64,000 bases of DNA from Devosia sp. Root436 (lineage in GTDB: Bacteria; Pseudomonadota; Alphaproteobacteria; Rhizobiales; Devosiaceae): the NCBI RefSeq assembly GCF_001426345.1, contig NZ_LMEM01000001.1, positions 35,700-99,699 on the forward strand. Direction: 5' to 3'. Shown here piece after piece: positions 1 through 64,000 of the stretch; position 1 is the stretch's first letter, and each line of letters starts with the position of its first letter. The notes below the pieces were generated by a model. That model had not been told where the DNA came from, made no database searches, and was given only the letters and a program-made list of their open reading frames with translations. Both the position numbers and the translations under genes were made by a program.

Positions 1-11
1 GTGGGCGTGGC

Positions 12-494
12 TCAGAGCGCCCGGAACATCACATAGCTGTCCACATAGCCATGCACCGGGTGGTTGAACGCCTTGGGCAGGGTGCCGACGATGGCGAAGC
101 CCAGTTGCTGCCAGAGGGCCACGGCGCGGGTATTAGTCGAGACGACGTGGTTGAACTGCATGGCGCGGAAGCCGCGCTCTTTGGCGCGGACCAATGAATG
201 TTCGCACATGGCGCGGGCTACGCCTTTGCCCTGGGCGGCCGGGGCGGTCATGTAACCGCAATTGGCGACATGGGCGCCGCCGCCGGCCTGGTTGGCCATG
301 AGGTAATAAGTGCCGAGGGTGGCGCCGTTTTCCTCGGCGGCGAAGACTTCGTGTGTCGGGCCGAACCAGTATGCCTTGACCCCGGCCGCGTCGAGCTCGC
401 GAGAAATGGCGTAGGTTTCGCCGGCCGCCAGCGTGGGCGCGACGATGTCCAGGATGGCGGGCTGGTCGGCCTCAGTGGCGGGGCGGATTTGCAT
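12..494 (-). CDS. GNAT family N-acetyltransferase
   Basis: A 160-residue single-domain GCN5-related N-acetyltransferase, transferring acetyl from acetyl-CoA to an unknown amine, probably in the cytosol. The acetyl-CoA pyrophosphate loop is visible as AAQGKGVARAM near residues 86-96, followed by the typical N-x-RAVALWQQLGF segment near residues 121-132. The length is normal for the family. The ATG lies inside the 3' end of the upstream MFS gene (23-nt overlap), so the two are probably translationally coupled; this suggests a shared resistance or detoxification role, which is inference. The substrate cannot be read from sequence. Confidence 0.9.
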   Translation of the reverse strand: MQIRPATEADQPAILDIVAPTLAAGETYAISRELDAAGVKAYWFGPTHEVFAAEENGATLGTYYLMANQAGGGAHVANCGYMTAPAAQGKGVARAMCEHSLVRAKERGFRAMQFNHVVSTNTRAVALWQQLGFAIVGTLPKAFNHPVHGYVDSYVMFRAL

Positions 495-1815
495 CGGGAT
501 TGTCTGCGTCGTCGTCGATTGGCGGAACCCTGATCTGGCCCGGCGGCGCCATGTCGGGAACGACAGGCTTGTTGGCGATGGAGGGGCGATGGCCCAGCTC
601 GAACCGCCATGCCGCCACAGCGAAGATGACCAGGGCCGCCGTCACGCAGATTGCCGCCGCCAGGAAAGGCGCGCCGGGGAAATAGCCGGGCGAATCCGCA
701 GCCGTGGTGAAATAGGAAAAGATCTGTGTCGCCGCGAGCGGGCCGATGATGGTGGCCAGCGAATTGGCGGCGTTGACGGCGCCCTGCAGCTCGCCCTGCG
801 CATTGTCGGGCACCTGGCGCGACAGCACGCCGTTGATGGCGGGGGCGGCCAGGCCGCTGATGGCGCCCACCATGATGAAGACGTAGAGGTAGAACACCTG
901 GTCGGTGAAGGCGACGCCGGCAAAGGCGACGATGGCGGCGAGCAGGCCCAGCAGGGCGACGGGCGGCTCGCCGACGCGCTTGACCATGGGGCCGACGACG
1001 AAGGCCTGGCAGATGGCAAAGCCGATGCCGAAGGCGCCGAGGGCGCGGCCGATATTGGAGGAGGTGAATTCGAAGACTTCCACGGTGAAATAGCTGAACA
1101 CCGTCGGCAGGGCCTGCGCCGCCAGCGAGAAGGAGAACAGCACGGCCAGCAGCCACAGCACGACCGGATATTGCCGGAGCGCAAGGAGGGCGCCGAACGG
1201 GTTGGCGCGGCGGATATCGAATTTGCGGCGGGAATGCCTGGGCAGGCTTTCGGGCAGTACCAGCAGGCCAAAGAGGAAATTGGCGAAGGCCAGCCCGGCG
1301 GCGGCGAAGAAGGGGACGCGGGGCCCGAATTCGCCGAGTTCGCCGCCGATCACCGGGCCGATGATGAAGCCGAGGCCGAAGGCGGCGCCAATGAGGCCGA
1401 AGCGCTGGGTCCGCTTATGGGGCGGGGTGATATCGGCCATGTAGGCCGTGGCCGTCGCCACCGCGGCGCCGGCGCAGCCGGCAATGACGCGGCCGATGAA
1501 AAGGTACCAGACGACAGGGGCGATCGACATCATCAGGTAGTCGAAGGTCAGCCCGAGCAGGGAGCCCAGCAGGATCGGCCGGCGGCCGAAGCGATCCGAC
1601 AGATTGCCCAGAACCGGGGAGAAAACGAACTGCATGAAGGCATAGGTGAATACCAGATAGCCGCCGATGACAGCGGCATTGGCGACACTGCCGCCGGTCA
1701 AATCCTCGAGCAATTCGGGCAGCACCGGCACGATGATGCCGACGCCGATCATATCCAGCAGGATGGTCACCAGAATGCAGGCCAGGGTCAGGCGTGAACG
1801 GGTCGCTGCTTGCAT
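472..1815 (-). CDS. MFS drug exporter, TetA-like (DHA1 family)
   Basis: A 447-residue inner-membrane transporter with about 12 hydrophobic segments. The N-terminus (LDMIGVGIIVPVLPELL) and the motif A loop GNLSDRFGRRPILL (about residues 73-86) are typical of TetA/DHA1 proton-drug antiporters, as is GFIIGPVIGG in TM5. The C-terminal tail of about 40 residues is polar and proline-rich. The gene lies downstream of nasTS (114-nt gap) and overlaps the acetyltransferase by 23 nt. It does not look like a NarK nitrate transporter despite its neighbours. Tetracycline specificity cannot be asserted; TetA-like proteins in environmental alphaproteobacteria are mostly uncharacterised. Confidence 0.9.
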   Translation of the reverse strand: MQAATRSRLTLACILVTILLDMIGVGIIVPVLPELLEDLTGGSVANAAVIGGYLVFTYAFMQFVFSPVLGNLSDRFGRRPILLGSLLGLTFDYLMMSIAPVVWYLFIGRVIAGCAGAAVATATAYMADITPPHKRTQRFGLIGAAFGLGFIIGPVIGGELGEFGPRVPFFAAAGLAFANFLFGLLVLPESLPRHSRRKFDIRRANPFGALLALRQYPVVLWLLAVLFSFSLAAQALPTVFSYFTVEVFEFTSSNIGRALGAFGIGFAICQAFVVGPMVKRVGEPPVALLGLLAAIVAFAGVAFTDQVFYLYVFIMVGAISGLAAPAINGVLSRQVPDNAQGELQGAVNAANSLATIIGPLAATQIFSYFTTAADSPGYFPGAPFLAAAICVTAALVIFAVAAWRFELGHRPSIANKPVVPDMAPPGQIRVPPIDDDADNPDANPPRH

Positions 1816-1929
1816 ACTTGGGCGCTAACCTTGTGAATCCTGACCGGCCTCGTCGTGTCGCGCAGTTGACACAGGCGGACCATTCAACGCAAGGCCGAAC
1901 GGCTGCAAAGGGTTCCATCGAGCAGGGAA

Positions 1930-3144
1930 TCAGGCGGTGGGGCGCTGGGTGGCAATGTAGCTTTCCAGCGCGTCCGGGTCGAAGATGGCACCATCGAAGA
2001 ACAGGTCGGGGCCCATGGTCAGGGAGCCGGTGGTGGCGGCGATGATCGAGGGCGTTGCATGCGCTCCGTCGGTCTTGAAGTCGGCTGACGGCACGGGCAT
2101 GCCCAGGGGCGCCAGCGCGGTGCGGTAGAGGTCGGGGCGGAAGGTGGCGGCAGCCGTCGTGGCGTTGGCGCTGCCTTGGGTGACTTCGCCCCAGCGGACC
2201 ATTTGCGAATAGTACCAGAGCGCGTGGCTCTTCCAGGGGAAGTTGGCGGCGCCGGCATGGGGGATGAAGTAGTCCCGCACCTGGCTGGTAACGCCGCCGC
2301 CGATGTCTAGCCGGCCGGTCAGGGCGCGGGCGACGATGGCGCTGGCGGTGTCGAGATAGGCCGGGGCAGACATGATGCGGGCCGCCTCCGGGTGGTTGGC
2401 GGGGTCGGCGCACCATATTCCGGCGCGGTAGATGGCGCGGATGAGGGCGGCGACCAGGTCGGGATGCCGGTCGGCCCAACTGGCGCGCATGCCGATCACC
2501 TTGTCGGGGCTCGATTGCCAGATCGAGGCCTTGACCGTGGCGATATGGGCGCCCCTGGTGGCGACGCCGATGCTGTTCCACGGTTCGCCGACGCAATAGC
2601 CGTCAATGCCGCCCGTGCCCAGGGCATCGGGCAGGAGGGGCGGGGGCAGGACGACGATCTCGATATCGCGATCCGGCACGATGCCGCTGGCGGCGAGCCA
2701 GTAGCGCAGCTCGTAATTGTGTGACGATGTCTGATGCACCACGCAGAAGCGCAGCTTGCGCGGTGATGCCGCGACCACCCTGGCGAGCGCGGCGCCGGCC
2801 GGACCGGCGGCGAGGTCTCCGGGTGCGCCCTGGTCGGCCATGGCATGCCAGAGTTCGGCGCTGACGGTGATGGCGTTGTTGCCAAGCCCCAGCACGATCG
2901 GCGCGATCATCGGCGTGGCGATCGGGGTGAGGCCCAGGCTGGCGGCAAGCGGCATCGGCGCCAGCATCTGGGCAATGTCGAAATGGCCGATGGCGGCGCG
3001 GTCGCGGATATTGGCCCAACTGGTCTCCCGCACCAGATGCAGCTCCAGCCCTTCGGTGGCGGCAAAGCCCTTTTCATGCGCGAGAACCAGCAGCGCGCTA
3101 TCGAGCAGGGGCAGGAATCCGGCGGTGAGGTGGGTGAGGGGCAT
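1930..3144 (-). CDS. nasS: Nitrate/nitrite sensor NasS (NrtA/CmpA-like, cytosolic)
   Basis: A 404-residue protein of the NrtA/CmpA periplasmic-binding fold, but it begins directly with the mature fold (MPLTHLTAGFLPLLDSALL) and has no signal peptide or lipobox. That is the hallmark of NasS, the cytosolic nitrate/nitrite sensor that holds the antiterminator NasT inactive until nitrate binds. The C-terminal part keeps NrtA-type motifs such as SHALWYYSQMVRWGE. It lies 10 nt downstream of nasT in the same operon. No nitrate reductase or NrtABC transporter genes lie in the window, so the controlled nas genes must be elsewhere. Confidence 0.9.
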   Translation of the reverse strand: MPLTHLTAGFLPLLDSALLVLAHEKGFAATEGLELHLVRETSWANIRDRAAIGHFDIAQMLAPMPLAASLGLTPIATPMIAPIVLGLGNNAITVSAELWHAMADQGAPGDLAAGPAGAALARVVAASPRKLRFCVVHQTSSHNYELRYWLAASGIVPDRDIEIVVLPPPLLPDALGTGGIDGYCVGEPWNSIGVATRGAHIATVKASIWQSSPDKVIGMRASWADRHPDLVAALIRAIYRAGIWCADPANHPEAARIMSAPAYLDTASAIVARALTGRLDIGGGVTSQVRDYFIPHAGAANFPWKSHALWYYSQMVRWGEVTQGSANATTAAATFRPDLYRTALAPLGMPVPSADFKTDGAHATPSIIAATTGSLTMGPDLFFDGAIFDPDALESYIATQRPTA

Positions 3145-3154
3145 GGCGGCGTTC

Positions 3155-3745
3155 CTATGGGCCCAGGAGTGCGGCTGCGGTCACCAGGCTCTGGGCGATG
3201 TCGACCATCCGCCGGTTCTGGTTCATGGCGGTGGAGCGGAGCAGGGCATAGGCGTCGGCCTCGCTGAGAGCGCGCGTTCGCATCAGGATACCCTTGGCCT
3301 GCTCGATGAGCTTGCGGTCCTCGAGCTCGCTGCGCGCCTGTTCAAGCTCCCGCGTCAGGCGGGAAAAGGCATTGAAGCGGGAGATGGCCATGTCGAGGAT
3401 CGGCTTGACGCGCTCCTTCTTGAGCCCGTCGACCACATAGGCCGAAACACCGGCCTCGACCGCCTTTTCGATCATCGCGCCGTCCGAACGGTCGACGAAC
3501 ATGGCGATGGGGCGCTGGATGGCGCGGGACAGCGAGAAGAAATGTTCGAGCGTGTCGCGCTTGGGGTTTTCGAGATCGATGACAATGACGTCGGGCATGG
3601 TGGCCTGGATGGTGAGGGCGACCTCGTTGACGTCATGGATGACGGCGACACGCATATGTCCGGCCTCGCGCAGCCCGTCCTCGATGATGGACGCGCGGAT
3701 GCGATTCTCGTCGATGATCAGAACGGACAGGTCGGGGCTGGGCAT
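3155..3745 (-). CDS. nasT: ANTAR-domain antitermination response regulator NasT
   Basis: A 196-residue protein with an N-terminal pseudo-receiver domain (LSVLIIDENRIRASIIEDGL at residues 6-25) and a C-terminal ANTAR RNA-binding domain (KLIEQAKGILMRTRALSEADAY, then LRSTAMNQNRRMVDIAQ). ANTAR proteins bind paired hexaloop hairpins in leader RNA and prevent termination; NasT does so for nitrate assimilation genes when released by NasS. The ATG at 3745 gives the family length; upstream alternatives (TTG 3808, ATG 3802) would add a non-conserved extension. An NtrC-like box lies 46 nt upstream of this start. First gene of nasT-nasS. Confidence 0.92.
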   Translation of the reverse strand: MPSPDLSVLIIDENRIRASIIEDGLREAGHMRVAVIHDVNEVALTIQATMPDVIVIDLENPKRDTLEHFFSLSRAIQRPIAMFVDRSDGAMIEKAVEAGVSAYVVDGLKKERVKPILDMAISRFNAFSRLTRELEQARSELEDRKLIEQAKGILMRTRALSEADAYALLRSTAMNQNRRMVDIAQSLVTAAALLGP

Positions 3746-3790
3746 TGCCAGCAGTTTGCCGGTGCCCAGAAAAAGCACAAGTGCAGATTG

Positions 3791-3807
3791 TGCACATTTC
3801 ATATGCA
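3791..3807. promoter_or_regulatory. Candidate NtrC-type box upstream of nasT
   Basis: TGCAC, seven bases, then ATGCA: the 5-7-5 spacing of the NtrC consensus (TGCAC-N7-GTGCA) with one mismatch in the second arm. It sits in the 74-bp gap between the epimerase 3' end and nasT, 46-62 nt before the nasT start. A nitrogen-control site here would fit nasTS biology. No convincing sigma-54 -24/-12 element was found between it and nasT. Confidence 0.4.
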
Positions 3808-3819
3808 ATTCGACGGGTG

Positions 3820-4689
3820 CTAGCCCTTGGCAGAGATCTCGTTGCGCCAGGTATATTGCGGGGAGTAGCCCAGCATGCGCTTGGCCTTCTCGATGGAGAG
3901 CAGCGTGCCATTGGCGGTGAGATTTCCCCTGGCTTGTACGTCGGGGAAAACCTCGGCCAGCAGCGACATGTTGGACCGGCTCATGACGGTATCGGCATTG
4001 GCGATGATGAAGGCCTCAAAACCCCGGAAATCGGCCTGGATCGAGCGGCGCACGGCCTGGGCGCCATCGCGGGCGTCGATGTAACCCCAGAGGTTCCATT
4101 TGCGGCTGCGCGGGTCGGCGTCGAATTTGGGGAAGGCGGCGTAGTCTTCCGGATTCATGACGTTTGAGAAGCGCAGGCCGACAATGCGCAGTTCCGGGTC
4201 CCAGCGGCAGAACTGGGCGGCCATGGTCTCATCCAGGAGCTTGCCGAGCGAATAGGCCGATTCGGGACGCGGATAGTATTCCTCGTCGACCGGGGCATAG
4301 GGCGGAGGCGTGTCGAAGGGCAGGCCGAGCACCGTTTCGCTGGAGGCAAAGACCACGTTCTTGATGCCGGCGAGGCGGCTGGCCTCGAACACATTGTAGG
4401 TCGTGGGCACATTGTTGGCGAAGGTGCGGGCATTGGCGGCGAGGCCGGGCGCGGGAATTGCGGCCAGATGCACCACGGCATCGAACGGCCCCTTGCGTTC
4501 GTCCACACCGCCGAGAATGGCGGCGGCGACTTCGCCGAAATTGGTCAGGTCGATCCGCACGCTGGGGCAGATGGGATCGGGCAAGGCGTGCTGGTCGAGG
4601 TTGAGAACCTCGTAGCCATGGGCCACCAGATCGCGCAGAACCGCGCGCCCGAGCTTGCCGCTCCCACCCGTCACCAAAACCTTGGGCAT
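3820..4689 (-). CDS. NAD-dependent epimerase/dehydratase (extended SDR)
   Basis: A 289-residue extended short-chain dehydrogenase/reductase. The Rossmann motif GGSGKLG lies at residues 8-14 and the catalytic Tyr-x3-Lys is YSLGK in the middle of the protein. The sequence resembles the branch that includes uronate dehydrogenases and UDP-glucose 4-epimerase-like proteins, but the substrate cannot be fixed. The chosen ATG at 4689 follows a strong AGGAGG about 5 nt upstream and starts directly at the Rossmann beta-strand; the open frame further upstream has no family similarity. It stands alone upstream of nasTS. Confidence 0.88.
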   Translation of the reverse strand: MPKVLVTGGSGKLGRAVLRDLVAHGYEVLNLDQHALPDPICPSVRIDLTNFGEVAAAILGGVDERKGPFDAVVHLAAIPAPGLAANARTFANNVPTTYNVFEASRLAGIKNVVFASSETVLGLPFDTPPPYAPVDEEYYPRPESAYSLGKLLDETMAAQFCRWDPELRIVGLRFSNVMNPEDYAAFPKFDADPRSRKWNLWGYIDARDGAQAVRRSIQADFRGFEAFIIANADTVMSRSNMSLLAEVFPDVQARGNLTANGTLLSIEKAKRMLGYSPQYTWRNEISAKG

Positions 4690-4903
4690 GCGAACCTCCT
4701 CTATTTTCTCACGATTTTCGCTATCGCGGCAGGCACAGCCTAAGCCGGAACGGGGCGGCTGCCAACGCCCCCTGGCGGGTAAACAAAGGATGAATGGGCG
4801 TCTCAGCATGGGTTCAAACGCCAGGGCGCAGAACTGGCGGCACGGTCGATGACAGGCATCGACATCGCCGCCGTTCCCGGCGGCAACACACAGGAGACGA
4901 CAC

Positions 4904-5323
4904 ATGCTCAAGACCACCGTTCTGGCCGTTCTCGTCGGCCTTGCCAGTGCCGCAACCACGCTGCCCAGCGCCGCCCAGTTCCTCGCCGGCCCTCCCAATT
5001 TCCCGAGCAACGGCTACGAGGAAGACTGCGCTTATCCGCTGAACTACATGCCGCGCGTGACCCGCGCCCATATCCAGTCGATCGACGGGCAGCCGGTCTA
5101 TCTGGTGCCCGTCTGCGAGGACGGGTTGATCGGCCGCAACGACGATTATGGCTGGCTGTTCGTCCACGGCAATGTGGACACCTTGCGTCTGCCCATCGCC
5201 CGCAACGACACGCTGATGGCTGCGCTGACCGCCCAGGGCTACGACAGCCAGGACGTCATTTCGCTGCGTTTCGGCGGCGGCGACAGCATCACCCTCTACG
5301 TCCATCAGCGCAACCTGCGCTGA
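4904..5323 (+). CDS. Small secreted protein of unknown function
   Basis: A 139-residue protein with a clear Sec signal peptide (LKTTVLAVLVGLASAATTLPSAAQ, cleavage near residue 24) and a mature domain with two cysteines, one before LNYMPRVTRAH and one in VPVCEDG, that could form a disulfide. The start is supported by AGGAG 6-8 nt upstream. I do not recognise a family. A second small secreted protein follows 116 nt downstream, so both may be envelope-associated. Likely periplasmic. Confidence 0.75.
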   Translation: MLKTTVLAVLVGLASAATTLPSAAQFLAGPPNFPSNGYEEDCAYPLNYMPRVTRAHIQSIDGQPVYLVPVCEDGLIGRNDDYGWLFVHGNVDTLRLPIARNDTLMAALTAQGYDSQDVISLRFGGGDSITLYVHQRNLR

Positions 5324-5439
5324 GCCGAGGCCGCAACCCTGCCCGCGCAGATGAACGGTTTCTGAACATGGGTCTCAGGACCAGTTCAAGCCGGATCGGG
5401 CAGGGTGATCTCAACAACCGAACTGTCCAGGGGGACACG

Positions 5440-5778
5440 ATGAACAAACAACAGGAAAAGGTTCTGGTCGCCACGCTGTGCGGCCTCGTGATTGCCGCCG
5501 CCGGCGCCTTCGCCGTGCAGCCCACCATGGCCGCCGGCTACCAGGTGGACCAACTGGCGCAGGTGACGGGCGTGGCCCATTGGGACCAACTCAATGTGCG
5601 CAAGTGGCCGGCATCCTATTCGCAGAAGATCGGCGCCTTCACCCCGGGCAGCCATGTCTGGGTGGAACGCTGCATCGAAACCAAGAGCGGCGCCGACTGG
5701 TGCCTGGTCGACGCGCAGGACACGACGGGCTGGGTCAATTCCCGTTATCTGACTGTCGTCTACGACTGGGATCTTTGA
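5440..5778 (+). CDS. Exported SH3-like domain protein
   Basis: A 112-residue protein: hydrophobic signal or anchor at about residues 8-30 (ending QPTMAAG), then one bacterial SH3 (SH3b) domain. The SH3b signature is LNVRKWPASYSQKIGAFTPG followed by a WCLVDAQDTTGWVNSRYL segment. Bacterial SH3 domains usually bind cell-wall peptides or mediate envelope protein contacts. The two cysteines flanking KSGADW could pair. The ATG at 5440 has a GGGG tract just upstream; the longer open frame beginning at 4849 runs through the preceding gene and is not real. Partner unknown. Confidence 0.8.
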   Translation: MNKQQEKVLVATLCGLVIAAAGAFAVQPTMAAGYQVDQLAQVTGVAHWDQLNVRKWPASYSQKIGAFTPGSHVWVERCIETKSGADWCLVDAQDTTGWVNSRYLTVVYDWDL

Positions 5779-5945
5779 TCCCGGAGTCTTTCATTTTCGC
5801 CGTCGTCGGCGACGGCGGAGACCCGGCAGGCTGTGGTTCAACCATCGCCGCAGATCGCAACTACAGGCTGTCCGGGCCTCCACCCTCGCCGATGCGAGCC
5901 AGCCAGTGTTTCGTGCGTACCTCCTTCCCATGCTCTGTTGACTTT

Positions 5946-5995
5946 TCCGGTCCTGCGCTGTTCGTGAGAACCGCCTGGACCGGAGGTTTTTTTTT
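5946..5995 (+). terminator. Terminator-like hairpin with U9 tract overlapping the asparaginase RBS
   Basis: TCCGGTCC (5946-5953) pairs with GGACCGGA (5977-5984) across a 23-nt loop, and the 3' arm runs into GG plus nine T residues ending one base before the asparaginase ATG at 5997. The Shine-Dalgarno GGAGG (5982-5986) is partly inside the 3' arm. It may terminate transcription from the SH3 gene, or act as a leader attenuator or RBS-occluding structure for the asparaginase gene. Confidence 0.55.
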
Positions 5996-5996
5996 G

Positions 5997-6995
5997 ATGG
6001 ATGCCAATCCCGTTCTTGCCGAGACCATTCGCGGCAACTGGGTCGAAAACCGTCATCGCGGCGCCTATGTCGTGATGGATGCCGATGGGCGGATCATCGC
6101 CTCGGCGGGGGATATCGAACGCCCGGTGTTTCCGCGTTCGGCCATCAAGTCGATGCAGGCTTTGCCGATTTTCGCGCGCCATGCCGAAGACAGGTTCCAC
6201 CATTCCGAGGAAGAGCTGGCGCTGGCCTGCGCCAGCCATCACGGCGAGGAGGTGCATGTGGCGACGGCCAATGGGCTGCTGACCCGCATCGGGCTTTCCG
6301 CCGCCGACCTCGAATGCGGCGCGCATGTGCCGACCAATGCGGCGGCGCGCGAGGCGCTGCGGGCGGCGGGGGCGGAACCCAGCCCGCTGCACAATAACTG
6401 TTCGGGCAAGCATTCCGGCATGCTGAGCGTGGCCCTGGCCATGGGCGTGCCGACATCAGGCTATGTCGGTCGCGAGCACGCGGTGCAGCAGGCCGTGCGG
6501 GGGGCGGTGGAAGCGGTGATCGGCGAGAGCCTGACCGAGGGAAAGTGCGGCACTGACGGTTGCTCGATTCCTACCTTTGCAGCGCCCTTGCGCGCCTTTG
6601 CCTATGGCTTCGCGCGCATGGCGACGGGCCGGGGCATCTCGGCCGAACTCGGCGCGGCGGCGCAGCGGCTGTTCAATGCGGCCACGAATCATCCGCATCT
6701 GGTGGCCGGCACGGGTCATGCCGACACGCTGCTGATGACGGCGTTCAAGGGAAGGTTGATGCAGAAGATCGGCGCCGAGGGCGTGCAATGCGGCGCCATC
6801 CGCGACAAGGGCTGGGGTTATGCGCTCAAATGCGACGATGGCAACATCGCCGCCAGCCAGGCCATGCTGGCCGGCCTGCTGCTGAAGCTGTCCGACCCCG
6901 ATGCCGAGCAGCGGGCCCTGCTCGAAACGCTGGCCCACCAGACGATCAGGAGCGTGCGCGGGGCCGCGGTGGGGGAATTGCGCGCGGTGGTCTGA
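5997..6995 (+). CDS. L-asparaginase, rhizobial (ReAV-like, asparaginase II Pfam) type
   Basis: A 332-residue enzyme of Pfam Asparaginase_II, hydrolysing L-asparagine to aspartate and ammonia. With the ATG at 5997 (GGAGG 10 nt upstream) the residues fall in the same register as the characterised Rhizobium etli enzyme ReAV: Ser48 and Lys51 (SAIK), Ser80 (ASHHGEE), Cys135 and Lys138 (NNCSGKHSG), and Cys189 (CGTDGC). These are the catalytic Ser-Lys and zinc-binding positions known from that family, recalled rather than looked up. Lys271 (RDKGWGY) may be the remaining catalytic lysine. The gene converges on the Tat-exported protein gene with a 3-nt gap. Confidence 0.93.
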   Translation: MDANPVLAETIRGNWVENRHRGAYVVMDADGRIIASAGDIERPVFPRSAIKSMQALPIFARHAEDRFHHSEEELALACASHHGEEVHVATANGLLTRIGLSAADLECGAHVPTNAAAREALRAAGAEPSPLHNNCSGKHSGMLSVALAMGVPTSGYVGREHAVQQAVRGAVEAVIGESLTEGKCGTDGCSIPTFAAPLRAFAYGFARMATGRGISAELGAAAQRLFNAATNHPHLVAGTGHADTLLMTAFKGRLMQKIGAEGVQCGAIRDKGWGYALKCDDGNIAASQAMLAGLLLKLSDPDAEQRALLETLAHQTIRSVRGAAVGELRAVV

Positions 6996-6998
6996 GGT

Positions 6999-8291
6999 CT
7001 ATTGGAAACTGACGTTCGGGTGACGCCCGGCATTGGCCATGAGGTCGGCTTCCACGATGTCGCTCCAGGCAAGGCCGACGATGGCGTGCTGGCGGGCGGA
7101 GACGGTGTTGCTGCCGATCTGGACCGGGCCGGCGCCGTCTACCACGCTGACGCCGATGCCGATATCGCTCTGGCTGATGACGTTGCCCGATATCAGCACG
7201 TTGCGCAGGAAAGTGCCGTAGCCGGCAGCGATGGCGATGCCGGGTACATCCTGCACTGTATTGCCGGTGATGGCGGTTTCGGCTTCGGCGAAGATGCCGA
7301 TGGGGATGGTGTCGGGGTTAACCGGCGAGTTCGGGGTGATGTTGCGCACGATATTGCCGGCGCAGACGGCCAGTTGCCCGCCCGAATCGAGGTTGGTGAT
7401 CGAGATGCCGGTGGCGGCGCCATCGATGATGTTGTTGGCGATGACCGAGCCGGAGAATTCGAACTCGGAAAAGATCGCGACTTCGCCGGAGCGCAGGCAG
7501 GTATTGCCGCCGACCTGCGTGTTGCGGGTGGCGTTGAGGCGGATAGCGGTGAAGGCGCAATCGGCGATGTGGTTGTTGGCGACGATGACCTCGTCGGCCT
7601 TGAACACATTGATGCCATTGCCATTCTGACCATTGCCGCCATCGCGCCAATCGATATTGGAAATGCGGTTTGCGGTGACGATGGAGCCGTCGGCGCCGCT
7701 TTCGGAGCGCCAGATGCGGATGCCGGCATTGCCGCAGGTGTCGATGCTGTTGCCTGAGATGAACAGGCCCCGGCTATCCATGGCGTGGATGGCGGCATCG
7801 CCCAGCTCGCTGAAATGGCAATTGATGATGGTGACGCCGGCATCGGCAATGCTCACGCCGATGGCGGAGGCGCGGAACCGGCAGCGTTCGAGGGTGATAT
7901 CGTCGCTGGCCACGATGCCCAATCCGACGGCGCCGGAGGCGAAGGCGATATCGCGGAGAACCAGCGTGCCGCGGTCATGGATGGACATGGAATTGCCGTC
8001 TGGCAGCGAGGTCAGTTCGGTGCTGCCCGGAACCCCCTGAACCACCAGATCGGACGGAAAATCGAGGCCGGAGACATGGATGATGCCGGGCGGCAATTGC
8101 AGCGCCCGTCCGGCCGCGGCGGCCTGATCGAGCGCCGCCTGCAGGGCGGGGCCCTGGTCCTGGCCGGTATCACCGACGACGCCGAGCGTGGTTGCATCGA
8201 GCATGGACTGAGCGCGGGCGGCCGGCGTGGCGGCCAGAATGGCAAGTCCGGCAAGGACATGGCGGCGGTTGGCGAGCATGGCTTTTCTCAT
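6999..8291 (-). CDS. Tat-exported right-handed beta-helix repeat protein (TIGR03808-like)
   Basis: About 430 residues. The N-terminus ([15 protein letters not shown] then a hydrophobic stretch ending AARAQ) carries a twin-arginine signal. The rest is a right-handed parallel beta-helix with many short repeats of the NxI/VxxNxI type (for example [43 protein letters not shown]). It matches the alphaproteobacterial family of Tat-translocated repeat proteins of unknown function (TIGR03808 as I recall it). A polysaccharide-binding or lyase-like role is plausible from the fold but no catalytic site is evident. The ATG at 8291 places the RR motif near the start. Confidence 0.87.
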
Positions 8292-8409
8292 GCCGCCATT
8301 GTGCCGCGTCCGGCCCGGTCCTGCCATCAGCAATGGAAAACAGAGTTACGAGTTGTCCCGCCGCGACCGGGACGGCTATAAGAACCCAATTCAAAGGATG
8401 GCGGCGCCG

Positions 8410-9897
8410 ATGCTCATTGACGACAAGATCTTTCTCGGGGTCAGTACGCATCCCGAATACCTGGCGCTCAAGTACGGCAATCGGCATGGCCTGGTGACCG
8501 GGGCGACCGGCACCGGCAAGACCGTGACATTGCAGGTGATGGCCGAGGGATTCTCGGCTGCCGGGGTGCCGGTTTTTGCGGCCGACATCAAGGGCGATCT
8601 CAGCGGCGTGGCCAAGATGGGCGCGGCGCAGGGATGGCAGACCCAGCGCGCTACCGATATCGGCTTCACCGATTTCAAGGACGACATATTCCCGGTGATC
8701 TTCTGGGATCTGTTCGGGCGGCAGGGCCATCCCATCCGCGCCACGATCTCGGAAATGGGCGCGCTGCTGCTCAGCCGCATGCTGGAGCTCAACGATACGC
8801 AGGAAGGCGTGCTCAACATCGCCTTCAAGCTGGCCGACGACGAGGGTCTGCTGCTGCTCGACCTCAAGGATCTCAGGGCGCTGCTGGTCGATATTCAGGA
8901 GCGGGCCAAGGAAATTTCCACCCGCTACGGCAATGTCACCACCGCCTCGATCGGCTCGATCCAGCGGGCCTTGCTGGTGCTGGAACAGCAGGGCGCGGAG
9001 AATTTCTTTGGCGAGCGGGCGCTGGATATTGCCGACTTGATGCGGACGGACCGGGATGGCAGGGGGTTCATCTCGATCCTGGCGGCAGACGAATTGATGC
9101 GCGCACCAAGGCTTTACGCGACGTTCCTGCTGTGGATGCTGAGCGAGCTGTTCGAGGAACTGCCCGAGGTGGGCGATCCGGACAAGCCGAAGCTGGTGTT
9201 TTTCTTCGACGAAGCGCATCTGCTGTTCGACGACGCGCCCAAGGTGCTGATCGACAAGGTCGAGCAGGTGGTGCGGCTGGTGCGCTCCAAGGGCGTCGGC
9301 GTCTATTTCGTGACGCAGAACCCGGTCGATATTCCCGAAACCGTGCTGGCGCAGCTGTCCAACCGGGTGCAGCACGCCTTGCGGGCCTATACGCCGCGCG
9401 AGCAGAAGGCGGTGCGGGTGGCGGCCGAGACATTCCGGCCCAACCCGGAATTCTCGACCGAAGAGGTCATTACCCAGCTTGGCATCGGCGAGGCGCTGGT
9501 CTCGGTGCTGGAGGACAAGGGCATTCCCTCGGTGGTGGGACGGACGCTGATCCGGCCGCCTTCGGCGCAGGTGGGGCCGCTGCTGCCCGAGGAACGCCGG
9601 TCGATTGTCGCCAATTCGCCGGTGGCGGGGCTCTATGACACGGTCGTCGACCGCGAATCGGCCTTTGAAACGCTGGCGAAGAAGGCGCGTGACCGGCAAT
9701 TGGCCGAGGAGCGGCAGCAGCAGGATGATGAATTGCGCAAGGCCGAGCGGACCTATCAGGACGACAAGCCGCGCCGCAGTTCGACCCGCCAGACGCCGGC
9801 GGAAGCGGCGATGAATTCGCTGGCGCGCACGGTTGCCAACCGGCTGGGAAGCGCGCTGGTGCGCGGCATTCTCGGCGGCCTGAAGCGCGGCCGATGA
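8410..9897 (+). CDS. HerA-like ATPase (DUF853 family)
   Basis: A 495-residue ATPase of the HerA/FtsK superfamily. The Walker A motif GATGTGKT is at residues 31-38 and the Walker B region is [14 protein letters not shown] near residues 257-270; a sensor-like [14 protein letters not shown] follows. The C-terminal 90 residues are charged (Arg/Lys/Gln-rich) and probably coiled or disordered. DUF853 proteins are widespread in proteobacteria but their function is unknown; relatives pump DNA or serve in defence. I start at ATG 8410 (AAAGGA 11 nt upstream, matching homologues that begin just before KIFLG); ATG 8398 is the alternative. Overlaps the next gene by 4 nt. Confidence 0.88.
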
Positions 9898-10457
9898 GCA
9901 TGGTGGAGTCCGCCGCCGCCATTGTCGCCGTCTTTGCTTCCGACAAGGGGCCGGGCGATCCCGAGCGCGCCTCGATCATGAGCCAGGCCGGCACTTATTT
10001 GGCCAAGCGTGGCGCGCGCATCGTTTGCCTCGCGGAAAACGGCATTATTCCGGTACCGCTGATCACGGCGGCACGGACGGCGGGCGGGGTGGTGCAGATC
10101 GTCGCCGATGCCAGTATCGCGCTGCCCAAGGCGCTGGCCGGCGTGACGATGGATGTCCTGCCCGACAAGGCCGAGCGGCTGGCGCGGGTGGCGCAACTGG
10201 CCGATGCCTATGTGGCTTTGCCCGGTTCGCTGGCTTCGGCCTCCGCGCTGTTCGGCACCTGGGCCGCCGCCAAGGCGCAGGGGCGGACGCCGCCCGTGGT
10301 CATGCTCAACCGCCACAAGGCCTATGAGGTGATGCGCGGCTACGCCGCGGACGTGCTGTCGCCGGGACTGCCCGGCTATGAGCGGGCCGTGCAGTTCGCC
10401 GACACGATCGAGGATTTGTGGGCGCGGCTCAGCAGGTTGGTCAGCGAGGCTCGCTAG
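9894..10457 (+). CDS. LOG/SLOG-like Rossmann protein with degenerate catalytic loop
   Basis: A 187-residue Rossmann-fold protein whose layout matches the LOG (lysine decarboxylase-like, cytokinin phosphoribohydrolase) family: an early [16 protein letters not shown] strand-loop, the middle segment [16 protein letters not shown], and [21 protein letters not shown] where LOG enzymes carry LPGGxGTxxE. The second Gly, the Gly-Thr pair and the catalytic Glu are absent, so it is probably a nucleotide-ligand sensor or a diverged enzyme rather than a canonical phosphoribohydrolase. Its ATG overlaps the HerA-like stop by 4 nt, implying coupled translation and joint function. The family assignment is by pattern and needs a profile search. 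Confidence 0.7.
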
Positions 10458-10467
10458 GGTTTGGCGC

Positions 10468-10785
10468 CTAGAATGTCGCCGCCTGGACCTTGTAGAGCTT
10501 GACCGGCTTGGCGCTGCCGCGGGCGATGATGCCCTTGAATTCCAGGTCGAGCTGGACGCCCTTCATCCACCAGCCGGCCTTTTCGCCGCCGGGGAAATGC
10601 TCCTGCGACAGGATGGGCCTGATGGCCTCGCGCAGTTCGGCCGGAGTGATGCCGGGCGCCTCTGGCGGTAGCACGGCGAGCACCGCCTCCTTCATCGCCA
10701 TGAACCGCGCCTTGTCGACCCGCACCTTGTGATCGGGCGAGACGGCATTTTCCATCAGGTATTTTTCGGCTCCATCCCGGGCCAT
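10468..10785 (-). CDS. DUF6958-like small protein
   Basis: About 105 residues, soluble, no signal peptide. It contains a winged-helix-like stretch (LREAIRPILSQ) and a characteristic EHFPGGEKAGWWMKGVQLDLE segment, which I associate with the DUF6958 family of uncharacterised proteins. The ATG at 10785 is preceded by GGAGA at a 5-nt spacing; ATG 10797 is possible but its ribosome site would fall in the operator. It is transcribed divergently from the TetR regulator, across two near-identical palindromes, and so is probably the regulator's main target. Function unknown. Confidence 0.75.
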   Translation of the reverse strand: MARDGAEKYLMENAVSPDHKVRVDKARFMAMKEAVLAVLPPEAPGITPAELREAIRPILSQEHFPGGEKAGWWMKGVQLDLEFKGIIARGSAKPVKLYKVQAATF

Positions 10786-10804
10786 GCAGGTCTCCATTGA
10801 GTGG

Positions 10805-10819
10805 ACTGGACAGTCCAGT
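10805..10819. promoter_or_regulatory. TetR operator 1
   Basis: Perfect 15-bp palindrome ACTGGAC-A-GTCCAGT in the TetR/DUF6958 intergenic region, 20 nt before the DUF6958 start. It shares its core with operator 2; centres are 31 bp apart, about three helical turns, so dimers would bind the same DNA face. Confidence 0.8.
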
Positions 10820-10826
10820 TCTGGCA

Positions 10827-10855
10827 TTGCGTCAAACTAGACTGTCCAGTATGAT
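10827..10855 (+). promoter_or_regulatory. Promoter for the TetR gene
   Basis: TTGCGT (10827-10832) and TATGAT (10850-10855) with a 17-bp spacer. Operator 2 fills the spacer, so the regulator should repress its own gene. The predicted start of transcription (about 10862) lies 20 nt before ATG 10884, which supports that start over earlier in-frame codons. Confidence 0.6.
10836..10850. promoter_or_regulatory. TetR operator 2
   Basis: ACTAGAC-T-GTCCAGT, a 15-bp palindrome with one mismatch relative to operator 1. It sits between the -35 and -10 elements of the TetR-gene promoter. Confidence 0.78.
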
Positions 10856-10883
10856 TGTCAAGTGGAGTCAACGGAGACGGTGG

Positions 10884-11522
10884 ATGGTTGTGGAAGAAGG
10901 CGTTGTGGGGGCAGGGCGCTCCGAGCGCAAGCGGCAGGCGGTGCTGGCGGCGGCGACGGAGACTTTTCTCAAGTCCGGCTATCTCGGGGCCAATATGGAC
11001 GAGATCGCCGCGATGTCGGGGGTGTCCAAGCAGACGGTCTACAAGAATTTCGGCAGCAAGGAAGCGCTGTTCATCGAGGTTGTCACCTCCATGACCGGGG
11101 CGGCCGACCTGCGCGTGCATACGGCGCCGGCCGAGCCTGACACTGCCGAGGCGCTGGACCGGTTCCTGTTCAACTACGCCCATCGGCAGCTCTCGGTGGT
11201 GATGACGCCGCGGCTGATGCAGTTGCGGCGGTTGGTGATCGGCGAGGTCAGCCGGTTTCCCGACCTGGCGCGGGTGCTCTATGAGCGCGGGCCGCAACGG
11301 GCCGTGCAGGTGCTGGCGGGGATTTTCGGGCGGCTGGAGGCGCGCGGGTTGCTGGCCTGCCCAGAACCGGAGATCGCGGCGACCAATTTCAACTGGCTGG
11401 TCATGGCCGAGCCGGTCAACCGCGCCATGTTGATGGGCGATGGCGAATTGCCGTCCGACGCGCAATTGCGGGTGGTGGCGAAGGAGGCCGTGCGGGTTTT
11501 CCTGGCGGCCTACGGCTCGTAG
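10884..11522 (+). CDS. TetR/AcrR family transcriptional regulator
   Basis: A 212-residue TetR-family repressor. The N-terminal helix-turn-helix reads MDEIAAMSGVSKQTVYKNFGSKEALF, the canonical TetR signature; the C-terminal ligand-binding half resembles the AcrR/TetR_C group (VSRFPDLARVLYERGP). ATG 10884 is chosen because GGAG lies 7 nt upstream and because the likely promoter ends at 10855. It is divergent from the DUF6958 gene, and two palindromes in between are its probable operators. Its 3' end overlaps the convergent FAD monooxygenase gene by 13 nt. The inducer is unknown. Confidence 0.92.
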   Translation: MVVEEGVVGAGRSERKRQAVLAAATETFLKSGYLGANMDEIAAMSGVSKQTVYKNFGSKEALFIEVVTSMTGAADLRVHTAPAEPDTAEALDRFLFNYAHRQLSVVMTPRLMQLRRLVIGEVSRFPDLARVLYERGPQRAVQVLAGIFGRLEARGLLACPEPEIAATNFNWLVMAEPVNRAMLMGDGELPSDAQLRVVAKEAVRVFLAAYGS

Positions 11523-12679
11523 CCATAGAGCCAGGCCAGCCGTCGCAGGTGGCCTCGGCTGCCTTGCAGCGCGATCACGGTGTTGCGAGCCACGCTCAAC
11601 GGCCATGGCATATGGAAGATGCGGCCATTGGCGGCCGAGACACTGGCGGCGCGGGCGGTGCGGCGGCGGCGGCGCTGGTGGTATTTCTCGAAGGCGGTTT
11701 CGGCATTGGATTCGGCAATGAGCAGGGGGGCGAGGACGGCGGCATCCTCGATGCCCATGGCAGCGCCCTGGGCCTGGAAGGGCACCATGGCGTGGGCGGC
11801 ATCGCCGACGATGCCGATATTGCCGGCATGCCAAAGCGGCGTATCGACGGTGTAGAGTGGCCAGGAGGTCCAGTCGCTCGCCGTTTCGAGGATCGCGGAC
11901 AGCAGCGGCCAGCTAGCGATGCTGTTCGGCAGGGTGGGGCGTTCTCCTTTGTCCGACGGATTACGCTGCGGGGCGAACAGGGCCAAGTTCACCTGACCGC
12001 GATGGGGAAGAGGATAAGCGACGGCGTGGACATCGCGCGCGAGGAAAACCGAGACCCGGTCGAGCGGCAATTTATCTTTGACCGCAGGGGCTTGCAGCAG
12101 GGTGCGCCAGGCGGCGCTCTGGGTGTAACGGGCGGGCGGGCCGCCGATTATGTCGGTGCGGGTGCGGGAATGGACGCCATCGGCGCCGATGAAGGCGTGG
12201 CCCCGGCCGGTGCGGGTCTGGCCATTGGCCTCGTCGATGGACACCGTGATGCCGCGGGCGTGGGAGACCACGTCCCAGTTCCTGACGCCGAAGACGATAT
12301 CGATATTGGCGAAGCGCCGGCAGGCCTTGTAGAGGGCGTCGGCGAGGTCGGCACGGTGCATGACGGCGTAGGGCGCGCCGAAGCGGGCCTGCATGATGGC
12401 GCCGAGCTCCAGCGTGACCAGCGGGACCGGGCGGCCATGCGGGTAGATATCGATGCCATCAGGCTCGAGGCTGCGGGCCGAAATGGCATCGCCAACGCCG
12501 AGATTGTTGAGGATTTTCCGGGCGTTAGGGCTGACCTGCAGGCCGGCGCCGAATTCGGAGACGGTGAGGCCGCGTTCGAGGATCACCACGGCGGCGCCGA
12601 ACTTGGCCAGCGCCAGGGCCAGGGTCATGCCGGCGATTCCGGCGCCGGCTATGTAATAGGTACGGCCCGTGCCGGGCAT
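11510..12679 (-). CDS. FAD-dependent aromatic-ring monooxygenase (salicylate hydroxylase-like)
   Basis: A 389-residue group A flavoprotein monooxygenase. The dinucleotide-binding motif is GAGIAGM near residues 12-18, the second FAD site DGVHSRTR is mid-protein, and the GD motif appears as GIVGDAAHAMVPFQAQGAAMGIEDA near residues 285-310. The family uses NAD(P)H and oxygen to hydroxylate aromatic or related rings; the substrate is not defined. The C-terminus carries extra basic residues after the catalytic domain. The downstream end overlaps the TetR gene by 13 nt tail to tail. A zf-CHCC gene lies 9 nt upstream on the same strand. Confidence 0.9.
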   Translation of the reverse strand: MPGTGRTYYIAGAGIAGMTLALALAKFGAAVVILERGLTVSEFGAGLQVSPNARKILNNLGVGDAISARSLEPDGIDIYPHGRPVPLVTLELGAIMQARFGAPYAVMHRADLADALYKACRRFANIDIVFGVRNWDVVSHARGITVSIDEANGQTRTGRGHAFIGADGVHSRTRTDIIGGPPARYTQSAAWRTLLQAPAVKDKLPLDRVSVFLARDVHAVAYPLPHRGQVNLALFAPQRNPSDKGERPTLPNSIASWPLLSAILETASDWTSWPLYTVDTPLWHAGNIGIVGDAAHAMVPFQAQGAAMGIEDAAVLAPLLIAESNAETAFEKYHQRRRRRTARAASVSAANGRIFHMPWPLSVARNTVIALQGSRGHLRRLAWLYGYEP

Positions 12680-12688
12680 GGGATGCGC

Positions 12689-12934
12689 TTAAGCGGCGTC
12701 GGCCTGGAAGACCGCGGAAAGCGGGTTGGCAGTGCCGGGAGCCAGGCGCGAATTGAACACGTAATGCGTTGAACAATAAGAGCAAACGGCCTCATTGTCC
12801 TTGCCCATGTCGATATAGATATGGGGATGATCGAATGGCGGCAGGGCGCCGACGCACTGAAATTCCTTGGAGCCGACCTCGATCTGGCGAAGGCCTTCGG
12901 TATTGTGGAAATGGGGCGTGCTGCCGTGGGCCAT
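12689..12934 (-). CDS. zf-CHCC zinc-finger protein (NDUFS6-like)
   Basis: An 81-residue protein of the zf-CHCC family, related to the NDUFS6 accessory subunit of complex I. The four presumed zinc ligands are Cys in KEFQCVGA, His in FDHPHIY, and CSYC; the segment GALPPFDHPHIYIDMG is highly characteristic. The ATG at 12934 gives the usual length of about 80 residues; the open frame extends upstream but that part does not look conserved. It precedes the FAD monooxygenase by 9 nt, so both are probably co-transcribed. In alphaproteobacteria the protein is thought to associate with NADH dehydrogenase, from family knowledge. Confidence 0.88.
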   Translation of the reverse strand: MAHGSTPHFHNTEGLRQIEVGSKEFQCVGALPPFDHPHIYIDMGKDNEAVCSYCSTHYVFNSRLAPGTANPLSAVFQADAA

Positions 12935-13034
12935 GTGGGTAATCCGGATGGTGGGATAGTTCGGCCGGAACATAATAGATGGCGGAAGGCAATGGAAGGC
13001 GGGTACCACACCCAAACGCCTATTGATTTACGGT

Positions 13035-13064
13035 GTCATTCCCGCGAAAGCGGGAATCTCCGGC
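13035..13064. repeat. REP-like hairpin, family 1 (left copy)
   Basis: ATTCCCGC-GAAA-GCGGGAAT, a perfect 8-bp stem with a GNRA-type loop, flanked by GTC and CTCC. In inverted orientation relative to the copy at 13827-13860; together they bracket the orphan gene at 13146-13634. Confidence 0.85.
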
Positions 13065-13145
13065 ATTATGCATCAAACGCACTAAGTTTTTAGGGTCGGA
13101 TTATGACGACTCCTCAAACGCTCGGAATCCGGGCATGGTGTGCCC

Positions 13146-13634
13146 ATGAATGTAGTAGTCCGCGCCACTCGCGATACATTGGGGCACTTGAAGACACTGG
13201 TCTCCACGGCATTTGTCGGGCTGGTTTCTCTAGTCGCACTCAAGTTCTTGGGGGGCGACCAAGTGGCACTTGATGAAGTTCCCTATATCGTAGCAGCGCT
13301 AACTGGCACCGTCGCGGGCTTATCTGTAAATTTTGTTTGGAACCTTGCAGCGTCTCCGTTTTGGATAGAACGCGATGCGCATAGCAAAACCATGGATGAA
13401 CTCGCGGCAACAAAGAGGAAACTCGAGGGCCTTGAAGCGGACAGAGCGGCCCTTCTTACGGAGATGGCAAAAGATAGCCCGGTATGGATTGACGAGGCGA
13501 GCGGAGCGACAGTCATAGGGCGAGCTGGCGAACCTTGTGAAGTTCGCGGAGGCACCTTCCCCAATGGAATACGATTAGATGGCAATGGCCACCGCATAAT
13601 TGGGAGCACCTTTGGCTCAAGAAATGGAAGGTAA
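13146..13634 (+). CDS. Orphan membrane protein with coiled coil
   Basis: A 162-residue protein, not recognised. It has two hydrophobic segments (about residues 17-37, VSTAFVGLVSLVALKFL, and 46-70, PYIVAALTGTVAGLSVNFVWNL), then a charged heptad-rich stretch (DELAATKRKLEGLEADRAALLTEM, about 85-110) and a short glycine-rich beta-like tail. Base composition is clearly more AT-rich than its neighbours and codon use differs (many A/T-ending codons), suggesting recent acquisition. It lies between two inverted REP hairpins. The start is uncertain: ATG 13146 has only a weak ribosome site, and GTG 13140 is an alternative. Confidence 0.55.
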   Translation: MNVVVRATRDTLGHLKTLVSTAFVGLVSLVALKFLGGDQVALDEVPYIVAALTGTVAGLSVNFVWNLAASPFWIERDAHSKTMDELAATKRKLEGLEADRAALLTEMAKDSPVWIDEASGATVIGRAGEPCEVRGGTFPNGIRLDGNGHRIIGSTFGSRNGR

Positions 13635-13820
13635 TAGCCTCATATGTCTAGGTGCAATTGACTTGACCAATTGCCGCCAGGCATTGCAGTAAAAGCGCCG
13701 CTGCGAATTTGCCCCTAGAGAGCTTATTGCGCACGTTGGCCTCTTTCTCGCCAACGCCAATCGCCGCTCGTTGGTGCGTTTGATACATAAGGCCGGGAAT
13801 CACCGTTTCTGGATGGTCCG
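13635..13820. other. AT-richer non-coding stretch after the orphan gene
   Basis: No gene, tRNA or clear terminator is seen here. Composition is like that of the preceding orphan gene and unlike the flanking chromosome, so it probably belongs to the same inserted segment, which ends at the right REP hairpin. Confidence 0.4.
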
Positions 13821-13826
13821 GCCAAT

Positions 13827-13860
13827 GGAGATTCCCGCTTGCGCGGGAATGACGCGGTGA
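13827..13860. repeat. REP-like hairpin, family 1 (right copy)
   Basis: GGAG, ATTCCCGC-TTGC-GCGGGAAT, then GACGCGGTGA. The same extended unit recurs at 38591-38624 and, with changes, at 34205-34236. It is the inverted partner of the copy at 13035. Confidence 0.85.
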
Positions 13861-13865
13861 GAAAC

Positions 13866-14621
13866 ATGCCCACATACCAGTCCGATGGCCTGACCCTTGC
13901 CTATGAGTCCTTTGGCGCGGGGCTTCCGGTGCTCTGCATCCATGGCTTTGCCTCAAGCGCGAAGGTCAACTGGATCGACACCGGCTGGGTCGAGACGCTT
14001 GTCGGGGCGGGGTACCGCGCCATCGTGCTCGACAATCGGGGGCACGGGGCTTCCGACAAGCCGCACGATCCCGAACGATATTATCCCAGCGACATGGCGC
14101 GCGACGGTGTGGCGCTGCTCGATCATCTCGGCATCGAACGATCGGCCATTCTAGGCTATTCGATGGGCGCGCGCATAAGTGCGTTCATGGCGTTCGACCA
14201 TGAGGAGCGGGTCGCCTGCGCCATTTTCGGCGGCATGGGGATGAACCTCATCAACGGGCTCAGCGATGGCAACGACATCATTGCCGGCCTGCTGGCGCCC
14301 GACCTGGCCGGGCTGACCCACAAGACGGCGCGGCAGTTCCGTATCTTTGCCGACCACACCAAATCGGACCGGGAGGCGCTGGCGGCCTGCATGGAGACGT
14401 CGCGCCAGCCGATGGCGCGGGCCGATGTGCGGCGAATCAACGTGCCGGTGCTGGTGGCGGTGGGCGAGGCGGACGAGATGGCGGGGCCGCCCGGACCATT
14501 GGCCGAGCTGCTGCCGCGGGCGGAGGCATTCGTCATCCCCAAGCGGGACCATATGCGGGCGACGGGCGACAAGGCATTCAAGGCCGCGGGGCTGGACTTC
14601 CTGGGCAGGAATTTCGCCTGA
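13866..14621 (+). CDS. Alpha/beta hydrolase
   Basis: A 251-residue alpha/beta-hydrolase fold protein. The oxyanion strand-loop is CIHGFASSAK, the nucleophile elbow is GYSMGAR (Ser at about residue 98), the acid is likely in VGEADEMAG, and the catalytic His is in KRDHMRATG near residue 232. This set fits an active esterase/hydrolase with a small lid; the substrate is unknown. ATG 13866 is chosen because it begins directly at the fold (TYQSDGLTLAYESFG) and lies just outside the REP hairpin. It precedes cysE by 95 nt with a small hairpin between, so co-transcription is uncertain. Confidence 0.9.
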   Translation: MPTYQSDGLTLAYESFGAGLPVLCIHGFASSAKVNWIDTGWVETLVGAGYRAIVLDNRGHGASDKPHDPERYYPSDMARDGVALLDHLGIERSAILGYSMGARISAFMAFDHEERVACAIFGGMGMNLINGLSDGNDIIAGLLAPDLAGLTHKTARQFRIFADHTKSDREALAACMETSRQPMARADVRRINVPVLVAVGEADEMAGPPGPLAELLPRAEAFVIPKRDHMRATGDKAFKAAGLDFLGRNFA

Positions 14622-14716
14622 AACAGGCAAATGTGAACCAAACCACGTGTCCAGGCTTTGTCCTGGAGCATCATATGGCTTATATCGGTGTTTCTCGATG
14701 AAGCGGAGAATGCGCC

Positions 14717-15553
14717 ATGTCCAGCAGCGCCCGGAAGTCTGTAGCGATCAAAGCGATCGACCCTGTATGGGACGCCGTGCGGGCCGGGGCGCAGCAGATC
14801 GTGGCGGCCGAGCCGTCACTGGCCAACATGGCGGTTTCCGCAATTCTCAATCATGACACGTTCGAGCAGGCGCTGGCGCATCGCCTGGCGGCGCGGCTCG
14901 ATCATGACGACGTTTCGGCCGACCTGATCCGCCAGGCCTTTGCCGAGACGCTGGCCGACTCTCCCGAGATTGCGGTCAAGGCGCGGGTCGACCTGGCCGC
15001 GACGCTGGAGCGCGATCCAGCCTGCCACCGGGCGATCGAGCCACTGCTGTTCTTCAAGGGCTACCAGGCCATCCAGACGCATCGCTTTGCCCATGCCATG
15101 TTCAAGGCGGGGCGGCGGGACTTTGCGCTCTACCTGCAGAGCCGGGCCAGCCAGGTGTTCCAGGTCGATATCAATCCAGCGGTGCCGATGGGCAAGGGCA
15201 TCATGCTCGACCATGGTACGGGCCTCGTCATCGGCGAGACCGCGGTGGTGGGCGATAATGTGTCGATGCTGCAGAATGTGACGCTGGGCGGCACCGGCAA
15301 ATCCGACCAGGACCGCCATCCCAAGATCGGCAACGGCGTGCTGATCGGGGCGGGCGCCAAGGTTCTGGGCAATATCATCGTCGGCGACTGCTCGCGCATC
15401 GGCGCCGGCTCGGTGGTGCTCAAGGAAGTGCCGCCGCGGGTGACCGTCGCCGGCGTGCCCGCCCGGGTGATCGGCGAGGCCGGCTGCGCCCAGCCGGCGC
15501 TGGTAATGGACCAGATGGTGCTGGTCTACGATCTTGCTTCGCCAGTTGAGTAA
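14717..15553 (+). CDS. cysE: Serine O-acetyltransferase
   Basis: A 278-residue serine O-acetyltransferase, making O-acetyl-L-serine from serine and acetyl-CoA for cysteine synthesis in the cytosol. The N-terminal helical domain runs to about residue 150. The C-terminal left-handed beta-helix carries DINPAVPMGKGIMLDHGTGLVIGETAVVGDN with the catalytic DHG, then hexapeptide turns to GVPARVIG. The start has GGAGAA about 8 nt upstream. The C-terminal tail ends LVYDLASPVE rather than in an obvious Ile terminus for CysK binding. Related sulfur genes cysD and cysNC are 45 kb away in the window. Confidence 0.95.
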   Translation: MSSSARKSVAIKAIDPVWDAVRAGAQQIVAAEPSLANMAVSAILNHDTFEQALAHRLAARLDHDDVSADLIRQAFAETLADSPEIAVKARVDLAATLERDPACHRAIEPLLFFKGYQAIQTHRFAHAMFKAGRRDFALYLQSRASQVFQVDINPAVPMGKGIMLDHGTGLVIGETAVVGDNVSMLQNVTLGGTGKSDQDRHPKIGNGVLIGAGAKVLGNIIVGDCSRIGAGSVVLKEVPPRVTVAGVPARVIGEAGCAQPALVMDQMVLVYDLASPVE

Positions 15554-15787
15554 GGGTGGCCTGAAAATGGCCGACTTCTGCGCTTCCACGTTAGAGTGCG
15601 CTCAGCCATTTTCGACTCGCCATGACCCAGCTGGCTTCGCAAGCAGCGCCCCCGGAACATCGGGCTGGCCCGGCCAAGACAAGGCAACCGAGCAGCTTGT
15701 TACCGCTAAAATGCTCGTGGTCAGGGGTTGTATGCGGTGCAGGGGCGACTAGATTGCCGCTCAATGCAAATCAGTAGGACACCCACA
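15554..15787. other. Intergenic stretch between cysE and the DUF3126 gene
   Basis: I see no supported gene in this 234-base stretch. AGGA at 15776-15779 is the probable ribosome binding site of the following GTG start. Confidence 0.4.
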
Positions 15788-16006
15788 GTGAACCATCCCG
15801 AGATCATCAAGCTGCAGAAATTCCTGCAGCTGAAGTTCAACAACAAGAACATCGACGTGCGGCCGCGCGCCAAGCTCAACGATTCCGTCGAAGTGTTCAT
15901 TGGCGATGAATCGATCGGGCTCATTCACCTGGACGACGAGGATGGCGACAAGTCGTATATCTTCAACATGTCGATCCTCGATATCGACCTGGACGAGGTG
16001 AGCTGA
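15788..16006 (+). CDS. DUF3126 family protein
   Basis: A 72-residue acidic protein conserved in alphaproteobacteria and of unknown function. The family pattern is visible: EIIKLQKFLQLKFNN at the start, then DSVEVFIGDESIGLIHLDDEDGD and a C-terminal MSILDIDLDE. The GTG at 15788 is chosen over ATG 15764 because homologues begin with a short M-x-P-x-EI segment and AGGA lies 9 nt upstream. Monocistronic, followed by a REP-rich gap. Confidence 0.8.
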   Translation: MNHPEIIKLQKFLQLKFNNKNIDVRPRAKLNDSVEVFIGDESIGLIHLDDEDGDKSYIFNMSILDIDLDEVS

Positions 16007-16024
16007 GAGGCGTCTGGCTTTAAT

Positions 16025-16170
16025 CACGGTGTCATTCCGGCCCGCGGGTCGCTTCGCGCCTGAGGACAGGCTCCGGCCGGAATCCATCTTGAGATGGCTC
16101 AGCTTCCTCCGGGCGCGGATAGACCTCAGAATGGATCCCGGCCTTCGCCGGGATGACATCGCGTAAGCGA
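16025..16170. repeat. Composite of REP-like hairpins, family 2
   Basis: Two inverted units: a first palindromic block (CATTCCGGCC ... GGCCGGAAT) and a second, ATGGATCCCGGCC followed by TTCGCCGGGATGACATCGCG (16131-16163). The second unit recurs almost unchanged at 24415-24447. The arms face each other, giving a cruciform-capable element of about 145 bp between the DUF3126 gene and the next minus-strand gene. Confidence 0.8.
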
Positions 16171-16214
16171 ATGCTCAAGCGTTCGCCCGGCGGTAGCGTG
16201 GGCGGCGGCGTGCC

Positions 16215-16901
16215 TCACCACGCGCCCACAGGCTCCAGCCAGCGTTGCATTTCTCCGTCGAACTGGCGCCAGGATTGCAGGATGGTGGCGTCGAAGGTGT
16301 AGACTGCGGCGATGCCGCTGGGCAGGTAGACGGTGCGGACGCATTGGGCAGCGCCGTCTGGGGCGAGGGGCTGTTCGCATTTGGCGACGAAGGGATTGGG
16401 CGACAGCGCGTCATACCAGACGCTCTCGCCGGCATAGCCGTTGCTGGCCAGCATGGGCTTGCCCACCAGGCCCGGCACGCCATCCAGGGTTTCATCGGCG
16501 AATTGATGCAGATAGACGCGGTCGAGCAGGCTGGCGCTGGCGCGGGCGCGGCTGCGGGGAAGTAGGGTTATATCGACCGGCATGGGCGTTTCCACGCCCT
16601 CGGGCGCGTAGAGGATGCGCAGGTCGATCTGGCTGGTGAAGCCGTCGCGGATCTGTTCGCCATAGCGGAACCAGGCGGCGGGAATGGACAATTCCCGTCC
16701 CGAAATGGTCTGCGAGACGGGGTCCGCGTCATCGAGGGATGGGGCGGGGATGCGGCTCGAGCGGCCGAGTTCATCGACGAGATAGGCCATGCCCACGGCC
16801 AGCAGCAGCACCAATACGGCAATGCCGGCAAGGTTGTAGGCCAGCGACGAAGGGCCGGAATGGCGGCCCGCGGGGGCCGATTGCGCACGCATTTCCAGCA
16901 T
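16215..16901 (-). CDS. Membrane-anchored protein of unknown function
   Basis: A 228-residue protein with one N-terminal transmembrane helix (about residues 21-42, YNLAGIAVLVLLLAVGMAYL) and a periplasmic domain of about 185 residues. The soluble domain contains two cysteines (AKCEQPLA and QCVRTVYL) that could pair, and ends in an aromatic-rich segment (ILQSWRQFDGEMQRWLEPVGAW). I recognise the architecture as a conserved alphaproteobacterial hypothetical but cannot assign a function. The divergent neighbour at 16994 shares the intergenic region carrying a perfect CtrA-type box. Confidence 0.78.
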   Translation of the reverse strand: MLEMRAQSAPAGRHSGPSSLAYNLAGIAVLVLLLAVGMAYLVDELGRSSRIPAPSLDDADPVSQTISGRELSIPAAWFRYGEQIRDGFTSQIDLRILYAPEGVETPMPVDITLLPRSRARASASLLDRVYLHQFADETLDGVPGLVGKPMLASNGYAGESVWYDALSPNPFVAKCEQPLAPDGAAQCVRTVYLPSGIAAVYTFDATILQSWRQFDGEMQRWLEPVGAW

Positions 16902-16951
16902 TAACCAGTTCTGTCGAGGAGAGGTGACAGGCCATCAGGCGGGCAATATGC

Positions 16952-16966
16952 TTAATGAAGGGTTAA
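16952..16966. promoter_or_regulatory. CtrA-type box
   Basis: TTAA-TGAAGGG-TTAA, an exact match to the TTAA-N7-TTAA consensus of the cell-cycle regulator CtrA. It lies 28 nt before the start at 16994 and 51 nt before the divergent start at 16901. Confidence 0.55.
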
Positions 16967-16993
16967 TAGAGCCGGCGCGGGGACGGATTGGGC

Positions 16994-17314
16994 ATGACCA
17001 AGGAATTGCTGCTCGCAGCCTTCTTGATTGGCGTTGGCTTGTGCATAGCGGGGGCCGGCACGCATCTCTACCAGTGGCTGGCCCGGCAGCAGGCCATGCT
17101 GCGCTATGACGGCAAGACGTTCATCAATTCCATGGGCAACCTGGCGGTCAGCTTCGTCTGCGGGCCCTACATCATGCTGCAGATGGGCTGGCAGCATGAG
17201 GAGGACGGCACCATTTCGATGACCTCGGCGCTGGTCTCGGCAGTGGTGGCGTTCGGCTGGGCCTTCGTCACCGGGCTGCTGTTCATGGGGATTTACGTGG
17301 CGGTGCGGTTCTAG
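16994..17314 (+). CDS. Small conserved inner-membrane protein
   Basis: A 106-residue protein with three hydrophobic segments (about residues 4-26, 47-66 and 77-102) separated by short polar loops (QWLARQQAMLRYDGKTF, WQHEEDGTISM). I recognise it only as a small membrane protein of the kind common in Hyphomicrobiales; no function is known to me. ATG 16994 is preferred over the TTG 6 nt upstream. A perfect CtrA-type box is just upstream, so cell-cycle control is possible. A strong hairpin follows at 17343. Confidence 0.75.
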   Translation: MTKELLLAAFLIGVGLCIAGAGTHLYQWLARQQAMLRYDGKTFINSMGNLAVSFVCGPYIMLQMGWQHEEDGTISMTSALVSAVVAFGWAFVTGLLFMGIYVAVRF

Positions 17315-17342
17315 GGGCGCGTTGCTACCAAGGATACAAAGC

Positions 17343-17376
17343 AATGAGGCCAGCTTCGCGAGAAGCTGGCCTCATT
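17343..17376. terminator. Bidirectional terminator hairpin
   Basis: Perfect 15-bp inverted repeat (AATGAGGCCAGCTTC and its complement) around a GCGA loop, between two convergent genes. There is no long T-run, but the stem ends in ATT on both strands. Confidence 0.75.
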
Positions 17377-17458
17377 CATCAGACCCCTATCAGGGATAGG
17401 CTTTGGGCGGGGTCCGGAAGGCTACGGGAGTTGTGCTTCCCGCTTATTCTTGTTGAAC

Positions 17459-18088
17459 TCAGTTGATCGCTGCGGTGGCAACGACGATTTCACGGGTGTC
17501 GATCATATCGACCCACTGGCCGGCATTGGCCTGGGACTGGCGCTTGATGAATTTGTAGGGGGTCTGGCTCCACAGATCGATCGAGCCGACCTGGTTGTCG
17601 AGCACGAGGTCGCCGCGGTCGGTGCGGACCATCAGCACGGCATGGCCTTCGCCATTGGCCTGCTTGACGACGGCCATCAGCAGCGTCGAGGCGGGCCAGC
17701 CGGCATTGATGAGCTCGCGGCGCTTGGCCAGCGCATAATCTTCACAATCGCCGTAGCCGTTGGGATAGGTCCAGAATTCGGCGACCTGGTAGAGCTCCTG
17801 GTCGGTGACCGGAACGACATGCTGGTTGATGCCGGCATTGACGGCGAGCAGCTGCTGCCACAGGGCTTCTGTCAGCGGCACGGCCGCGACGGGATCGGCA
17901 TTGGCGCGGCATTCGTCGGGGCGGCTCTTGCAGAATTCGGCATGGCCCACCGGAATGGAGGTGGTGCCGCCAACGGTCTGCACGAAGGCGACATTGGTGG
18001 TGTCGAAGGCCTGGGCCGGATTGCCGATAGCGAGCGCCATAAGGGCACTCAAGAGAGCGGCTCCCAGTCCTTTCTTGTTGAAACGCAT
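17459..18088 (-). CDS. BTLCP transglutaminase-like cysteine peptidase, exported
   Basis: A 209-residue protein with a Sec signal peptide ending AQA near residue 27 and a bacterial transglutaminase-like cysteine proteinase (BTLCP/DUF920) domain. The catalytic triad is intact: Cys115 in GYGDCEDYALAKR, His149 in GEGHAVLMVRT and Asp164 in LVLDN. Known family members act in the periplasm, some with calcium-dependent LapD/LapG-type roles in biofilm control, but this short form has no known substrate. A paralogue lies at 39738-40304. A 5-bp hairpin overlaps the Shine-Dalgarno sequence just upstream. Confidence 0.9.
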   Translation of the reverse strand: MRFNKKGLGAALLSALMALAIGNPAQAFDTTNVAFVQTVGGTTSIPVGHAEFCKSRPDECRANADPVAAVPLTEALWQQLLAVNAGINQHVVPVTDQELYQVAEFWTYPNGYGDCEDYALAKRRELINAGWPASTLLMAVVKQANGEGHAVLMVRTDRGDLVLDNQVGSIDLWSQTPYKFIKRQSQANAGQWVDMIDTREIVVATAAIN

Positions 18089-18229
18089 TGTGTGATCTCC
18101 CTGATGGAGACCACGTTAGGGGCGCCGGATTGCCCCGGTCCGAAAACTACAACGCAGTTTTTAAGCGTGTTTTATCGATCTGATTCCGGCAAAATTAACC
18201 ATGCAGGGCAGGGGCTTGGCCGGAACTGC

Positions 18230-18754
18230 TCAGGGATGGAGTCCGGCAAGGACGCGGGCGTAGAGCGCATCGTCCTGGCCGGCGCCCTCGCGGCATTGCT
18301 TGGAGCCGATATGGATGGTGGTGACCGCGTCGAGGCCGCCCGAGGCGTAGCTGAAGGCCTTTTCCTCGACCAGGCCGGAAGCCATGTGCCAGTTCTGGTG
18401 ATGGGCCACGACATTGGCGCCGCCGGCATCGACCGCCAATGCGGTGACGCAGACATAGTCGTCGTCGCGCGGGTCGTTGTCGGTCAGGCGCTGGGTGAGG
18501 TTGAGGACGCCGCGATCCAGGTCGAGGGTGACCGAGATGTCGACCCACTGGTTGCGCTTCCAGTCCCATTTCTGGTGGTAGAGCGGGCATTGCAGCAGCG
18601 AACCGCTGGGCGTGCAATCGGCGATGTCGATCTTTTGCCAGGCATAGCCGTTCCAGTCACTGCGGCCGTCGGCGAATACGCCCTGGGCGGCCCCGAAGGA
18701 GAGGAAGGTGGCGGCAAGGGTGGCGAGGCTGGAGGCGCGAAGCATGCTTGTCAT
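18230..18754 (-). CDS. Secreted protein of unknown function
   Basis: A 174-residue protein with a signal peptide (cleavage near FADG, about residue 29). The mature part has four cysteines (IADCTPSGSLLQC, DYVCVTAL, SKQCREG), a Trp-rich block (YHQKWDWKRNQWVDISVTLDLDRG) and an acidic DNDPRDDDY loop that might bind a metal. I do not recognise the family. Probably periplasmic and disulfide-bonded. It lies in a minus-strand group with the BTLCP peptidase and the PilZ gene, but with gaps large enough for separate promoters. Confidence 0.7.
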   Translation of the reverse strand: MTSMLRASSLATLAATFLSFGAAQGVFADGRSDWNGYAWQKIDIADCTPSGSLLQCPLYHQKWDWKRNQWVDISVTLDLDRGVLNLTQRLTDNDPRDDDYVCVTALAVDAGGANVVAHHQNWHMASGLVEEKAFSYASGGLDAVTTIHIGSKQCREGAGQDDALYARVLAGLHP

Positions 18755-18820
18755 GAAAGCATCATAGAGGCTTCCCCGCGACGGGAGAATTCACAAGCGC
18801 GCGCAGCGCCGTGACCGCGC

Positions 18821-19453
18821 TCAGTTCATCCGCAGATTCTGCTGGATGACGGTCAGCATTTCCTGGGCCGAGGCGAATTCCACCGCGACGCCATTCTGGA
18901 AATGGCGGACGACGCGGGCGCGCATGCGGCCGAGCGTGACCGGCGTGCCCATGGCCGGGCGGACATCGAGCTCGATGGCGGCGCCGGAGAGGGAAATGTC
19001 GATGATCTTGCAATTGTAGCGTCGGCCATCGTCGAGGACGACGGTGGAATGGCGGATATCGGGCACCACGCGCTCGTGGCGGCGATCCTCGGGCAGGTTC
19101 AACACATCCTTGTTGGCCAGCCAGGTCAGCTGGGCCGCCATCTTGTCGCGCTTGCGCGGCGAGGCGGCGATATCCATCAGGAACCCGCCTTCCATCTGGT
19201 TGAGGATAGTGCCCTCGATGCGGCCGACATGATCGACATAGGCGATGACCTTTTCACCGGCTATGCCGGCGACGGGCGCGATCACCACGGCATCGCCGGG
19301 GGACATTTCGAGGATCTGGCAGGGGAATTCGCGGCGGTCGGCCAACATGTAGCGGCCAAGCACGGAGACTTTGACGCGCTGGAACTTGCTCGATTCCGCG
19401 CGGGTGCGGACCGGGGCGATGAACTGGCTGGAGGGGAGGTCGTCGCTGAGCAT
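18821..19453 (-). CDS. Tandem PilZ-domain protein
   Basis: About 210 residues with two PilZ-like domains. The first (about 25-105) begins FQRVKVSVLGRYMLADRREF and is degenerate. The second (about 120-200) has the c-di-GMP signature: RRHERVVP, then DISLSGAAIEL (the D/NxSxxG motif). It should therefore bind cyclic-di-GMP and link it to motility, envelope or polysaccharide output; the partner is unknown. I start at ATG 19453; a TTG at 19489 would add 12 residues. The gap to the PAS gene holds an 8-bp hairpin. Confidence 0.85.
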   Translation of the reverse strand: MLSDDLPSSQFIAPVRTRAESSKFQRVKVSVLGRYMLADRREFPCQILEMSPGDAVVIAPVAGIAGEKVIAYVDHVGRIEGTILNQMEGGFLMDIAASPRKRDKMAAQLTWLANKDVLNLPEDRRHERVVPDIRHSTVVLDDGRRYNCKIIDISLSGAAIELDVRPAMGTPVTLGRMRARVVRHFQNGVAVEFASAQEMLTVIQQNLRMN

Positions 19454-19530
19454 TCGCCGGACCACTGACGCATTGTGTTTCCACAGCAAGCTAGCGGGTC
19501 TTGGTTAACGCAAAGTATTGCGATGCGGGT

Positions 19531-19557
19531 ATTTGCGCAGTGGGACACCGCGCAAAT
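19531..19557. terminator. Hairpin between the PAS_5 and PilZ genes
   Basis: ATTTGCGC and GCGCAAAT form an 8-bp perfect stem with an 11-nt loop. Its place just after the PAS_5 gene and before the PilZ gene fits a terminator, though there is no long T-run. Confidence 0.45.
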
Positions 19558-19582
19558 TGAACAGATTGGGTAGAGGAAATAC

Positions 19583-20236
19583 TTACTGACGTCCGCCGTC
19601 GATAACCGCCAGATGGGCGTAGCGGCGGGCGGTGCGGCCATAGACCACCGCGGGCATGGCGATGGGGGCGGCGCCGCCGACGAAGCTCACGTCGTTGACC
19701 ACATTGGTCGCAACTTCGCGCACCGAATCTTCCATCCCCATATCGTCCGGCCAGATCAGGCGCAGGCCGGTGATGCGCTGCTCCAGGATCGGCTGCACGC
19801 CGAGCCAGTAGGGCTCGTCGAGCGCCGTCATGGCGCCAAGCAGGCGGGTATGGGTCGAGCCGTTGTGACGCAGCGGCATCAGGATGGTCTCGAAGGTGAC
19901 CTTGGTGTGGAGCGCGGTGGTGCCCTGGAAGGTTACCAGCGCCACGGCATGATCTTCGGTGACGGCGCGGATCAGGGTTTCCATCGCGTCGTGATCGCGC
20001 TCGTGCCACAATGCCGAGAAGGAGCGCCCCTTGAGCTCGCGGCAATAGGCGGTGCAGAGGTGCGAACCGGCAAGGCGGAAGGAGAACTTCTCGCTCTCAT
20101 CGAGCTCGAGAATGAAGGTATTGGCCAGGGCATCGCGGATGCGCGTGGGGTCGATATCCTTCCGATCGGGGGCGCTGCGCGCACCACGGATGGAATTCCA
20201 GTAGTCGTAAAGCGTCCTGGTGCTCGTCTTTTGCAT
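19583..20236 (-). CDS. PAS_5 domain protein
   Basis: A 217-residue cytosolic protein of the PAS_5 (former DUF1457) family common in alphaproteobacteria. The N-terminal PAS core is visible from LYDYWNSIRGARSAPDRKDIDP through FSFRLAGSHLCTAYCRELKGRSFSALW and LLGAMTALDEPYW. There is no attached kinase or output domain. Related PAS_5 proteins such as MopJ in Caulobacter influence CtrA-dependent cell-cycle signalling, which is family knowledge. ATG 20236 has GAG 9 nt upstream. It is divergent from the rhomboid gene, with a perfect CtrA box between them. Confidence 0.85.
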   Translation of the reverse strand: MQKTSTRTLYDYWNSIRGARSAPDRKDIDPTRIRDALANTFILELDESEKFSFRLAGSHLCTAYCRELKGRSFSALWHERDHDAMETLIRAVTEDHAVALVTFQGTTALHTKVTFETILMPLRHNGSTHTRLLGAMTALDEPYWLGVQPILEQRITGLRLIWPDDMGMEDSVREVATNVVNDVSFVGGAAPIAMPAVVYGRTARRYAHLAVIDGGRQ

Positions 20237-20333
20237 CGTTTTTTCTCGACCCGCCAAGTGGGGCGGGGCGCTCCCCCCTCGGAACGCAGCCGCCACCAAC
20301 CGACTTTGGCAAAAGTGCGGGACAAAAGCGCTC

Positions 20334-20355
20334 TTAAAGAACAGTTAAGGTTAAC
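20334..20355. promoter_or_regulatory. CtrA-type box with adjacent half-site
   Basis: TTAA-AGAACAG-TTAA (20334-20348), an exact TTAA-N7-TTAA match, followed by a further TTAAC at 20351-20355. It lies between the divergent PAS_5 and rhomboid genes. Confidence 0.55.
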
Positions 20356-20420
20356 GGGCGCGGGCCAATGTGGAAAAGAACAGCGTAAGGCGCGGGGCGC
20401 CAGCGAGTCGGAGCGAAGTG

Positions 20421-21158
20421 ATGAGTGAACAAGGTCAGGCGCCGGTAAATCCCCGTCCGGCGGGACGCGAGCCGGTCTTCCTGCTGCCGGGCGATGTTAC
20501 GGCTGTCATCGGCGTATTGGTGGCCATTCACCTGGCGTCAACCCTGGTGCTTAACCAGGCGGGGCAATTGCAACTGGTGTTCTGGTTCGCCTTCCAGCCG
20601 CTGCGTATCATTGCGGGACTGGATGATATTTCGCTGGCGGTGCCGCTGATCTGGACGCCGTTCAGCCATGCGCTGATGCATGCGGGCTGGGAGCATCTGC
20701 TGGTCAATGCCGCGTGGTTCGCCATTTTTGCAACGCCGGTGTCACGGCGCTACGGGGCAGGGCCGATGCTGGCGGTCTTCTTCGTCTCGGCGGCGGCGGG
20801 CGCGGCTTTGTTCGCGGCGACGACGCTCTATTCGGGCTCGTACCTGATCGGGGCATCGGGCGGAGTGGCCGGGCTGACGGGCGCGGCGGTCCGCTTCATC
20901 TTCCAGCCGGTGATCGTGGCGCAGCATCCGGAGACGGGGGAGCGGGTGATCGTGGGTCGGCGGCTGGCCAGTTTCGGTGACCTGTGGCGCGACAACCGGG
21001 CACGGCTGTTCATCCTGATCTGGGTGGTACTGAACGCGGCAGTGCCGCTGCTGCCGCTGGTGACGGGCATGCAGATGGCGGTGGCCTGGCAGGCGCATCT
21101 GGGCGGGTTCTTTGCCGGGATATTACTGGTGGGGGCGTTCGAGCGGCGCGTGGAATAG
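20421..21158 (+). CDS. Rhomboid family intramembrane serine protease
   Basis: A 245-residue polytopic membrane protein with about six transmembrane helices. Rhomboid landmarks are HALMHAGWEHLLVNAAWF (conserved HxxxN), the nucleophile motif GASGGVAGL (Ser near residue 146) and the catalytic His in AHLGGF near residue 226. It should cleave transmembrane substrates within the inner membrane; the substrate is unknown. ATG 20421 is supported by GGAG 7 nt upstream. The N-terminal cytosolic stretch of about 20 residues is proline-rich. Confidence 0.92.
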   Translation: MSEQGQAPVNPRPAGREPVFLLPGDVTAVIGVLVAIHLASTLVLNQAGQLQLVFWFAFQPLRIIAGLDDISLAVPLIWTPFSHALMHAGWEHLLVNAAWFAIFATPVSRRYGAGPMLAVFFVSAAAGAALFAATTLYSGSYLIGASGGVAGLTGAAVRFIFQPVIVAQHPETGERVIVGRRLASFGDLWRDNRARLFILIWVVLNAAVPLLPLVTGMQMAVAWQAHLGGFFAGILLVGAFERRVE

Positions 21159-21175
21159 GGGTACGCGGGGGCTTG

Positions 21176-21332
21176 CTACCCCTCTCCCTCAAGGGGAGAG
21201 GGCGGTTCTTCCGCGTTCAGCGGAATAACCGGGTGAGGGGTGCTGCGCCATCCCATGCTTCATGCTCTGCGGATGGTCCGGAACCCCTCATCCGCCCTTC
21301 GGGCACCTTCTCCCTCAAGGGGAGAAGGGAAA
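21176..21332. repeat. Long inverted intergenic repeat, family 3
   Basis: Several CTCTCCCTCAAGGGGAGAG-type hairpins plus two opposed GGGTGAGGGG / CCCCTCATCC blocks. A related but not identical array is at 31276-31470. It probably ends transcription of both convergent neighbours, rhomboid and hisI. Confidence 0.8.
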
Positions 21333-21367
21333 CGCCCCGGCACCCAGATAAGCATTCAGCTTCGCCC

Positions 21368-21820
21368 TCAGCCCGTGTAGACGTCCTTTGGATCGAACAG
21401 CCTGGGCAACCCGCGATCTTCGAGCGTCACCGTGCCACCTTTCACCACGGCCCGGCGATAGAAGCAGCTCTTGCGGCCGGTGTGGCAGGCGGCGCCGCGG
21501 CCGGTCTGGTTGACGACGAGGACGATGGCATCCTGGTCGCAATCGGTGCGCAATTCGACGACCTGCTGGAGTTCACCGGAGGTCTCGCCCTTTTTCCAGA
21601 GCCTGGCGCGCGAACGTGACCAGTAGTGGGCGATGCCGGTTTCGAGCGTCAGCGACAGGGCCTCGGCGTTCATGTGGGCCAGCATCAGCACGTCATTGCT
21701 GCCGGCCTCGATGGTGACGACGGTTACGAGACCCGCCGCGTCGAAGCGTGGGGCGAAGGCGGTGCCTTCTTCGAGCTGGTCGTGCGTGAGGGGCGCTGGA
21801 TCGGTGAAGGTCAGGGTCAT
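21368..21820 (-). CDS. hisI: Phosphoribosyl-AMP cyclohydrolase
   Basis: A 150-residue monofunctional HisI, opening the adenine ring of phosphoribosyl-AMP in histidine synthesis. Landmarks are [35 protein letters not shown], the metal-binding DCDQDAI, and the zinc cysteines in [12 protein letters not shown]. There is no fused HisE domain, as is usual for alphaproteobacteria. It is a stand-alone gene away from other his genes. The C-terminal tail after SCFYR is about 30 residues longer than the minimal fold. Confidence 0.95.
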
Positions 21821-21874
21821 GAGGCTTCATAGCCCCGTGCCGGGAATTGATAAAGGCCCCCTTGTCCGGCGCTC

Positions 21875-22708
21875 CTATCGGGCGATCGGCACCCAGACTT
21901 CGACGAGGCCATCGCCGCTATGGGGATCGTGCTCGGCGCCGTAACGCTCGAAATTGGGGCCACCGGTGGGAATGAAGGGGCTGCTGGGGAAATAGTGCGC
22001 CCAGATGGAATAGGCGGTGCGCCGCATGGTCGAGATATGGCCGCGATGGGCGAAGACGGCGTAACGCTGGGCGGGGATGTCGATATAGGCGGTGCCCGCT
22101 TCAAGATCGGCGCTGGGCGAGACTTCGACGCCGGCAATATAGCCGAAGCTGCAATCCTCGTCGAAATCGGCGGCAACGCCATAGGTGGTGTCGCCAAGCT
22201 GTCCGGGCATGTGGCCGATATGGGGCGCGAAACGCTGCCACAGGGCGGGAATGCCGTGATTGGTGGCGAAGGTGTAGCGCTCGCCGAGGCCGGCTATGCG
22301 GAACGGGGCGCCATCGACGATGCGGGGGTCGGGCAATGCGGTCAGCAGGGTTTCGTCGATGCGGAGGGGCTCGACCAGCCGCTGCGGATCGGCGATGCCC
22401 TGGGCGCGGAGCTGTTCGGGCGTCTGTCCGAACTGATCGCGGAAGGCGCGGGTGAAGGCCTCGTGGGAATTGTAGCCGACGTCGAGCGCCACGCTGAGGA
22501 TATCGGGGGCGCCATCGAGGAGTTTTTGAGCGGCCAGGGTCAGGCGGCGGCCCCGGACGTAGGTCATGACCGGCTGGCCGGTAATGGCGCCGAAGCTGCG
22601 CGAGAGGTGAAAGCGCGAAACCCCGCCGACATCGGCGATGTCATCAAGGGTGATGTCCTCGGCGAAGCGGGTCTCGATGAACCAGATGGCGCGTTCGATA
22701 AATTGCAT
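21875..22708 (-). CDS. AraC family regulator with GyrI-like effector domain
   Basis: A 277-residue regulator: an N-terminal AraC double helix-turn-helix (about residues 8-105, with DDIADVGGVSRFHLSRSFGAITGQ and ALDVGYNSHEAFTRAFRDQFGQTP), then a GyrI-like/SOUL-type small-molecule-binding domain (about 120-277, AVFAHRGHISTMRRTAYSIWAHYFP). This is the Rob/SoxS-like organisation with an effector domain at the C-terminus, often tied to drug or stress response. Target genes are unknown. It lies 54 nt upstream of hisI, but no functional link is evident. Confidence 0.93.
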   Translation of the reverse strand: MQFIERAIWFIETRFAEDITLDDIADVGGVSRFHLSRSFGAITGQPVMTYVRGRRLTLAAQKLLDGAPDILSVALDVGYNSHEAFTRAFRDQFGQTPEQLRAQGIADPQRLVEPLRIDETLLTALPDPRIVDGAPFRIAGLGERYTFATNHGIPALWQRFAPHIGHMPGQLGDTTYGVAADFDEDCSFGYIAGVEVSPSADLEAGTAYIDIPAQRYAVFAHRGHISTMRRTAYSIWAHYFPSSPFIPTGGPNFERYGAEHDPHSGDGLVEVWVPIAR

Positions 22709-22857
22709 GGCGAACCGGGGGGTGATGCTCGGTCCTGCCAGCTTAGCGCATGATCGACTTGATCGCGATTGCGCTCAGCGCTCGGCCATTCGAGCATAGC
22801 TCTCATGGCCTTCTTGGTTTGAAAGGCTCCACTGGAGCCTTTCATCTGCTGCGCAGA

Positions 22858-23478
22858 TCACCTGCGAAGCATGGCGAAGAAGCGGTCCTGTTCGACGCGG
22901 TCTTCGGCGAAGACGCCGGTGAAGCGGTGGGTGACGGTGGAGGCACCGTGGGCGTGGACGCCGCGCATGGACATGCACATGTGCTCGGCTTCGAGCATGA
23001 CGGCGGCACCGCGGGGCCCCAGGTTTTCGTTGATGGCGTCGATGATCTGCGCCGTCAGGTTCTCCTGGGTCTGCAGGCGCCGGGCGAAGACTTCCACCAG
23101 ACGCGCCAGCTTGGAGAGGCCGACTACGCCATCATGGGGCAGATAGGCGATATGGGCCTTGCCGATAAAGGGCACCATATGGTGCTCGCAATGGGAGCTG
23201 AAGGGGATATCCTTGACCAGCACGATATCGTCGTAGCCGCCGACTTCCTTGAAGGTCTTGGAGAGGATGGTCTTGGCATCCTGCTCGTAGCCGGCGAAGA
23301 ATTCGCCATAGGCGCGGGCAACGCGGCCGGGTGTTTCCAGCAGGCCCTCGCGCGTCGGATCGTCGCCGGCCCAGGCCAGCAACGTGCGCACGGCGGCCTC
23401 GGCTTCTTCCTGGCTGGGGCGGCGCGACTGCCTGCTATCGGCGGGCTGATTGTGCAGCGGGTTGACGCGGGCGTCCAT
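22858..23478 (-). CDS. folE: GTP cyclohydrolase I
   Basis: A 206-residue FolE converting GTP to dihydroneopterin triphosphate, first step of folate synthesis. The zinc and active-site region [21 protein letters not shown] and the C-terminal [12 protein letters not shown] (second Cys ligand) are intact, so it is the zinc-dependent type I enzyme. The first 20 residues are a variable polar extension. It is divergent from the Fe-S scaffold gene at 23625. No preQ1 or other riboswitch was recognised upstream. Confidence 0.96.
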
Positions 23479-23624
23479 TGGCGGTTCCTTTTCGCTTTCG
23501 ACGCATTGGATGCATCAAGCGTAGATTGGTTCCTAAACGGCGCATAGTTTGCGTGGCGGCCCGCTTCGGAGCCTCTATATAAGTTGTGGCGACGGTAGCG
23601 ACAAGAAACAGAATTGTCCGTTTG

Positions 23625-24077
23625 ATGGAACTTAGCGATCTCTATTCCCAGAAAATCCTCGATCTGGCGGGCAATGCGTCGCAGCCGGGGCGGCTGGCCG
23701 ATGCCGATGCCAGCGCGCGCAAGGTGAGCCGGGTCTGCGGCTCGGTGATCGAGGTCGACGTGGTGGTGCGGGACGGCGTGATCACTGGTTACGGGCACGA
23801 GATTTCGGCCTGTGCGCTGGGGCAGACTTCGGCGGCGGTGGTGGCACGGGAAATCGTCGGGACGCCGGTAGGCGAGTTCCGGGAAATCCGCAGGCAAATG
23901 CACGGCATGCTGAAAGAAAACGGCAAGCCTCCCACCGGCAAGTGGGAGGACCTGCGCTATCTTGAACCGGTGCGGGACTATCGGGCGCGGCATATGTCGA
24001 CGCTGCTGGTGTTTGATGCGGTGGCTGAGGCAATCGAAAAAGCCGAGTCGATTGAATCGGTTGCGGCGACAGGCTGA
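23625..24077 (+). CDS. Non-canonical IscU/NifU-like Fe-S scaffold protein
   Basis: A 150-residue NifU_N/IscU-fold protein. Cysteines corresponding to IscU Cys37 and Cys63 are present (Cys38 in RVCGS and Cys63 in SACALGQ), but the third (IscU Cys106) appears replaced by Met in ARHMSTLL, and the IscU Asp39 equivalent is Ser40. This variant form is frequent in alphaproteobacteria with the SUF pathway; it may still hold a cluster or act as a carrier. ATG 23625 begins directly at the fold, though no strong ribosome site precedes it. The stop overlaps the yidD start. Confidence 0.85.
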   Translation: MELSDLYSQKILDLAGNASQPGRLADADASARKVSRVCGSVIEVDVVVRDGVITGYGHEISACALGQTSAAVVAREIVGTPVGEFREIRRQMHGMLKENGKPPTGKWEDLRYLEPVRDYRARHMSTLLVFDAVAEAIEKAESIESVAATG

Positions 24078-24388
24078 TGGATCGCGTCATCGACCTGTTC
24101 TGGCGGGCGGTGGACCTGCCGTTCAAAATCGCGGCCGTGCTGCTGATCAGCATCTATCGCTATACGCTGTCGGCGTTTGTGGGCCGGACGTGCCGGCATT
24201 TGCCGACCTGTTCGGAATATACGCGCGACGCGATCTGGCAGTTCGGCTTCTGGCCGGGGGGCTGGATGGGGCTGGCGCGATTCGTGCGCTGCCGGCCGGG
24301 CGGGACGCATGGCTATGACCCGGTGCCGGAGAGGGTGCCTGGCGGGGCCAGGTGGTATGCGCCCTGGGATTATGGGCGGTGGCGATAG
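24077..24388 (+). CDS. yidD: Membrane protein insertion efficiency factor YidD
   Basis: A 103-residue YidD protein, a peripheral inner-membrane factor that assists YidC-mediated insertion. The family core is obvious: ISIYRYTLSAFVGRTCRHLPTCSEYTRDAI, with the conserved cysteine pair in CRHLPTC, then RFVRCRPGGTHGYDPVP. Its ATG overlaps the TGA of the upstream scaffold gene by one base, so the two are translationally coupled. It is not next to rnpA/yidC as in many bacteria. Confidence 0.95.
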   Translation: MDRVIDLFWRAVDLPFKIAAVLLISIYRYTLSAFVGRTCRHLPTCSEYTRDAIWQFGFWPGGWMGLARFVRCRPGGTHGYDPVPERVPGGARWYAPWDYGRWR

Positions 24389-24414
24389 ACTCCGCATTGT
24401 CGAAACATCGCAGG

Positions 24415-24452
24415 ATGGATCCCGGCCTGCGCCGGGATGACATCGCGTTTTT
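24415..24452. repeat. REP-like hairpin, family 2, with T-run
   Basis: ATGGATCCCGGCC-TGC-GCCGGGATGACATCGCG followed by TTTTT, nearly identical to 16131-16163. It can end transcription of yidD. Confidence 0.78.
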
Positions 24453-24474
24453 GGAAGGCTCTGCGGCTGGAATT

Positions 24475-24521
24475 GCACGGAAACCGTGCTAGACAGGCGC
24501 CCTTGTCACCAAACCGGTGAC
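24475..24521 (+). promoter_or_regulatory. Two hairpins in the thrS leader
   Basis: GCACGG-AAA-CCGTGC (24475-24489) and GTCACC-AAACC-GGTGAC (24505-24521), each a perfect 6-bp stem, 26-72 nt before the thrS start. They are candidates for translational or transcriptional control of thrS; no T-run follows either. Confidence 0.4.
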
Positions 24522-24546
24522 TGATCCCAATTTCTGGAGACCTAAA

Positions 24547-26526
24547 ATGACGATCAAGGTGACGTTCCCCGACGGTGCAGCTCGCGACTATGCGCGTGGC
24601 ACGACCGGGACCACCGTGGTCGAGGGTATCTCCAAGAGCCTGGCCAAGAAGACGGTGGCGATGCGCTGGAACGGCGTGTTGAGCGACCTGTCGGACCCGC
24701 TGGAGGAAGACGGGCGCATCGAATTCGTGACGCGGGACAGTGGCAGCAAGGATGCGCTGGAGCTGATCCGGCACGATGCGGCGCATGTGCTTGCCGAAGC
24801 GGTGCAGGAGATGTGGCCGGGAACGCAGGTGACGATCGGGCCGGTGATCGAGAACGGCTTTTATTACGACTTCAAGCGGGACGAGCCGTTCTCGGAAGAA
24901 GATTTTCCGGCCATAGAGAAGAAGATGGCCGAGATCATCGATCGGGGTGCGGCCTTCACCAAGGAAATCTGGACGCGCGACCAGGCCAAGGAATTCTTCC
25001 GGGCGCGGGGCGAGGCGTTCAAGGTGGAACTGGTGGATGCCATTCCGGCCGACCAGTCGCTCAAGATGTACAAGCAGGGCCAGTGGATCGACCTCTGCCG
25101 CGGGCCGCATATGCGCTCGGTCAAGGATGTCGGCACGTCGTTCAAGCTGACCAAGGTGGCGGGCGCCTATTGGCGCGGCGACAGCAACAATCCGGTGCTG
25201 AGCCGCATCTATGGCACGGCCTTTGCGACCAAGGACGAGCTGGATGCCTATCTCCACATGGTGGAGGAGGCCGAGAAGCGCGACCATCGCAAGATCGGGC
25301 AGGAAATGGACCTCTATCACTTCCAGCCGGAAGCGCAGGGGAGCGTGTTCTGGCACCCCAAGGGCTATGTGCTCTACAACCAGATGGAGGCCTATATCCG
25401 CCGCCGGCTGAATTCGTCGGGCTATGTGGAGGTGAAGACCCCGCAACTTATGAGTTCGAAGTTCTGGGAGGCTTCGGGACACTGGGGCAAGTATCGCGAG
25501 AATATGTTCGTGGTGCCTGACGAGGTGCCCGGCACGGAAGAGGAAGGGCCGGTTTTGAGCGGTACGGGCGAGCTGATGGCGCTCAAGCCGATGAACTGCC
25601 CGGCGCATATCCAGATCTTCAATCAGGGCATCAAGAGCTACCGCGATCTACCGCTGCGCATGGCCGAATTCGGTTGCTGCCACCGCAACGAGGCGCATGG
25701 CGCGCTGCACGGACTGATGCGCGTGCGGCAGATGACGCAGGACGACGCGCATATCTTCTGCCGCGAAGACCAGATCCAGAGCGAGACCGAGCATTTCGTG
25801 CATCTGCTCTATTCGGTCTATGGTCATATGGGCTTCGACAATGTGGTGATCAAACTCGCCACGCGGCCGGAGAAGTTCGGCGGCACCATCGAGCGTTGGG
25901 ATGCGGCGGAAAAGGCGCTGGGCGATGCCCTGCGTGCCACCGGCTATGACTTCGAGATCGCCGAGGGCGAGGGCGCGTTTTATGCGCCCAAGCTTGAATT
26001 CCACCTCAAGGACGCTATCGGGCGCTCGTGGCAGGTGGGGACGCTGCAGCTCGACTATGTGCTGCCGGAACGGCTGGACGCGACCTATGTGGCCGAGGAC
26101 GGTTCGCGGCAATATGCGGTGATGCTGCATCGGGCGATCCTGGGATCGCTGGAGCGGTTCATCGGCATGATGATCGAGAACTATGCCGGCAGGATGCCGA
26201 TGTGGCTGGCGCCGACACAGGTGGTGGTGGCGACCATCGTGTCGGAAGCGGATGAGTATGCCGAAAAGCTGGTGAACCAGCTCAAGGCGGCGGGCATCCG
26301 CGCCGAACTCGACACGCGGAACGAGAAGATCAACTACAAGGTGCGCGAACATTCGGTAGGCAAGACCCCGCTGCTGTTCGTGGTTGGCAAGCGCGAGGCC
26401 GAGGAGGGCACCGTGTCGGTGCGCCGCCTGGGCACCGAGGGCCAGAAGGTCGAACCGTTCATGGATGCGCTGGTCGCACTCATCGCCGAAGCGACTGCGC
26501 CTGACCTCAAGGCCAAGGCTGCTTGA
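24547..26526 (+). CDS. thrS: Threonyl-tRNA synthetase
   Basis: A 659-residue class II synthetase charging tRNA-Thr. Order: TGS domain (about 1-60), editing domain with the zinc-site HDAAHVLAE (about 75-85) and CRGPHM, catalytic core with [11 protein letters not shown] (zinc Cys), [31 protein letters not shown] (motif 2) and motif 3 near [13 protein letters not shown], then the anticodon-binding domain (about 560-650). ATG 24547 follows GGAGA at 6 nt spacing. It overlaps the next small gene by one base. The window's only tRNA, tRNA-Thr(TGT), is 33 kb away. Confidence 0.97.
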
Positions 26527-26756
26527 TGCCACAACGGCCGTCCAATCGGGAGATCAAGGCCCTGACGCATCTCGGCGAAGAGAATGCGTTGGGGCCGGGC
26601 GACTTCAAGGATATTGGCGAGAAGGTGTTTGCCGGCATGCTGAAGAAGGGCTGGGTGGTGGAGGCCGAGGGCCTGCCGGGGAAGTATCGGGCGACCATCA
26701 AGGGGCTGACGGTGCATGAGGGCGAGATCATTTTCGCTGGACGGTATCGGAACTAA
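26526..26756 (+). CDS. Small protein coupled to thrS
   Basis: A 76-residue basic protein, not recognised. Its ATG overlaps the thrS TGA by one base, so it is probably co-translated. The pattern (REIKALTHLGEENALG, EKVFAGMLKKGWVVEAEG, YRATIKGLTVHEGE) suggests a compact winged-helix-like or beta-rich fold with no signal peptide or membrane segment. Codon use matches its neighbours, so it is a real gene rather than a chance frame. Role unknown. Confidence 0.7.
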   Translation: MPQRPSNREIKALTHLGEENALGPGDFKDIGEKVFAGMLKKGWVVEAEGLPGKYRATIKGLTVHEGEIIFAGRYRN

Positions 26757-26790
26757 GCGGCCGAAGAGTCTTTGTGGGGTACTCCTACTT

Positions 26791-27222
26791 ATGCCAGAAC
26801 CGATCCCCATTACCCGCTCCATCGCTGTCGATCCCTCCGAGATCGAGGAGACATTCGTGCGCGCGTCGGGACCGGGCGGGCAGAATGTCAACAAGGTGTC
26901 GAGCGCGGTGCAGTTGCGCTTCGACCTTGCCAATTCGCCCAGCATTCCCGAGGCGATGAAGCGACGGGTGGCCGTGCTGGCGGGGAAACGGCTGACCAAG
27001 GATGGGGTGATCGTCATTACGGCCAATTCGCATCGAGACCAGCCGATGAACCGGGCGGATGCGCTGGAGCGGCTGGTGGGGCTGCTGGTGGCGGGATCGC
27101 ACGTGCCCAAAGCGCGGGTGGCGACGCGGCCGACGCTAGCGAGCAAAAGGCGACGGCTGGAAGGCAAATCGATCCGCTCGGAGGTCAAGAAACTGCGGGG
27201 CAACCCATCCGACGCGCAGTGA
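26791..27222 (+). CDS. arfB: Alternative ribosome-rescue factor ArfB
   Basis: A 143-residue class I release-factor homologue. The catalytic GGQ (residues 29-31, in SGPGGQNVNKVSSAV) hydrolyses peptidyl-tRNA on stalled ribosomes. The basic C-terminal tail (RVATRPTLASKRRRLEGKSIRSEVKKLRG) fits the empty mRNA channel, as in YaeJ. The length matches ArfB rather than full release factors. ATG 26791 is the natural start; upstream in-frame codons lie inside the preceding gene. It is 34 nt downstream of the small thrS-linked gene. Confidence 0.93.
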   Translation: MPEPIPITRSIAVDPSEIEETFVRASGPGGQNVNKVSSAVQLRFDLANSPSIPEAMKRRVAVLAGKRLTKDGVIVITANSHRDQPMNRADALERLVGLLVAGSHVPKARVATRPTLASKRRRLEGKSIRSEVKKLRGNPSDAQ

Positions 27223-27312
27223 GGCGGCGCAGGCGGTCATTTCCGCCACGCGCAGAAATCATCGTGCAAACAAGACATAACTCGGTCAAACAAGGTCAGT
27301 AGCGACATTGAC

Positions 27313-27334
27313 GCATAGCAGCGGTATTCTATGC
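27313..27334. promoter_or_regulatory. Inverted repeat upstream of ugd
   Basis: GCATAG, ten bases, CTATGC: a 6-bp inverted repeat 26-47 nt before the ugd start, beginning inside a TTGACG (27308-27313) that resembles a -35 element. A good -10 at standard spacing was not found. Possible operator. Confidence 0.35.
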
Positions 27335-27359
27335 GGTATATTTTCGGGAGATTGACGCC

Positions 27360-28703
27360 ATGAGGATCGCCATTGTTGGGGCGGGCTATGTTGGCCTGGT
27401 TACAGGCGTTTGCCTCGCTGATTTCGGTCATGATGTCGTGTGTATCGACAAGGATCCGCGCAAGATCGAGGCCCTGCAGCGGGGCGAAATTCCAATTTAC
27501 GAGCCGGGACTGGCCGAACTGGTAAAGACCAATGTGAGTGCGGGCCGCCTGTCTTTTGCCGAGGACCTGCGCGACCCGGTGGCCGCTGCCGAGGTCGTGT
27601 TCATCGCCGTGGGTACGCCATCGCGCCGTGGCGATGGCCATGCCGACCTCAGCTATGTCTATGCCGTGGCGCGCGAAGTGGCCGATGCTGTCGACGGCTT
27701 TACCGTGGTGGTGACCAAATCGACGGTGCCGGTGGGCACTGGCGACGAGGTGGCGCATATCATTGCTTCGACCAATCCCGACGCCGATGTGGCCGTGGTG
27801 TCCAACCCCGAATTCCTGCGCGAAGGGGCGGCGATCGACGACTTCAAGCGGCCAGACCGCATCGTCATCGGCCTCGAGGACGAGCGCGCCCGGGCCGTCA
27901 TGACCGAGGTCTATCGGCCGCTCTATCTCAACCAGGCGCCATTGATGTTCACCGGGCGGCGGACGGCGGAACTGATCAAATATGCCGCCAATGCCTTTCT
28001 CGCCATGAAGATCACCTTCATCAACGAGATCGCGGACCTGTGCGAGGCTGCCGGCGCGGATGTGCAGCAGGTGGCACGGGGCATGGGGCTCGATAACAGG
28101 ATCGGCGGCAAGTTCCTCAATGCAGGGCCGGGCTATGGCGGCTCGTGCTTTCCCAAGGACACGCTGGCACTGGTCAAGATCGGCCAGGACTTCGAGAGCC
28201 CGATGCGGCTGGTGGAGACCACCGTGGCCATCAACGACCAGCGCAAGCGCGCCATGTCGCGCAAGGTGATCGCGGCCTGCGGCGGCGATGTGCGCGGCAA
28301 GACCATCGGCGTGCTGGGGCTGACCTTCAAGCCCAATACCGACGACATGCGCGAGGCGCCGTCGATCGATATCATCCAGGGACTGCTGGACCGGGGCGCG
28401 CGCGTCGTGGCCTATGACCCGCAGGGCATGCATGCGGCGCACGAACTCATCGACAAGGTCGAATTCGGCGCCAGCGCCTATGATGTCGCTGTCGATGCCG
28501 ATGCGCTGGTGCTGATCACCGAATGGAACGAATTCCGCTCGCTCGATCTGGAGCGGCTCAAGAGCGCGATGAAGTCCGCGGTGCTGGTTGACCTGCGCAA
28601 TGTCTACCGGCATGACGAGGTCACCAAGCATGGCTTTGACTATACCAGCATCGGCCGACCCGCCGGCGGAATAGCCGGTGGCGTGGCCGAGGCCGCCGAA
28701 TAA
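27360..28703 (+). CDS. ugd: UDP-glucose 6-dehydrogenase
   Basis: A 447-residue enzyme oxidising UDP-glucose to UDP-glucuronate with two NAD+. The N-terminal NAD site is VGAGYVGLVTG (residues 5-15); the catalytic Cys is in GPGYGGSCFPKDTLAL, about residue 262; the C-terminal UDP-binding domain begins near GLTFKPNTDDMREAPS. The length is standard. It heads a group with the downstream epimerase (63 nt) and phosphohexomutase (16 nt), which would supply uronic-acid and hexose donors to the capsule locus. ATG at 27360 after GGGAG. Confidence 0.95.
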   Translation: MRIAIVGAGYVGLVTGVCLADFGHDVVCIDKDPRKIEALQRGEIPIYEPGLAELVKTNVSAGRLSFAEDLRDPVAAAEVVFIAVGTPSRRGDGHADLSYVYAVAREVADAVDGFTVVVTKSTVPVGTGDEVAHIIASTNPDADVAVVSNPEFLREGAAIDDFKRPDRIVIGLEDERARAVMTEVYRPLYLNQAPLMFTGRRTAELIKYAANAFLAMKITFINEIADLCEAAGADVQQVARGMGLDNRIGGKFLNAGPGYGGSCFPKDTLALVKIGQDFESPMRLVETTVAINDQRKRAMSRKVIAACGGDVRGKTIGVLGLTFKPNTDDMREAPSIDIIQGLLDRGARVVAYDPQGMHAAHELIDKVEFGASAYDVAVDADALVLITEWNEFRSLDLERLKSAMKSAVLVDLRNVYRHDEVTKHGFDYTSIGRPAGGIAGGVAEAAE

Positions 28704-28766
28704 AGACCTGAACGGCTGCTGGTCGCGCCCTGACGCGGCCCTGCCTGAGCAGCAAGAGGATCATCC

Positions 28767-29768
28767 GTGAAGATATTCGTCACCGGCACGGCCGGCTTTA
28801 TCGGCTTTCATCTGGCGCGGCGGTTGCTGGCCGATGGGCATGCGGTGACTGGCTATGACGGCGTTACCAACTACTACGATCCGGCGCTGAAGCGGGCGCG
28901 GCTGGCATTGTTGGCGCAGAACGAGCATTTCGTGCAGGTCGAAGGCATGCTGGAGGATGCCGCTCGCCTGAGCGAGGCGGTGCAGCGCAGCGAGGCGGAA
29001 ATCGTGGTGCATCTGGCGGCGCAGGCGGGCGTGCGCTACAGCCTTGAGGCGCCGCAAAGCTACATACAATCCAACGTGGTCGGCACAGCCAACCTGCTGG
29101 AGGCGTTGCGCCGGCACAGGCCCCGTCATTTCGTTTTTGCCTCGACCAGTTCGGTCTATGGCGGCAATACCAAGTTTCCCTTCGCCGAGACGGATCGGGC
29201 CGACGGGCCGGTTTCACTCTATGCAGCGACCAAGAAGTCGGGCGAGGCGATGGTGCATTCCTATGCCCATCTATTCGGCATCGCCTCGACCTGCGTGCGG
29301 TTCTTCACGGTTTATGGACCGTGGGGGAGGCCAGACATGGCGCTGTTCAAGTTCACCGCGGCGATGCTCGATGGCAAAGCCATCGACGTCTATGGCCAAG
29401 GCAAAATGCGGCGGGACTTTACCTATGTGGATGACCTGGTCGACGCTATAGCGCGGCTGATGGAGCTACCGCCCGAGGCCGGAAAGCCGGTGTCGCATGA
29501 TAGCCTTTCGGCGGTGGCGCCGTTCCGGGTCGTCAATATTGCCGGCGGACATCCCACTGAGCTCATGGATTTCATCCGGGCGATCGAACAGGTCATCGGG
29601 CGCAAGGCGGCACTGAACATGCTGCCGATGCAGCCGGGAGACGTGGTAGCGACGGAATCGGACACGACATTGCTGCAGGCGTTGATCGGCAAGCTGCCGG
29701 AAACGCCGGTCGAGACTGGCGTGGCGCATTTCGTCGATTGGTACAAGCATCACTACGGCCGCAATTGA
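28767..29768 (+). CDS. NAD-dependent epimerase, probable UDP-glucuronate 4-epimerase
   Basis: A 333-residue extended SDR. The NAD site is TGTAGFIGFHLARRL (residues 5-19), the catalytic motif is SLYAATKKSGEAM (Tyr-x3-Lys), and the segment RFFTVYGPWGRPDMALFKF is the recognisable signature of the CapI/LpsL UDP-glucuronate 4-epimerases. Its position directly after ugd supports UDP-glucuronate as substrate, giving UDP-galacturonate. It starts with GTG at 28767, preceded by AAGAGGA. An inverted repeat GCTGCT/AGCAGC lies in the ugd-epimerase gap. Confidence 0.88.
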   Translation: MKIFVTGTAGFIGFHLARRLLADGHAVTGYDGVTNYYDPALKRARLALLAQNEHFVQVEGMLEDAARLSEAVQRSEAEIVVHLAAQAGVRYSLEAPQSYIQSNVVGTANLLEALRRHRPRHFVFASTSSVYGGNTKFPFAETDRADGPVSLYAATKKSGEAMVHSYAHLFGIASTCVRFFTVYGPWGRPDMALFKFTAAMLDGKAIDVYGQGKMRRDFTYVDDLVDAIARLMELPPEAGKPVSHDSLSAVAPFRVVNIAGGHPTELMDFIRAIEQVIGRKAALNMLPMQPGDVVATESDTTLLQALIGKLPETPVETGVAHFVDWYKHHYGRN

Positions 29769-29784
29769 CGGGCCGGGGGAGAGC

Positions 29785-31191
29785 ATGATGTCGGGTAGCA
29801 GCCTCAAATTCGGCACGAGCGGTTTGCGCGGGCTGGCGGTGGAGCTGGAGGGGCAGGCGACGCGGCGCTATGTGGCGGCGTTCCTGCGGCATGTGGCTGA
29901 GCGCGGGCAAGGCGCGGGAAAGCGGGTGTTTGTCGGGCAGGATTTCCGGGCGTCGAGCCCGGATATTGCCCGGGACTGCGCGGCGGCCATTGCGGCGGCG
30001 GGCATGGAGCCGGTGGATTGCGGCACGATCCCGACGCCGGCGCTGGCGCTGCATGCCATGGCGGCGGGTGGCGCGGCGGTCATGGTCACCGGCAGCCATA
30101 TTCCGGCGGATCGCAACGGGCTCAAATTCTATCTGCCCGCTGGCGAAATCAGCAAGGCGGACGAGGCGGGTATTGTCGCAGCGTTGCGCGATGAGACCAT
30201 CCCGGACCTGGCGGAGGACATGACGGACGAGGCCGCGGCGGCAGAGGCGCGCTATGTGGCGCGCTTTGTCGGCTTGCTGCCGGCGGGCGCGCTGGCCGGA
30301 TTGCGGATCGGGGTGTTCGAGCATTCGACGGTGGCGCGGGATCTGCTGACCCGCATATTGCGCGGCTTTGGCGCCGAAACGGTCAGTCTCGGCAGGAGCG
30401 ATGGCTTCGTCGCGGTCGATACGGAGGCTTTTGGCGACGCGGTGTTCGCGCCGCTGGCGGGCTGGGTGGCAGAGCACAGGCTGGATGCCATCGTTTCGGC
30501 CGATGGCGATGGCGACCGGCCGCTGTTGATGGACGGGCGAGGCGACTTCGTGCGCGGCGACGTGCTGGGGCTGATCGCCGCGCGCTATCTGGGCGCGCAG
30601 AGCGTGGTGACGCCGGTGACCTCCAATTCAGGCATCGAGCGGACCGGGGCATTTTCGCGGGTTGTCCGCACGCGGGTCGGCTCGCCCTATGTGGTCGAGG
30701 CCATGGCGGCGGCGCCGGGTTCTGTGATCGGCTTCGAGGCCAATGGCGGAACCTTCGTGGGCGACAATGTCAAGGCGGCGGGGGCAGCATTGCCGCCGCT
30801 GGCGACGCGCGACGCGGTGCTGCCGCTGCTCTGCGCGCTGGGGCTGGCCGCCGCGAAAGGGCGTGACGTGGCCGAGGTGGTGGCGGACCTGCCGCTGCAG
30901 CATGCGCTGGCCGACCGGCTGCAGGACGTGCCGAGCGCCCGGAGTTCAGCTTTCCTGGCGCGGCTGGCAGAGGATGGGGATTATGCGACGCGATTGTTCG
31001 CGCCGCATGGGATAGCAGGAATGTCCGATATCGACGGGCTGCAATTCCGCACCAATGCGGGCGACATGGTGCATTTCCGGGCGTCGGGCAATGCGCCGGA
31101 ATTGCGCTGCTATGTCGAGGGCAGCAGCGATGCGGTAGCGCGGGAACTGCTGGCCTGGGGCATGGCGGTGGCGGCGCGGGAGGTGGGGTAG
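29785..31191 (+). CDS. Phosphomannomutase/phosphoglucomutase family phosphohexomutase
   Basis: A 468-residue alpha-D-phosphohexomutase interconverting hexose 1- and 6-phosphates. The four family loops are present: active-site serine loop VTGSHIPADRNG (a variant of TASHNP, Ser about residue 103), metal loop SADGDGDRPLL, sugar loop GFEANGGTF, and phosphate loop RASGNAPELRCY near the C-terminus. The loops fit the phosphomannomutase-like group; the exact sugar is not fixed. With manC at the window end it could provide mannose-1-phosphate for GDP-mannose. Start ATG 29785 (or 29788) after GGGGGAGA. Confidence 0.9.
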   Translation: MMSGSSLKFGTSGLRGLAVELEGQATRRYVAAFLRHVAERGQGAGKRVFVGQDFRASSPDIARDCAAAIAAAGMEPVDCGTIPTPALALHAMAAGGAAVMVTGSHIPADRNGLKFYLPAGEISKADEAGIVAALRDETIPDLAEDMTDEAAAAEARYVARFVGLLPAGALAGLRIGVFEHSTVARDLLTRILRGFGAETVSLGRSDGFVAVDTEAFGDAVFAPLAGWVAEHRLDAIVSADGDGDRPLLMDGRGDFVRGDVLGLIAARYLGAQSVVTPVTSNSGIERTGAFSRVVRTRVGSPYVVEAMAAAPGSVIGFEANGGTFVGDNVKAAGAALPPLATRDAVLPLLCALGLAAAKGRDVAEVVADLPLQHALADRLQDVPSARSSAFLARLAEDGDYATRLFAPHGIAGMSDIDGLQFRTNAGDMVHFRASGNAPELRCYVEGSSDAVARELLAWGMAVAAREVG

Positions 31192-31275
31192 CGGCGAGGG
31201 CGAGTCTTTGCCGGGATACTCCCTCCCGACCTCCCTGATAGCAGGGTTATTGCATACGGAGTTTGAGCCGAAGTC

Positions 31276-31470
31276 ACCTCTCCCCTGAGGGGAGAGGTCG
31301 ACCCGAAGGGTCGGGTGAGGGGTTCAGCGTTGCGTGATGAACGGTGCCCCTCATCAGCACTGAACCCCTCACCCCACCCTCTCCCCTCAGGGGAGAGGGA
31401 GCCCACGCTCGGTGGAACTGCGGGAACAGGCTCTTTCGCATACGACTCCCTCCCGCGAAAGGGGAGGGAG
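31276..31470. repeat. Long inverted intergenic repeat, family 3 (second copy)
   Basis: CCTCTCCCCTGAGGGGAGAGG, CGGGTGAGGGG, CCCCTCACCC and again CCCTCTCCCCTCAGGGGAGAGGG in opposed orientation, then CTCCCTCCCGCGAAAGGGGAGGGAG. It fills most of the gap after the mutase gene, between two convergent genes, and resembles 21176-21332. Confidence 0.8.
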
Positions 31471-31479
31471 TCGCGGTTT

Positions 31480-33282
31480 CTACTTCGCGCTGGCGTCGAT
31501 GGTGACTTTGCCGATGAGGACGGTGGGGTCATCTTCGGCGGCCATGAAATCCATCAGGCCAAGGCCCGGCGGTTCCTTGGCGGTCATTTCGATGGTCAGG
31601 TATTTGGCATTGCCGCTGACGAAGCTGTTAATGGCAGCGCCGACCTTCTGGGCTTCCGCTGCGCCGGCCAGCAGGCCAATCACGGTGCCTTCGGCGAGAC
31701 CGGCAAACACCGGGCGCATTGTGGCGGGATCCGAGCCCTGCTCGGCGGCGACGCGGGCCAGGATGATGTCGGAGAGGCCGGTATCGGTGACGTCGAGCTT
31801 GAGGTTGCTGATGGCGACGCCCATGGCGGCGGCCAGGGCCGCGTTTTCGTCGAGGCCGAACAGGGCCTCGGTGGCGTTGGCGATGGTGCCGGCCAGCTTG
31901 ACGGTGGCGAGGTTGGCGCCGGTGACGGAAATATCGTCGATGGCGATGGTATTGTCGGCCTCGTTCCAGGAGGCGTCGATGGTGAAGCCGGCATCGATGC
32001 TGGTGACGCCCAGGTCGATCAATTGGCGCAACTGTTCGTCGTCTGTATCCTCGGGCAGGTCGACCAGGATGTTGCTGGCCGTGGTCAGGATGTCGGTGGG
32101 GATGCCATTGAGGTAATCGGCCAGCGACAGGTCGAAGGCGCCGATGGTGGCCTTTATGCGCTCGCCATCGGCTTCCGGATCGGGCACATCGACAGCCACG
32201 TCGCCGAAGGAAAAGCCTGCAAAGGCGGGAATGAGCGCGCGGGCATTGGCTTCGAGCCAGTCCTCGTCAATCGCGGCGGGCGCGGCCTGGATAGCCGCGA
32301 TCGGGGAGGAGAGGTCCATTTCCTTGAAGGTAATGTTGCCCACCTGCACCGAGCCGTCGCCTTGGACTTCGATATTCAGGCCGTCCAGCGAAATGGAGGG
32401 ATAGACGCCGGGGCGCATGCCGCCCATGGTCATGCCGGCAATGCTGAAGTCGATCGCCTTGCCTTCATCGTCGATGCCGGAGCAGTCGAAGCCGCCAAAT
32501 TCGGCAGGGGCCGACTCGAAGGCGGTGAACATGTCCGCATACAGATGCAGGAGTTTGCCGACCTGTTCGGGAGAAGGATCGCTGCCGGAGGATTCGAGGG
32601 ATTCGGCCAGGGTTATGATCTCGCCGAAGGAGTAGTTCAGCGGCCGCGCCTTGAACTCGGCGGCGCTCATTGCGCCTATGGTGCAACTGGCTTCGGGGGA
32701 TTCGAGGGTGCCGCCCGCGAAGCTGAAATCGGTATAGATGGTTTCGAGGTCTGTCTGGCTCGCGGGATCGACCAGGCCGTATATGCCAAGCACGCCGGCG
32801 ATATTGAAGCTGGAGGCGGCGAGAGTGCCGAATTCGGCGCTGCCATTGTCGCCGGCCCGGATGCTCATGCCGGAAAGGCTGACCGAGGCGGCCGTGCCAT
32901 CGGTGATATCGGACAGGACCAGATCGGAGAGGGTCACCGTGGCCTCGCTGGCCTCACCGTCGATGGTGGTGGTGGCGGAGAGGGTGATTTCGGGAATGGT
33001 GATGTTGTCGGCAGTGAGGCCGGCAAGCGCGTCGGCATTGTCGACCAGGTCGCCACTGAAGATGGCGCGCAAGGTTGCCTCGTCCACATTGGAACCGACG
33101 GCATCGATGGTCGGAATGTCGACGCTGATTTCTGAGGAAGTGGCAGCGGTTTGCGTGGCCGGCGTGCCCTTGTTCTTGACCTTCTGGGCCCAGGCGCCGC
33201 CCGTCGGCAAGGTGACGCTCAAGAGGCACGCAGTGGCAAGGATGGCCAGGCGCTGTCCGGATTTGGTGCTGAACGGTGTCAT
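31480..33282 (-). CDS. Large exported protein of unknown function
   Basis: A 600-residue acidic protein with a Sec signal peptide (cleavage near GGAWAQ, about residue 33). The mature chain is rich in Ala, Asp, Ser and Thr with few basic residues and repeats a beta-strand pattern (for example VTLSDLVLSDITDG, VSLSGMSIRAGDNG, LNIEVQGDGSVQVGNITF, NTIAIDDISVTGAN), resembling long beta-taco or AsmA-like lipid-binding proteins; that resemblance is only a pattern. Two cysteines sit mid-chain (ASCTIGAM and DCSGIDDE). ATG 33282 is preceded by GGGAGA. Probably periplasmic or surface-exposed. Confidence 0.78.
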   Translation of the reverse strand: MTPFSTKSGQRLAILATACLLSVTLPTGGAWAQKVKNKGTPATQTAATSSEISVDIPTIDAVGSNVDEATLRAIFSGDLVDNADALAGLTADNITIPEITLSATTTIDGEASEATVTLSDLVLSDITDGTAASVSLSGMSIRAGDNGSAEFGTLAASSFNIAGVLGIYGLVDPASQTDLETIYTDFSFAGGTLESPEASCTIGAMSAAEFKARPLNYSFGEIITLAESLESSGSDPSPEQVGKLLHLYADMFTAFESAPAEFGGFDCSGIDDEGKAIDFSIAGMTMGGMRPGVYPSISLDGLNIEVQGDGSVQVGNITFKEMDLSSPIAAIQAAPAAIDEDWLEANARALIPAFAGFSFGDVAVDVPDPEADGERIKATIGAFDLSLADYLNGIPTDILTTASNILVDLPEDTDDEQLRQLIDLGVTSIDAGFTIDASWNEADNTIAIDDISVTGANLATVKLAGTIANATEALFGLDENAALAAAMGVAISNLKLDVTDTGLSDIILARVAAEQGSDPATMRPVFAGLAEGTVIGLLAGAAEAQKVGAAINSFVSGNAKYLTIEMTAKEPPGLGLMDFMAAEDDPTVLIGKVTIDASAK

Positions 33283-33375
33283 CGTGTTCTCCCGCTGTGA
33301 CGTGGCTGCAATCTGAGGTATTGGCGCCGCCGCTTCAATAGGCAAACGCGCTTGTCAGCGTGCGCGCGCCGGGCA

Positions 33376-34185
33376 ATGATGCGCTTCATCATTTCCAGCC
33401 ATGAGCATGACGCCGTGTGGTTTGCTTCCGTTGCCAGGCTGCTGCCGGTCGTGTTCATGGTACTGCTTTCGGGGCAGGCCGCCCTGGCTCAGGGCGACGG
33501 GCAGAGTTCGGCGAAGCTGGGCGCACCGGCCGTCGCGGCGCCCGCCCGCCCACAGCCCGATCCGGGAACGATGTTCGCCTATTCCAATGCCATCGGGCAG
33601 GTGCTGCAGTTTTCGGTGGTGGGCAGCAGGACGGGCAGCGTGTGGGGCGACGGCGTCTATACCAGCGATTCCGTGCTGGCCGCGGCGGCGGTGCATGCCG
33701 GGCTGCTGGCGCCGGGCGAAAGCGGCGTCGTATCGGTCGAGATGGTCGACGGGCTGGACGCCTATGAAGGCGTGGAACGCAATGGGGTGACCAGCCTGTC
33801 CTATGGTCGCTGGAATGTGGCGTATCGGCTCATCGGCGTGGCGGCCATCGAGGGCAGGGTGGCGCTGCCCGATCCGGGCGACCTGTCGGGATTTCGCGGG
33901 CAGAACGGGATCGTGCTGACATTCGAGGTGACGGGCGAGGCATCCGGCTCGGTGTGGGGCGACGGGGTCTATACCGATGACTCCCGGCTGGCGGCGGCGG
34001 CGGTGCATTCCGGGGTGTTGCAGGCAGGAGAGACCGGGCTGGTCGGGGTGGAAATCCTGCCGGGGCAGGCGGCCTATGAAGGAGCCGAGCGCAACGGGGT
34101 GTCCTCGGGGAGTTACGGGAGCTGGCCGGGCAGTTACCGGGTGGCGCCGTTGAGCAGCAAGGCGTCGAGCAAGCTGAGCAACTGA
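33376..34185 (+). CDS. Exported protein with two tandem LCCL domains
   Basis: About 269 residues: signal peptide (cleavage near AALAQ, residue 39), a proline/alanine-rich linker, then two LCCL-type domains (about 60-150 and 165-262). Each copy shows GSVWGDGVYT-x-DS-x-LAAAAVH, followed by AYEG and ERNGV with a YG and W near its end; the two copies are clearly a duplication. LCCL domains are best known from animal secreted proteins such as cochlin and occur in some bacterial envelope proteins; ligands may be lipids or glycans. It is divergent from the 600-residue exported protein gene, 93 nt apart. Start ATG 33376 or 33379. Confidence 0.82.
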   Translation: MMRFIISSHEHDAVWFASVARLLPVVFMVLLSGQAALAQGDGQSSAKLGAPAVAAPARPQPDPGTMFAYSNAIGQVLQFSVVGSRTGSVWGDGVYTSDSVLAAAAVHAGLLAPGESGVVSVEMVDGLDAYEGVERNGVTSLSYGRWNVAYRLIGVAAIEGRVALPDPGDLSGFRGQNGIVLTFEVTGEASGSVWGDGVYTDDSRLAAAAVHSGVLQAGETGLVGVEILPGQAAYEGAERNGVSSGSYGSWPGSYRVAPLSSKASSKLSN

Positions 34186-34204
34186 GTGGCCGGGCAAAGG
34201 AAGG

Positions 34205-34236
34205 TGGATTCCCGCTTTCGTGGGAATGACGCGGTG
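34205..34236. repeat. REP-like hairpin, family 1
   Basis: ATTCCCGC-TTTC-GTGGGAAT followed by GACGCGGTGG, in the same orientation as the copies at 13827 and 38591, with one stem change (G-U pair). It lies between two convergent genes. Confidence 0.75.
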
Positions 34237-34265
34237 GATTGGAACAGCGCCAGGATGGCAGGACG

Positions 34266-35249
34266 CTAATAGACCGTGGTCAGCACTTCGATTTCGCGGG
34301 CGGAGCCGGCCTGGACCTGGAATTCGCGGTTGAAGACCTGGGCGCCCTGCTTGGCCAGGACGAGATATTCCCCTTCGGCCAGGACGGTGGAGGGGAAGGC
34401 GCCGAGTTCGGAGAAGACGGTGGCGCCATCGGCGGTCTTGACCGTCCATTCGACGTCGGCGATGGCTTCGCCGCCCGGCTCGGAGACCAGCTTGAAGCCG
34501 ATCTGGCTGGCATGGTGGTAGAGCGTGGCATCGGTCAACTGGCCGGCCTCGACCCGCAGATCGGCGCGGACCACGGCATTGGTCGAGCCGAAATAGGACA
34601 CGATGTGGTAGGTGCCGGCATTGAGTGTGACAATGTCGTTGGGCTTGAGGCCTTCGGCGACCAGCGCGCGATCGGTCTCCTCGCCGGCGGTGAAGACGTC
34701 GAATTTCAGCAGGCCGACGGGAATGGCGATATCGCCGGTGACGGCGGAATTGAGCCGCAGCGCACCGGCGTCGAGCACGAAGGTCTTCTCGTTGGCGCCG
34801 GGGGCTACCGACAAAGCCTCACTGGTCTGGGCCCGGCCATAGGCGACATGGACGACATATTCGCCGGGCGGCAGCTCGACTGTGGGAGCGCCGAGGTCGG
34901 ACTTGGCGACAAGCGCCAGTTCGCCGCTGGCATCGGGCTTGGTATCGAAGATGCGCCAGACCAGCCCGTCGGGAATGGGCGCGCCGTCGGGGGTGATGCG
35001 GGCGTTGAGGGTGACCGGCTGCGGGACTGAGGTCAGAGCCGCGATGGCGTCGGTGGCCGGTGTGACGGCGCCGGGCTGGGTTGCGGATGGCTGGGCGGGC
35101 GGCAGGCTGTCGGGGTCGGGCCGCGGGCGCGGCATTGGCGGCATTTCGGCCGTCGCGTCCTGCGCGTAAGCGGCAATGGCGACCGATTGAGAGGCAGGCG
35201 CCGCGACGGCCAGTACAAGCAGGAGGGCAAGCAGTGGTCGCAAACGCAT
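34266..35249 (-). CDS. Exported multi-domain beta-sandwich protein of unknown function
   Basis: A 327-residue protein with a signal peptide (MRLRPLLALLLVLAVAAPA, cleavage near AYAQ), a Pro/Arg-rich linker (PPMPRPRPDPDSLPP) and about three repeats, each resembling a carboxypeptidase-regulatory or Ig-like beta-sandwich. Repeat landmarks are LPPGEYVVHVAYG, LNAGTYHIVSYFG and LAEGEYLVLAKQG, each with a G-E/T-Y turn. Probably periplasmic or outer-envelope; ligand unknown. ATG 35249 follows GGGAGA. It is the third exported protein in a 4-kb cluster. Confidence 0.75.
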   Translation of the reverse strand: MRLRPLLALLLVLAVAAPASQSVAIAAYAQDATAEMPPMPRPRPDPDSLPPAQPSATQPGAVTPATDAIAALTSVPQPVTLNARITPDGAPIPDGLVWRIFDTKPDASGELALVAKSDLGAPTVELPPGEYVVHVAYGRAQTSEALSVAPGANEKTFVLDAGALRLNSAVTGDIAIPVGLLKFDVFTAGEETDRALVAEGLKPNDIVTLNAGTYHIVSYFGSTNAVVRADLRVEAGQLTDATLYHHASQIGFKLVSEPGGEAIADVEWTVKTADGATVFSELGAFPSTVLAEGEYLVLAKQGAQVFNREFQVQAGSAREIEVLTTVY

Positions 35250-35441
35250 CGGGTCTCCCTTGGCCGCTGGCGCCAAGCTGGCTGAATCAGTTGCGCCCTC
35301 TTAGGACGCGATTGGGGAAAAGCTGTGTCACAGACCTCGCGCGATGAAAACACCGCAATGGCGATGGCGTGGATTTTGTCCCAGCTTCTGGCGCTGGGGG
35401 GCGCTTCGCGATAGTGGTCCGGGTCGATACGGAGTCTGACC

Positions 35442-36014
35442 ATGCCTGCCAATGCCGCCCTGCGTGATTACCTGCTGACCCGCCGCTCGGTCGGCATTGC
35501 CTTTCTGAAAGAGCCGGGACCGACACCGGCGGAGCTCGAGCAAATCCTGACCATAGGGATGCGGGTGCCCGACCACGGCAAGATCACGCCGTGGCGGCTG
35601 ATCGTCATCGAAGGCGAGGCCAGGCAACGGGCGGGCGAGAGACTGGCCGAGATCGCGGCGCGCCATAATCCGGAGCTGGATGCGGCCGGACTGGAAATCG
35701 AGCGGCAGCGCTTTTTGCCGTCGCCGCTGACCATCGGGGTGATCTCGTCGCCCAAGGAGCACCCCAAAGTGCCCGAATTCGAGCAACTGCTGTCGGCCGG
35801 GAATGTGGCGTTCAACCTGGTTCATGCGGCCCATGCGCTGGGTTTTGCCGCGTCCTGGGTGACGCGGTGGTATGCGTTCGACGCGGAAGCCGCCGCGATG
35901 CTGGGGGCGCGGGACGGCGAGCGTTTCGTGGGATTCGTGCATATCGGCACGCCCACGGCCACCATCGAGGACCGGCCGCGGCCGGCACTGGCCGATATCG
36001 TCAGCCGGTTGTGA
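35442..36014 (+). CDS. Nitroreductase family protein (YdjA-like)
   Basis: A 190-residue FMN-dependent nitroreductase of the short YdjA type. Landmarks are the FMN phosphate-binding RRSVGIAF near residues 14-21, MRVPDHGKITPWRLIVIEG, and the second flavin segment GFAASWVTRWYAF with AGNVAFNLVHAAHALG. It would reduce nitro, quinone or similar acceptors with NAD(P)H. Start ATG 35442 with GGAG 7 nt upstream. Stand-alone gene. Confidence 0.93.
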   Translation: MPANAALRDYLLTRRSVGIAFLKEPGPTPAELEQILTIGMRVPDHGKITPWRLIVIEGEARQRAGERLAEIAARHNPELDAAGLEIERQRFLPSPLTIGVISSPKEHPKVPEFEQLLSAGNVAFNLVHAAHALGFAASWVTRWYAFDAEAAAMLGARDGERFVGFVHIGTPTATIEDRPRPALADIVSRL

Positions 36015-36042
36015 ACAGGTATTAACGCTCTGCTCGCATTGG

Positions 36043-36064
36043 TTAACAGACTGTTAGCGTTTAA
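36043..36064. promoter_or_regulatory. Near-perfect CtrA-type site cluster
   Basis: TTAA-CAGACTG-TTAG (36043-36057, one mismatch) followed by another TTAAC at 36061; a further TTAAC is at 36022. All lie within 90 nt upstream of the lytic transglycosylase start. Confidence 0.4.
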
Positions 36065-36111
36065 CGCGCTCTAATCGCCTGGCTGCCAATTGCGAGTCGA
36101 GCCACCACGTC

Positions 36112-36915
36112 ATGGGCGTCCAGCCAATTTCCGTTCCCCAGAGCCTGGCCTATGTGCTGACGGCGGCCGGCGACCGGAACGGTGTGGATTTCGACTATCT
36201 GCTGCAGACGGCGATGCGCGAGAGCAGCCTCAATCCGCAGGCCAAGGCACAGACCTCGTCGGCGGTGGGGCTGTTCCAGTTCCTCGAAAGCACCTGGATG
36301 CAGGTGATGAAGGAGGAAGGGCCGCGCCTGGGCTATGGCGATATCGCCAATAATATCGAGCGCTCGTCGGACGGGGACTATTTCGTGCGCGATCCCGCCA
36401 CCAGGGCGGAAATCCTCAAGCTGCGGGAAGACCCGCAGATCGCCTCGGACCTGGCGGCGGCCTTCACCAAGAGCAATGGCGACTATCTGAGCCAGCGTTT
36501 TGGGCGAATGCCCAGCGCGGGCGAGCTCTATATCGCCCATTTCCTGGGGGCGCAGGGCGCCGAGCGGATGTTCACCGCCGGGCTGCAGGACCCGGACCAG
36601 GTTGCCGCCGATCTGTTTCCCAAGCAGGCCGCGGCCAACCGGTCGATCTTTTATGCCGATGGCCATGCCAGGACGATCCGCGAGGTGTATCGCGCCCTGG
36701 TGTCCAAGCATGAAGGCGGGGAGGCCAGCGCGCCCTTCGTGGCCCAGCAGATGGCCGGCCAGCCCTCGGTGCCCGAGGCGCCGCTGGTGCCTTCGCGGTT
36801 CTCACCGGAAAACATGTCGTTTACCGGGCTGTTCAAGACCGAAATCGAGGATTTTTCGGCCACCGGCACGGGTGGCGAGGGGGGCGCGTTCTTCACGCAA
36901 CTCTATGCGCGCTAG
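36112..36915 (+). CDS. Lytic transglycosylase (SLT domain) protein
   Basis: A 267-residue protein with an N-terminal SLT-like domain: GVDFDYLLQTAMRESSLNPQAKAQTSSAVGLFQFLESTW holds the catalytic Glu (residue about 41) and the GLxQ motif. The domain continues to about 195, with LYIAHFLGAQGAERMF. The tail (200-267) is low-complexity. No Sec signal peptide is apparent, so export may use a flagellar or other route, as in several alphaproteobacterial relatives. It would cleave peptidoglycan glycan strands. The start has a weak ribosome site. Confidence 0.85.
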   Translation: MGVQPISVPQSLAYVLTAAGDRNGVDFDYLLQTAMRESSLNPQAKAQTSSAVGLFQFLESTWMQVMKEEGPRLGYGDIANNIERSSDGDYFVRDPATRAEILKLREDPQIASDLAAAFTKSNGDYLSQRFGRMPSAGELYIAHFLGAQGAERMFTAGLQDPDQVAADLFPKQAAANRSIFYADGHARTIREVYRALVSKHEGGEASAPFVAQQMAGQPSVPEAPLVPSRFSPENMSFTGLFKTEIEDFSATGTGGEGGAFFTQLYAR

Positions 36916-37089
36916 CAACGAAGGCGGGGTGCAGACGTTTACCTATTTGTAGCCATTCCGAATGAAGGGACGGAGTAAAAGGCAAGTCGATACAAAGCAA
37001 TGTATGCGCATAGAGAGAACCTTAACAAAGAGATCGTGTAACTGGGGGCGTGGGGTAGAAACCCCGTAACCGACGCCAAGGAGGCGGAG

Positions 37090-37242
37090 ATGAACCGGAC
37101 CGTTGCCGTTGTGAGCGCTGAGCATCTGCCGCTGCCGCGTGGGTGGATCGTTCTGGGCATGGCGCTATCGAGCTGGGCGCTGTTCGTTGCCATGGCAGCG
37201 GGCCTGAACCAGCTCTTCCTGGTGCTTCTCACCGGCGTCTGA
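37090..37242 (+). CDS. Small single-pass membrane protein (50 residues)
   Basis: A 50-residue frame with a strong AGGAGG ribosome site 5-7 nt before ATG 37090. It reads as a short polar N-terminus (MNRTVAVVSAEHLPLPRG) and then one long hydrophobic helix (WIVLGMALSSWALFVAMAAG and LNQLFLVLLTGV). The strong ribosome site and clean hydrophobic layout support a real gene. Function unknown; small membrane proteins of this kind often modulate transporters or kinases. It is the only plausible gene in the stretch between the transglycosylase and the DUF2336 gene. Confidence 0.6.
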   Translation: MNRTVAVVSAEHLPLPRGWIVLGMALSSWALFVAMAAGLNQLFLVLLTGV

Positions 37243-37340
37243 CCCCGCCGGCCAATGCCGGCCGTCTGCCCCCGGTTATGGTGAACCGTTCCTTAAGCCT
37301 TCATCCTTAGGGTGAACTTCGCCGATGTGCGGAGAGCGGA

Positions 37341-38540
37341 ATGGTTGCGTATCAGGAGTTCGTATCACTGTCCCAATCGCTGGACAGCGAGGAACGGGGC
37401 AGCGCGGCTCATCTTTCGGCAATTGCCTATCTCAACCATGTGGGACCGGCGGACGAGCAGGCCGCGCTCTATGCGGCGCTGATCGGGTTTCTCGACGACC
37501 CGTCGGTCAAAGTTCGCGCGGCGCTGGCCTATGGCCTGCTGCATTCGAGCGAAGCGCCGCGCCCGATCATGCTGGCGCTGCTGCATGACAGCGCGGTGAT
37601 CGCCCGCGCCATACTGCAATATTCTCCCGTGCTGATCGATGCCGACCTGATCGGCCTCATCAGGACGCTCGACCTGCCGATGCTGGTGGCGGTGGCCCAG
37701 CGCACGACGATGAGCCCGCGGCTGGCGGCGGCCATCATGGCGCGCGGGCATGACGCGGTGACGCTGCGCCTGCTCCGGCGGCGGGACATCGCCCTGGGCG
37801 ACGCGCTGCTGAGCGAACTCGCCACCAAGCGGGTCGACCATGCCGAAATGCGCGGCGCGCTGCTGGCGCGTGCCGACCTGCCGGCGGCGGCGCGGCTGGT
37901 GCTGGTTCACAAGGTCGGCGAGGTGCTGCGCGGCGCACGAATCGTCAAGGGCGCGGTGGCGGAGGAAAGGCTGAACCGCATCCTGCGCGATTGCGGCGAC
38001 ACGGCGCTGTCGGCTATCGGCGAGCGCGAGGCGCTGCGGGAAGACGGCGGGTACATATCCGAGCTGGTCGCATCCGACAGGGTCAATACAAGGATATTGC
38101 TGCATGCGGTGGTGACGGGGCATGTGATGTTCTTCGCCGCCTGCCTGGCCGAGCTGGCGCAGACGCCGCGCGAAAAGGTTTTCGGCCTGCTGGAGCATGG
38201 CAGCCGGGCAGCGCTCAACGCCCTGCTGGTTCGCTGCGGTCTGGGGGAGGGGGTGCGCAACCTGCTCGCCCGGCTGGTGCTGCATGCGCGGGCCAGCGAC
38301 CTGGCCGACGACGCCGCGGCGCGCCACTATGTGGTGACCGCACTGACCGAGGAACTGATCGCCGAACATGACGGGGTGATCCCCGAGGAGCTGGAAGAGG
38401 CGTTTGCCTATCTCAGCGAACAGAACATCCTGCTGGCGCGCAAGGCGGCGCGGGGGGTGATGACGGCGTTTGCCGGGGAAGCCGGGGGAGCGATGGCGCT
38501 GCCGGGGGTGGAGCCGAGGCTGGCGCTTCCGGCGGCGTAG
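37341..38540 (+). CDS. DUF2336 protein (HEAT-like helical repeats)
   Basis: A 399-residue, almost entirely helical protein of the alphaproteobacterial DUF2336 family. The N-terminal two thirds shows HEAT-like repeats (DDPSVKVRAALAYGLLHSSEAP, LHDSAVIARAILQYSPVL). No catalytic site is apparent, so it is probably a scaffold or partner-binding protein. The start ATG 37341 has GGAG 5-8 nt upstream. DUF2336 members occur near cell-cycle and motility genes in Hyphomicrobiales, but the function is unknown. Confidence 0.85.
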   Translation: MVAYQEFVSLSQSLDSEERGSAAHLSAIAYLNHVGPADEQAALYAALIGFLDDPSVKVRAALAYGLLHSSEAPRPIMLALLHDSAVIARAILQYSPVLIDADLIGLIRTLDLPMLVAVAQRTTMSPRLAAAIMARGHDAVTLRLLRRRDIALGDALLSELATKRVDHAEMRGALLARADLPAAARLVLVHKVGEVLRGARIVKGAVAEERLNRILRDCGDTALSAIGEREALREDGGYISELVASDRVNTRILLHAVVTGHVMFFAACLAELAQTPREKVFGLLEHGSRAALNALLVRCGLGEGVRNLLARLVLHARASDLADDAAARHYVVTALTEELIAEHDGVIPEELEEAFAYLSEQNILLARKAARGVMTAFAGEAGGAMALPGVEPRLALPAA

Positions 38541-38590
38541 CTCCGACCGACATTCGGGCGATTATCATTTCACTTTGCTGCATCGCGAAG

Positions 38591-38624
38591 GGAGATTCCC
38601 GCTTTCGCGGGAATGACGCGGTGA
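38591..38624. repeat. REP-like hairpin, family 1
   Basis: GGAG, ATTCCCGC-TTTC-GCGGGAAT, GACGCGGTGA. Nearly identical to 13827-13860; between the convergent DUF2336 and nadK genes. Confidence 0.85.
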
Positions 38625-38672
38625 AGCAGCCCGGCTTGTCCGGGCAATCCGTGGGCGCCGCCCGCGCTTCTG

Positions 38673-39449
38673 CTAGAACCTGAACTGTTCGCTGAGGACG
38701 CGCTCTTCGAGGCTGGTGCCGGGGTCGAAGAGCAGGGTGACGGCATGGCTGCGGTCTTCCCGGACGGTGACTTCGAGCACGTTCTGGAACTCGACATTGT
38801 CGGCCACGGCGCTGACCGGGCGCTTGGCGGCCTCGCGGGTGATGAACTTGACCTCGGCCCGGTTGGAGAGGATGGCGCCGCGCCAGCGGCGGGGGCGGAA
38901 CGGCGATATGGGGGTCAGCGCCAGCAGTTGCGCCTCGATCGGCAGGATGGGGCCGTGGGCCGATAGGTTGTAGGCGGTGGAGCCGGCAGGGGTCGATATC
39001 AGCACACCATCGCAGATCAACTCGTCGAGCCGGGTCTCGCCGTCGACGATGATCTGGATCTTGGCCGCCTGATAGGTCGAGCGGAAGAGTGAGACTTCGT
39101 TGAGGGCCAGCGCCTGCTGGGTGTGCCCCGAGGCATCGAGCACCTGCATGGACAGCGGATAGATGCGCGTGCGCTGCACGGCGGCCAGGCGCCTATCGAG
39201 CCCATCCTCGGAAAAGGTATTCATCATGAAGCCGACCGAGCCGAAATTCATACCGTAGACCGGGATATCCGAGCGCATGAGGCGATGCAGCGTCTGCAGC
39301 ATCAGGCCGTCGCCGCCCAGCGCCACCACGACATCGGTCGCATCGATGGGATGATCGCCATAGCGCGACCTGAGGCGGGCGGCAGCTGCATCGGCATCGG
39401 GGGTGCCGTTGGTCACGAAACAGATTCGATCGGTAGGCTGGCTGGACAA
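38673..39449 (-). CDS. nadK: NAD kinase
   Basis: A 258-residue NAD kinase phosphorylating NAD+ to NADP+ with ATP or polyphosphate. The GGDG motif is at residues 45-48, followed by the NE motif (ALNEVSLFR) and the substrate loop [19 protein letters not shown]. The length matches rhizobial NadK. Translation starts with TTG at 39449, supported by GGAG 7 nt upstream and by the length of homologues; no ATG is available before the conserved core. Stand-alone gene. Confidence 0.93.
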
Positions 39450-39737
39450 GGATGCGCTCCGCTCGAGGGATCGCGCCTGCCTACCATGCGGCGCGCAACG
39501 GGGCCAGCCGCCAGCGGCCCGGCTGCCGGGGAGCGCGGCATTTGATTCAAGTTTGACACGAGCTTGAGCCGAATTGCGACGCCGGTTTCAACCGGCTGGC
39601 CGATCGCCTGGCCTATCAGCAGAAACCAGCCGGGACCGGAATCCCGGCAATTGAATAAAATTGTATCGAATTTTCGAATTCGACAGCAATTTGGCGCGCG
39701 CATCCTGCTGACATCAACTCATCAGGGATGGCCTAAA
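39450..39737. other. Divergent intergenic region, nadK and BTLCP 2
   Basis: No gene seen. GCCGGTT-TC-AACCGGC (39581-39596) is a perfect palindromic hairpin. The last 80 bases before the peptidase are AT-rich with a TTCGAA palindrome, probably the promoter region of that gene. Confidence 0.4.
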
Positions 39738-40304
39738 ATGAACATCAAACTCACGGCAGTCGTGACTGGCATTACAATGGCAGTCAGCCTGTTTTCCATC
39801 GCCGACGCCGCCGCCTACACCGCCAACAGCAAGATCTCCAGCTTCGACCTGGTCACCCAGACCGCCGCCATCACGCCGCTGTCGCTGCAGTTCTTCTGCG
39901 CGCAGAACAAGAGTGAATGCGCCGGCGGCGGCCGCGGCCAGGTCACCATGTCGCCCAACCTCATGGCGGTGCTGAAGCAGATCAACGGCCATGTGAACCG
40001 CACCATCACCCCGGAACGCGACACTGCCGATATCTGGGAACTGAACCCGACCAGCGGCGATTGCGAGGATTATGTGCTGTCCAAGCGCAGCGCGCTGATC
40101 CGCCAGGGCGTATCGGCCGGCGCCCTGCGCATCGCCTATACCCATACCCGCCGAGGCGAACCCCATGCCGTATTGGTGGTGCGGACCAGCCAGGGCGACT
40201 ATGTGCTCGACAACCTGACGAACTCGATCAAGACATTGCGCGCCTCGGGCTACAATATTCGCACGATGTCCTCGCCGAACCCGACCCGCTGGACTGCCGG
40301 CTAA
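39738..40304 (+). CDS. BTLCP transglutaminase-like cysteine peptidase 2, exported
   Basis: A 188-residue paralogue of the peptidase at 17459-18088. The signal peptide ends near ADAAA (residue 26). The triad is intact: Cys109 in TSGDCEDYVLSKR, His143 in GEPHAVLVVRT and Asp158 in YVLDN. It also shares the FFCAQNKSEC segment with the CKSRPDEC segment of its paralogue. Function is unknown; likely periplasmic peptidase or amidase. A strong terminator follows at once, so it is monocistronic. It lies 1 kb before the capsule operon. Confidence 0.9.
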   Translation: MNIKLTAVVTGITMAVSLFSIADAAAYTANSKISSFDLVTQTAAITPLSLQFFCAQNKSECAGGGRGQVTMSPNLMAVLKQINGHVNRTITPERDTADIWELNPTSGDCEDYVLSKRSALIRQGVSAGALRIAYTHTRRGEPHAVLVVRTSQGDYVLDNLTNSIKTLRASGYNIRTMSSPNPTRWTAG

Positions 40305-40318
40305 TCATCCCTTCCTCG

Positions 40319-40356
40319 AGATCGCCCCCGGATTACTTCCGGGGGCGATCTTATTT
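40319..40356 (+). terminator. Rho-independent terminator after BTLCP 2
   Basis: AGATCGCCCCCGG and CCGGGGGCGATCT form a perfect 13-bp stem with a 7-nt loop, followed by TATTT, 15 nt after the stop codon. Confidence 0.9.
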
Positions 40357-40558
40357 CGGCCCCAATGGCTTGCAAGAAACGCATGACAGCTAACCTTTCC
40401 ATGCGCGGCAAGCATGCCCCGAAGCTCTTTTCCGGATGTGTTTTCCCAAGAAAATTGTTTAGCGTCAAATGGTTGGGTTAACGACCGGTCGCAGAGCCGC
40501 TATTTACCTTGATGGTGTTCTGCTGTTGCCGGGCCGGTAAACGAAGCATAAACAGTCG
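40357..40558. other. Upstream region of the small secreted protein gene
   Basis: No gene seen in this stretch. It contains a TTAAC half-site in GGGTTAACGACC and is AT-richer than average, consistent with a regulatory region. Confidence 0.35.
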
Positions 40559-40588
40559 TTGACTACTGGCATAGCGACAAGCTAAAAA
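40559..40588 (+). promoter_or_regulatory. Housekeeping-type promoter
   Basis: TTGACT (40559-40564) and TAAAAA (40583-40588) with an 18-bp spacer, 34 nt upstream of the start codon at 40623. Confidence 0.55.
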
Positions 40589-40622
40589 TGGCTTTGCGGC
40601 CAGGGATTTGAGGAAGATTAAC

Positions 40623-41015
40623 ATGCGTAAGCTGATCATGACTTTCGCGACAGCTGGTGTGCTTAGCATGACAGCCTTGTCGGCTACGAACGCGGCCCCC
40701 GTGCCGGGTTTTGAAGCTCTCTACCAAGCTGCCTTTGCGGCCTGCACGCCTACCGGCGGCGCGGCAGCCAATCCGGCTGCTTGCGAAGCTGCCATCAATG
40801 CCTACTCAGCAGCGCTCATCGCCGCTGGCGTGACTCCTACGGTAGCCTTGGCCTCCTTCACCGAACTGCGCGCAGAAGTCACTGCCGCCGGCGGTGGTGA
40901 TGCCATTGAGGCGCTGTTCGAAGAACTGCTGCCCGAATCCGGTTCGGTTACGCCGCCTCCGGGCGACACGCCTCCGGCCAATGACGGCAGCGGCACTCCT
41001 GCCAGCCCGACCTGA
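40623..41015 (+). CDS. Small secreted Ala/Pro-rich protein
   Basis: A 130-residue protein with a signal peptide (RKLIMTFATAGVLSMTALSATNA, cleavage near residue 24), a helical Ala-rich middle with two cysteines (FAACTPTGG and AACEAAIN) and a low-complexity Pro/Gly/Thr tail (PPPGDTPPANDGSGTPASPT). It has its own promoter and a clear terminator, so it is likely well expressed. I do not recognise a family. Its place directly before the capsule operon suggests a surface role; that is inference. Confidence 0.75.
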   Translation: MRKLIMTFATAGVLSMTALSATNAAPVPGFEALYQAAFAACTPTGGAAANPAACEAAINAYSAALIAAGVTPTVALASFTELRAEVTAAGGGDAIEALFEELLPESGSVTPPPGDTPPANDGSGTPASPT

Positions 41016-41035
41016 TTAGAATACTCTTTTCAAAG

Positions 41036-41063
41036 AAGGCGCGATGCAAGTCGCGCCTTTTTT
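41036..41063 (+). terminator. Rho-independent terminator
   Basis: AAGGCGCGA and TCGCGCCTT form a 9-bp stem with a 6-nt loop, running into six T residues, 20 nt after the stop of the small secreted protein gene. Confidence 0.92.
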
Positions 41064-41360
41064 ATTTGTGCGGGTTCCGGCCGTTCCAGTTTGTTTCCCG
41101 GCCGCCGCCGGGTGTCTGCCATGAGACAGGTGCATAGCTCCGGGTTGGCAATATTTTTTTGAGAAATTGCGACCTTTCGCTCTGAGTGCCACCGTTTTGT
41201 CGTGATTCTAGAAGTATTTTCTGAGTGCCGTTAATGATGGTCTTGGCGCCATTAATGATGACAAGTGAAGTCGCTGGGGCGGGGCTTGGAAAAAGTTTAA
41301 AGTTTGGTAACCTACTTTTGCGGCGTTTGAACTTTAGACAGTAAGTGGCTGTCACAAATT
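41064..41360. promoter_or_regulatory. Long upstream regulatory region of the capsule operon
   Basis: No gene seen. AT-richer, with two pairs of direct repeats: TCTGAGTGCC at 41181-41190 and 41220-41229, and TTAATGATG at 41231-41239 and 41252-41260 (21 bp apart, two helical turns) flanking a GGCGCC. This is the probable control region of the exopolysaccharide genes. Confidence 0.5.
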
Positions 41361-42173
41361 GTGAGTATAGCAGTGAACAGTTTTGCGCGCTCCGAAAGTC
41401 AAACTCCCTCCGCTGCACTCGGTGAAGCCGTGATCACTAATGGCACATCGCTCGGCGAGCTTGATTTCAACTGGGCGTCGCAGCGCCCATTGCGGTCTAC
41501 TCAGAGTGGCCTGACTTTGTCCTGGTCGCGCGGCGCGCCGGAAGCGGCGCGGGTTTCGCCGATGCGCAATGCGCAATTGGCGGGCAAGCGCCTGTTCGAT
41601 ATCGTTGGCGCCTCGCTGGCGCTGCTTGTGCTGCTGCCGCTCTTCATCGTCGTCAGCATTGCCATCAAGGCGACCAGCCGCGGCCCGGTGTTTTTCCGCC
41701 AGTTGCGGGAAGGCCGGGACGGCGTGTTGTTCACGACGCTGAAATTCCGCTCGATGAAACTTGAAGACTGCGACGATACGGGCGTCATGCAGACGCAGAA
41801 GGATGATCCGCGGATCAGCCCGATCGGCCGGTTCCTGCGGCGGACCAGTATCGACGAGCTGCCGCAATTGCTCAATGTCATCGTGGGCGACATGTCGCTG
41901 GTCGGACCGCGCCCGCATGTGCGCGGCATGGAAGCCGGCGGCCGGCCCTATCGCGAACTGGTGCCATATTACGACGCCAGGCTGGCCATGCGTCCCGGCA
42001 TTACCGGCTGGGCCCAGGCGAACGGGCTGCGCGGCTCGACCGCCGATGCGCGGCTCGCCATCAGCCGCATCGATCACGACATCGCCTATATCCAGAATTT
42101 TTCGCTTTGGCTCGACGTGAGGACCCTGATCGACACGGTTCGCCACGAGTTCATCGGCGGGTCGGGCGAGTAG
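41361..42173 (+). CDS. Priming sugar transferase (undecaprenyl-phosphate glycosyl-1-phosphate transferase)
   Basis: About 270 residues. A polar N-terminal stretch of some 70 residues precedes KRLFDIVGASLALLVLLPLFIVVSIAI, the membrane segment, and the cytosolic catalytic domain of the bacterial sugar-transferase family (ExoY/WcaJ/PssA): RGPVFFRQLREGRDGVLFTTLKFRSMK, then RRTSIDELPQLLNVIVGDMSLVGPRPH and RPGITGWAQANG. The compact one-segment form resembles ExoY rather than five-helix WbaP. It transfers the first sugar phosphate to the lipid carrier. Starts with GTG at 41361 (GTG 41373 possible); no strong ribosome site. Confidence 0.92.
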   Translation: MSIAVNSFARSESQTPSAALGEAVITNGTSLGELDFNWASQRPLRSTQSGLTLSWSRGAPEAARVSPMRNAQLAGKRLFDIVGASLALLVLLPLFIVVSIAIKATSRGPVFFRQLREGRDGVLFTTLKFRSMKLEDCDDTGVMQTQKDDPRISPIGRFLRRTSIDELPQLLNVIVGDMSLVGPRPHVRGMEAGGRPYRELVPYYDARLAMRPGITGWAQANGLRGSTADARLAISRIDHDIAYIQNFSLWLDVRTLIDTVRHEFIGGSGE

Positions 42174-43537
<1,364 letters not shown>

Positions 43538-43538
<1 letters not shown>

Positions 43539-44479
43539 TGTATCGGCTCGAAGGGCGAAAGGTCTGGGTGGCCGGGCACCGGGGCATGGTCGGCAGCGCG
43601 GTGGCGCGGCGACTGGCTTCGGAAGGCTGTGAGATCGTGTCGGCGGATCGCCGCATAGTCGACCTCAAGCGCCAGGCCGATGTCGAGGCCTTTGTCGGCG
43701 ACAAGGGGATTGATGCCGTCGTCGTGGCGGCAGCCAAGGTTGGCGGAATCCTCGCCAACGAGACCCAGCCGGCGGAATTCCTCTACGACAACCTGATGAT
43801 CGAAGCCAATATCATCGAAGCGAGCCATCGGGCCGGCATTGATCGGCTGCTGTTTCTCGGATCGTCGTGCATCTACCCCAAATTCGCGCCGCAACCCCTG
43901 ACCGAGGATGCCCTGCTGACGGGGCCGCTGGAACCCACCAACGAGTGGTATGCGGTGGCAAAGATTGCCGGCATCAAGCTGTGCCAGGCCTATCGCGCCC
44001 AATATGGGCGTGACTATATTTCGGCAATGCCGACCAATCTCTATGGTCCGGGCGACAATTTCGACCTGCAATCCAGCCATGTCATGCCGGCGCTTATCCG
44101 CAAGGCGCATGAGGCCAAGCAGACCGGCGCCAGCGCGATCACGGTGTGGGGTACCGGCACGCCGCGGCGGGAATTCCTGCATGCGGACGATTGCGCTGAT
44201 GCCCTGGTCTTCCTGTTGCAGCAGTATTCGGGGGCCGAACACGTCAATGTGGGATTTGGCGACGACATCAGCATCCTGGACCTTACCAGGCTAGTCTGCG
44301 AGGCCGTCGGTTTCGAAGGTGAGATCGTGCATGATCTCAGCAAGAAGGACGGGACGCCGCGCAAGCTGATGAGCAATGTCCGGCTGCGCGAGATGGGGTG
44401 GGAGCCCCGGATTTCCCTTCGGGACGGAATTGTGGAGACCTATAACTGGTTTCTCGCCAACCAGGGGGCCGGGCAATGA
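43538..44479 (+). CDS. fcl: GDP-L-fucose synthase
   Basis: A 313-residue epimerase/reductase completing GDP-L-fucose from the Gmd product. The NADP site is VAGHRGMVGSAVARRL (residues 10-25), then LFLGSSCIYPKFAPQP (active-site Ser/Cys), WYAVAKIAGIKLCQAY with Tyr and Lys, and PTNLYGPGDNFD. The ATG overlaps the gmd TGA; an in-frame start upstream (43352) lies inside gmd and is not used. Its stop overlaps the next gene by 4 nt. Fucose is therefore a likely component of the polymer. Confidence 0.96.
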
Positions 44480-45438
44480 GCCATACCGCGGTTATTTTTG
44501 GGGGGTCCGGCTTCTTCGGCACCCATCTCGCGCGGCAACTGGCCGAAGACCCGGCGGTGGAACGCATCGTGCTGGCCGATCTGCGGGAGCCGCGATTTGC
44601 CCATGCCAAGGTCGATTTTGTGCATTGCGACGTGCGCGAACCGATCGACATCGCGGTCAGCGGCGAGGTGGTCATCTACAATTTTGCCGCGGTCCACACG
44701 ACGCCAGGCCATGAAGACTGGGAATATTACTGGACCAATGTGCGTGGCGCGATCGAGGTCTGCCGTTTTGCCGACCGTGTTGGGACCAAGCGACTGTTCT
44801 TCACCTCGACTATGGGCATCTATGGGCCGCAGGAAGTGCGTGTCGACGAGGATACGCCACCGCTGGCGGTGACGGCCTATGGCAAATCCAAGCTGCTGGC
44901 CGAGAAGATTCACGAGGACTGGCAGGGACGCGACCCGCAGCGGCGGCTAGTGGTGATGCGTCCCGCGGTGACCTTCGGGGAAGGCGAGCGCGGAAATTTC
45001 CAGCGTCTGGCCGGCCTGCTGCGCAAGGGGCGCTTCGTCTATCCGGTTCGCAAGGACACCATCAAGGCATGCGCGCCTGTCGAGGAAATGCCGCGATGCC
45101 TGGCCTATATGGCCAGCTTCGACGAACCGGTTATCCGGTTCATCTTCGCCTATCCGGAACGGACGACGACCGAGGATATCAACAAGGCGTTTCACGCCGC
45201 CGCAGGCTATGCTTTGCCCGGCGTCGTGGTTCCTGGATGGCTCATCTATACGGCAGCGTTCGGCTTCGAGATTTTGGGCAAGCTGGGACTGCGCACGTCG
45301 ATCAACCGGGCTCGCGTCCGCAAGCTGGTTCAGTCCACCAATATCTACCCCAAGGAGCTGGTCGAGCGCGGATGGCGCTTCGAGTTGCCGCTGACCGAGG
45401 CGCTGCGGCGCTGGAACGAAACGAACGGTTTCCGATGA
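44476..45438 (+). CDS. NAD-dependent epimerase/dehydratase in the capsule operon
   Basis: A 320-residue extended SDR with NAD site GGSGFFGTHLARQL (residues 8-21) and the catalytic pair in VTAYGKSKLLAEK (Tyr and Lys near residues 135-139). The C-terminal half (EMPRCLAYMASFDEPVIRFIFAYPERTTTED) is unusual for GalE-type enzymes, with a hydrophobic region around PGWLIYTAAFGFEIL. The substrate is unknown; it may process a 6-deoxy sugar or a lipid-linked intermediate. It overlaps both neighbours by 4 nt, so it is part of a tightly coupled operon. Confidence 0.85.
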   Translation: MSHTAVIFGGSGFFGTHLARQLAEDPAVERIVLADLREPRFAHAKVDFVHCDVREPIDIAVSGEVVIYNFAAVHTTPGHEDWEYYWTNVRGAIEVCRFADRVGTKRLFFTSTMGIYGPQEVRVDEDTPPLAVTAYGKSKLLAEKIHEDWQGRDPQRRLVVMRPAVTFGEGERGNFQRLAGLLRKGRFVYPVRKDTIKACAPVEEMPRCLAYMASFDEPVIRFIFAYPERTTTEDINKAFHAAAGYALPGVVVPGWLIYTAAFGFEILGKLGLRTSINRARVRKLVQSTNIYPKELVERGWRFELPLTEALRRWNETNGFR

Positions 45439-46700
45439 CACAGACTTTCGACGCCACTTTCAAGATCGTCTTCCACGACTATGGCGGGCATGCCTTTACT
45501 GCCCATATCGCACGGGAAATGGCGCGACGCGGCGTGCGGACGCATTACATGTCGTTCGGCAGCTTCGCCACGCCCAAGGGCAAGGTGGACGGAAGAGGCG
45601 GCGATCCCAAACAGTTCAGCGCCGAACAGCTGAGCATTTCGGCCCCTTTCGACAAGGAAAACCTGATCCGCCGGCGGCGGCAGCAGATCGAATATGCCCG
45701 CATTGCGGCGGCCAAGGTGCTCGAGCAAAAGCCGGATATCGTGTTCTCATCGAATTCGCCGCTCGAAGTGCAACAGCACCTGATGCGGGCCTGCCGCGCC
45801 ATAGGCGCCAAGTTCGTGTTCTGGGTGCAGGACATCCATAGCGAGGCTATCGGCCAGATCATCGGGCGCAAGAATGCACTGCTGGGCCGGCTGGCCGGCT
45901 CCTATTACCGGATGCTCGAGCGCCGTCTGCTGCAGCAGAGCGACGCCGTGATCGTCATCTCCGACGCGTTCAGGGATATGCTGGGCGGCTGGGGGCTGGA
46001 CGCCGCAAGCATGACGGTGGTCGAGAACTGGGCGCCGCTGGAAGACATACCGGTATTGCCACGCGATAATGACTGGGCCTTGCGCCACATGCGGCCGGAT
46101 CGCACGCGCATCGTTTATTCGGGCACCATGGCCCGCAAGCACAATCCGGACATGCTGCTGCATCTGGCGCGGAACCTAGACGTGGACGTCCATCTGTTCT
46201 CCGAGGGTGCCAATGCCGACTATGTGCGGCGGAGTGCGGCTGAGCAGGGGCTCGACAATGTTTTCGTCCAGGGCTGGGTGCCGGTGGATGACCTGCCCAG
46301 CATGCTGGCGGGTGCCGATATCCTCTATGCCGTGATCGAGCGCGAGGCCGGGGTATTCTCGGTGCCGTCCAAGGTGCTGTCCTATCTGGCGGCGGGGCGG
46401 CCGATCCTGGCATCCATTCCGGCGGAGAACCTGTCCAGCCGCAAGATTGCCGGAGCTGAGGCGGGCCTGGTGTCCTCGCCCGACGATGTCGAGGCGCTGC
46501 TGGCCGATGCCCGTACGCTGCTGGCCGATGGACAGTTGCGCCAGCGCATGGGGGCCAATGGCCGGCGCTACGCGGAAGCCGAATTCGACATAACGGCCAT
46601 CGGCGACCGGTTCGTCACCATCATCGAAGAGGCCGGCGCGCGGCCATTGTCGCAACAAGCCCGTCAGCCGTCGGCGCTCAGCACCCATTCAGCCGTATAG
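45435..46700 (+). CDS. Glycosyltransferase, GT4 family (WcaI/WbuB-like)
   Basis: A 421-residue GT-B glycosyltransferase. The N-terminal half has YGGHAFTAHIAREMARRG; the C-terminal nucleotide-sugar domain starts at IVYSGTMARKHNPDMLLHLA, with the donor-site VPSKVLSYLAAGRPILASIP (a relaxed E-x7-E region). The closest organisation is WcaI/WbuB, often a fucosyl- or acetamido-sugar transferase in capsule loci; the exact sugar is not assignable. The ATG at 45435 overlaps the epimerase stop by 4 nt; the longer frame upstream is not used. Confidence 0.9.
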   Translation: MTQTFDATFKIVFHDYGGHAFTAHIAREMARRGVRTHYMSFGSFATPKGKVDGRGGDPKQFSAEQLSISAPFDKENLIRRRRQQIEYARIAAAKVLEQKPDIVFSSNSPLEVQQHLMRACRAIGAKFVFWVQDIHSEAIGQIIGRKNALLGRLAGSYYRMLERRLLQQSDAVIVISDAFRDMLGGWGLDAASMTVVENWAPLEDIPVLPRDNDWALRHMRPDRTRIVYSGTMARKHNPDMLLHLARNLDVDVHLFSEGANADYVRRSAAEQGLDNVFVQGWVPVDDLPSMLAGADILYAVIEREAGVFSVPSKVLSYLAAGRPILASIPAENLSSRKIAGAEAGLVSSPDDVEALLADARTLLADGQLRQRMGANGRRYAEAEFDITAIGDRFVTIIEEAGARPLSQQARQPSALSTHSAV

Positions 46701-46704
46701 CAGG

Positions 46705-47955
46705 ATGCAACTGTCGCAGAAGATCAATAATCTTGCTTTGCTGGTCGGCGGATATCTAGCTGGTCAAGGTGGTCTGTTTCTCAGCCAAAGCTGGCTTCTG
46801 GCCAATGAGCAAGTCAGCTTGCTGGCGGCTTTCGGTCTCTGCTTTTCTGTTGCCGGCCTGTTTGCCATATTGGTCGACTTCGGTTTTATAACGGTGCTGG
46901 CACGACACGTCGCGGTGAGTGGTGAAACCCCGCACTCGATCTACTGGGTGGCGGTTGCCACGCGGATGCTGCCAGTTCTGGCTACGGTCTTTGCCGCCGT
47001 AGCCTGGATTTGTTGGCCGGGCAGTTCGCCGTTCTCACGTTCGTATGCCCTATTTGCTCTTCCCGGTGTCGTAGCCTGGTCGTTCAACCTGACTGGTATT
47101 CTGGACGGGCTCCGGTTGAGCGGCGTCAACGGAATCGCCGCGGCGATGCCGTTTCTGCTGTCAGCGGCTGCCTTGATTGTCGCCGGTGATGTGGACCCCA
47201 CGATAGCGGGGGCCCTACTTGGCGCTGCTCTTTCACTGGGATACTTTGGGGGGCTCGTGCTTCAGGTGTGCGTGTTGCTGCGCCGCCATAAGCGCTACCT
47301 GGTCTTTTCGTCGCCCACTTTCCGCGAAATAGCGGACCTCGCACCATCAGCGGTCAAGGCTCTCCTGACAACGCTGCCGGGCCAAGTGTATTTCCGGGCG
47401 CAGTTGGCCATTTGTGCCTGGCTTTTAGGCGACAACGCGGTGGCATTGCTAATCTACTGCAAGCAGATCGTCACCGCGTTTTTGCTTATGGCCTCGTTCC
47501 TGCGACGCGTGGAGTTTCCAGATCTTGCTCAAGCGCTGGCAGGTGCAACCGCCGCGCCTCTGCGCGTCGTTTACCGGATGCAGCTTGGCGGCACGCTCTT
47601 TGGCTTATTTGGTTTTGTCGGTGTGCTGATGGCCAGTCTGGTCGCAAATCAGGTGCTCTCAGGGCCTTTGACAGAGGCTGCGCGATATTTGTCCTTGTTC
47701 AGCATTCTCATATTTTCGGGCGCAGTCTCAAGCGCCACGGTGCAAGGCTTGCTGGCGACCGCGCGCTTCGGTGCCGCCGCGTTGGCCAGCGCCATCGCCA
47801 GCGTCGCTGGAGTAGGACTAAGTCTTGCTACCGTCGCGTGGCTTGGAATTGTGGGTTTTGTGCTGGCGGACCTGGTTGGCAATGTGGCGAGTGGTATTGT
47901 CTCATCCATCATGATAGCTCGCTCTTCGACCACAGGCCGGGAGTCCAAAGAGTGA
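46705..47955 (+). CDS. Wzx-like polysaccharide flippase
   Basis: A 416-residue polytopic protein, almost entirely hydrophobic, with about 12 predicted membrane segments. It resembles MOP-superfamily (RfbX/Wzx-like) flippases that move lipid-linked repeat units across the inner membrane. Characteristic points are the early VGGYLAGQGGLFLSQ segment and long hydrophobic runs through FGLCFSVAGLFAILVDFGFI. Sequence divergence is high, as is usual. Base composition from here to about 51.7 kb is AT-richer than the preceding genes. Its GTGA end overlaps the next gene. Confidence 0.85.
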   Translation: MQLSQKINNLALLVGGYLAGQGGLFLSQSWLLANEQVSLLAAFGLCFSVAGLFAILVDFGFITVLARHVAVSGETPHSIYWVAVATRMLPVLATVFAAVAWICWPGSSPFSRSYALFALPGVVAWSFNLTGILDGLRLSGVNGIAAAMPFLLSAAALIVAGDVDPTIAGALLGAALSLGYFGGLVLQVCVLLRRHKRYLVFSSPTFREIADLAPSAVKALLTTLPGQVYFRAQLAICAWLLGDNAVALLIYCKQIVTAFLLMASFLRRVEFPDLAQALAGATAAPLRVVYRMQLGGTLFGLFGFVGVLMASLVANQVLSGPLTEAARYLSLFSILIFSGAVSSATVQGLLATARFGAAALASAIASVAGVGLSLATVAWLGIVGFVLADLVGNVASGIVSSIMIARSSTTGRESKE

Positions 47956-49247
47956 TTGCGGCGATTGGATATATTAGCCTGGCGCTGGCTATTGCATTCT
48001 GGATGCGGCGGCCATCGCTGGATGCCACGTCAGTTTTCCTGACCTACATGACTGCGTCGATCGGTGTGACGCATGCGGCGGCCAACTATTTTGGCGCGGC
48101 TTCAAGTAGTCTGGTGATGGACATTACCTCCGATCTGGCGGATGTTCTTTTCGCCGTAATGTGCGTGGCGATATTCATTATTGTAATTATTGCCAACGTT
48201 TCCTCACGCGCGGGTGGAAAAATTAAGGAATCCTCTCCTCCGAGGAATGCGCGCGCTGCCCGATCTCTTGCCGTAGCTTCTATCATCCTGTCTGTATTGT
48301 TTGTTCTGATAATGTCGCGAATATATGGCGGCGTTAGTGAATTTGTTTTCAGGATGTTCGCCCGGGTTCAACTCTTTAATTCCGTGGCCAATTTTACCCT
48401 GCTGCTAAATTGGGGTTCAATCGTACTTTCGGCGTTTGCTTTTAATTTTCTTCCGCGTGTTCGACCCAACGCGACTACAGCGCTGGTTTTTATTTCGGTG
48501 TTTCTTTCGGCGCTCGTGGCGCTTTCCAGCGGCGGCCGCTCTGTGCTGTTATTGTACATTGTTTCGATCGCTTTTAGATACATTATCAGGCTGTCATCTA
48601 CCAAGTTTATATTGTTCGGCTTCCTGATGGTAGTTGCGACTTTGTTTGTTTCGTCGCTTCTCATTACAGCAAGATATGAGGCTCAAGATGCGGCAATTTT
48701 ACAAGATTCGGAGGAAGACTCCGTTTTTGTTCGGGGTGTCACCGGACTGGCGTATCTTGATCATATGGTCTTGGCGCACGAGTATGCGAATGCCCACGGG
48801 CATGATCTCGGGCAGCTCTACTTCAATGTCCTGACCTTCCCAATTCCACGGGATCTGTGGCCCGGCAAGCCGCTGCTCATAAGTAGTCTCGTTCGGCAGT
48901 ATCGCTATGGAGACGTAACGGGGGGCACGCCGCCTGGGCTTTTCGGTGAGGCGTACATTGCGTTCGGCTATTGGGGGATCGCGCTGGTGGTCCCGCTACT
49001 GGGTTTTGTCTTGGGGAAGGTCGATCGATTGGTTCGCTTGGCGCGAAGCACCGACAGCCCCTATCAGACTGCCCTGGCAGGGATAGTGGTTCCGCTAGTA
49101 GGCTTTGCCCTTATCCGAGGAGGGGTAGACGTGGGCGCCACCAGAGTTGGCGCGCCTCTGGCATGGTGTTTCGTGGCCTGGCTGCTGATTTCCAGAAGCA
49201 GGGCGCCAAAACTGGCGCGCCATTCGCATGGCGAGACCGCTCGCTAG
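47952..49247 (+). CDS. Wzy-like polysaccharide polymerase
   Basis: A 431-residue membrane protein with about 10-11 hydrophobic segments and a large periplasmic loop (VRGVTGLAYLDHMVLAHEYANAHGHDLGQLYFNVLTFPIPRDLWPG). This layout and the PRDLWPGKPLL motif resemble O-antigen/EPS repeat-unit polymerases (the O-antigen polymerase and WzyE-like groups). It starts with GTG at 47952, overlapping the flippase stop by 4 nt; the open frame upstream runs through the flippase in another frame. It is markedly AT-rich (around 48.1-48.7 kb especially). Inner membrane. Confidence 0.82.
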   Translation: MIAAIGYISLALAIAFWMRRPSLDATSVFLTYMTASIGVTHAAANYFGAASSSLVMDITSDLADVLFAVMCVAIFIIVIIANVSSRAGGKIKESSPPRNARAARSLAVASIILSVLFVLIMSRIYGGVSEFVFRMFARVQLFNSVANFTLLLNWGSIVLSAFAFNFLPRVRPNATTALVFISVFLSALVALSSGGRSVLLLYIVSIAFRYIIRLSSTKFILFGFLMVVATLFVSSLLITARYEAQDAAILQDSEEDSVFVRGVTGLAYLDHMVLAHEYANAHGHDLGQLYFNVLTFPIPRDLWPGKPLLISSLVRQYRYGDVTGGTPPGLFGEAYIAFGYWGIALVVPLLGFVLGKVDRLVRLARSTDSPYQTALAGIVVPLVGFALIRGGVDVGATRVGAPLAWCFVAWLLISRSRAPKLARHSHGETAR

Positions 49248-49255
49248 GAGAAACA

Positions 49256-50512
49256 ATGAAATTTCTGATTGTAAACGCATTTGGGCGCTCCAACAGGGGA
49301 GACTCCGTCCTGTTGGACGAATGCATTCGTGACATTCGTCAATTTGACAGCGCGGCTGTCATCGCTGTCGCGGTCTATGAAGGTGCGGCCGAGGCGCGCA
49401 ATCTATACCCGGAGATCAAATGGTCTGGGCGGATCGGCAATGCGCCAGGCAAGCCAAGGACGCTGTGGTACCTGATCCTGAGTTGGCTATTCTGCATCAC
49501 TCGGTGGCCGGTATTCAGCCGCCTGCTGCCGGTGGACCAACAAGAAACGCTCGCCGAACTGCTGGCGGCAGACGTTGTCATAAGTGCGCCGGGCGGCTAC
49601 CTGCACGACAGCAATTTTGCCTATATCGTCGCTCTTCATCATATCCATCTCGGTGATCTTCTGGGGAAGCCGGTGGTTCTGGCGCCCCAAAGCTATGGAC
49701 CTGTGAACGGATTTTTGGCCCGCGCCTGGACGAGGCATATACTACAAAAGGCCGTTAAAATCTGCGCGAGAGAGCAGTATAGTTTTGACTTTCTAAGTAG
49801 CACGTTGCGTCTCGATAGTGACATCATCGCGCGTACGGGAGACAGTGCGTTTTGGAACATGGAGGCCACGACCAAGAAAGATGAGGTCGATGCACAGTTC
49901 CTCCGGCTGGGCATATCGACTGCCGCACCGATCCTTGGCCTTACGGTCGTCAACTGGCACTTTCCAGGACTTAGCCCTGCCGAACGCCTAAAATCCAGCT
50001 ACGTGAAGGCATTGACCGAGATCGTGGAAGCGGTCTCGGGGCAGTTTGGCCTGCAGCCGGTCATCTTCAACCAAGTTAGCGAGGATTTGCCGTTGGCGCT
50101 GGAAGTTCAGCGTTTGGCAAAAGTACATATCGCCGTGGATCAAATGGAACATGAGCCTGGTGTTCTTAGGGGGATGATTGGCAGATCAACGGTATTCCTT
50201 GGTACGAGATTTCATTCGTGCATATTTGCAATTATGGCGGGGAGGCCGGTTTTCTCTATTGCGTACCTCCCGAAGACAAGCTCGATTATGGCAGACCTCG
50301 GACTCGCTGACAGATACTGTCATATTGAGGCGGTGGAGGTTGAAAGGATAGTCGAGCAAATTTCGTTTGACGTTTCAAATTTGGTGGAGAGCCAGGATAG
50401 AATTTCTGATGCCGTGGTCCAATATCGGAAGAAATTCGGAAATTTTTCTGACGTATTGTCAACTATTCCGGACCTCAATCAACTGCGATCGGGCGCGGTG
50501 ACGCCGTGTTGA
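49256..50512 (+). CDS. Polysaccharide pyruvyltransferase family protein
   Basis: A 418-residue protein of the CsaB/WcaK polysaccharide pyruvyltransferase family. Landmarks are the N-terminal LIVNAFGRSNRGDSVLLDECI (the N-x-GD motif), VVISAPGGYLHD, VLAPQSYGP and the C-terminal FLGTRFHSCIFAIMAGRPVFSIAY, which holds the conserved His/Arg. It would add pyruvate ketals to a sugar or serve as a related transferase. The start ATG 49256 has AGGAG 5 nt upstream. It overlaps the next glycosyltransferase gene by 7 nt. AT-rich like its neighbours. Confidence 0.88.
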   Translation: MKFLIVNAFGRSNRGDSVLLDECIRDIRQFDSAAVIAVAVYEGAAEARNLYPEIKWSGRIGNAPGKPRTLWYLILSWLFCITRWPVFSRLLPVDQQETLAELLAADVVISAPGGYLHDSNFAYIVALHHIHLGDLLGKPVVLAPQSYGPVNGFLARAWTRHILQKAVKICAREQYSFDFLSSTLRLDSDIIARTGDSAFWNMEATTKKDEVDAQFLRLGISTAAPILGLTVVNWHFPGLSPAERLKSSYVKALTEIVEAVSGQFGLQPVIFNQVSEDLPLALEVQRLAKVHIAVDQMEHEPGVLRGMIGRSTVFLGTRFHSCIFAIMAGRPVFSIAYLPKTSSIMADLGLADRYCHIEAVEVERIVEQISFDVSNLVESQDRISDAVVQYRKKFGNFSDVLSTIPDLNQLRSGAVTPC

Positions 50513-51663
50513 ACGATCCATTGCCCAAGGAGTTGACGATTGTCACCCCTTGGATTTCTCGCGACGGTGGCGGGGTTTCAGAGTCGGTTCGCCTGTTGGC
50601 AACAGCCATGGCGGGCCCAGGCTACTATCGCATTACAATCGTGACGACGCGTGATGCTCATTTTGAGGAGGATCGCAAAGCGCTTCCCGATGGCATAAGG
50701 GTGCATGCCTTTCCGTATTTCGGGCCGGCCAACTACCGCTTTTCTCCTGGCATGCTTTGGCACATGCTGTTTTCCAAAGCGAAAATCGTCCATGTTCACG
50801 GCCTTTGGATGTTCCATTGCTTGGCGGTGTTGGCATGGTCGTTTAGAGGAAAACCGTATGTCGTCTCTCCTCACGGAATGCTCGAAGAATGGATTTTGCG
50901 CAGGTCGCCACGTCTAAAAGCGATCGTTTCGAGTCTTTACCAAGGCCTTTTCCTGCGTCGGGCGGCTGGGTTCCACGCCCTGACGAATAAGGAAGTCCAC
51001 GACATCAAACTTCAGATACCGGACGCGCGGTGCGAGATCATCCCGAACTATGCAAGTGTTCCGAAAAGCGATGGGAGAAAGCCTCGCTGGTGGCGCCCCA
51101 CAATGGATGGTCGAAAAATCTACCTCTTTCTGGGCCGAATTCACGAGAAAAAGGGCTGGCGGGAACTTCTGGAAGCGTGGGAGGCGCTGTCTGCCGCCGA
51201 CGAGAATTTTTCAAGATATTCGTGCCTGATTTACGCCGGATGGCTAGACGGCTCCTATGACCTGGAGGATCTCGTGGGTAAGGCGTTCCTCAAGAGCCAA
51301 AATGTATATTATGTCGGGCCGCAGTTTGGCTTGGCCAAATACATGACTATTCACGCCGCCGATTTCGTTTTGCTTCCCTCCAAAAGTGAGGGGTTGCCGA
51401 TGGTGATCCTTGAGGCTTGGGCCGCGTCCAAACCCGTCATTATGACGCCAGAGTGCAACTTACCCGTAGGTTTTGCGGCAGGAGCCGCTATTCAAACGGG
51501 AGACAGCGTTGACGAAATTATGGCGGCTCTCCTGACGGCAGATGGCCTGTCGCCGGACGATTTAAAAACCATGGGCGAGGCCGCTCGCGCGGTTGTGGGG
51601 GAATACTTTTCGGAGGAGGCGGTGGCCCAAAAAATGACGAAACTGTACAAGAGTGTCACTTAA
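50506..51663 (+). CDS. Glycosyltransferase, GT4 family
   Basis: A 385-residue GT-B glycosyltransferase. The acceptor half has VTPWISRDGGGVSESVRLLA and IVHVHGLWMFHCLAV; the donor half has YLFLGRIHEKKGWRELLEAWEAL and the E-x7-E motif region PSKSEGLPMVILEAWAASKPVI. It probably adds one sugar to the lipid-linked repeat. It begins with GTG at 50506 or TTG at 50509, inside the preceding gene. Part of the AT-richer block. The gap to the acetyltransferase is one base. Confidence 0.9.
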   Translation: MLNDPLPKELTIVTPWISRDGGGVSESVRLLATAMAGPGYYRITIVTTRDAHFEEDRKALPDGIRVHAFPYFGPANYRFSPGMLWHMLFSKAKIVHVHGLWMFHCLAVLAWSFRGKPYVVSPHGMLEEWILRRSPRLKAIVSSLYQGLFLRRAAGFHALTNKEVHDIKLQIPDARCEIIPNYASVPKSDGRKPRWWRPTMDGRKIYLFLGRIHEKKGWRELLEAWEALSAADENFSRYSCLIYAGWLDGSYDLEDLVGKAFLKSQNVYYVGPQFGLAKYMTIHAADFVLLPSKSEGLPMVILEAWAASKPVIMTPECNLPVGFAAGAAIQTGDSVDEIMAALLTADGLSPDDLKTMGEAARAVVGEYFSEEAVAQKMTKLYKSVT

Positions 51664-51664
51664 T

Positions 51665-52249
51665 ATGGCTCCGGTACTCCCTCGCGACGATGGCATCCTG
51701 GACTCGCGTGTCCACAACACATTTGCAGGTGCGCCGAGCTTCACCCTGCGTCACCGCGTGGTGAGAGCCTTATTTGGCGTAGTCTGGTTTATTTTGGCTC
51801 GGTGGACGCCGCCGCCAATGCATAGGTGGCGCGTATTTCTGCTCAATCTCTTTGGTGCTCGCGTCAGTCCGACAGCGCGGGTATATGGCAGCGCAAGAAT
51901 TTGGTACCCAAAAAACCTTTCAATGGCGGCACAGAGCGTCTTAGGACCCGGCGTCATCTGCTATTGCATGGCAAAGATTTCCATAGGGGAGCGGGCAATC
52001 GTTTCGCAGCGGGCGCATCTTTGTGCTGGTTCTCACCACGTTGACGATGAGCACTTTCAACTGTTCGCGGAACCAATCTCCATCGGGAGCAATGCATGGG
52101 TTGCCGCCGAGGCGTTCGTCGGACCGGGTGTTACCATCGGGCAGGGGGCTGTGCTTGGCGCGCGCGGCGTTGCAGCCAAGAACCTTTCCGATTGGACCAT
52201 ATATGTTGGCAATCCGGCCCGGCCGCTCCGCGAGCGCAAGAGGTTTTAG
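51665..52249 (+). CDS. WcaF-like acetyltransferase (left-handed beta-helix)
   Basis: A 194-residue LbetaH acyltransferase of the colanic acid WcaF type. The N-terminal amphipathic segment (RALFGVVWFILARWTPPPMHRWRVFLLNLFGARVSP) precedes the hexapeptide helix; the catalytic region is AHLCAGSHHVDDEHF and GVTIGQGAVLGARGVAAKNL. It probably O-acetylates a sugar of the repeat unit with acetyl-CoA. It is the last gene of the plus-strand operon; its stop overlaps the opposing spike gene by 4 nt. Confidence 0.88.
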   Translation: MAPVLPRDDGILDSRVHNTFAGAPSFTLRHRVVRALFGVVWFILARWTPPPMHRWRVFLLNLFGARVSPTARVYGSARIWYPKNLSMAAQSVLGPGVICYCMAKISIGERAIVSQRAHLCAGSHHVDDEHFQLFAEPISIGSNAWVAAEAFVGPGVTIGQGAVLGARGVAAKNLSDWTIYVGNPARPLRERKRF

Positions 52250-53013
52250 ATAGCCGCGAGCAGTAGGCGATAAAGGTCGGAATTTTGGGTCGCGCTGAGT
52301 GCTCTACCCAGATGCCCGTAGGCATACTGCCTGGTTCCATAGCTGGACCCGTTCGCGGCCAACAGCCAGAATGTCTGTGAGGACATGCCAATCGCGGGGT
52401 GTGTGACAGTTACGCGGGAAATTCCGTCCTTATCTATGCGGTACCCCTGACTGTCCCCGCGTGAAAGGACCGTGTGGCCAACGGAGGTCGAGACCGCCGG
52501 CGCGGCTAGCGGGACGGAATTGTCATTCATCCGTCCCGAAATGGCGCCGCCGCTGTTGCGGGCGAAGATGCGGGCATTGAAATTGCCGATGTCGTTCCTG
52601 TCTTCGGCGGTGTCGGTGAGGCACCAGACGCCCAGATGGGCGTCGTTGAGCGAGAACTTGCCGCCGGCTGTGACCGGATTGAAGCCGGTATCGAGATAGG
52701 CGTTGATGCCGTTGCCGGTATAGCCGCGATCCACTTCGAAGGCGGGATTGTTGACCGGCGCCAGGTTATAGGCGTCGGCCACCCAGTTGAGGCATGCCGC
52801 CTGGGCGGTGTGGGCGGCCAGCATGTAGAAGGCGTCGAGCCGCGACCACACGCCGGCATGTTTGAGGCCGGCGATCAGCGTGTTGATCAGGCCCTTGCGA
52901 CGGGCGTCGGGCGGGGTGGTCATGCGGGCGAAAAGGGCCAGCGCTTCCGGCTCGTAAGCCGGGCGGGAGCCCAGGGTGATGTCGAGGCCGAGGCCCGATC
53001 CGGTCATCGGCAT
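52246..53013 (-). CDS. Phage/GTA head-spike-like protein
   Basis: A 255-residue protein resembling phage structural or host-recognition proteins. The N-terminal helix reads EALALFARMTTPPDARRKGLINTLIAGLK, then GVWSRLDAFYMLAAHTAQAACLNWV and VDRGYTGNGINAYLDTGFNP, all patterns I associate with prophage and GTA-associated spike or tail proteins. The remainder is a beta-rich lectin-like domain. It overlaps the spike base gene by one base, so the two form a unit. By order it may correspond to GhsB (Rcc01080) of R. capsulatus GTA, but this requires a profile comparison. Start ATG 53013. Confidence 0.7.
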   Translation of the reverse strand: MPMTGSGLGLDITLGSRPAYEPEALALFARMTTPPDARRKGLINTLIAGLKHAGVWSRLDAFYMLAAHTAQAACLNWVADAYNLAPVNNPAFEVDRGYTGNGINAYLDTGFNPVTAGGKFSLNDAHLGVWCLTDTAEDRNDIGNFNARIFARNSGGAISGRMNDNSVPLAAPAVSTSVGHTVLSRGDSQGYRIDKDGISRVTVTHPAIGMSSQTFWLLAANGSSYGTRQYAYGHLGRALSATQNSDLYRLLLAAI

Positions 53014-53273
53014 CAGCTCAGCCCCACCAGGTTGGTGGCGGTGCTGGCGGTGCCAATGCGGATGGCGCGGATCGGCAGGACGCTGCCGGCCGGGACGGCG
53101 GTGAAAGTCACGTCGGCGCCGCTCAGCAATCGTGCCGTCACGTCGCCGGCGCCGCCCACATAGATCGCCCGCGTCACTTCCACCAGATCGCTTGCGTCGC
53201 TCGGCACGATGGCGAAGCCATGGGTGGCCGGTCCCTGGATGCTGGTTGCGTGGCCTTCGTATCTGTCAGTCAT
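53013..53273 (-). CDS. Spike base protein, RCAP_Rcc01079 (GhsA) family
   Basis: An 86-residue protein matching the pattern of the small spike base proteins named after R. capsulatus Rcc01079: HGFAIVPSDASDLVEVTRAIYVGGAGDVTARLL then VPAGSVLPIRAIRIGTASTATNLVGL. In RcGTA this family attaches head spikes that bind the capsule of recipient cells. It is followed immediately by the larger spike-like gene. No capsid, portal, terminase or tail genes occur in this window. The pair sits between the two halves of the capsule locus. Confidence 0.78.
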   Translation of the reverse strand: MTDRYEGHATSIQGPATHGFAIVPSDASDLVEVTRAIYVGGAGDVTARLLSGADVTFTAVPAGSVLPIRAIRIGTASTATNLVGLS

Positions 53274-53336
53274 TGGTGTCCCCTTTGTTCACGCATCAGC
53301 GTAGCATCGGGGGAACGAGGGGGGATAAGTGGCCGG

Positions 53337-54146
53337 TCAGCGCGCGGTGACGGTGAGGTCGGTTACCGTATAGGCGTCGCCGTCGATGGCGACATGCCAA
53401 TGGACGGTGTAGTCGGCGCCCGCCTCGAGGCCGTCCACGATGGTATAGAGCCAGCGCTGGTTGTCCCTGCCGCGGAGGGGATAAAGGCGGACCGGGCCAG
53501 CGGTTGCCGGCGTGGTGAAATCGAGACTGTAGGTGCCATCGGCGGCGGGCTCGTAGTTGGCCGGGCCCAGCAGCCACTGCAAGGCGACCGGATCGTAGAT
53601 GCCGGTGCGGCGCAGGTCGACCGGGCTGGTGGCAATGGCGGGCGAACCGGCGAGGTCCATGCCGTGCCATGTCCATATCGAACGGTCGGCTTCGACGGCG
53701 ACGGGGCCGAAGGCGAAGCCGGGATCGCTGCCGTCGTCCTGCTCGACGGGCGGTTCGGGCTGCGAGGCAGGGGGCGGCGGCGTGGGCACGGCGACTGCTG
53801 GCATGCTCGCATAGAGGGCATCGGCAAGGGCTGCGACACCGGTGGGCGTCAACGGCCCGAGCGCGCAGACCCTGGCAATGCCGGCTTCGGCGCAGAAGGC
53901 GTTCAGCTCGCGAATGGTGCCGATGGTGAATTGGCCATTGGGTGGGGTGGAGCGGAAGCCGCGCTCGCGCAGCTCGCTTTGGAGCACGTGAACGAAGCTG
54001 TTGGGGTCATCCGCGAAGATTTCGGCCAGCAGGGTGGCGCGTTCCTCCGGCTCCGCGGCAGCCAGGACATCCTCGGCAGGCGATTGCGCCAGTGCCGGAC
54101 TTGCACAGCAAACAATACCGGCAAGGGTAAGTAACAATGCGCGCAT
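53337..54146 (-). CDS. Exported protein with peptidoglycan-binding-like N-terminus
   Basis: A 269-residue protein with a signal peptide (RALLLTLAGIVCCASPALA, cleavage near residue 21). Residues about 45-115 look like a peptidoglycan-binding_1-type helical unit (VLQSELRERGFRSTPPNGQFTIGTIRELNAFC), followed by a Pro/Ala linker and a beta-sandwich C-terminal domain (about 150-269). The start ATG 54146 has AGGAGG 8 nt upstream. Perhaps an envelope anchor; its link to the spike genes is only positional. Function unknown. Confidence 0.75.
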   Translation of the reverse strand: MRALLLTLAGIVCCASPALAQSPAEDVLAAAEPEERATLLAEIFADDPNSFVHVLQSELRERGFRSTPPNGQFTIGTIRELNAFCAEAGIARVCALGPLTPTGVAALADALYASMPAVAVPTPPPPASQPEPPVEQDDGSDPGFAFGPVAVEADRSIWTWHGMDLAGSPAIATSPVDLRRTGIYDPVALQWLLGPANYEPAADGTYSLDFTTPATAGPVRLYPLRGRDNQRWLYTIVDGLEAGADYTVHWHVAIDGDAYTVTDLTVTAR

Positions 54147-54304
54147 GGTTGCCTTCCTCCTGGAGCCTTACGGGGAGAAGGTCGGACTAAACGTGAAAAC
54201 AGTCAACGGGGCGCCCTGTCTCTGGACGTATCGGCACGCGATTGCCGGTTGCTCGCCGGGGTCGCATGGCCGATATTTGGCGGGAATCAGCCGATGGAGC
54301 CGTC

Positions 54305-54697
54305 ATGGTCTTGGGAATCAGGTTTCGGACGCGCGCGCAGCAGCGGGACCAGCAGGGTGACCGGGCGCGCATGCAAAGCGTCCGCGATGCGGTCATGGCG
54401 GCGCGGAGCTCCGCGGAACGGGAGCGCGAGGGGCTGCGCCTGCGCATTGCCGAATGGTATGACCGGGCCGTGGCCATCATGGACACATCGGGGGAATACG
54501 GCGCGCGTTCCCCCGAGGATGAGAGCGAGATCAGCGCCGCATCCAAGGAAGCAGCGTCAGCGGAGCTGCGCGTGCGCGAAATCGCCCGCTCCATCGCGGT
54601 GTTCGACGGCATCCTCATCCAGCTCGATGAAGCCGAGCACGCCAGCGGGCAACAGGCAGATGCCACCGCTTCGCCGGGGCCGGACGGCGAGGCCTAG
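54305..54697 (+). CDS. Coiled-coil protein of unknown function
   Basis: About 130 residues, highly charged and helical, with no signal peptide. The central part (RTRAQQRDQQGDRARMQSV and AARSSAEREREGLRLRIAEWYDRA) and the EISAASKEAASAELRVREIARSI stretch look like one long coiled coil. ATG 54305 is supported by GGAGC 4 nt upstream; two earlier ATGs are possible. It is convergent with the tyrosine kinase gene, 7 nt away. I cannot assign a family. Confidence 0.6.
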   Translation: MVLGIRFRTRAQQRDQQGDRARMQSVRDAVMAARSSAEREREGLRLRIAEWYDRAVAIMDTSGEYGARSPEDESEISAASKEAASAELRVREIARSIAVFDGILIQLDEAEHASGQQADATASPGPDGEA

Positions 54698-54704
54698 TTC
54701 GGCT

Positions 54705-56837
54705 TTAGTTGTCATAGGCGGCGTAGTAGCCACCATATTTGCGCTCGTAGCCGCTGCGCGAAATGTCGAGCTGGTTGAGCACGACCACCGTCTTGGCGTC
54801 CTTGCGCTTAGCCTCGTCGAGATTGGCGAGGGCGCGGCGCGCATCGGTCTGCGCGGTGGTGGCCCAGCGCAGCACGAACACGATCGCATCGGCGAAACGC
54901 GCGATATAGCGCCCATCGACCACCGGGGCGAGCGGCGGGCTATCGAGCACGATGACGGCGAAGGAATTGCGGGCCGCCGCGATCAGCCGGCCAAATGCCG
55001 GGCCCGCCAGCAACTGGTCGGTGGGCAAATCGCTACGACGGGAGCCGATGATGAGCGTCATCTCGGTCAGGTTGTCCTTGCTGACGATGTTCTGCACACC
55101 GACATCGCGCATGGCCTCGTCGGTAAGGAAATCGAGCAGGCCCTGGGAGGGATCGAGATTGAGATGGCGGTGGATGCTCGGCTTACGCAGGTCGCAGTCG
55201 ATCAGCAAGGTGCTGTAGCCGGCGAGCGAATAGGACCGCGCCAGCGCCAGGGCCGTGGTGGTCTTGCCCTCGTTGGGCGCGGTGGAGGTCACCAGGATGA
55301 CGCGGCTGCCGAGGCTTTCCTCGTCGGGCGAGCGCAAATCCTGGTCCAGCACGGCGCGGATACGCCGGATCGACTCGGCAAAGAGCGACAGCGGCGAGGT
55401 CACCATCAAATTGGCGAGGCTTTCGCGTTCCGATTTGGCCCGTTCGCGCGGGACCGACGCCGCCACCTGCTGACGCAGAACCGATTCCACCTGTTCTTCG
55501 GTGGTGAAGCCACCGATCAGGTTTTCGCGGAGGAAGGCCAGCCCGGCGCCGAGGCCCAGGCCGGCCAGGGCAGCCAGAATGATGATGAGCGGCTTGTTGG
55601 GGAAGGACGGGCGCTCGGGCGGCAGGGCCGGGGAGACGATGCGGCTGTCGGCAAGCTGCAGGTCGGCCTGGGCCTCGAGGTCCTGGGAGCGCGCCAGCAG
55701 CGTCTGGTACTGGGTGCGGGCCAGTTCCGCGCCCTGCTGCAATTCATAGAGGCGGGTGAGGACATCGGCCGACAGCGAGCTGCCCAGCACTTCCTGGCGC
55801 AGGCGCTGGCGCAGCGTGTCTTCCTGGGTCTGGTTCTGGGTGACCGAGGCGCGCAGGTCGCTGACCTCGCTGCTGGCCGTCTCGCGCAGCCGGTTCTCGA
55901 TGGCCGCCAGCTCGTCGCGCAGGTTCACCGCCGTTGGCGTGTCGGCGCCGGCCTGGCTCAACTGGTCGGCCAGATCCTGGCGTTGCTGGGCCAGCTCGTC
56001 GAGTGCGGAGGATTGAAGGGTAGAGACGATGGAACTCCAATCCTCGTTCGCCAGATAGGTCGTTACCGCCTCCGCCGAGCGCTGCGACTGATCGCGTGCC
56101 GCCTGAAGCTGGGCCATCTGCTGCTGCATCTGCGCCAGGTCGGTGCGGCCGCTGTCCTCGATGATGCGCTGCATGTTGTCGGAGACGAAGGTATCGAACT
56201 GGCCTTCCGAACTGACGATCGCTTCGCGGGCCTGGCCGATCCGCGCCTGCAGGACGTTATAGGAGGCCAGGACGCTATCCACCTTGGAGGCCAACTGGTC
56301 GGCGATATAGGATTCGGCAATGGCATTGGTGATCCTGGCGGCCTTTTCGGCCTGCTCGGATCGCACCTGCACGGAGATTAGATAGGTCAGCCCGCGGCGC
56401 TGCACGCTGACGGCGGAGCGAAGTTCGGACAGCGCCTGGTTCACCGCCTGCTCGCCCGTAGGCAGCGCGGGGGTGCTCAGGCGCAGGAAGGTCAGGATAC
56501 GCGGCCAGAGGCCGATCGACACGCCGAATTCCGGATCGGTGACCAGGTTCTCGTCGCGAATGGCGCGCAGCAGCACATTGTCCGAGCGGGCAAGCTCGAC
56601 TTCGCTGTCGATGCGGGCACTGTCGGCGGCGGAACTGTTCATCTGCGCTTCGGGAGCGAGCAGGTTCTTGTTGCTTGGATCGACCAGAATCAGCGCCGAG
56701 GAGGTGAAGGTCGGCGTCAGCGTGAAGGCGACCAGCGTGGCGAGCGCGACGACCGCGACCACGGTCACAGCGATCAGCCGGAACTGGCGTCGCAGCAGCC
56801 CGAAGATGGCCCGGAGATTAAGTTCGTTCTCGTCCAT
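54705..56837 (-). CDS. Wzc/ExoP-type polysaccharide co-polymerase and tyrosine kinase
   Basis: A 710-residue inner-membrane protein. The N-terminal Wzz domain has one transmembrane segment near residues 18-36 and a long periplasmic coiled coil up to about 400; a second membrane segment lies near PNKPLIIILAALAGLGLGAGLAFL. The cytosolic BY-kinase has Walker A TSTAPNEGKTTTALALARSY, Walker A' LLIDCDLRKPSIH and Walker B VIVLDSPP. The last residues form a tyrosine cluster (YERKYGGYYAAY, five Tyr), the autophosphorylation site. It controls chain length and export of the polymer. First gene of a separate minus-strand unit (81-nt gap) after the phosphatase. Confidence 0.94.
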   Translation of the reverse strand: MDENELNLRAIFGLLRRQFRLIAVTVVAVVALATLVAFTLTPTFTSSALILVDPSNKNLLAPEAQMNSSAADSARIDSEVELARSDNVLLRAIRDENLVTDPEFGVSIGLWPRILTFLRLSTPALPTGEQAVNQALSELRSAVSVQRRGLTYLISVQVRSEQAEKAARITNAIAESYIADQLASKVDSVLASYNVLQARIGQAREAIVSSEGQFDTFVSDNMQRIIEDSGRTDLAQMQQQMAQLQAARDQSQRSAEAVTTYLANEDWSSIVSTLQSSALDELAQQRQDLADQLSQAGADTPTAVNLRDELAAIENRLRETASSEVSDLRASVTQNQTQEDTLRQRLRQEVLGSSLSADVLTRLYELQQGAELARTQYQTLLARSQDLEAQADLQLADSRIVSPALPPERPSFPNKPLIIILAALAGLGLGAGLAFLRENLIGGFTTEEQVESVLRQQVAASVPRERAKSERESLANLMVTSPLSLFAESIRRIRAVLDQDLRSPDEESLGSRVILVTSTAPNEGKTTTALALARSYSLAGYSTLLIDCDLRKPSIHRHLNLDPSQGLLDFLTDEAMRDVGVQNIVSKDNLTEMTLIIGSRRSDLPTDQLLAGPAFGRLIAAARNSFAVIVLDSPPLAPVVDGRYIARFADAIVFVLRWATTAQTDARRALANLDEAKRKDAKTVVVLNQLDISRSGYERKYGGYYAAYDN

Positions 56838-56917
56838 GTGGCGAATCCTAGGCTAGACGTGCAGGTAACAGGCCGGCTGTGGCGGCCGGCAGGGTGAGGA
56901 CGCCGTCGGACGGCGCG

Positions 56918-57682
56918 TCAATTGGTGAGAAGCCGGACGGGCTCTTCCGCTCGAAGCCGGGCGGCCGTCAGCCTGCCGGTGGCAAAGGCGCCCGTATCGA
57001 CGCAGATGCGTCCAGGCAGACAGACTGCCTCCGCTGCGGGCGTGTGGCCATGGACAACCATGCGATCCTGGATCGGTGGCGCGTTGAAGAATTCGTCTCG
57101 TATCCAGAGCAGGTCATCCTCACTTTGGCGTTCAACCGAATCTATGCCGGGCCGCAGGCCCGCATGAACAAACACCACACCAGGCAATGACAGTGTTAGC
57201 GGCAAATCCCGCAAAAAAGCAACGTGCTCCTGCGGGATGTGGCTATCGATGATTGCTTTGAGTTCCTTGCGTCCGGCGCGCGTAACTGCCGACATGGAAA
57301 TGCCATAGGACGAAAGTGTCTCCATGCCCCCGAACTTCAGCCAGTCATCATTGGGACCGGGCGTTTCGAGAAAGCGCAACATCATGGTTTCGTGGTTGCC
57401 GGCAAGGCAAATGCGCCGGAATCCGGGGGGCGGAGCAGCGCTGAGGTGGTCGAGCACACCGGCGGAGTGGTTGCCGCGGTCGACATAGTCCCCCAGCATG
57501 ACGATCCACTTCTCTCCGGCGATGCCGGCGGCGTCGGCGGCGATATTGCGTTCCAGGCTGCGCAATTCGTCAAGGCAGCCATGCACGTCACCGATCGCGT
57601 AGACCACATCGGGCCAATCGGCGGCGCTGAGATGGGTGCGGGCGCTTCTGGGGGCAGGGCGCCGGAAAGGATTGAACAGCAT
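56918..57682 (-). CDS. PPP-family metallophosphatase in the capsule operon
   Basis: A 254-residue PPP-type protein phosphatase. The three PPP signatures are present: GDVHGCLDE, GDYVDRGNH and GNHETM, followed by the downstream His in VHAGLRPG and HGHTP. It is therefore an active metal-dependent phosphatase of the lambda/PrpA type. It overlaps the ligase gene upstream by one base and is followed by the tyrosine kinase gene after 80 nt. It could dephosphorylate the kinase's tyrosine cluster, replacing the low-molecular-weight phosphatase (Wzb) usual in such loci; that is inference. Confidence 0.9.
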   Translation of the reverse strand: MLFNPFRRPAPRSARTHLSAADWPDVVYAIGDVHGCLDELRSLERNIAADAAGIAGEKWIVMLGDYVDRGNHSAGVLDHLSAAPPPGFRRICLAGNHETMMLRFLETPGPNDDWLKFGGMETLSSYGISMSAVTRAGRKELKAIIDSHIPQEHVAFLRDLPLTLSLPGVVFVHAGLRPGIDSVERQSEDDLLWIRDEFFNAPPIQDRMVVHGHTPAAEAVCLPGRICVDTGAFATGRLTAARLRAEEPVRLLTN

Positions 57683-59103
57683 CAGACGGTGCCGGCCTCC
57701 CTCGGACCTTTCGGCCGGACCGTTGCCGCGCCGGCGGCCAGCAGCGCCACGAAGGTAAAGGCGACAGCTTCGATCTCGAGACTGAAGTCGAGGAGGGAGT
57801 GAACGCCGCAGACGGTGATGGCCGCCAGAGCGACGGTCTGGCCGGACCAGGAGCCGCGTCCGGCGCGGAGCGACGCCAGCATGCGCCAGGCCAGCAGCGC
57901 CACGGCCAGAAGCGGGAGCGAGCCGACGATCAGGCCCAGTTCCGCCCAGAGCGAAAGGTAGGTGCTGTGGGCTTTCTGCCAGACGAGATCAAAGCTGACC
58001 GGAGCCTGGTGGACCAGCGGGAAGGCCTGCTCGAAGGCCCCCCCACCGAAGCCGGTCAGCGGCCGCAGGCTGATCAGGTCGATGACCTGGGCATAGAGGG
58101 CGCCGCGAACCTCGACGTCGGAGTCGACCGAGCCGAGGCGATCGAGCAAACGGCTGCCATAGGCAACGAATCCGGCAGCCAGCAACAGCACGATGGCAGG
58201 CACGGCGTAGAGCACGGCCTTGATCCGCCGCATGCCCCAGGCCGTGAGCAGGACGACCACCGCGGATCCCGCCACCGTGGCCGCCAGACCCATGCGGGAT
58301 CCCGTGGTCATCAACGTGGCAACGAGGATGATATAGGCGATGAGATAGAGCACGATCCAGGAGCCGTTGCCCTGAATGCGGCCATCATCCTCGTGGCGCT
58401 CGGCCTGCCGCACCAGGATGCGGCCGATCTGCGTCAGGGCGATGACGGCGCCCAGGCCCAGATAGGTGGCAAAGCTGTTGCGGTTGACGAATGTGCCCGT
58501 CGCCACATGCTGGTAGCCCCATTTGGGCATGCCCAGAATGGTGTCGCCGGTCGTCAGGTTGTAGAGGCCATAGGCTGCATAGACCAGGGCGATGATCAGC
58601 AGGCCCTTGACCAGCAGGGAGCGGCGCTGGTCATTGACGCTGACCTGCATCACCAGAAAGAACAGCAGGCCAAAGGTCAACTGGCGGATCAGCATCAGGA
58701 TGGTGGCGGTGGGCGCCAGGCTGATGGTCCTCGAGGGCACCGTCACGCCATTGATCGTGATCTCGCCCAGGCCAAGGAACTGCGCGATGGGGAGCGTCTG
58801 CGCGAAGAGATAGGCGCAGACGACCACAAACAGGACCATCGGCAGCCCCAAGGCCGACAAGCGCACGCGGAACTGTTCGCGCTTGCGGCGCAGGATCAGC
58901 GTATAGGCGACGCCGCCCAGGCCGATCGCCACGGCCCACAGTCCCCAGAAGAACGGCCTGTTGCTGCCAAGGGGGAGCGGCGCCACTGCCAGGATGGTCA
59001 ACAGGTACCAGAACATGGCGGTATTGACGCCGGCCTGGCCAGTGCCCACGGTCGACCCCTGGGTATCGCTGGTAGTGGCCCTGGAAATCTCGATCTGGGT
59101 CAT
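57682..59103 (-). CDS. O-antigen ligase/Wzy_C family membrane protein
   Basis: A 473-residue protein with about 12 membrane segments and the Wzy_C (O-antigen ligase) core. The large periplasmic loop before RPLTGFGGGAFEQAFPLVH and the conserved WAELGLIVGSLPLL segment are typical. It may act as a ligase joining polymer to a lipid or as a second polymerase. A Wzy-like polymerase is already present at 47952, so two Wzy-type genes coexist. It overlaps the upstream small membrane gene by 4 nt and the phosphatase by one base. Confidence 0.87.
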   Translation of the reverse strand: MTQIEISRATTSDTQGSTVGTGQAGVNTAMFWYLLTILAVAPLPLGSNRPFFWGLWAVAIGLGGVAYTLILRRKREQFRVRLSALGLPMVLFVVVCAYLFAQTLPIAQFLGLGEITINGVTVPSRTISLAPTATILMLIRQLTFGLLFFLVMQVSVNDQRRSLLVKGLLIIALVYAAYGLYNLTTGDTILGMPKWGYQHVATGTFVNRNSFATYLGLGAVIALTQIGRILVRQAERHEDDGRIQGNGSWIVLYLIAYIILVATLMTTGSRMGLAATVAGSAVVVLLTAWGMRRIKAVLYAVPAIVLLLAAGFVAYGSRLLDRLGSVDSDVEVRGALYAQVIDLISLRPLTGFGGGAFEQAFPLVHQAPVSFDLVWQKAHSTYLSLWAELGLIVGSLPLLAVALLAWRMLASLRAGRGSWSGQTVALAAITVCGVHSLLDFSLEIEAVAFTFVALLAAGAATVRPKGPREAGTV

Positions 59104-59795
59104 GAGGCGGATAGACCTTGTCTGAGAGTGATCCGGCGATTGAGCGAATTGATGAACCTTCGCTGCCGGTCGGCGGGCATCTGTTCCAGGATCGCCGTCA
59201 CGCGTTCGCGGAAGCTCTCCTGGTCGAGATAGCGCTGGGCGATCGAGAAGATGCCGCGATCGCTCAGCACCAGCATGGCGAGGTCGGCATCATTGCCGCT
59301 ACGCGTGGCCGGCTCCAGCTTGTCGTAATGGGTTTCGGCCAGATCGACGCGGTGTTCGGCGATCCACTGTTCGCTGGGCGCCACGGCCTGAGCGGTACGC
59401 AGGAAGGTGTTGAAATCTTGCCAATTCTGCTCGGCCGCGGCGACGGCGGCGCCGGTAACCCAGGCAAAGGCATCGGTGGGGCGCTCCGCCACGGCCGCGG
59501 CGGCGATATCGTGGCAATGTTGTTGCAGCGCCGCCTTGCCTTCAGGCGGCAGGGCGCGCATCTCGTAGGCATTGGGCTGCTGCATGGCACGGTGACAGTC
59601 GGCCAGGGTGCTCGATTGCGTGGATGGTGCAAGGCCGGGCGCATTGCTGGTTGCCGGAAGCGCCAGCAGGCGGCTGATGCTGGTCGTGCCCGACGTAAAA
59701 TAGACCGAGGCTTCCTGGTAGGCAGCCCATCCGCCGAGCATGGCCAGACCCAGGCTGAGAATAAAAATCCCGGAACGGTTTATCTGGCTAGCCAT
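59100..59795 (-). CDS. Membrane-anchored helical protein of the polysaccharide operon
   Basis: A 231-residue protein with one N-terminal transmembrane helix (SGIFILSLGLAMLGGWAAYQ) and a mainly helical periplasmic domain that resembles tetratricopeptide-like packing (AVAAAEQNWQDFNTFLRTAQAVAPSEQWIAEHRVDLAE). It overlaps the Wzy_C gene by 4 nt and probably works with it. I recognise only the architecture common in EPS operons, not a named family. First gene of the minus-strand unit. Confidence 0.72.
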   Translation of the reverse strand: MASQINRSGIFILSLGLAMLGGWAAYQEASVYFTSGTTSISRLLALPATSNAPGLAPSTQSSTLADCHRAMQQPNAYEMRALPPEGKAALQQHCHDIAAAAVAERPTDAFAWVTGAAVAAAEQNWQDFNTFLRTAQAVAPSEQWIAEHRVDLAETHYDKLEPATRSGNDADLAMLVLSDRGIFSIAQRYLDQESFRERVTAILEQMPADRQRRFINSLNRRITLRQGLSAS

Positions 59796-60054
59796 GGTCC
59801 GGCTTTTTTCCTCGTGTGGCGCGATGATTGTGACTTAGTGCCATTAAAGTTTGCTTGCTTCGAGTCAGGGCGGGGCCCGGTGAGCACATTACTGCAAATA
59901 TGACTAACCGAAGGCCGCAGCGAAGGATTTTGCCCCAATCGCTGTCGGAAAGGGTCCCGTCACTTCACAATGGGGTCAAAGATGGAAATGGTCGACTCGG
60001 CCCAGTGGTTGCACTATGCGGGATGGAGCGTGCAAGGCCGAGCGTCTGGGGGCC

Positions 60055-60130
<76 letters not shown>

Positions 60131-60467
60131 GTTGGCCTGCCTGTAGCATCGCATATCGGGCTCGACAAGGCGCATTGCGGCGCTTCCCAGGCGGGGCAAT
60201 ATTGGCGGCGGCGCGGCTTTGGCAGTGCCGGGCGGGCGCGACGACGTGGCTGCGGAACTTTTTTTCTTCGGTGGACCGGCGTCGCGCACTTTACGCCGCT
60301 GCCCGGCGCGGTGTCGGGTGAGACATGTTCGCGTCGGCAAGATTGGCAGATATTTATGCCAAAGGCCCTTCGGCAGTGCGGCCTCTGGCGGTTTTGGACT
60401 TGATGCGGGGAGGGCTCCGGCCCTACCAACGGGCCTGAATTTGTACTCGCCTGGAGCATGGAACACA
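60131..60467. other. cysD upstream region
   Basis: No gene is seen in 337 bases. A short hairpin AGGGC-TCCG-GCCCT lies at 60411-60424, and there is a T7 run near 60264-60270. No riboswitch that I can identify. The stretch presumably holds the cysD-cysNC promoter. Confidence 0.4.
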
Positions 60468-61376
60468 GTGACTACCGGCGCCCTGACGCATTTGCAAAGC
60501 CTTGAAGCCGAGAGCATAGAAATCCTGCGCGAGGTGGCGGCAAGTTTCGAGCGGCCGGTGATGATGTATTCCATCGGCAAGGATTCCAGCGTCCTGCTGC
60601 ATCTGGCGCGCAAGGCGTTCTTTCCGAGCCGGATTCCGTTCCCGCTGCTGCATGTGAATACGACCTGGAAGTTCCGCGAGATGATCGCCTTCCGCGACAG
60701 CATGGCGGAGAAGTACGGGTTTGACCTGATCAGCCATACCAATCCCGATGGCATTCGCGACAACATCAATCCGTTCGACCAGGGCTCGTCGCGCTTCACC
60801 GATATCATGAAGACCCAAGCCCTGCGGCAGGCACTCAATGCCGGCCGTTATGACGCGGCCATCGGCGGCGCACGTCGCGACGAGGAAAAGTCGCGCGCCA
60901 AGGAGCGTATCTTCTCCCATCGCAATGCCAATCATGCCTGGGACCCCAAGAACCAGCGGCCCGAGCTGTGGCGCGTGTTCAATACACGGCTCAATCCGGG
61001 CGAGAGCATGCGGGTGTTCCCCATCTCGAACTGGACCGAGCTCGATGTGTGGACCTACATCTATTCCGAAGGCATCGAGCTGCCCTCGCTATACTATGCC
61101 AAGTCGCGCCCGGTGGTCGATCGCTCGGGCACGCTGATCATGGTCGACGATGACCGCTTCCGCTTCGAGCCGGGCGAGGCGCCGCGCCAGGAAGTCGTGC
61201 GCTTCCGCACGCTGGGCGACTATCCGCTTACCGGGGCGATCCGTTCGACGGCGGCGACCCTGCCCGAAATCATCATGGAAATGCAGGCCAGCCGCACCTC
61301 GGAGCGGGAAGGCCGGCTGATCGACAGCGACAGCGTCGGTTCCATGGAGAAGAAGAAGCAGGAAGGGTATTTCTGA
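60468..61376 (+). CDS. cysD: Sulfate adenylyltransferase subunit 2
   Basis: A 302-residue ATP sulfurylase small subunit of the CysD/NodP type, with the PP-loop variant [18 protein letters not shown], the conserved [31 protein letters not shown] and the C-terminal region [17 protein letters not shown]. Together with the next gene it activates sulfate to APS and then PAPS. It starts with GTG at 60468, GGAG 11 nt upstream; the longer open frame from 60219 crosses the leader and is not used. The stop overlaps the cysNC start by one base. Confidence 0.95.
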
Positions 61377-63262
61377 TGAGCCTGCCGATGGCCACCCCCG
61401 ATACCGACATCGACCTCTGGCTCAACCAGCAGACCGACAAGTCGCTGCTGCGGTTTCTCACCTGTGGCAGCGTGGACGACGGCAAGTCCACGCTGATCGG
61501 CCGGCTCCTCTATGACAGCCAGTTGATCCTCGACGACCAACTGGCCAGCCTGCGCAAGGAAAGCCACAATCGGATCACGGGCGACGAGGGGATCGACTTT
61601 TCGCTGCTGGTGGATGGGCTCGCCGCCGAGCGCGAGCAGGGCATCACCATTGACGTGGCCTACCGGTTCTTTTCCACCGACAAGCGCAAATTCATCGTCG
61701 CCGACACGCCGGGCCACGAGCAATATACCCGCAACATGGCGACCGGCGCCTCCAATGCCGACCTGGCGCTGGTGCTGATCGACGCGCGCAAGGGCGTTCT
61801 CACCCAGACGCGCCGCCATAGCTTCATCCTGTCGCTGATCGGGGTGAAACATGTGGTGCTGGTGGTCAACAAGATCGACCTGGTGGATTACGACCAGGCG
61901 GTATTCGATCGCATCGTTGCCGAATACCGCGCCTTTGCCGAGCCGCTTGGCTTCAAGACGCTGGCCGCTGTTCCGGTGTCGGCTCTGCGCGGCGACAATA
62001 TCCTGGCGCCGAGCGCCAACACCCCCTGGTATGAGGGGGTGGCGCTGGTGCCGTATCTCGAGAGCATCGACGTCAGCGAGGACCGCACGGCGGAAAAGTT
62101 CCGCTTCCCGGTGCAGTGGGTCAACCGGCCCGACCTCGATTTCCGCGGCTTCTCCGGTACGGTTGCCTCGGGCAGCATTGCGGTGGGTGACGAGGTGTTG
62201 ATCGCCTCGTCGCGCAAGCCGGCAGCAGTCAGGCGCATCGTCACCATGGATGGCGACCTCGACCGCGCCGTGGCGGGGCAGGCGGTAACGCTGGTGGTCG
62301 ATCGTGAGGTCGATATCTCGCGTGGCGACGTGCTGTCACGGCCGGGCGAGACGCCGGAATTTTCCAACCAGTTCCAGGCACGGCTGATCTGGATGAATGA
62401 AGAATCGGCGTTTCCGGGGCGCTCCTATCTGCTCAAGGTCGGCTCGCAACTGGTGCCGGCAACGATCACCGATCTCAAGTTCCGGACCAACGTGAACACG
62501 CTGGAGCAGACGGCTGCCACCAAGATCGATCTCAACGAGGTCGCCACGGTCACCATCGCCACCGACAAGCCGATTGCCTTCGATCCCTACACGGCCAATG
62601 CGCTGACCGGCGGTTTCATCCTGGTCGACCGGCTGTCCAATGCGACGCTGGGGGCCGGAACCATCGAATTCGGGCTGCGCCGGGCGCAGAACCTGACCTA
62701 TCAATCCTTCGACGTGAACCGGGGCGTCCGGGCCCAGATGAAGGGGCAGGCTGCCCGGATCGTCTGGTTCACGGGCCTTTCCGGGTCGGGCAAGTCGTCC
62801 ATCGCCAACCTGCTCGAAAAGCGCCTCACCGCCGAAGGCCGCCATGCCTATATTCTCGATGGCGACAATGTGCGGCACGGCCTCAACAAGGATCTCGGCT
62901 TCACCGAGGCGGCGCGCGTCGAGAATATCCGCCGCGTTGCCGAAGTGGCGCGACTGATGGCCGATGCGGGGCTGATCGTGCTGGTGTCGTTCATCTCGCC
63001 CTTCGAGAAGGAACGGCGGCTGGCGCGCGAGATCGCCGGCGATATCGACTTTGCGGAAATCTATGTGGATACGCCGCTCGAAGTCTGCGAGGCGCGCGAC
63101 CCCAAGGGGCTCTACAAGCGGGCACGGGCCGGCGAGATCAAGAATTTCACCGGCATCGACTCGCCGTTCGAGGCGCCCCAAGCGCCGGAACTGGTGCTGC
63201 ATGGCGGCGAACAGGAACCGGCGGCGCTGGCCGACGAATTGCACGGCTGGCTCAAGCTCTGA
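61376..63262 (+). CDS. cysNC: Bifunctional sulfate adenylyltransferase subunit 1/adenylylsulfate kinase
   Basis: A 628-residue CysN-CysC fusion (NodQ architecture). The GTPase part has GSVDDGKSTLIGRLLYD (G1, near residues 31-47), DTPGHEQYTRNMATGAS (G3) and NKIDLVDYD (G4); the beta-barrel domains follow. The APS kinase domain begins near residue 455 with TGLSGSGKSSIANLLEKRL (P-loop), then LDGDNVRHGLNKDLGF and the CysC signature FISPFEKER. It converts APS to PAPS, the sulfate donor for polymers as well as for cysteine synthesis. Both domains look intact. A strong hairpin follows the stop. Confidence 0.96.
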   Translation: MSLPMATPDTDIDLWLNQQTDKSLLRFLTCGSVDDGKSTLIGRLLYDSQLILDDQLASLRKESHNRITGDEGIDFSLLVDGLAAEREQGITIDVAYRFFSTDKRKFIVADTPGHEQYTRNMATGASNADLALVLIDARKGVLTQTRRHSFILSLIGVKHVVLVVNKIDLVDYDQAVFDRIVAEYRAFAEPLGFKTLAAVPVSALRGDNILAPSANTPWYEGVALVPYLESIDVSEDRTAEKFRFPVQWVNRPDLDFRGFSGTVASGSIAVGDEVLIASSRKPAAVRRIVTMDGDLDRAVAGQAVTLVVDREVDISRGDVLSRPGETPEFSNQFQARLIWMNEESAFPGRSYLLKVGSQLVPATITDLKFRTNVNTLEQTAATKIDLNEVATVTIATDKPIAFDPYTANALTGGFILVDRLSNATLGAGTIEFGLRRAQNLTYQSFDVNRGVRAQMKGQAARIVWFTGLSGSGKSSIANLLEKRLTAEGRHAYILDGDNVRHGLNKDLGFTEAARVENIRRVAEVARLMADAGLIVLVSFISPFEKERRLAREIAGDIDFAEIYVDTPLEVCEARDPKGLYKRARAGEIKNFTGIDSPFEAPQAPELVLHGGEQEPAALADELHGWLKL

Positions 63263-63264
63263 AG

Positions 63265-63290
63265 ACCATTCCCGCTTTGGCGGGAATGGT
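63265..63290. terminator. REP-like terminator hairpin, family 1 variant
   Basis: ACCATTCCCGC-TTTG-GCGGGAATGGT, an 11-bp perfect stem, between the convergent cysNC and manC ends. Its core matches the family 1 REP repeats. Confidence 0.8.
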
Positions 63291-63301
63291 CCTGACCAGG
63301 G

Positions 63302-64000
63302 CTAGGTGCGGCCGAATTCGTCTTCGATACGGATAATGTCGTCTTCGCCGAGATAGGAGCCGGTCTGGACTTCGATCAGTTCCAGCTCGATCTTGCCGGG
63401 GTTGGCGAGCCGGTGGACGCAGCCCAGCGGCAGGTAGATGGACTCGTTCTCGCTGAGCACGGTGACGGTGCCGTCGATGGTGACTTCGGCCGTGCCGCGG
63501 ACCACGATCCAGTGTTCGGCGCGGTGGTGGTGCTTCTGCAGGCTGAGTTTCTTGCCCGGCTTGACGAACAGGCGCTTCACCTGGAAACGCTCGCCATTGA
63601 GGATCGAGGAATAGCCGCCCCAGGGGCGATAGGCCGTCTTGTGGATTTCGGTCAGGCCAACCGTATCCTTGCCGGCCCGGAGCGTCTTGACCATGCCGCC
63701 GACCTTCTGCGCCTCGGAGAGGCGGCCGACATAGACGGCATCGTTGGTGGCGATGACGGCGATATCGTCGAGACCGCTGACGGCGACATGGGGGTGGTCG
63801 CTGACCACGAGGGAATTGCTGACGCCATCGAGCGTCACCGCCCCCTGGGTCAGGTTCTGTGCCGCATCCCGTCGGGCGTTCTTCCAGACCGCGTCCCAGC
63901 TGCCGAGATCCGACCAGCCGAAATCGACGGCGACGACGGCCGCCTTGCCGGTCTTTTCGAAGATGGCATAGTCCACCGAGATGTTGGGCGCGGCGGCAAA
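63302..64000 (-). CDS. manC: Mannose-1-phosphate guanylyltransferase/mannose-6-phosphate isomerase (partial, 5' end off window)
   Basis: The C-terminal 232 residues of a type II ManC/XanB/AlgA enzyme; the N-terminal pyrophosphorylase domain lies beyond the window end. The frame is open to base 64000 and reads FAAAPNISVDYAIFEKTGKAAVVAVDFGWSDLGSW, the conserved end of the transferase domain. Then follows the cupin isomerase domain with KPGKKLSLQKHHHRAEHWIVV and GTAEV. It supplies GDP-mannose, the precursor for Gmd/Fcl, so the gene fits the capsule locus. The stop is at 63302-63304. It is convergent with cysNC. Confidence 0.93.
   Translation of the reverse strand, partial: FAAAPNISVDYAIFEKTGKAAVVAVDFGWSDLGSWDAVWKNARRDAAQNLTQGAVTLDGVSNSLVVSDHPHVAVSGLDDIAVIATNDAVYVGRLSEAQKVGGMVKTLRAGKDTVGLTEIHKTAYRPWGGYSSILNGERFQVKRLFVKPGKKLSLQKHHHRAEHWIVVRGTAEVTIDGTVTVLSENESIYLPLGCVHRLANPGKIELELIEVQTGSYLGEDDIIRIEDEFGRT

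Follow-up and report, generated by a model that had tools for sequence, protein, structure and literature searches.

A head-spike gene pair of the gene transfer agent type in a capsule locus of Devosia and its possible exchange with capsule genes

The head spike of the gene transfer agent (GTA) of Rhodobacter capsulatus, RcGTA, is encoded by two consecutive genes, Rcc01079 for the spike base (GhsA) and Rcc01080 for the fibre (GhsB). According to one report (PMC7296036), the residues IALGLGLGL of the fibre are arranged as a five-point star on the pentameric base. The same report and another (PMC10218006) place these genes next to capsule genes and apart from the head-tail cluster. A base gene followed by a structural protein gene with a one-base overlap is also found in RcapMu (genes 57 and 58), where the pair adjoins tail genes. 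No obvious alternating peptide was seen by eye in the RcapMu partner protein, which we counted against a GTA spike. Relatives of the fibre body described below occur in Microcystis phage Mwe-JY13 and Gordonia phage Murp. In Mwe-JY13, the protein encoded beside the fibre (89 aa) did not resemble a base by eye. These phage genes sit among other phage genes, whereas the Devosia pair is located in a cellular polysaccharide locus. Receptor-binding proteins with a conserved anchor and a variable tip, and capsule cassettes replaced between conserved flanks, are well known from phages and bacteria. In Devosia, the difference is that key and lock apparently share a single segment of cellular DNA that can be exchanged.

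The window analysed in this study was a stretch of 64,000 nucleotides from Devosia sp. Root436. The 86-aa product of the minus-strand gene at 53013..53273 matched the NCBIfam model NF048002 (spike base protein, RCAP_Rcc01079 family) with 100.8 bits against a curated cut-off of 28, covering model positions 1-84 of 85. It also matched the solved RcGTA spike base Rcc01079 (PDB 6tb9_E3; 47.8 bits, E 1.2e-11) and phrog_12296. By these matches, the gene is a head-spike base of the Rcc01079 type, as the preliminary description of this DNA had proposed. The position aligned to Glu12 of RcGTA, which contacts the capsid in the RcGTA structure, is a putative cation ligand, and is not part of the family definition, is occupied by Gln in the window base; among 55 base sequences it was Glu in 18, Asp in 11, and another residue in 26.

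The base gene is directly followed on the minus strand by a 255-aa reading frame (52246..53013), which it overlaps by one base. The N-terminus of the product, MPMTGSGLGLDITLG, has hydrophobic residues at four alternating positions (L8, L10, I12, and L14), compared with five in RcGTA. No Pfam or NCBIfam family was found for this protein, and a PDB sequence search yielded chance-level matches alone (best E 0.35). Two PHROGs, the function of which is not known, matched it, as did proteins in 117 phage records, and 131 relatives (120 of them listed) were obtained from the protein database at E <= 1e-5. Its likeness to Rcc01080 lies in gene position and N-terminal peptide. The one-base coupling noted in the preliminary description was confirmed, and the term spike-like used there is now based on position, N-terminus, and phage relatives, from which we infer that the 255-aa protein is a spike fibre. 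In 72 Devosiaceae loci (78 less six prophage-like or broken loci, L133 and L139-L143), a partner frame was present at -4 to +10 nt after the base in 59, with a one-base overlap in 53 of these; because of this recurrence, a chance reading frame could be excluded. Among the 59 close partners, 44 had a triple of alternating hydrophobic residues within their first 30 residues, compared with 147 of 580 control genes.

Polysaccharide genes approach the pair from both sides. The plus-strand array at 42477-52249 encodes GDP-sugar enzymes, glycosyltransferases, a flippase, a pyruvyl transferase, and an acetyltransferase. Its left part (42477..46634) comprises a GDP-mannose dehydratase, two NDP-sugar epimerase/reductases, and a GT4 gene. 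The following capsule-type cassette (46635..52245, plus strand) comprises a flippase (46705), a membrane protein without family (47952), a pyruvyl transferase (49256), another GT4 gene (50506), and a WcaF-like acetyltransferase (51653). The minus-strand array, running from 59795 to 54705, encodes a Wzy_C/O-antigen-ligase family protein (57682..59103), a calcineurin-like phosphoesterase (56918..57682), and a Wzc-like chain-length determinant/tyrosine kinase (54705..56837) with Wzz, GNVR, and CbiA domains above the cut-offs. The two arrays converge at the fibre gene, the acetyltransferase stop being at 52249 and the fibre stop at 52246. Directly upstream of the base on the same strand, a gene at 53337..54146 encodes a 269-aa protein without known family that looked secreted by eye. 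No capsid, portal, tail, or integrase gene was found among the 18 neighbours of the pair scanned in the window, and the position between two convergent capsule operons was as first described.

This linkage was general in Devosiaceae. At least one polysaccharide hallmark class was present in 51 of 78 spike loci with our first seed panel and in 57 in all after the panel had been widened with seeds from another family, compared with 2 of 40 regions drawn at random from the same genomes. When seven loci shorter than 12 kb were left out, polysaccharide genes were present at 53 of 71 loci, and the random regions rule out linkage by chance. Some loci, such as L078 and L092, were scored negative, yet they looked polysaccharide-like by eye. 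The 18 of 71 loci at which a recognised hallmark was absent were counted against a GTA spike. The immediate neighbours of the pair varied and included Wzc, ManC, GDP-fucose synthase, GDP-mannose dehydratase, WecG-like, PMM, and other genes. In 37 of 62 loci, a same-strand gene ended within 150 nt upstream of the pair, and 20 of these were recognised polysaccharide genes. Outside Devosiaceae, a hallmark was present at 5 of the 20 loci read; linkage was observed in two other bacterial families (L213; L216, L218-L220, and L223), and polysaccharide seeds matched none of eight loci in one further family. Pair and polysaccharide genes are thus generally linked within Devosiaceae and not universally beyond. 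The synteny with capsule loci that the preliminary description had proposed to test across Devosiaceae was borne out. Neither of the two outcomes that it had named as speaking against it was observed: the base matched its spike family, and of the 78 loci, five were recognised as prophage copies. Its suggestion that capsule linkage would be a new organising principle was not supported, since the adjacency is already in print for R. capsulatus; the linkage is also not universal (0 of 8 loci in one family).

A promoter-like motif, TTATCCCC-N17-TANNNT, precedes the base gene (53298..53328, minus strand) and also precedes the GTA cluster of the same genome. A matrix score of at least 14 was reached before 38 of 57 spike bases and before 1 of 758 control genes; the matrix was learned on spike upstream regions, and therefore only the test on GTA clusters is independent. 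In that test, the motif was found in the own genome and in 11 of 36 chosen relatives, with approximately 0.4 expected; these 11 genomes share ancestry and are therefore not 11 independent events. Specificity for the GTA was rejected, as own-genome sites also precede RNase H, tRNA-Ala, ABM, and HAD genes. There were 25 own-genome sites, of which 20 were inspected besides those of the spike and the GTA (three were left out), and some resembled chance or coding sites. The motif was absent before the spike bases read in other bacterial families, save one weak case (L212, score 12.8), and a generic sigma-70 scan of 51500-57000 found no promoter. Of the observations made here, the motif shared with the GTA cluster comes closest to the GafA- or CtrA-dependent control that the preliminary description had proposed to examine.

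The genome contains an RcGTA-like head-tail cluster without spike genes beside it, for which the preliminary description had proposed to search. The cluster spans terminase to g15 and includes genes for portal, prohead protease, capsid, major tail, tape measure, distal tail, hub, NlpC/P60, and GTA_TIM proteins. The tape measure match (142.2 bits) was below the NCBIfam cut-off of 220, and the large terminase, which had no NCBIfam match at 1e-5, was assigned by position only. Split gafA-type regulators were found in a row consisting of MucR, Bac_DnaA_C (66.2 bits), and DUF6456 (93.1 bits) genes. In two genomes from a different bacterial family (L221 and L224), base and fibre genes follow the capsid gene within a GTA-type cluster. 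Seven high-quality genomes (G017, G024, G029, G042, G048, G054, and G064) had a spike base and no detected full GTA, meaning no full GTA_TIM gene and no match to the own GTA capsid protein; a partial GTA_TIM match was present in three of them (G017, G029, and G048), and the DUF6456 (GafA-type) gene was retained in all seven. Both these seven genomes and 31 high-quality GTA genomes without a spike base were counted against a GTA spike.

The locus was compared with that of Devosia sp. Root635. The left part of the plus-strand array was 90.6% identical at the DNA level over 42633-46634, whereas the adjoining 5.6 kb cassette had no DNA match; both flanks were approximately 90% identical, and the G+C content at the cassette stepped from 65.4% to 59.4% and 55.2%. 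Within the fibre gene, the conserved part nearest the base (codons 1-164; 52522..53013, minus strand) had approximately 90% DNA identity, and the remainder (52246..52521, approximately codons 165-255), which would be the receptor-binding tip, had low identity. The blastn match ended at 52522 with two settings and at 52421 with a laxer one. Identity was approximately 93% over codons 1-120 and 82% over codons 121-160, followed by 58, 52, 40, 45, and 28% in 60-nt steps. The same step from conserved to variable was seen in the fibres of eight near relatives, and residues 201-255 shared 27-43% protein identity with those of the eight nearest relatives. Because the cassette adjoining the tip is wholly different and both flanks are approximately 90% identical, we prefer a joint change of tip and cassette; since fibre identity already drops from codon 121, fast divergence of the tip would also fit. 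In this one strain pair, spike tip and capsule type may have been exchanged together.

Across 52 loci, fibre similarity tracked common neighbours with a partial rank correlation of 0.20, in which relatedness was controlled by base identity alone; none of 500 permutations was as high. Among 11 alignable locus pairs, one was a clear swap and nine kept both fibre and neighbourhood. Six of these nine stem from four related loci; in one pair, L091/L106, the match extends 1.9 kb beyond the fibre. The preliminary idea of a GTA-type spike pair that co-evolves with the capsule finds support in that tip and cassette differ together and the correlation is present, and is limited by the single swap.

These data also bear on explanations other than a GTA spike exchanged with capsule genes. 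The pair could derive from a prophage or a phage satellite, as a relic or after domestication, and from its place in the capsule locus serve a phage head instead of the GTA. This would agree with the 34 phage records matching the base family, with the equivalent pair of RcapMu, and with the at least five prophages among the 78 Devosiaceae loci (seeds identified L133, L139, L141, and L143, and L142 was recognised by eye). A second HK97-type head operon of the own genome (G000:C1:23 kb), some 12 kb beyond the window and approximately 65 kb away from the pair, could in principle be served by the single spike base. However, we consider a phage function unlikely in view of the lack of virion and integrase genes among the 18 neighbours, the lack of any phage-type seed match (seeds without integrase) in 74 of the 78 loci, and the isolated pairs that stand with polysaccharide genes and diverse immediate neighbours in 53 of 71 loci. 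The motif common to spike and GTA cluster and the GTA-type clusters that hold the pair in L221 and L224 argue in the same direction. It is very improbable that the spike has become detached from particles and serves the cell itself, for instance by binding polysaccharide as a protein co-produced with the capsule. The pair often lies less than 150 nt downstream of a same-strand gene, which in 20 of 62 cases is a recognised polysaccharide gene, and spike genes are kept in the seven genomes without a detected full GTA, beyond which nothing was found for the recruitment to the cell surface that the preliminary description had considered. By eye, however, neither base nor fibre has an evident export signal; the combination of base and docking peptide suits a five-fold vertex, the motif also precedes the GTA cluster, and the DUF6456 gene in all seven genomes is compatible with a head-tail cluster that was lost recently or lies in a gap of the assembly.

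The linkage itself might be passive, an ancestral spike site in a polysaccharide region having been inherited while the fibre tip merely evolved fast. Many loci are of common ancestry, and genes within a locus move as a group; the partial correlation was modest, the identity to Root635 drops stepwise and not at one base, the tip is variable in all eight nearest relatives, and linkage is weaker outside Devosiaceae. Set against this are immediate neighbours that differ between loci, linkage in two other families and, in print, in R. capsulatus, and an unmatched cassette right beside the fibre between flanks of high identity with steps in G+C. We judge passive linkage to be improbable.

Base family, pair architecture, linkage in Devosiaceae, the common motif, and one difference involving both cassette and tip were all obtained by computation, and the pair is probably the head spike of the bacterium's own GTA, exchanged with capsule genes. 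Compared with the RcGTA spike, the Devosia spike belongs to another bacterial family, has a promoter-like element shared with the GTA, comprises 28 fibre families among 52 loci, accompanies other capsule cassettes, and shows, between capsule types, a gradual loss of identity within the fibre gene. At each vertex of the GTA head, the base would form a pentamer into which a single fibre would dock through the alternating-hydrophobic N-terminal peptide. The C-terminal tip may bind the capsule or exopolysaccharide of the cell's own kind. Through the shared element, possibly under the control of GafA-type proteins, the spike genes would be switched on together with the particle. Since they lie in the capsule locus behind a motif shared with the GTA cluster, expression timed with the particle and inheritance or exchange with polysaccharide genes would both be possible. 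Recombination that replaces a capsule cassette can have its join within the fibre gene; the incoming cassette would then carry its own fibre tip, and the particles would still fit the new surface.

We also put forward, as a tentative and somewhat doubtful extension, that the capsule cassette as receptor and the GTA fibre tip form one exchangeable unit in Devosiaceae, with built-in kin recognition and a promoter shared with the GTA. Recombination with one end in the conserved 5' part of the fibre gene and the other in conserved sugar genes beyond the cassette would swap lock and key at once. GTA delivery would thereby remain directed at cells sharing the capsule type, and the unit could be spread by the GTA itself.

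Candidate fibre-polysaccharide pairs can be drawn from the 53 of 71 loci at which polysaccharide genes were recognised, and the shared motif, which is not exclusive to the GTA, offers a means of listing candidate GTA accessory genes in Devosiaceae. A standing question is why a bacterium keeps a lethal gene-transfer particle, and one answer requires delivery among close kin, in which the selective reason for the linkage may lie. If tip and capsule genes are indeed passed on together, an exchange of cassettes between strains should also exchange their GTA preference, and the aim at kin would be built into the order of the genome.

Two open reading frames on the minus strand, sharing one base, were confirmed: an 86-aa spike base gene at 53013-53273 and a 255-aa putative fibre gene at 52246-53013. 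The preliminary description had assigned the 86-aa protein to the RCAP_Rcc01079 type of spike base, and the profile search bore this out: the protein scored 100.8 bits with the NCBIfam model NF048002 ("spike base protein, RCAP_Rcc01079 family"; curated cut-off 28) and matched the solved spike base of RcGTA, the gene transfer agent (GTA) of Rhodobacter capsulatus (PDB 6tb9_E3, 47.8 bits). It is the only spike base gene in the genome, all 16 contigs (3.92 Mb) of which were searched. For the fibre, no family was found in Pfam or NCBIfam. It matched phage-derived PHROGs of unknown function as well as phage proteins, the best being that of Microcystis phage Mwe-JY13 (44% identity), in which the fibre-related gene follows the portal gene. 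In the protein database, 131 fibre relatives were obtained at E ≤ 1e-5.

On the plus strand, 42477-52249 encodes, in order, a GDP-mannose dehydratase, two NDP-sugar enzymes, a GT4 protein, a flippase, a membrane protein without a family, a pyruvyl transferase, a further GT4 protein, and a WcaF-like acetyltransferase. The minus strand from 59795 to 54705 includes a Wzy_C/ligase protein, a phosphatase, and a Wzc-like kinase, after which come a 269-aa protein without a known family and then the base and fibre genes. The stop codons of the fibre and acetyltransferase genes overlap, so that the pair is indeed, as proposed, the meeting point of two convergent capsule arrays. The gap separating the Wzc and 269-aa genes holds a 130-aa ORF (54305-54697) on the plus strand, opposite to both; it matched no family, and clustering placed relatives of it in 6 of 78 loci from the Devosiaceae.

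The proposed linkage to capsule-type loci was also observed across the Devosiaceae. Among loci of at least 12 kb, a hallmark polysaccharide gene was present within the stretch in 53 of 71 spike loci, whereas random regions drawn from those genomes carried one in only 2 of 40 cases (Fisher p 2e-13); the seed panel was purpose-made and drawn from the window and one other family, and the locus counts rest on it and on a purpose-made gene finder. After dereplication at 80% base identity, the count was 47 of 65 (p 2e-12). The upstream gene was on the same strand and within 150 nt in 37 of 62 loci (four of the 37 prophage-like), and 20 of these 37 genes were recognised polysaccharide genes, variously encoding Wzc, ManC, GDP-sugar enzymes, or WecG-like proteins. 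The opposite possibility, that relatives stand at unrelated sites beside prophages, applied to few loci: phage-type genes were detected by the seeds in 4 of the 78 home-family loci, to which L142 was added by eye, and most loci were polysaccharide-linked. Three home-family loci (L133, L139, and L143) are prophages in which the spike base follows the capsid gene or lies amid other virion genes.

Genomes were surveyed at no more than one per species. Class-wide, 13 of 389 genomes, including the present one, had a spike base match (12 above the cut-off); a second family had matches in 51 of 249 genomes (45 above the cut-off) and a third in 7 of 25. Nine second-family loci were read: L216, L218-L220, and L223 lay amid polysaccharide genes by seeds and eye, L217 partly so by eye, L222 was prophage-like, and in L221 and L224 base and fibre separate the capsid gene of a GTA-type cluster from its next head gene. 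None of the eight third-family loci read matched a polysaccharide seed; by eye, six lay near a murA-like gene, and one (L207) was prophage-like. A sugar transferase adjoins the spike locus read in a fourth family (L213). With the seeds alone, 5 of 20 outside loci showed a hallmark gene. Owing to these weaker counts, the strong linkage is a finding for the Devosiaceae, to which the other families lend weaker support.

When six prophage-like or broken loci were left out of the 78 read around spike base matches, a candidate partner ORF was present in 67 of the remaining 72 (59 at -4 to +10 nt, 8 farther) and absent from five; 53 of the 59 close partners overlapped the base by one base. An alternating-hydrophobic triple was found at the N-terminus of 44 of the 59, compared with 147 of 580 control genes, and a triple with glycine inside in 29 (31 of all 67), compared with 34 of the 580. 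It is the kind of peptide to which IALGLGLGL of the RcGTA fibre belongs, which forms a five-point star on the base pentamer (PMC7296036). Several partners in another family start with similar peptides (e.g. MGRLGFGFGS), unlike the partner protein of RcapMu as judged by eye. The fibre bodies were diverse: the 52 loci compared fell into 28 families, of which 19 were singletons.

A search of the rest of the genome for an RcGTA-like cluster lacking spike genes had been proposed, and an RcGTA-like cluster was found on contig C2, away from the spike pair. It contains portal, prohead protease, HK97 capsid, major tail, tape measure, distal tail, hub, NlpC/P60, GTA_TIM, and muramidase genes; the tape measure gene scored 142.2 bits on the RcGTA model, under the cut-off of 220. 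Two ORFs of unknown kind lie between the portal and prohead protease genes (L065:8720-9682, minus strand). Approximately 18 kb ahead of the promoter-like element of the cluster are genes for MucR, a small Bac_DnaA_C protein, and DUF6456, which is the split layout of gafA that PMC9638019 describes in Hyphomicrobiales. A second HK97-type head operon, probably a prophage, is located some 12 kb to the left of the window (L250, G000:C1:22600-25400); it has a capsid gene, whose protein is 34% identical to the GTA capsid, and, by eye, a prohead protease-like gene.

Spike and GTA co-occur above expectation, yet neither needs the other. The spike base was present in 76 of 136 home-family genomes, and 107 had some GTA_TIM match, full (about 350 bits or more) in 97; both were found in 63, the spike only in 13, the full GTA_TIM only in 34, and neither in 26 (odds ratio 3.7, p 0.001, kinship ignored). 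Among 119 high-quality genomes, nine had the spike but no full GTA_TIM, and 31 had full GTA_TIM but no spike. A GTA capsid gene was detected in G133 (72%) and a more distant one in G051 (46%) of the nine; none was found in the other seven, three of which had a partial GTA_TIM match and all of which kept the DUF6456 gene. None of the six high-quality genomes that lack DUF6456 had the spike (p 0.004, kinship ignored, four of the six from one genus). G108, an incomplete genome (71%), had the spike, and DUF6456 was not found in it.

A promoter-like element, CTTATCCCCGC followed after 16-17 nt by TANNNT, starts about 50-80 nt ahead of the spike base in most loci, independently of which gene is upstream. 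A weight matrix for its first part gave scores of at least 14 for 38 of 57 spike bases, compared with 1 of 758 control genes; as the matrix was learned on spike upstream regions, the independent test must come from the GTA cluster. In the present genome, the top-scoring site of the 34 kb around the cluster was directly before its first gene, so near an ATG that either the transcript would be leaderless or translation would start further on. The strict motif also preceded GTA_TIM on the same strand at 10-15 kb in at least 10 of 36 relatives and at 1.8 kb in one more (about 0.4 expected), the relatives, which share ancestry, being taken from the 97 full-GTA_TIM genomes for their known positions and the places being compared by hand. 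The genome has 25 element sites, compared with four for the reversed pattern; 20 further sites were fetched, and some stand ahead of RNase H, tRNA-Ala, ABM, and HAD genes, indicating that the element is not exclusive to spike and GTA. At five loci of this genome (L235, L239, L240, L242, and L245), a repeated, G+C-rich, folding stretch follows the promoter-like motif; Rfam gave no match above its gathering threshold for these stretches, which may represent either a small RNA in several copies or a repeat element.

The TTATCC part of the element resembles the DnaA box (TTATCCACA). Together with the DnaA-like DNA-binding domain of GafA, described in PMC6363796 and PMC9638019, this points to the small Bac_DnaA_C protein as a plausible candidate for binding the element, and we infer that it may be the factor acting there. 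In R. capsulatus, CtrA together with GafA switches on the head-spike genes (PMC9638019), and GafA-type proteins may likewise control the spike genes here.

Identity to the DNA of Devosia sp. Root635 was about 90% from 59934 to 52522, covering Wzc, the 269-aa gene, the spike base, and the fibre up to codon 164 (laxer scoring moved the end to 52421), and the match resumed at 46634 (laxer, 46695) and continued to 42633 at about 90%. Along the fibre, in 60-nt steps, identity was about 93% over codons 1-120 and 82% over codons 121-160, then 58, 52, 40, 45, and 28%. Between the flanks, Root635 carries an acyltransferase, a membrane protein without a family, a flippase, a glycosyltransferase, and a pyruvyl transferase, which are different genes of the same kind. 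The four called genes of the window's cassette (46635-52245, plus strand) have no counterpart in Root635, and the acetyltransferase gene, uncalled by the gene finder, lies in the same stretch without a DNA match. G+C changes from 65.4% in the conserved fibre part to 59.4% in the tip and 55.2% in the cassette. The same step was seen in the eight nearest fibre relatives (P0002-P0008 and P0010), with 66-96% identity over residues 31-160, 42-65% over 161-200, and 27-43% over 201-255.

Fibre similarity tracked common neighbours in 52 loci with base identity allowed for (partial rank correlation 0.20; 0 of 500 permutations as high), kinship being controlled via the base protein only. At 60-70% base identity, locus pairs with related fibres shared 52% of neighbours (7 pairs), compared with 4% in the 29 others. 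Of 11 pairs of loci whose DNA is similar across the base, nine keep both fibre and neighbourhood (six of the nine from four related loci); of the other two, one is the Root635 change, and in L091/L106 the match ends 1.9 kb past the fibre. The proposed co-evolution of the pair with the capsule is favoured by the correlation and by one joint difference of tip and cassette, but only one clear change was seen. Spike genes adjoining capsule genes, away from the head-tail cluster, were already described for R. capsulatus (PMC7296036, PMC10218006). According to PMC13420450, genes outside the main GTA cluster, including receptor-binding ones, may evolve faster. In the open-licence PMC literature, no statement was found of a general spike-polysaccharide linkage, of an exchange of the fibre tip with the cassette, or of a motif common to spike and GTA in the Devosiaceae.

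The base family, the pair, its linkage in the Devosiaceae, the common motif, and the joint difference of cassette and tip are computational observations, most simply explained by a GTA head spike that is encoded alongside the genes for its receptor. The two proteins would assemble on the GTA particle and the fibre tip would bind sugar; tip and cassette may have been exchanged in a single event, and selection would keep lock and key matched.
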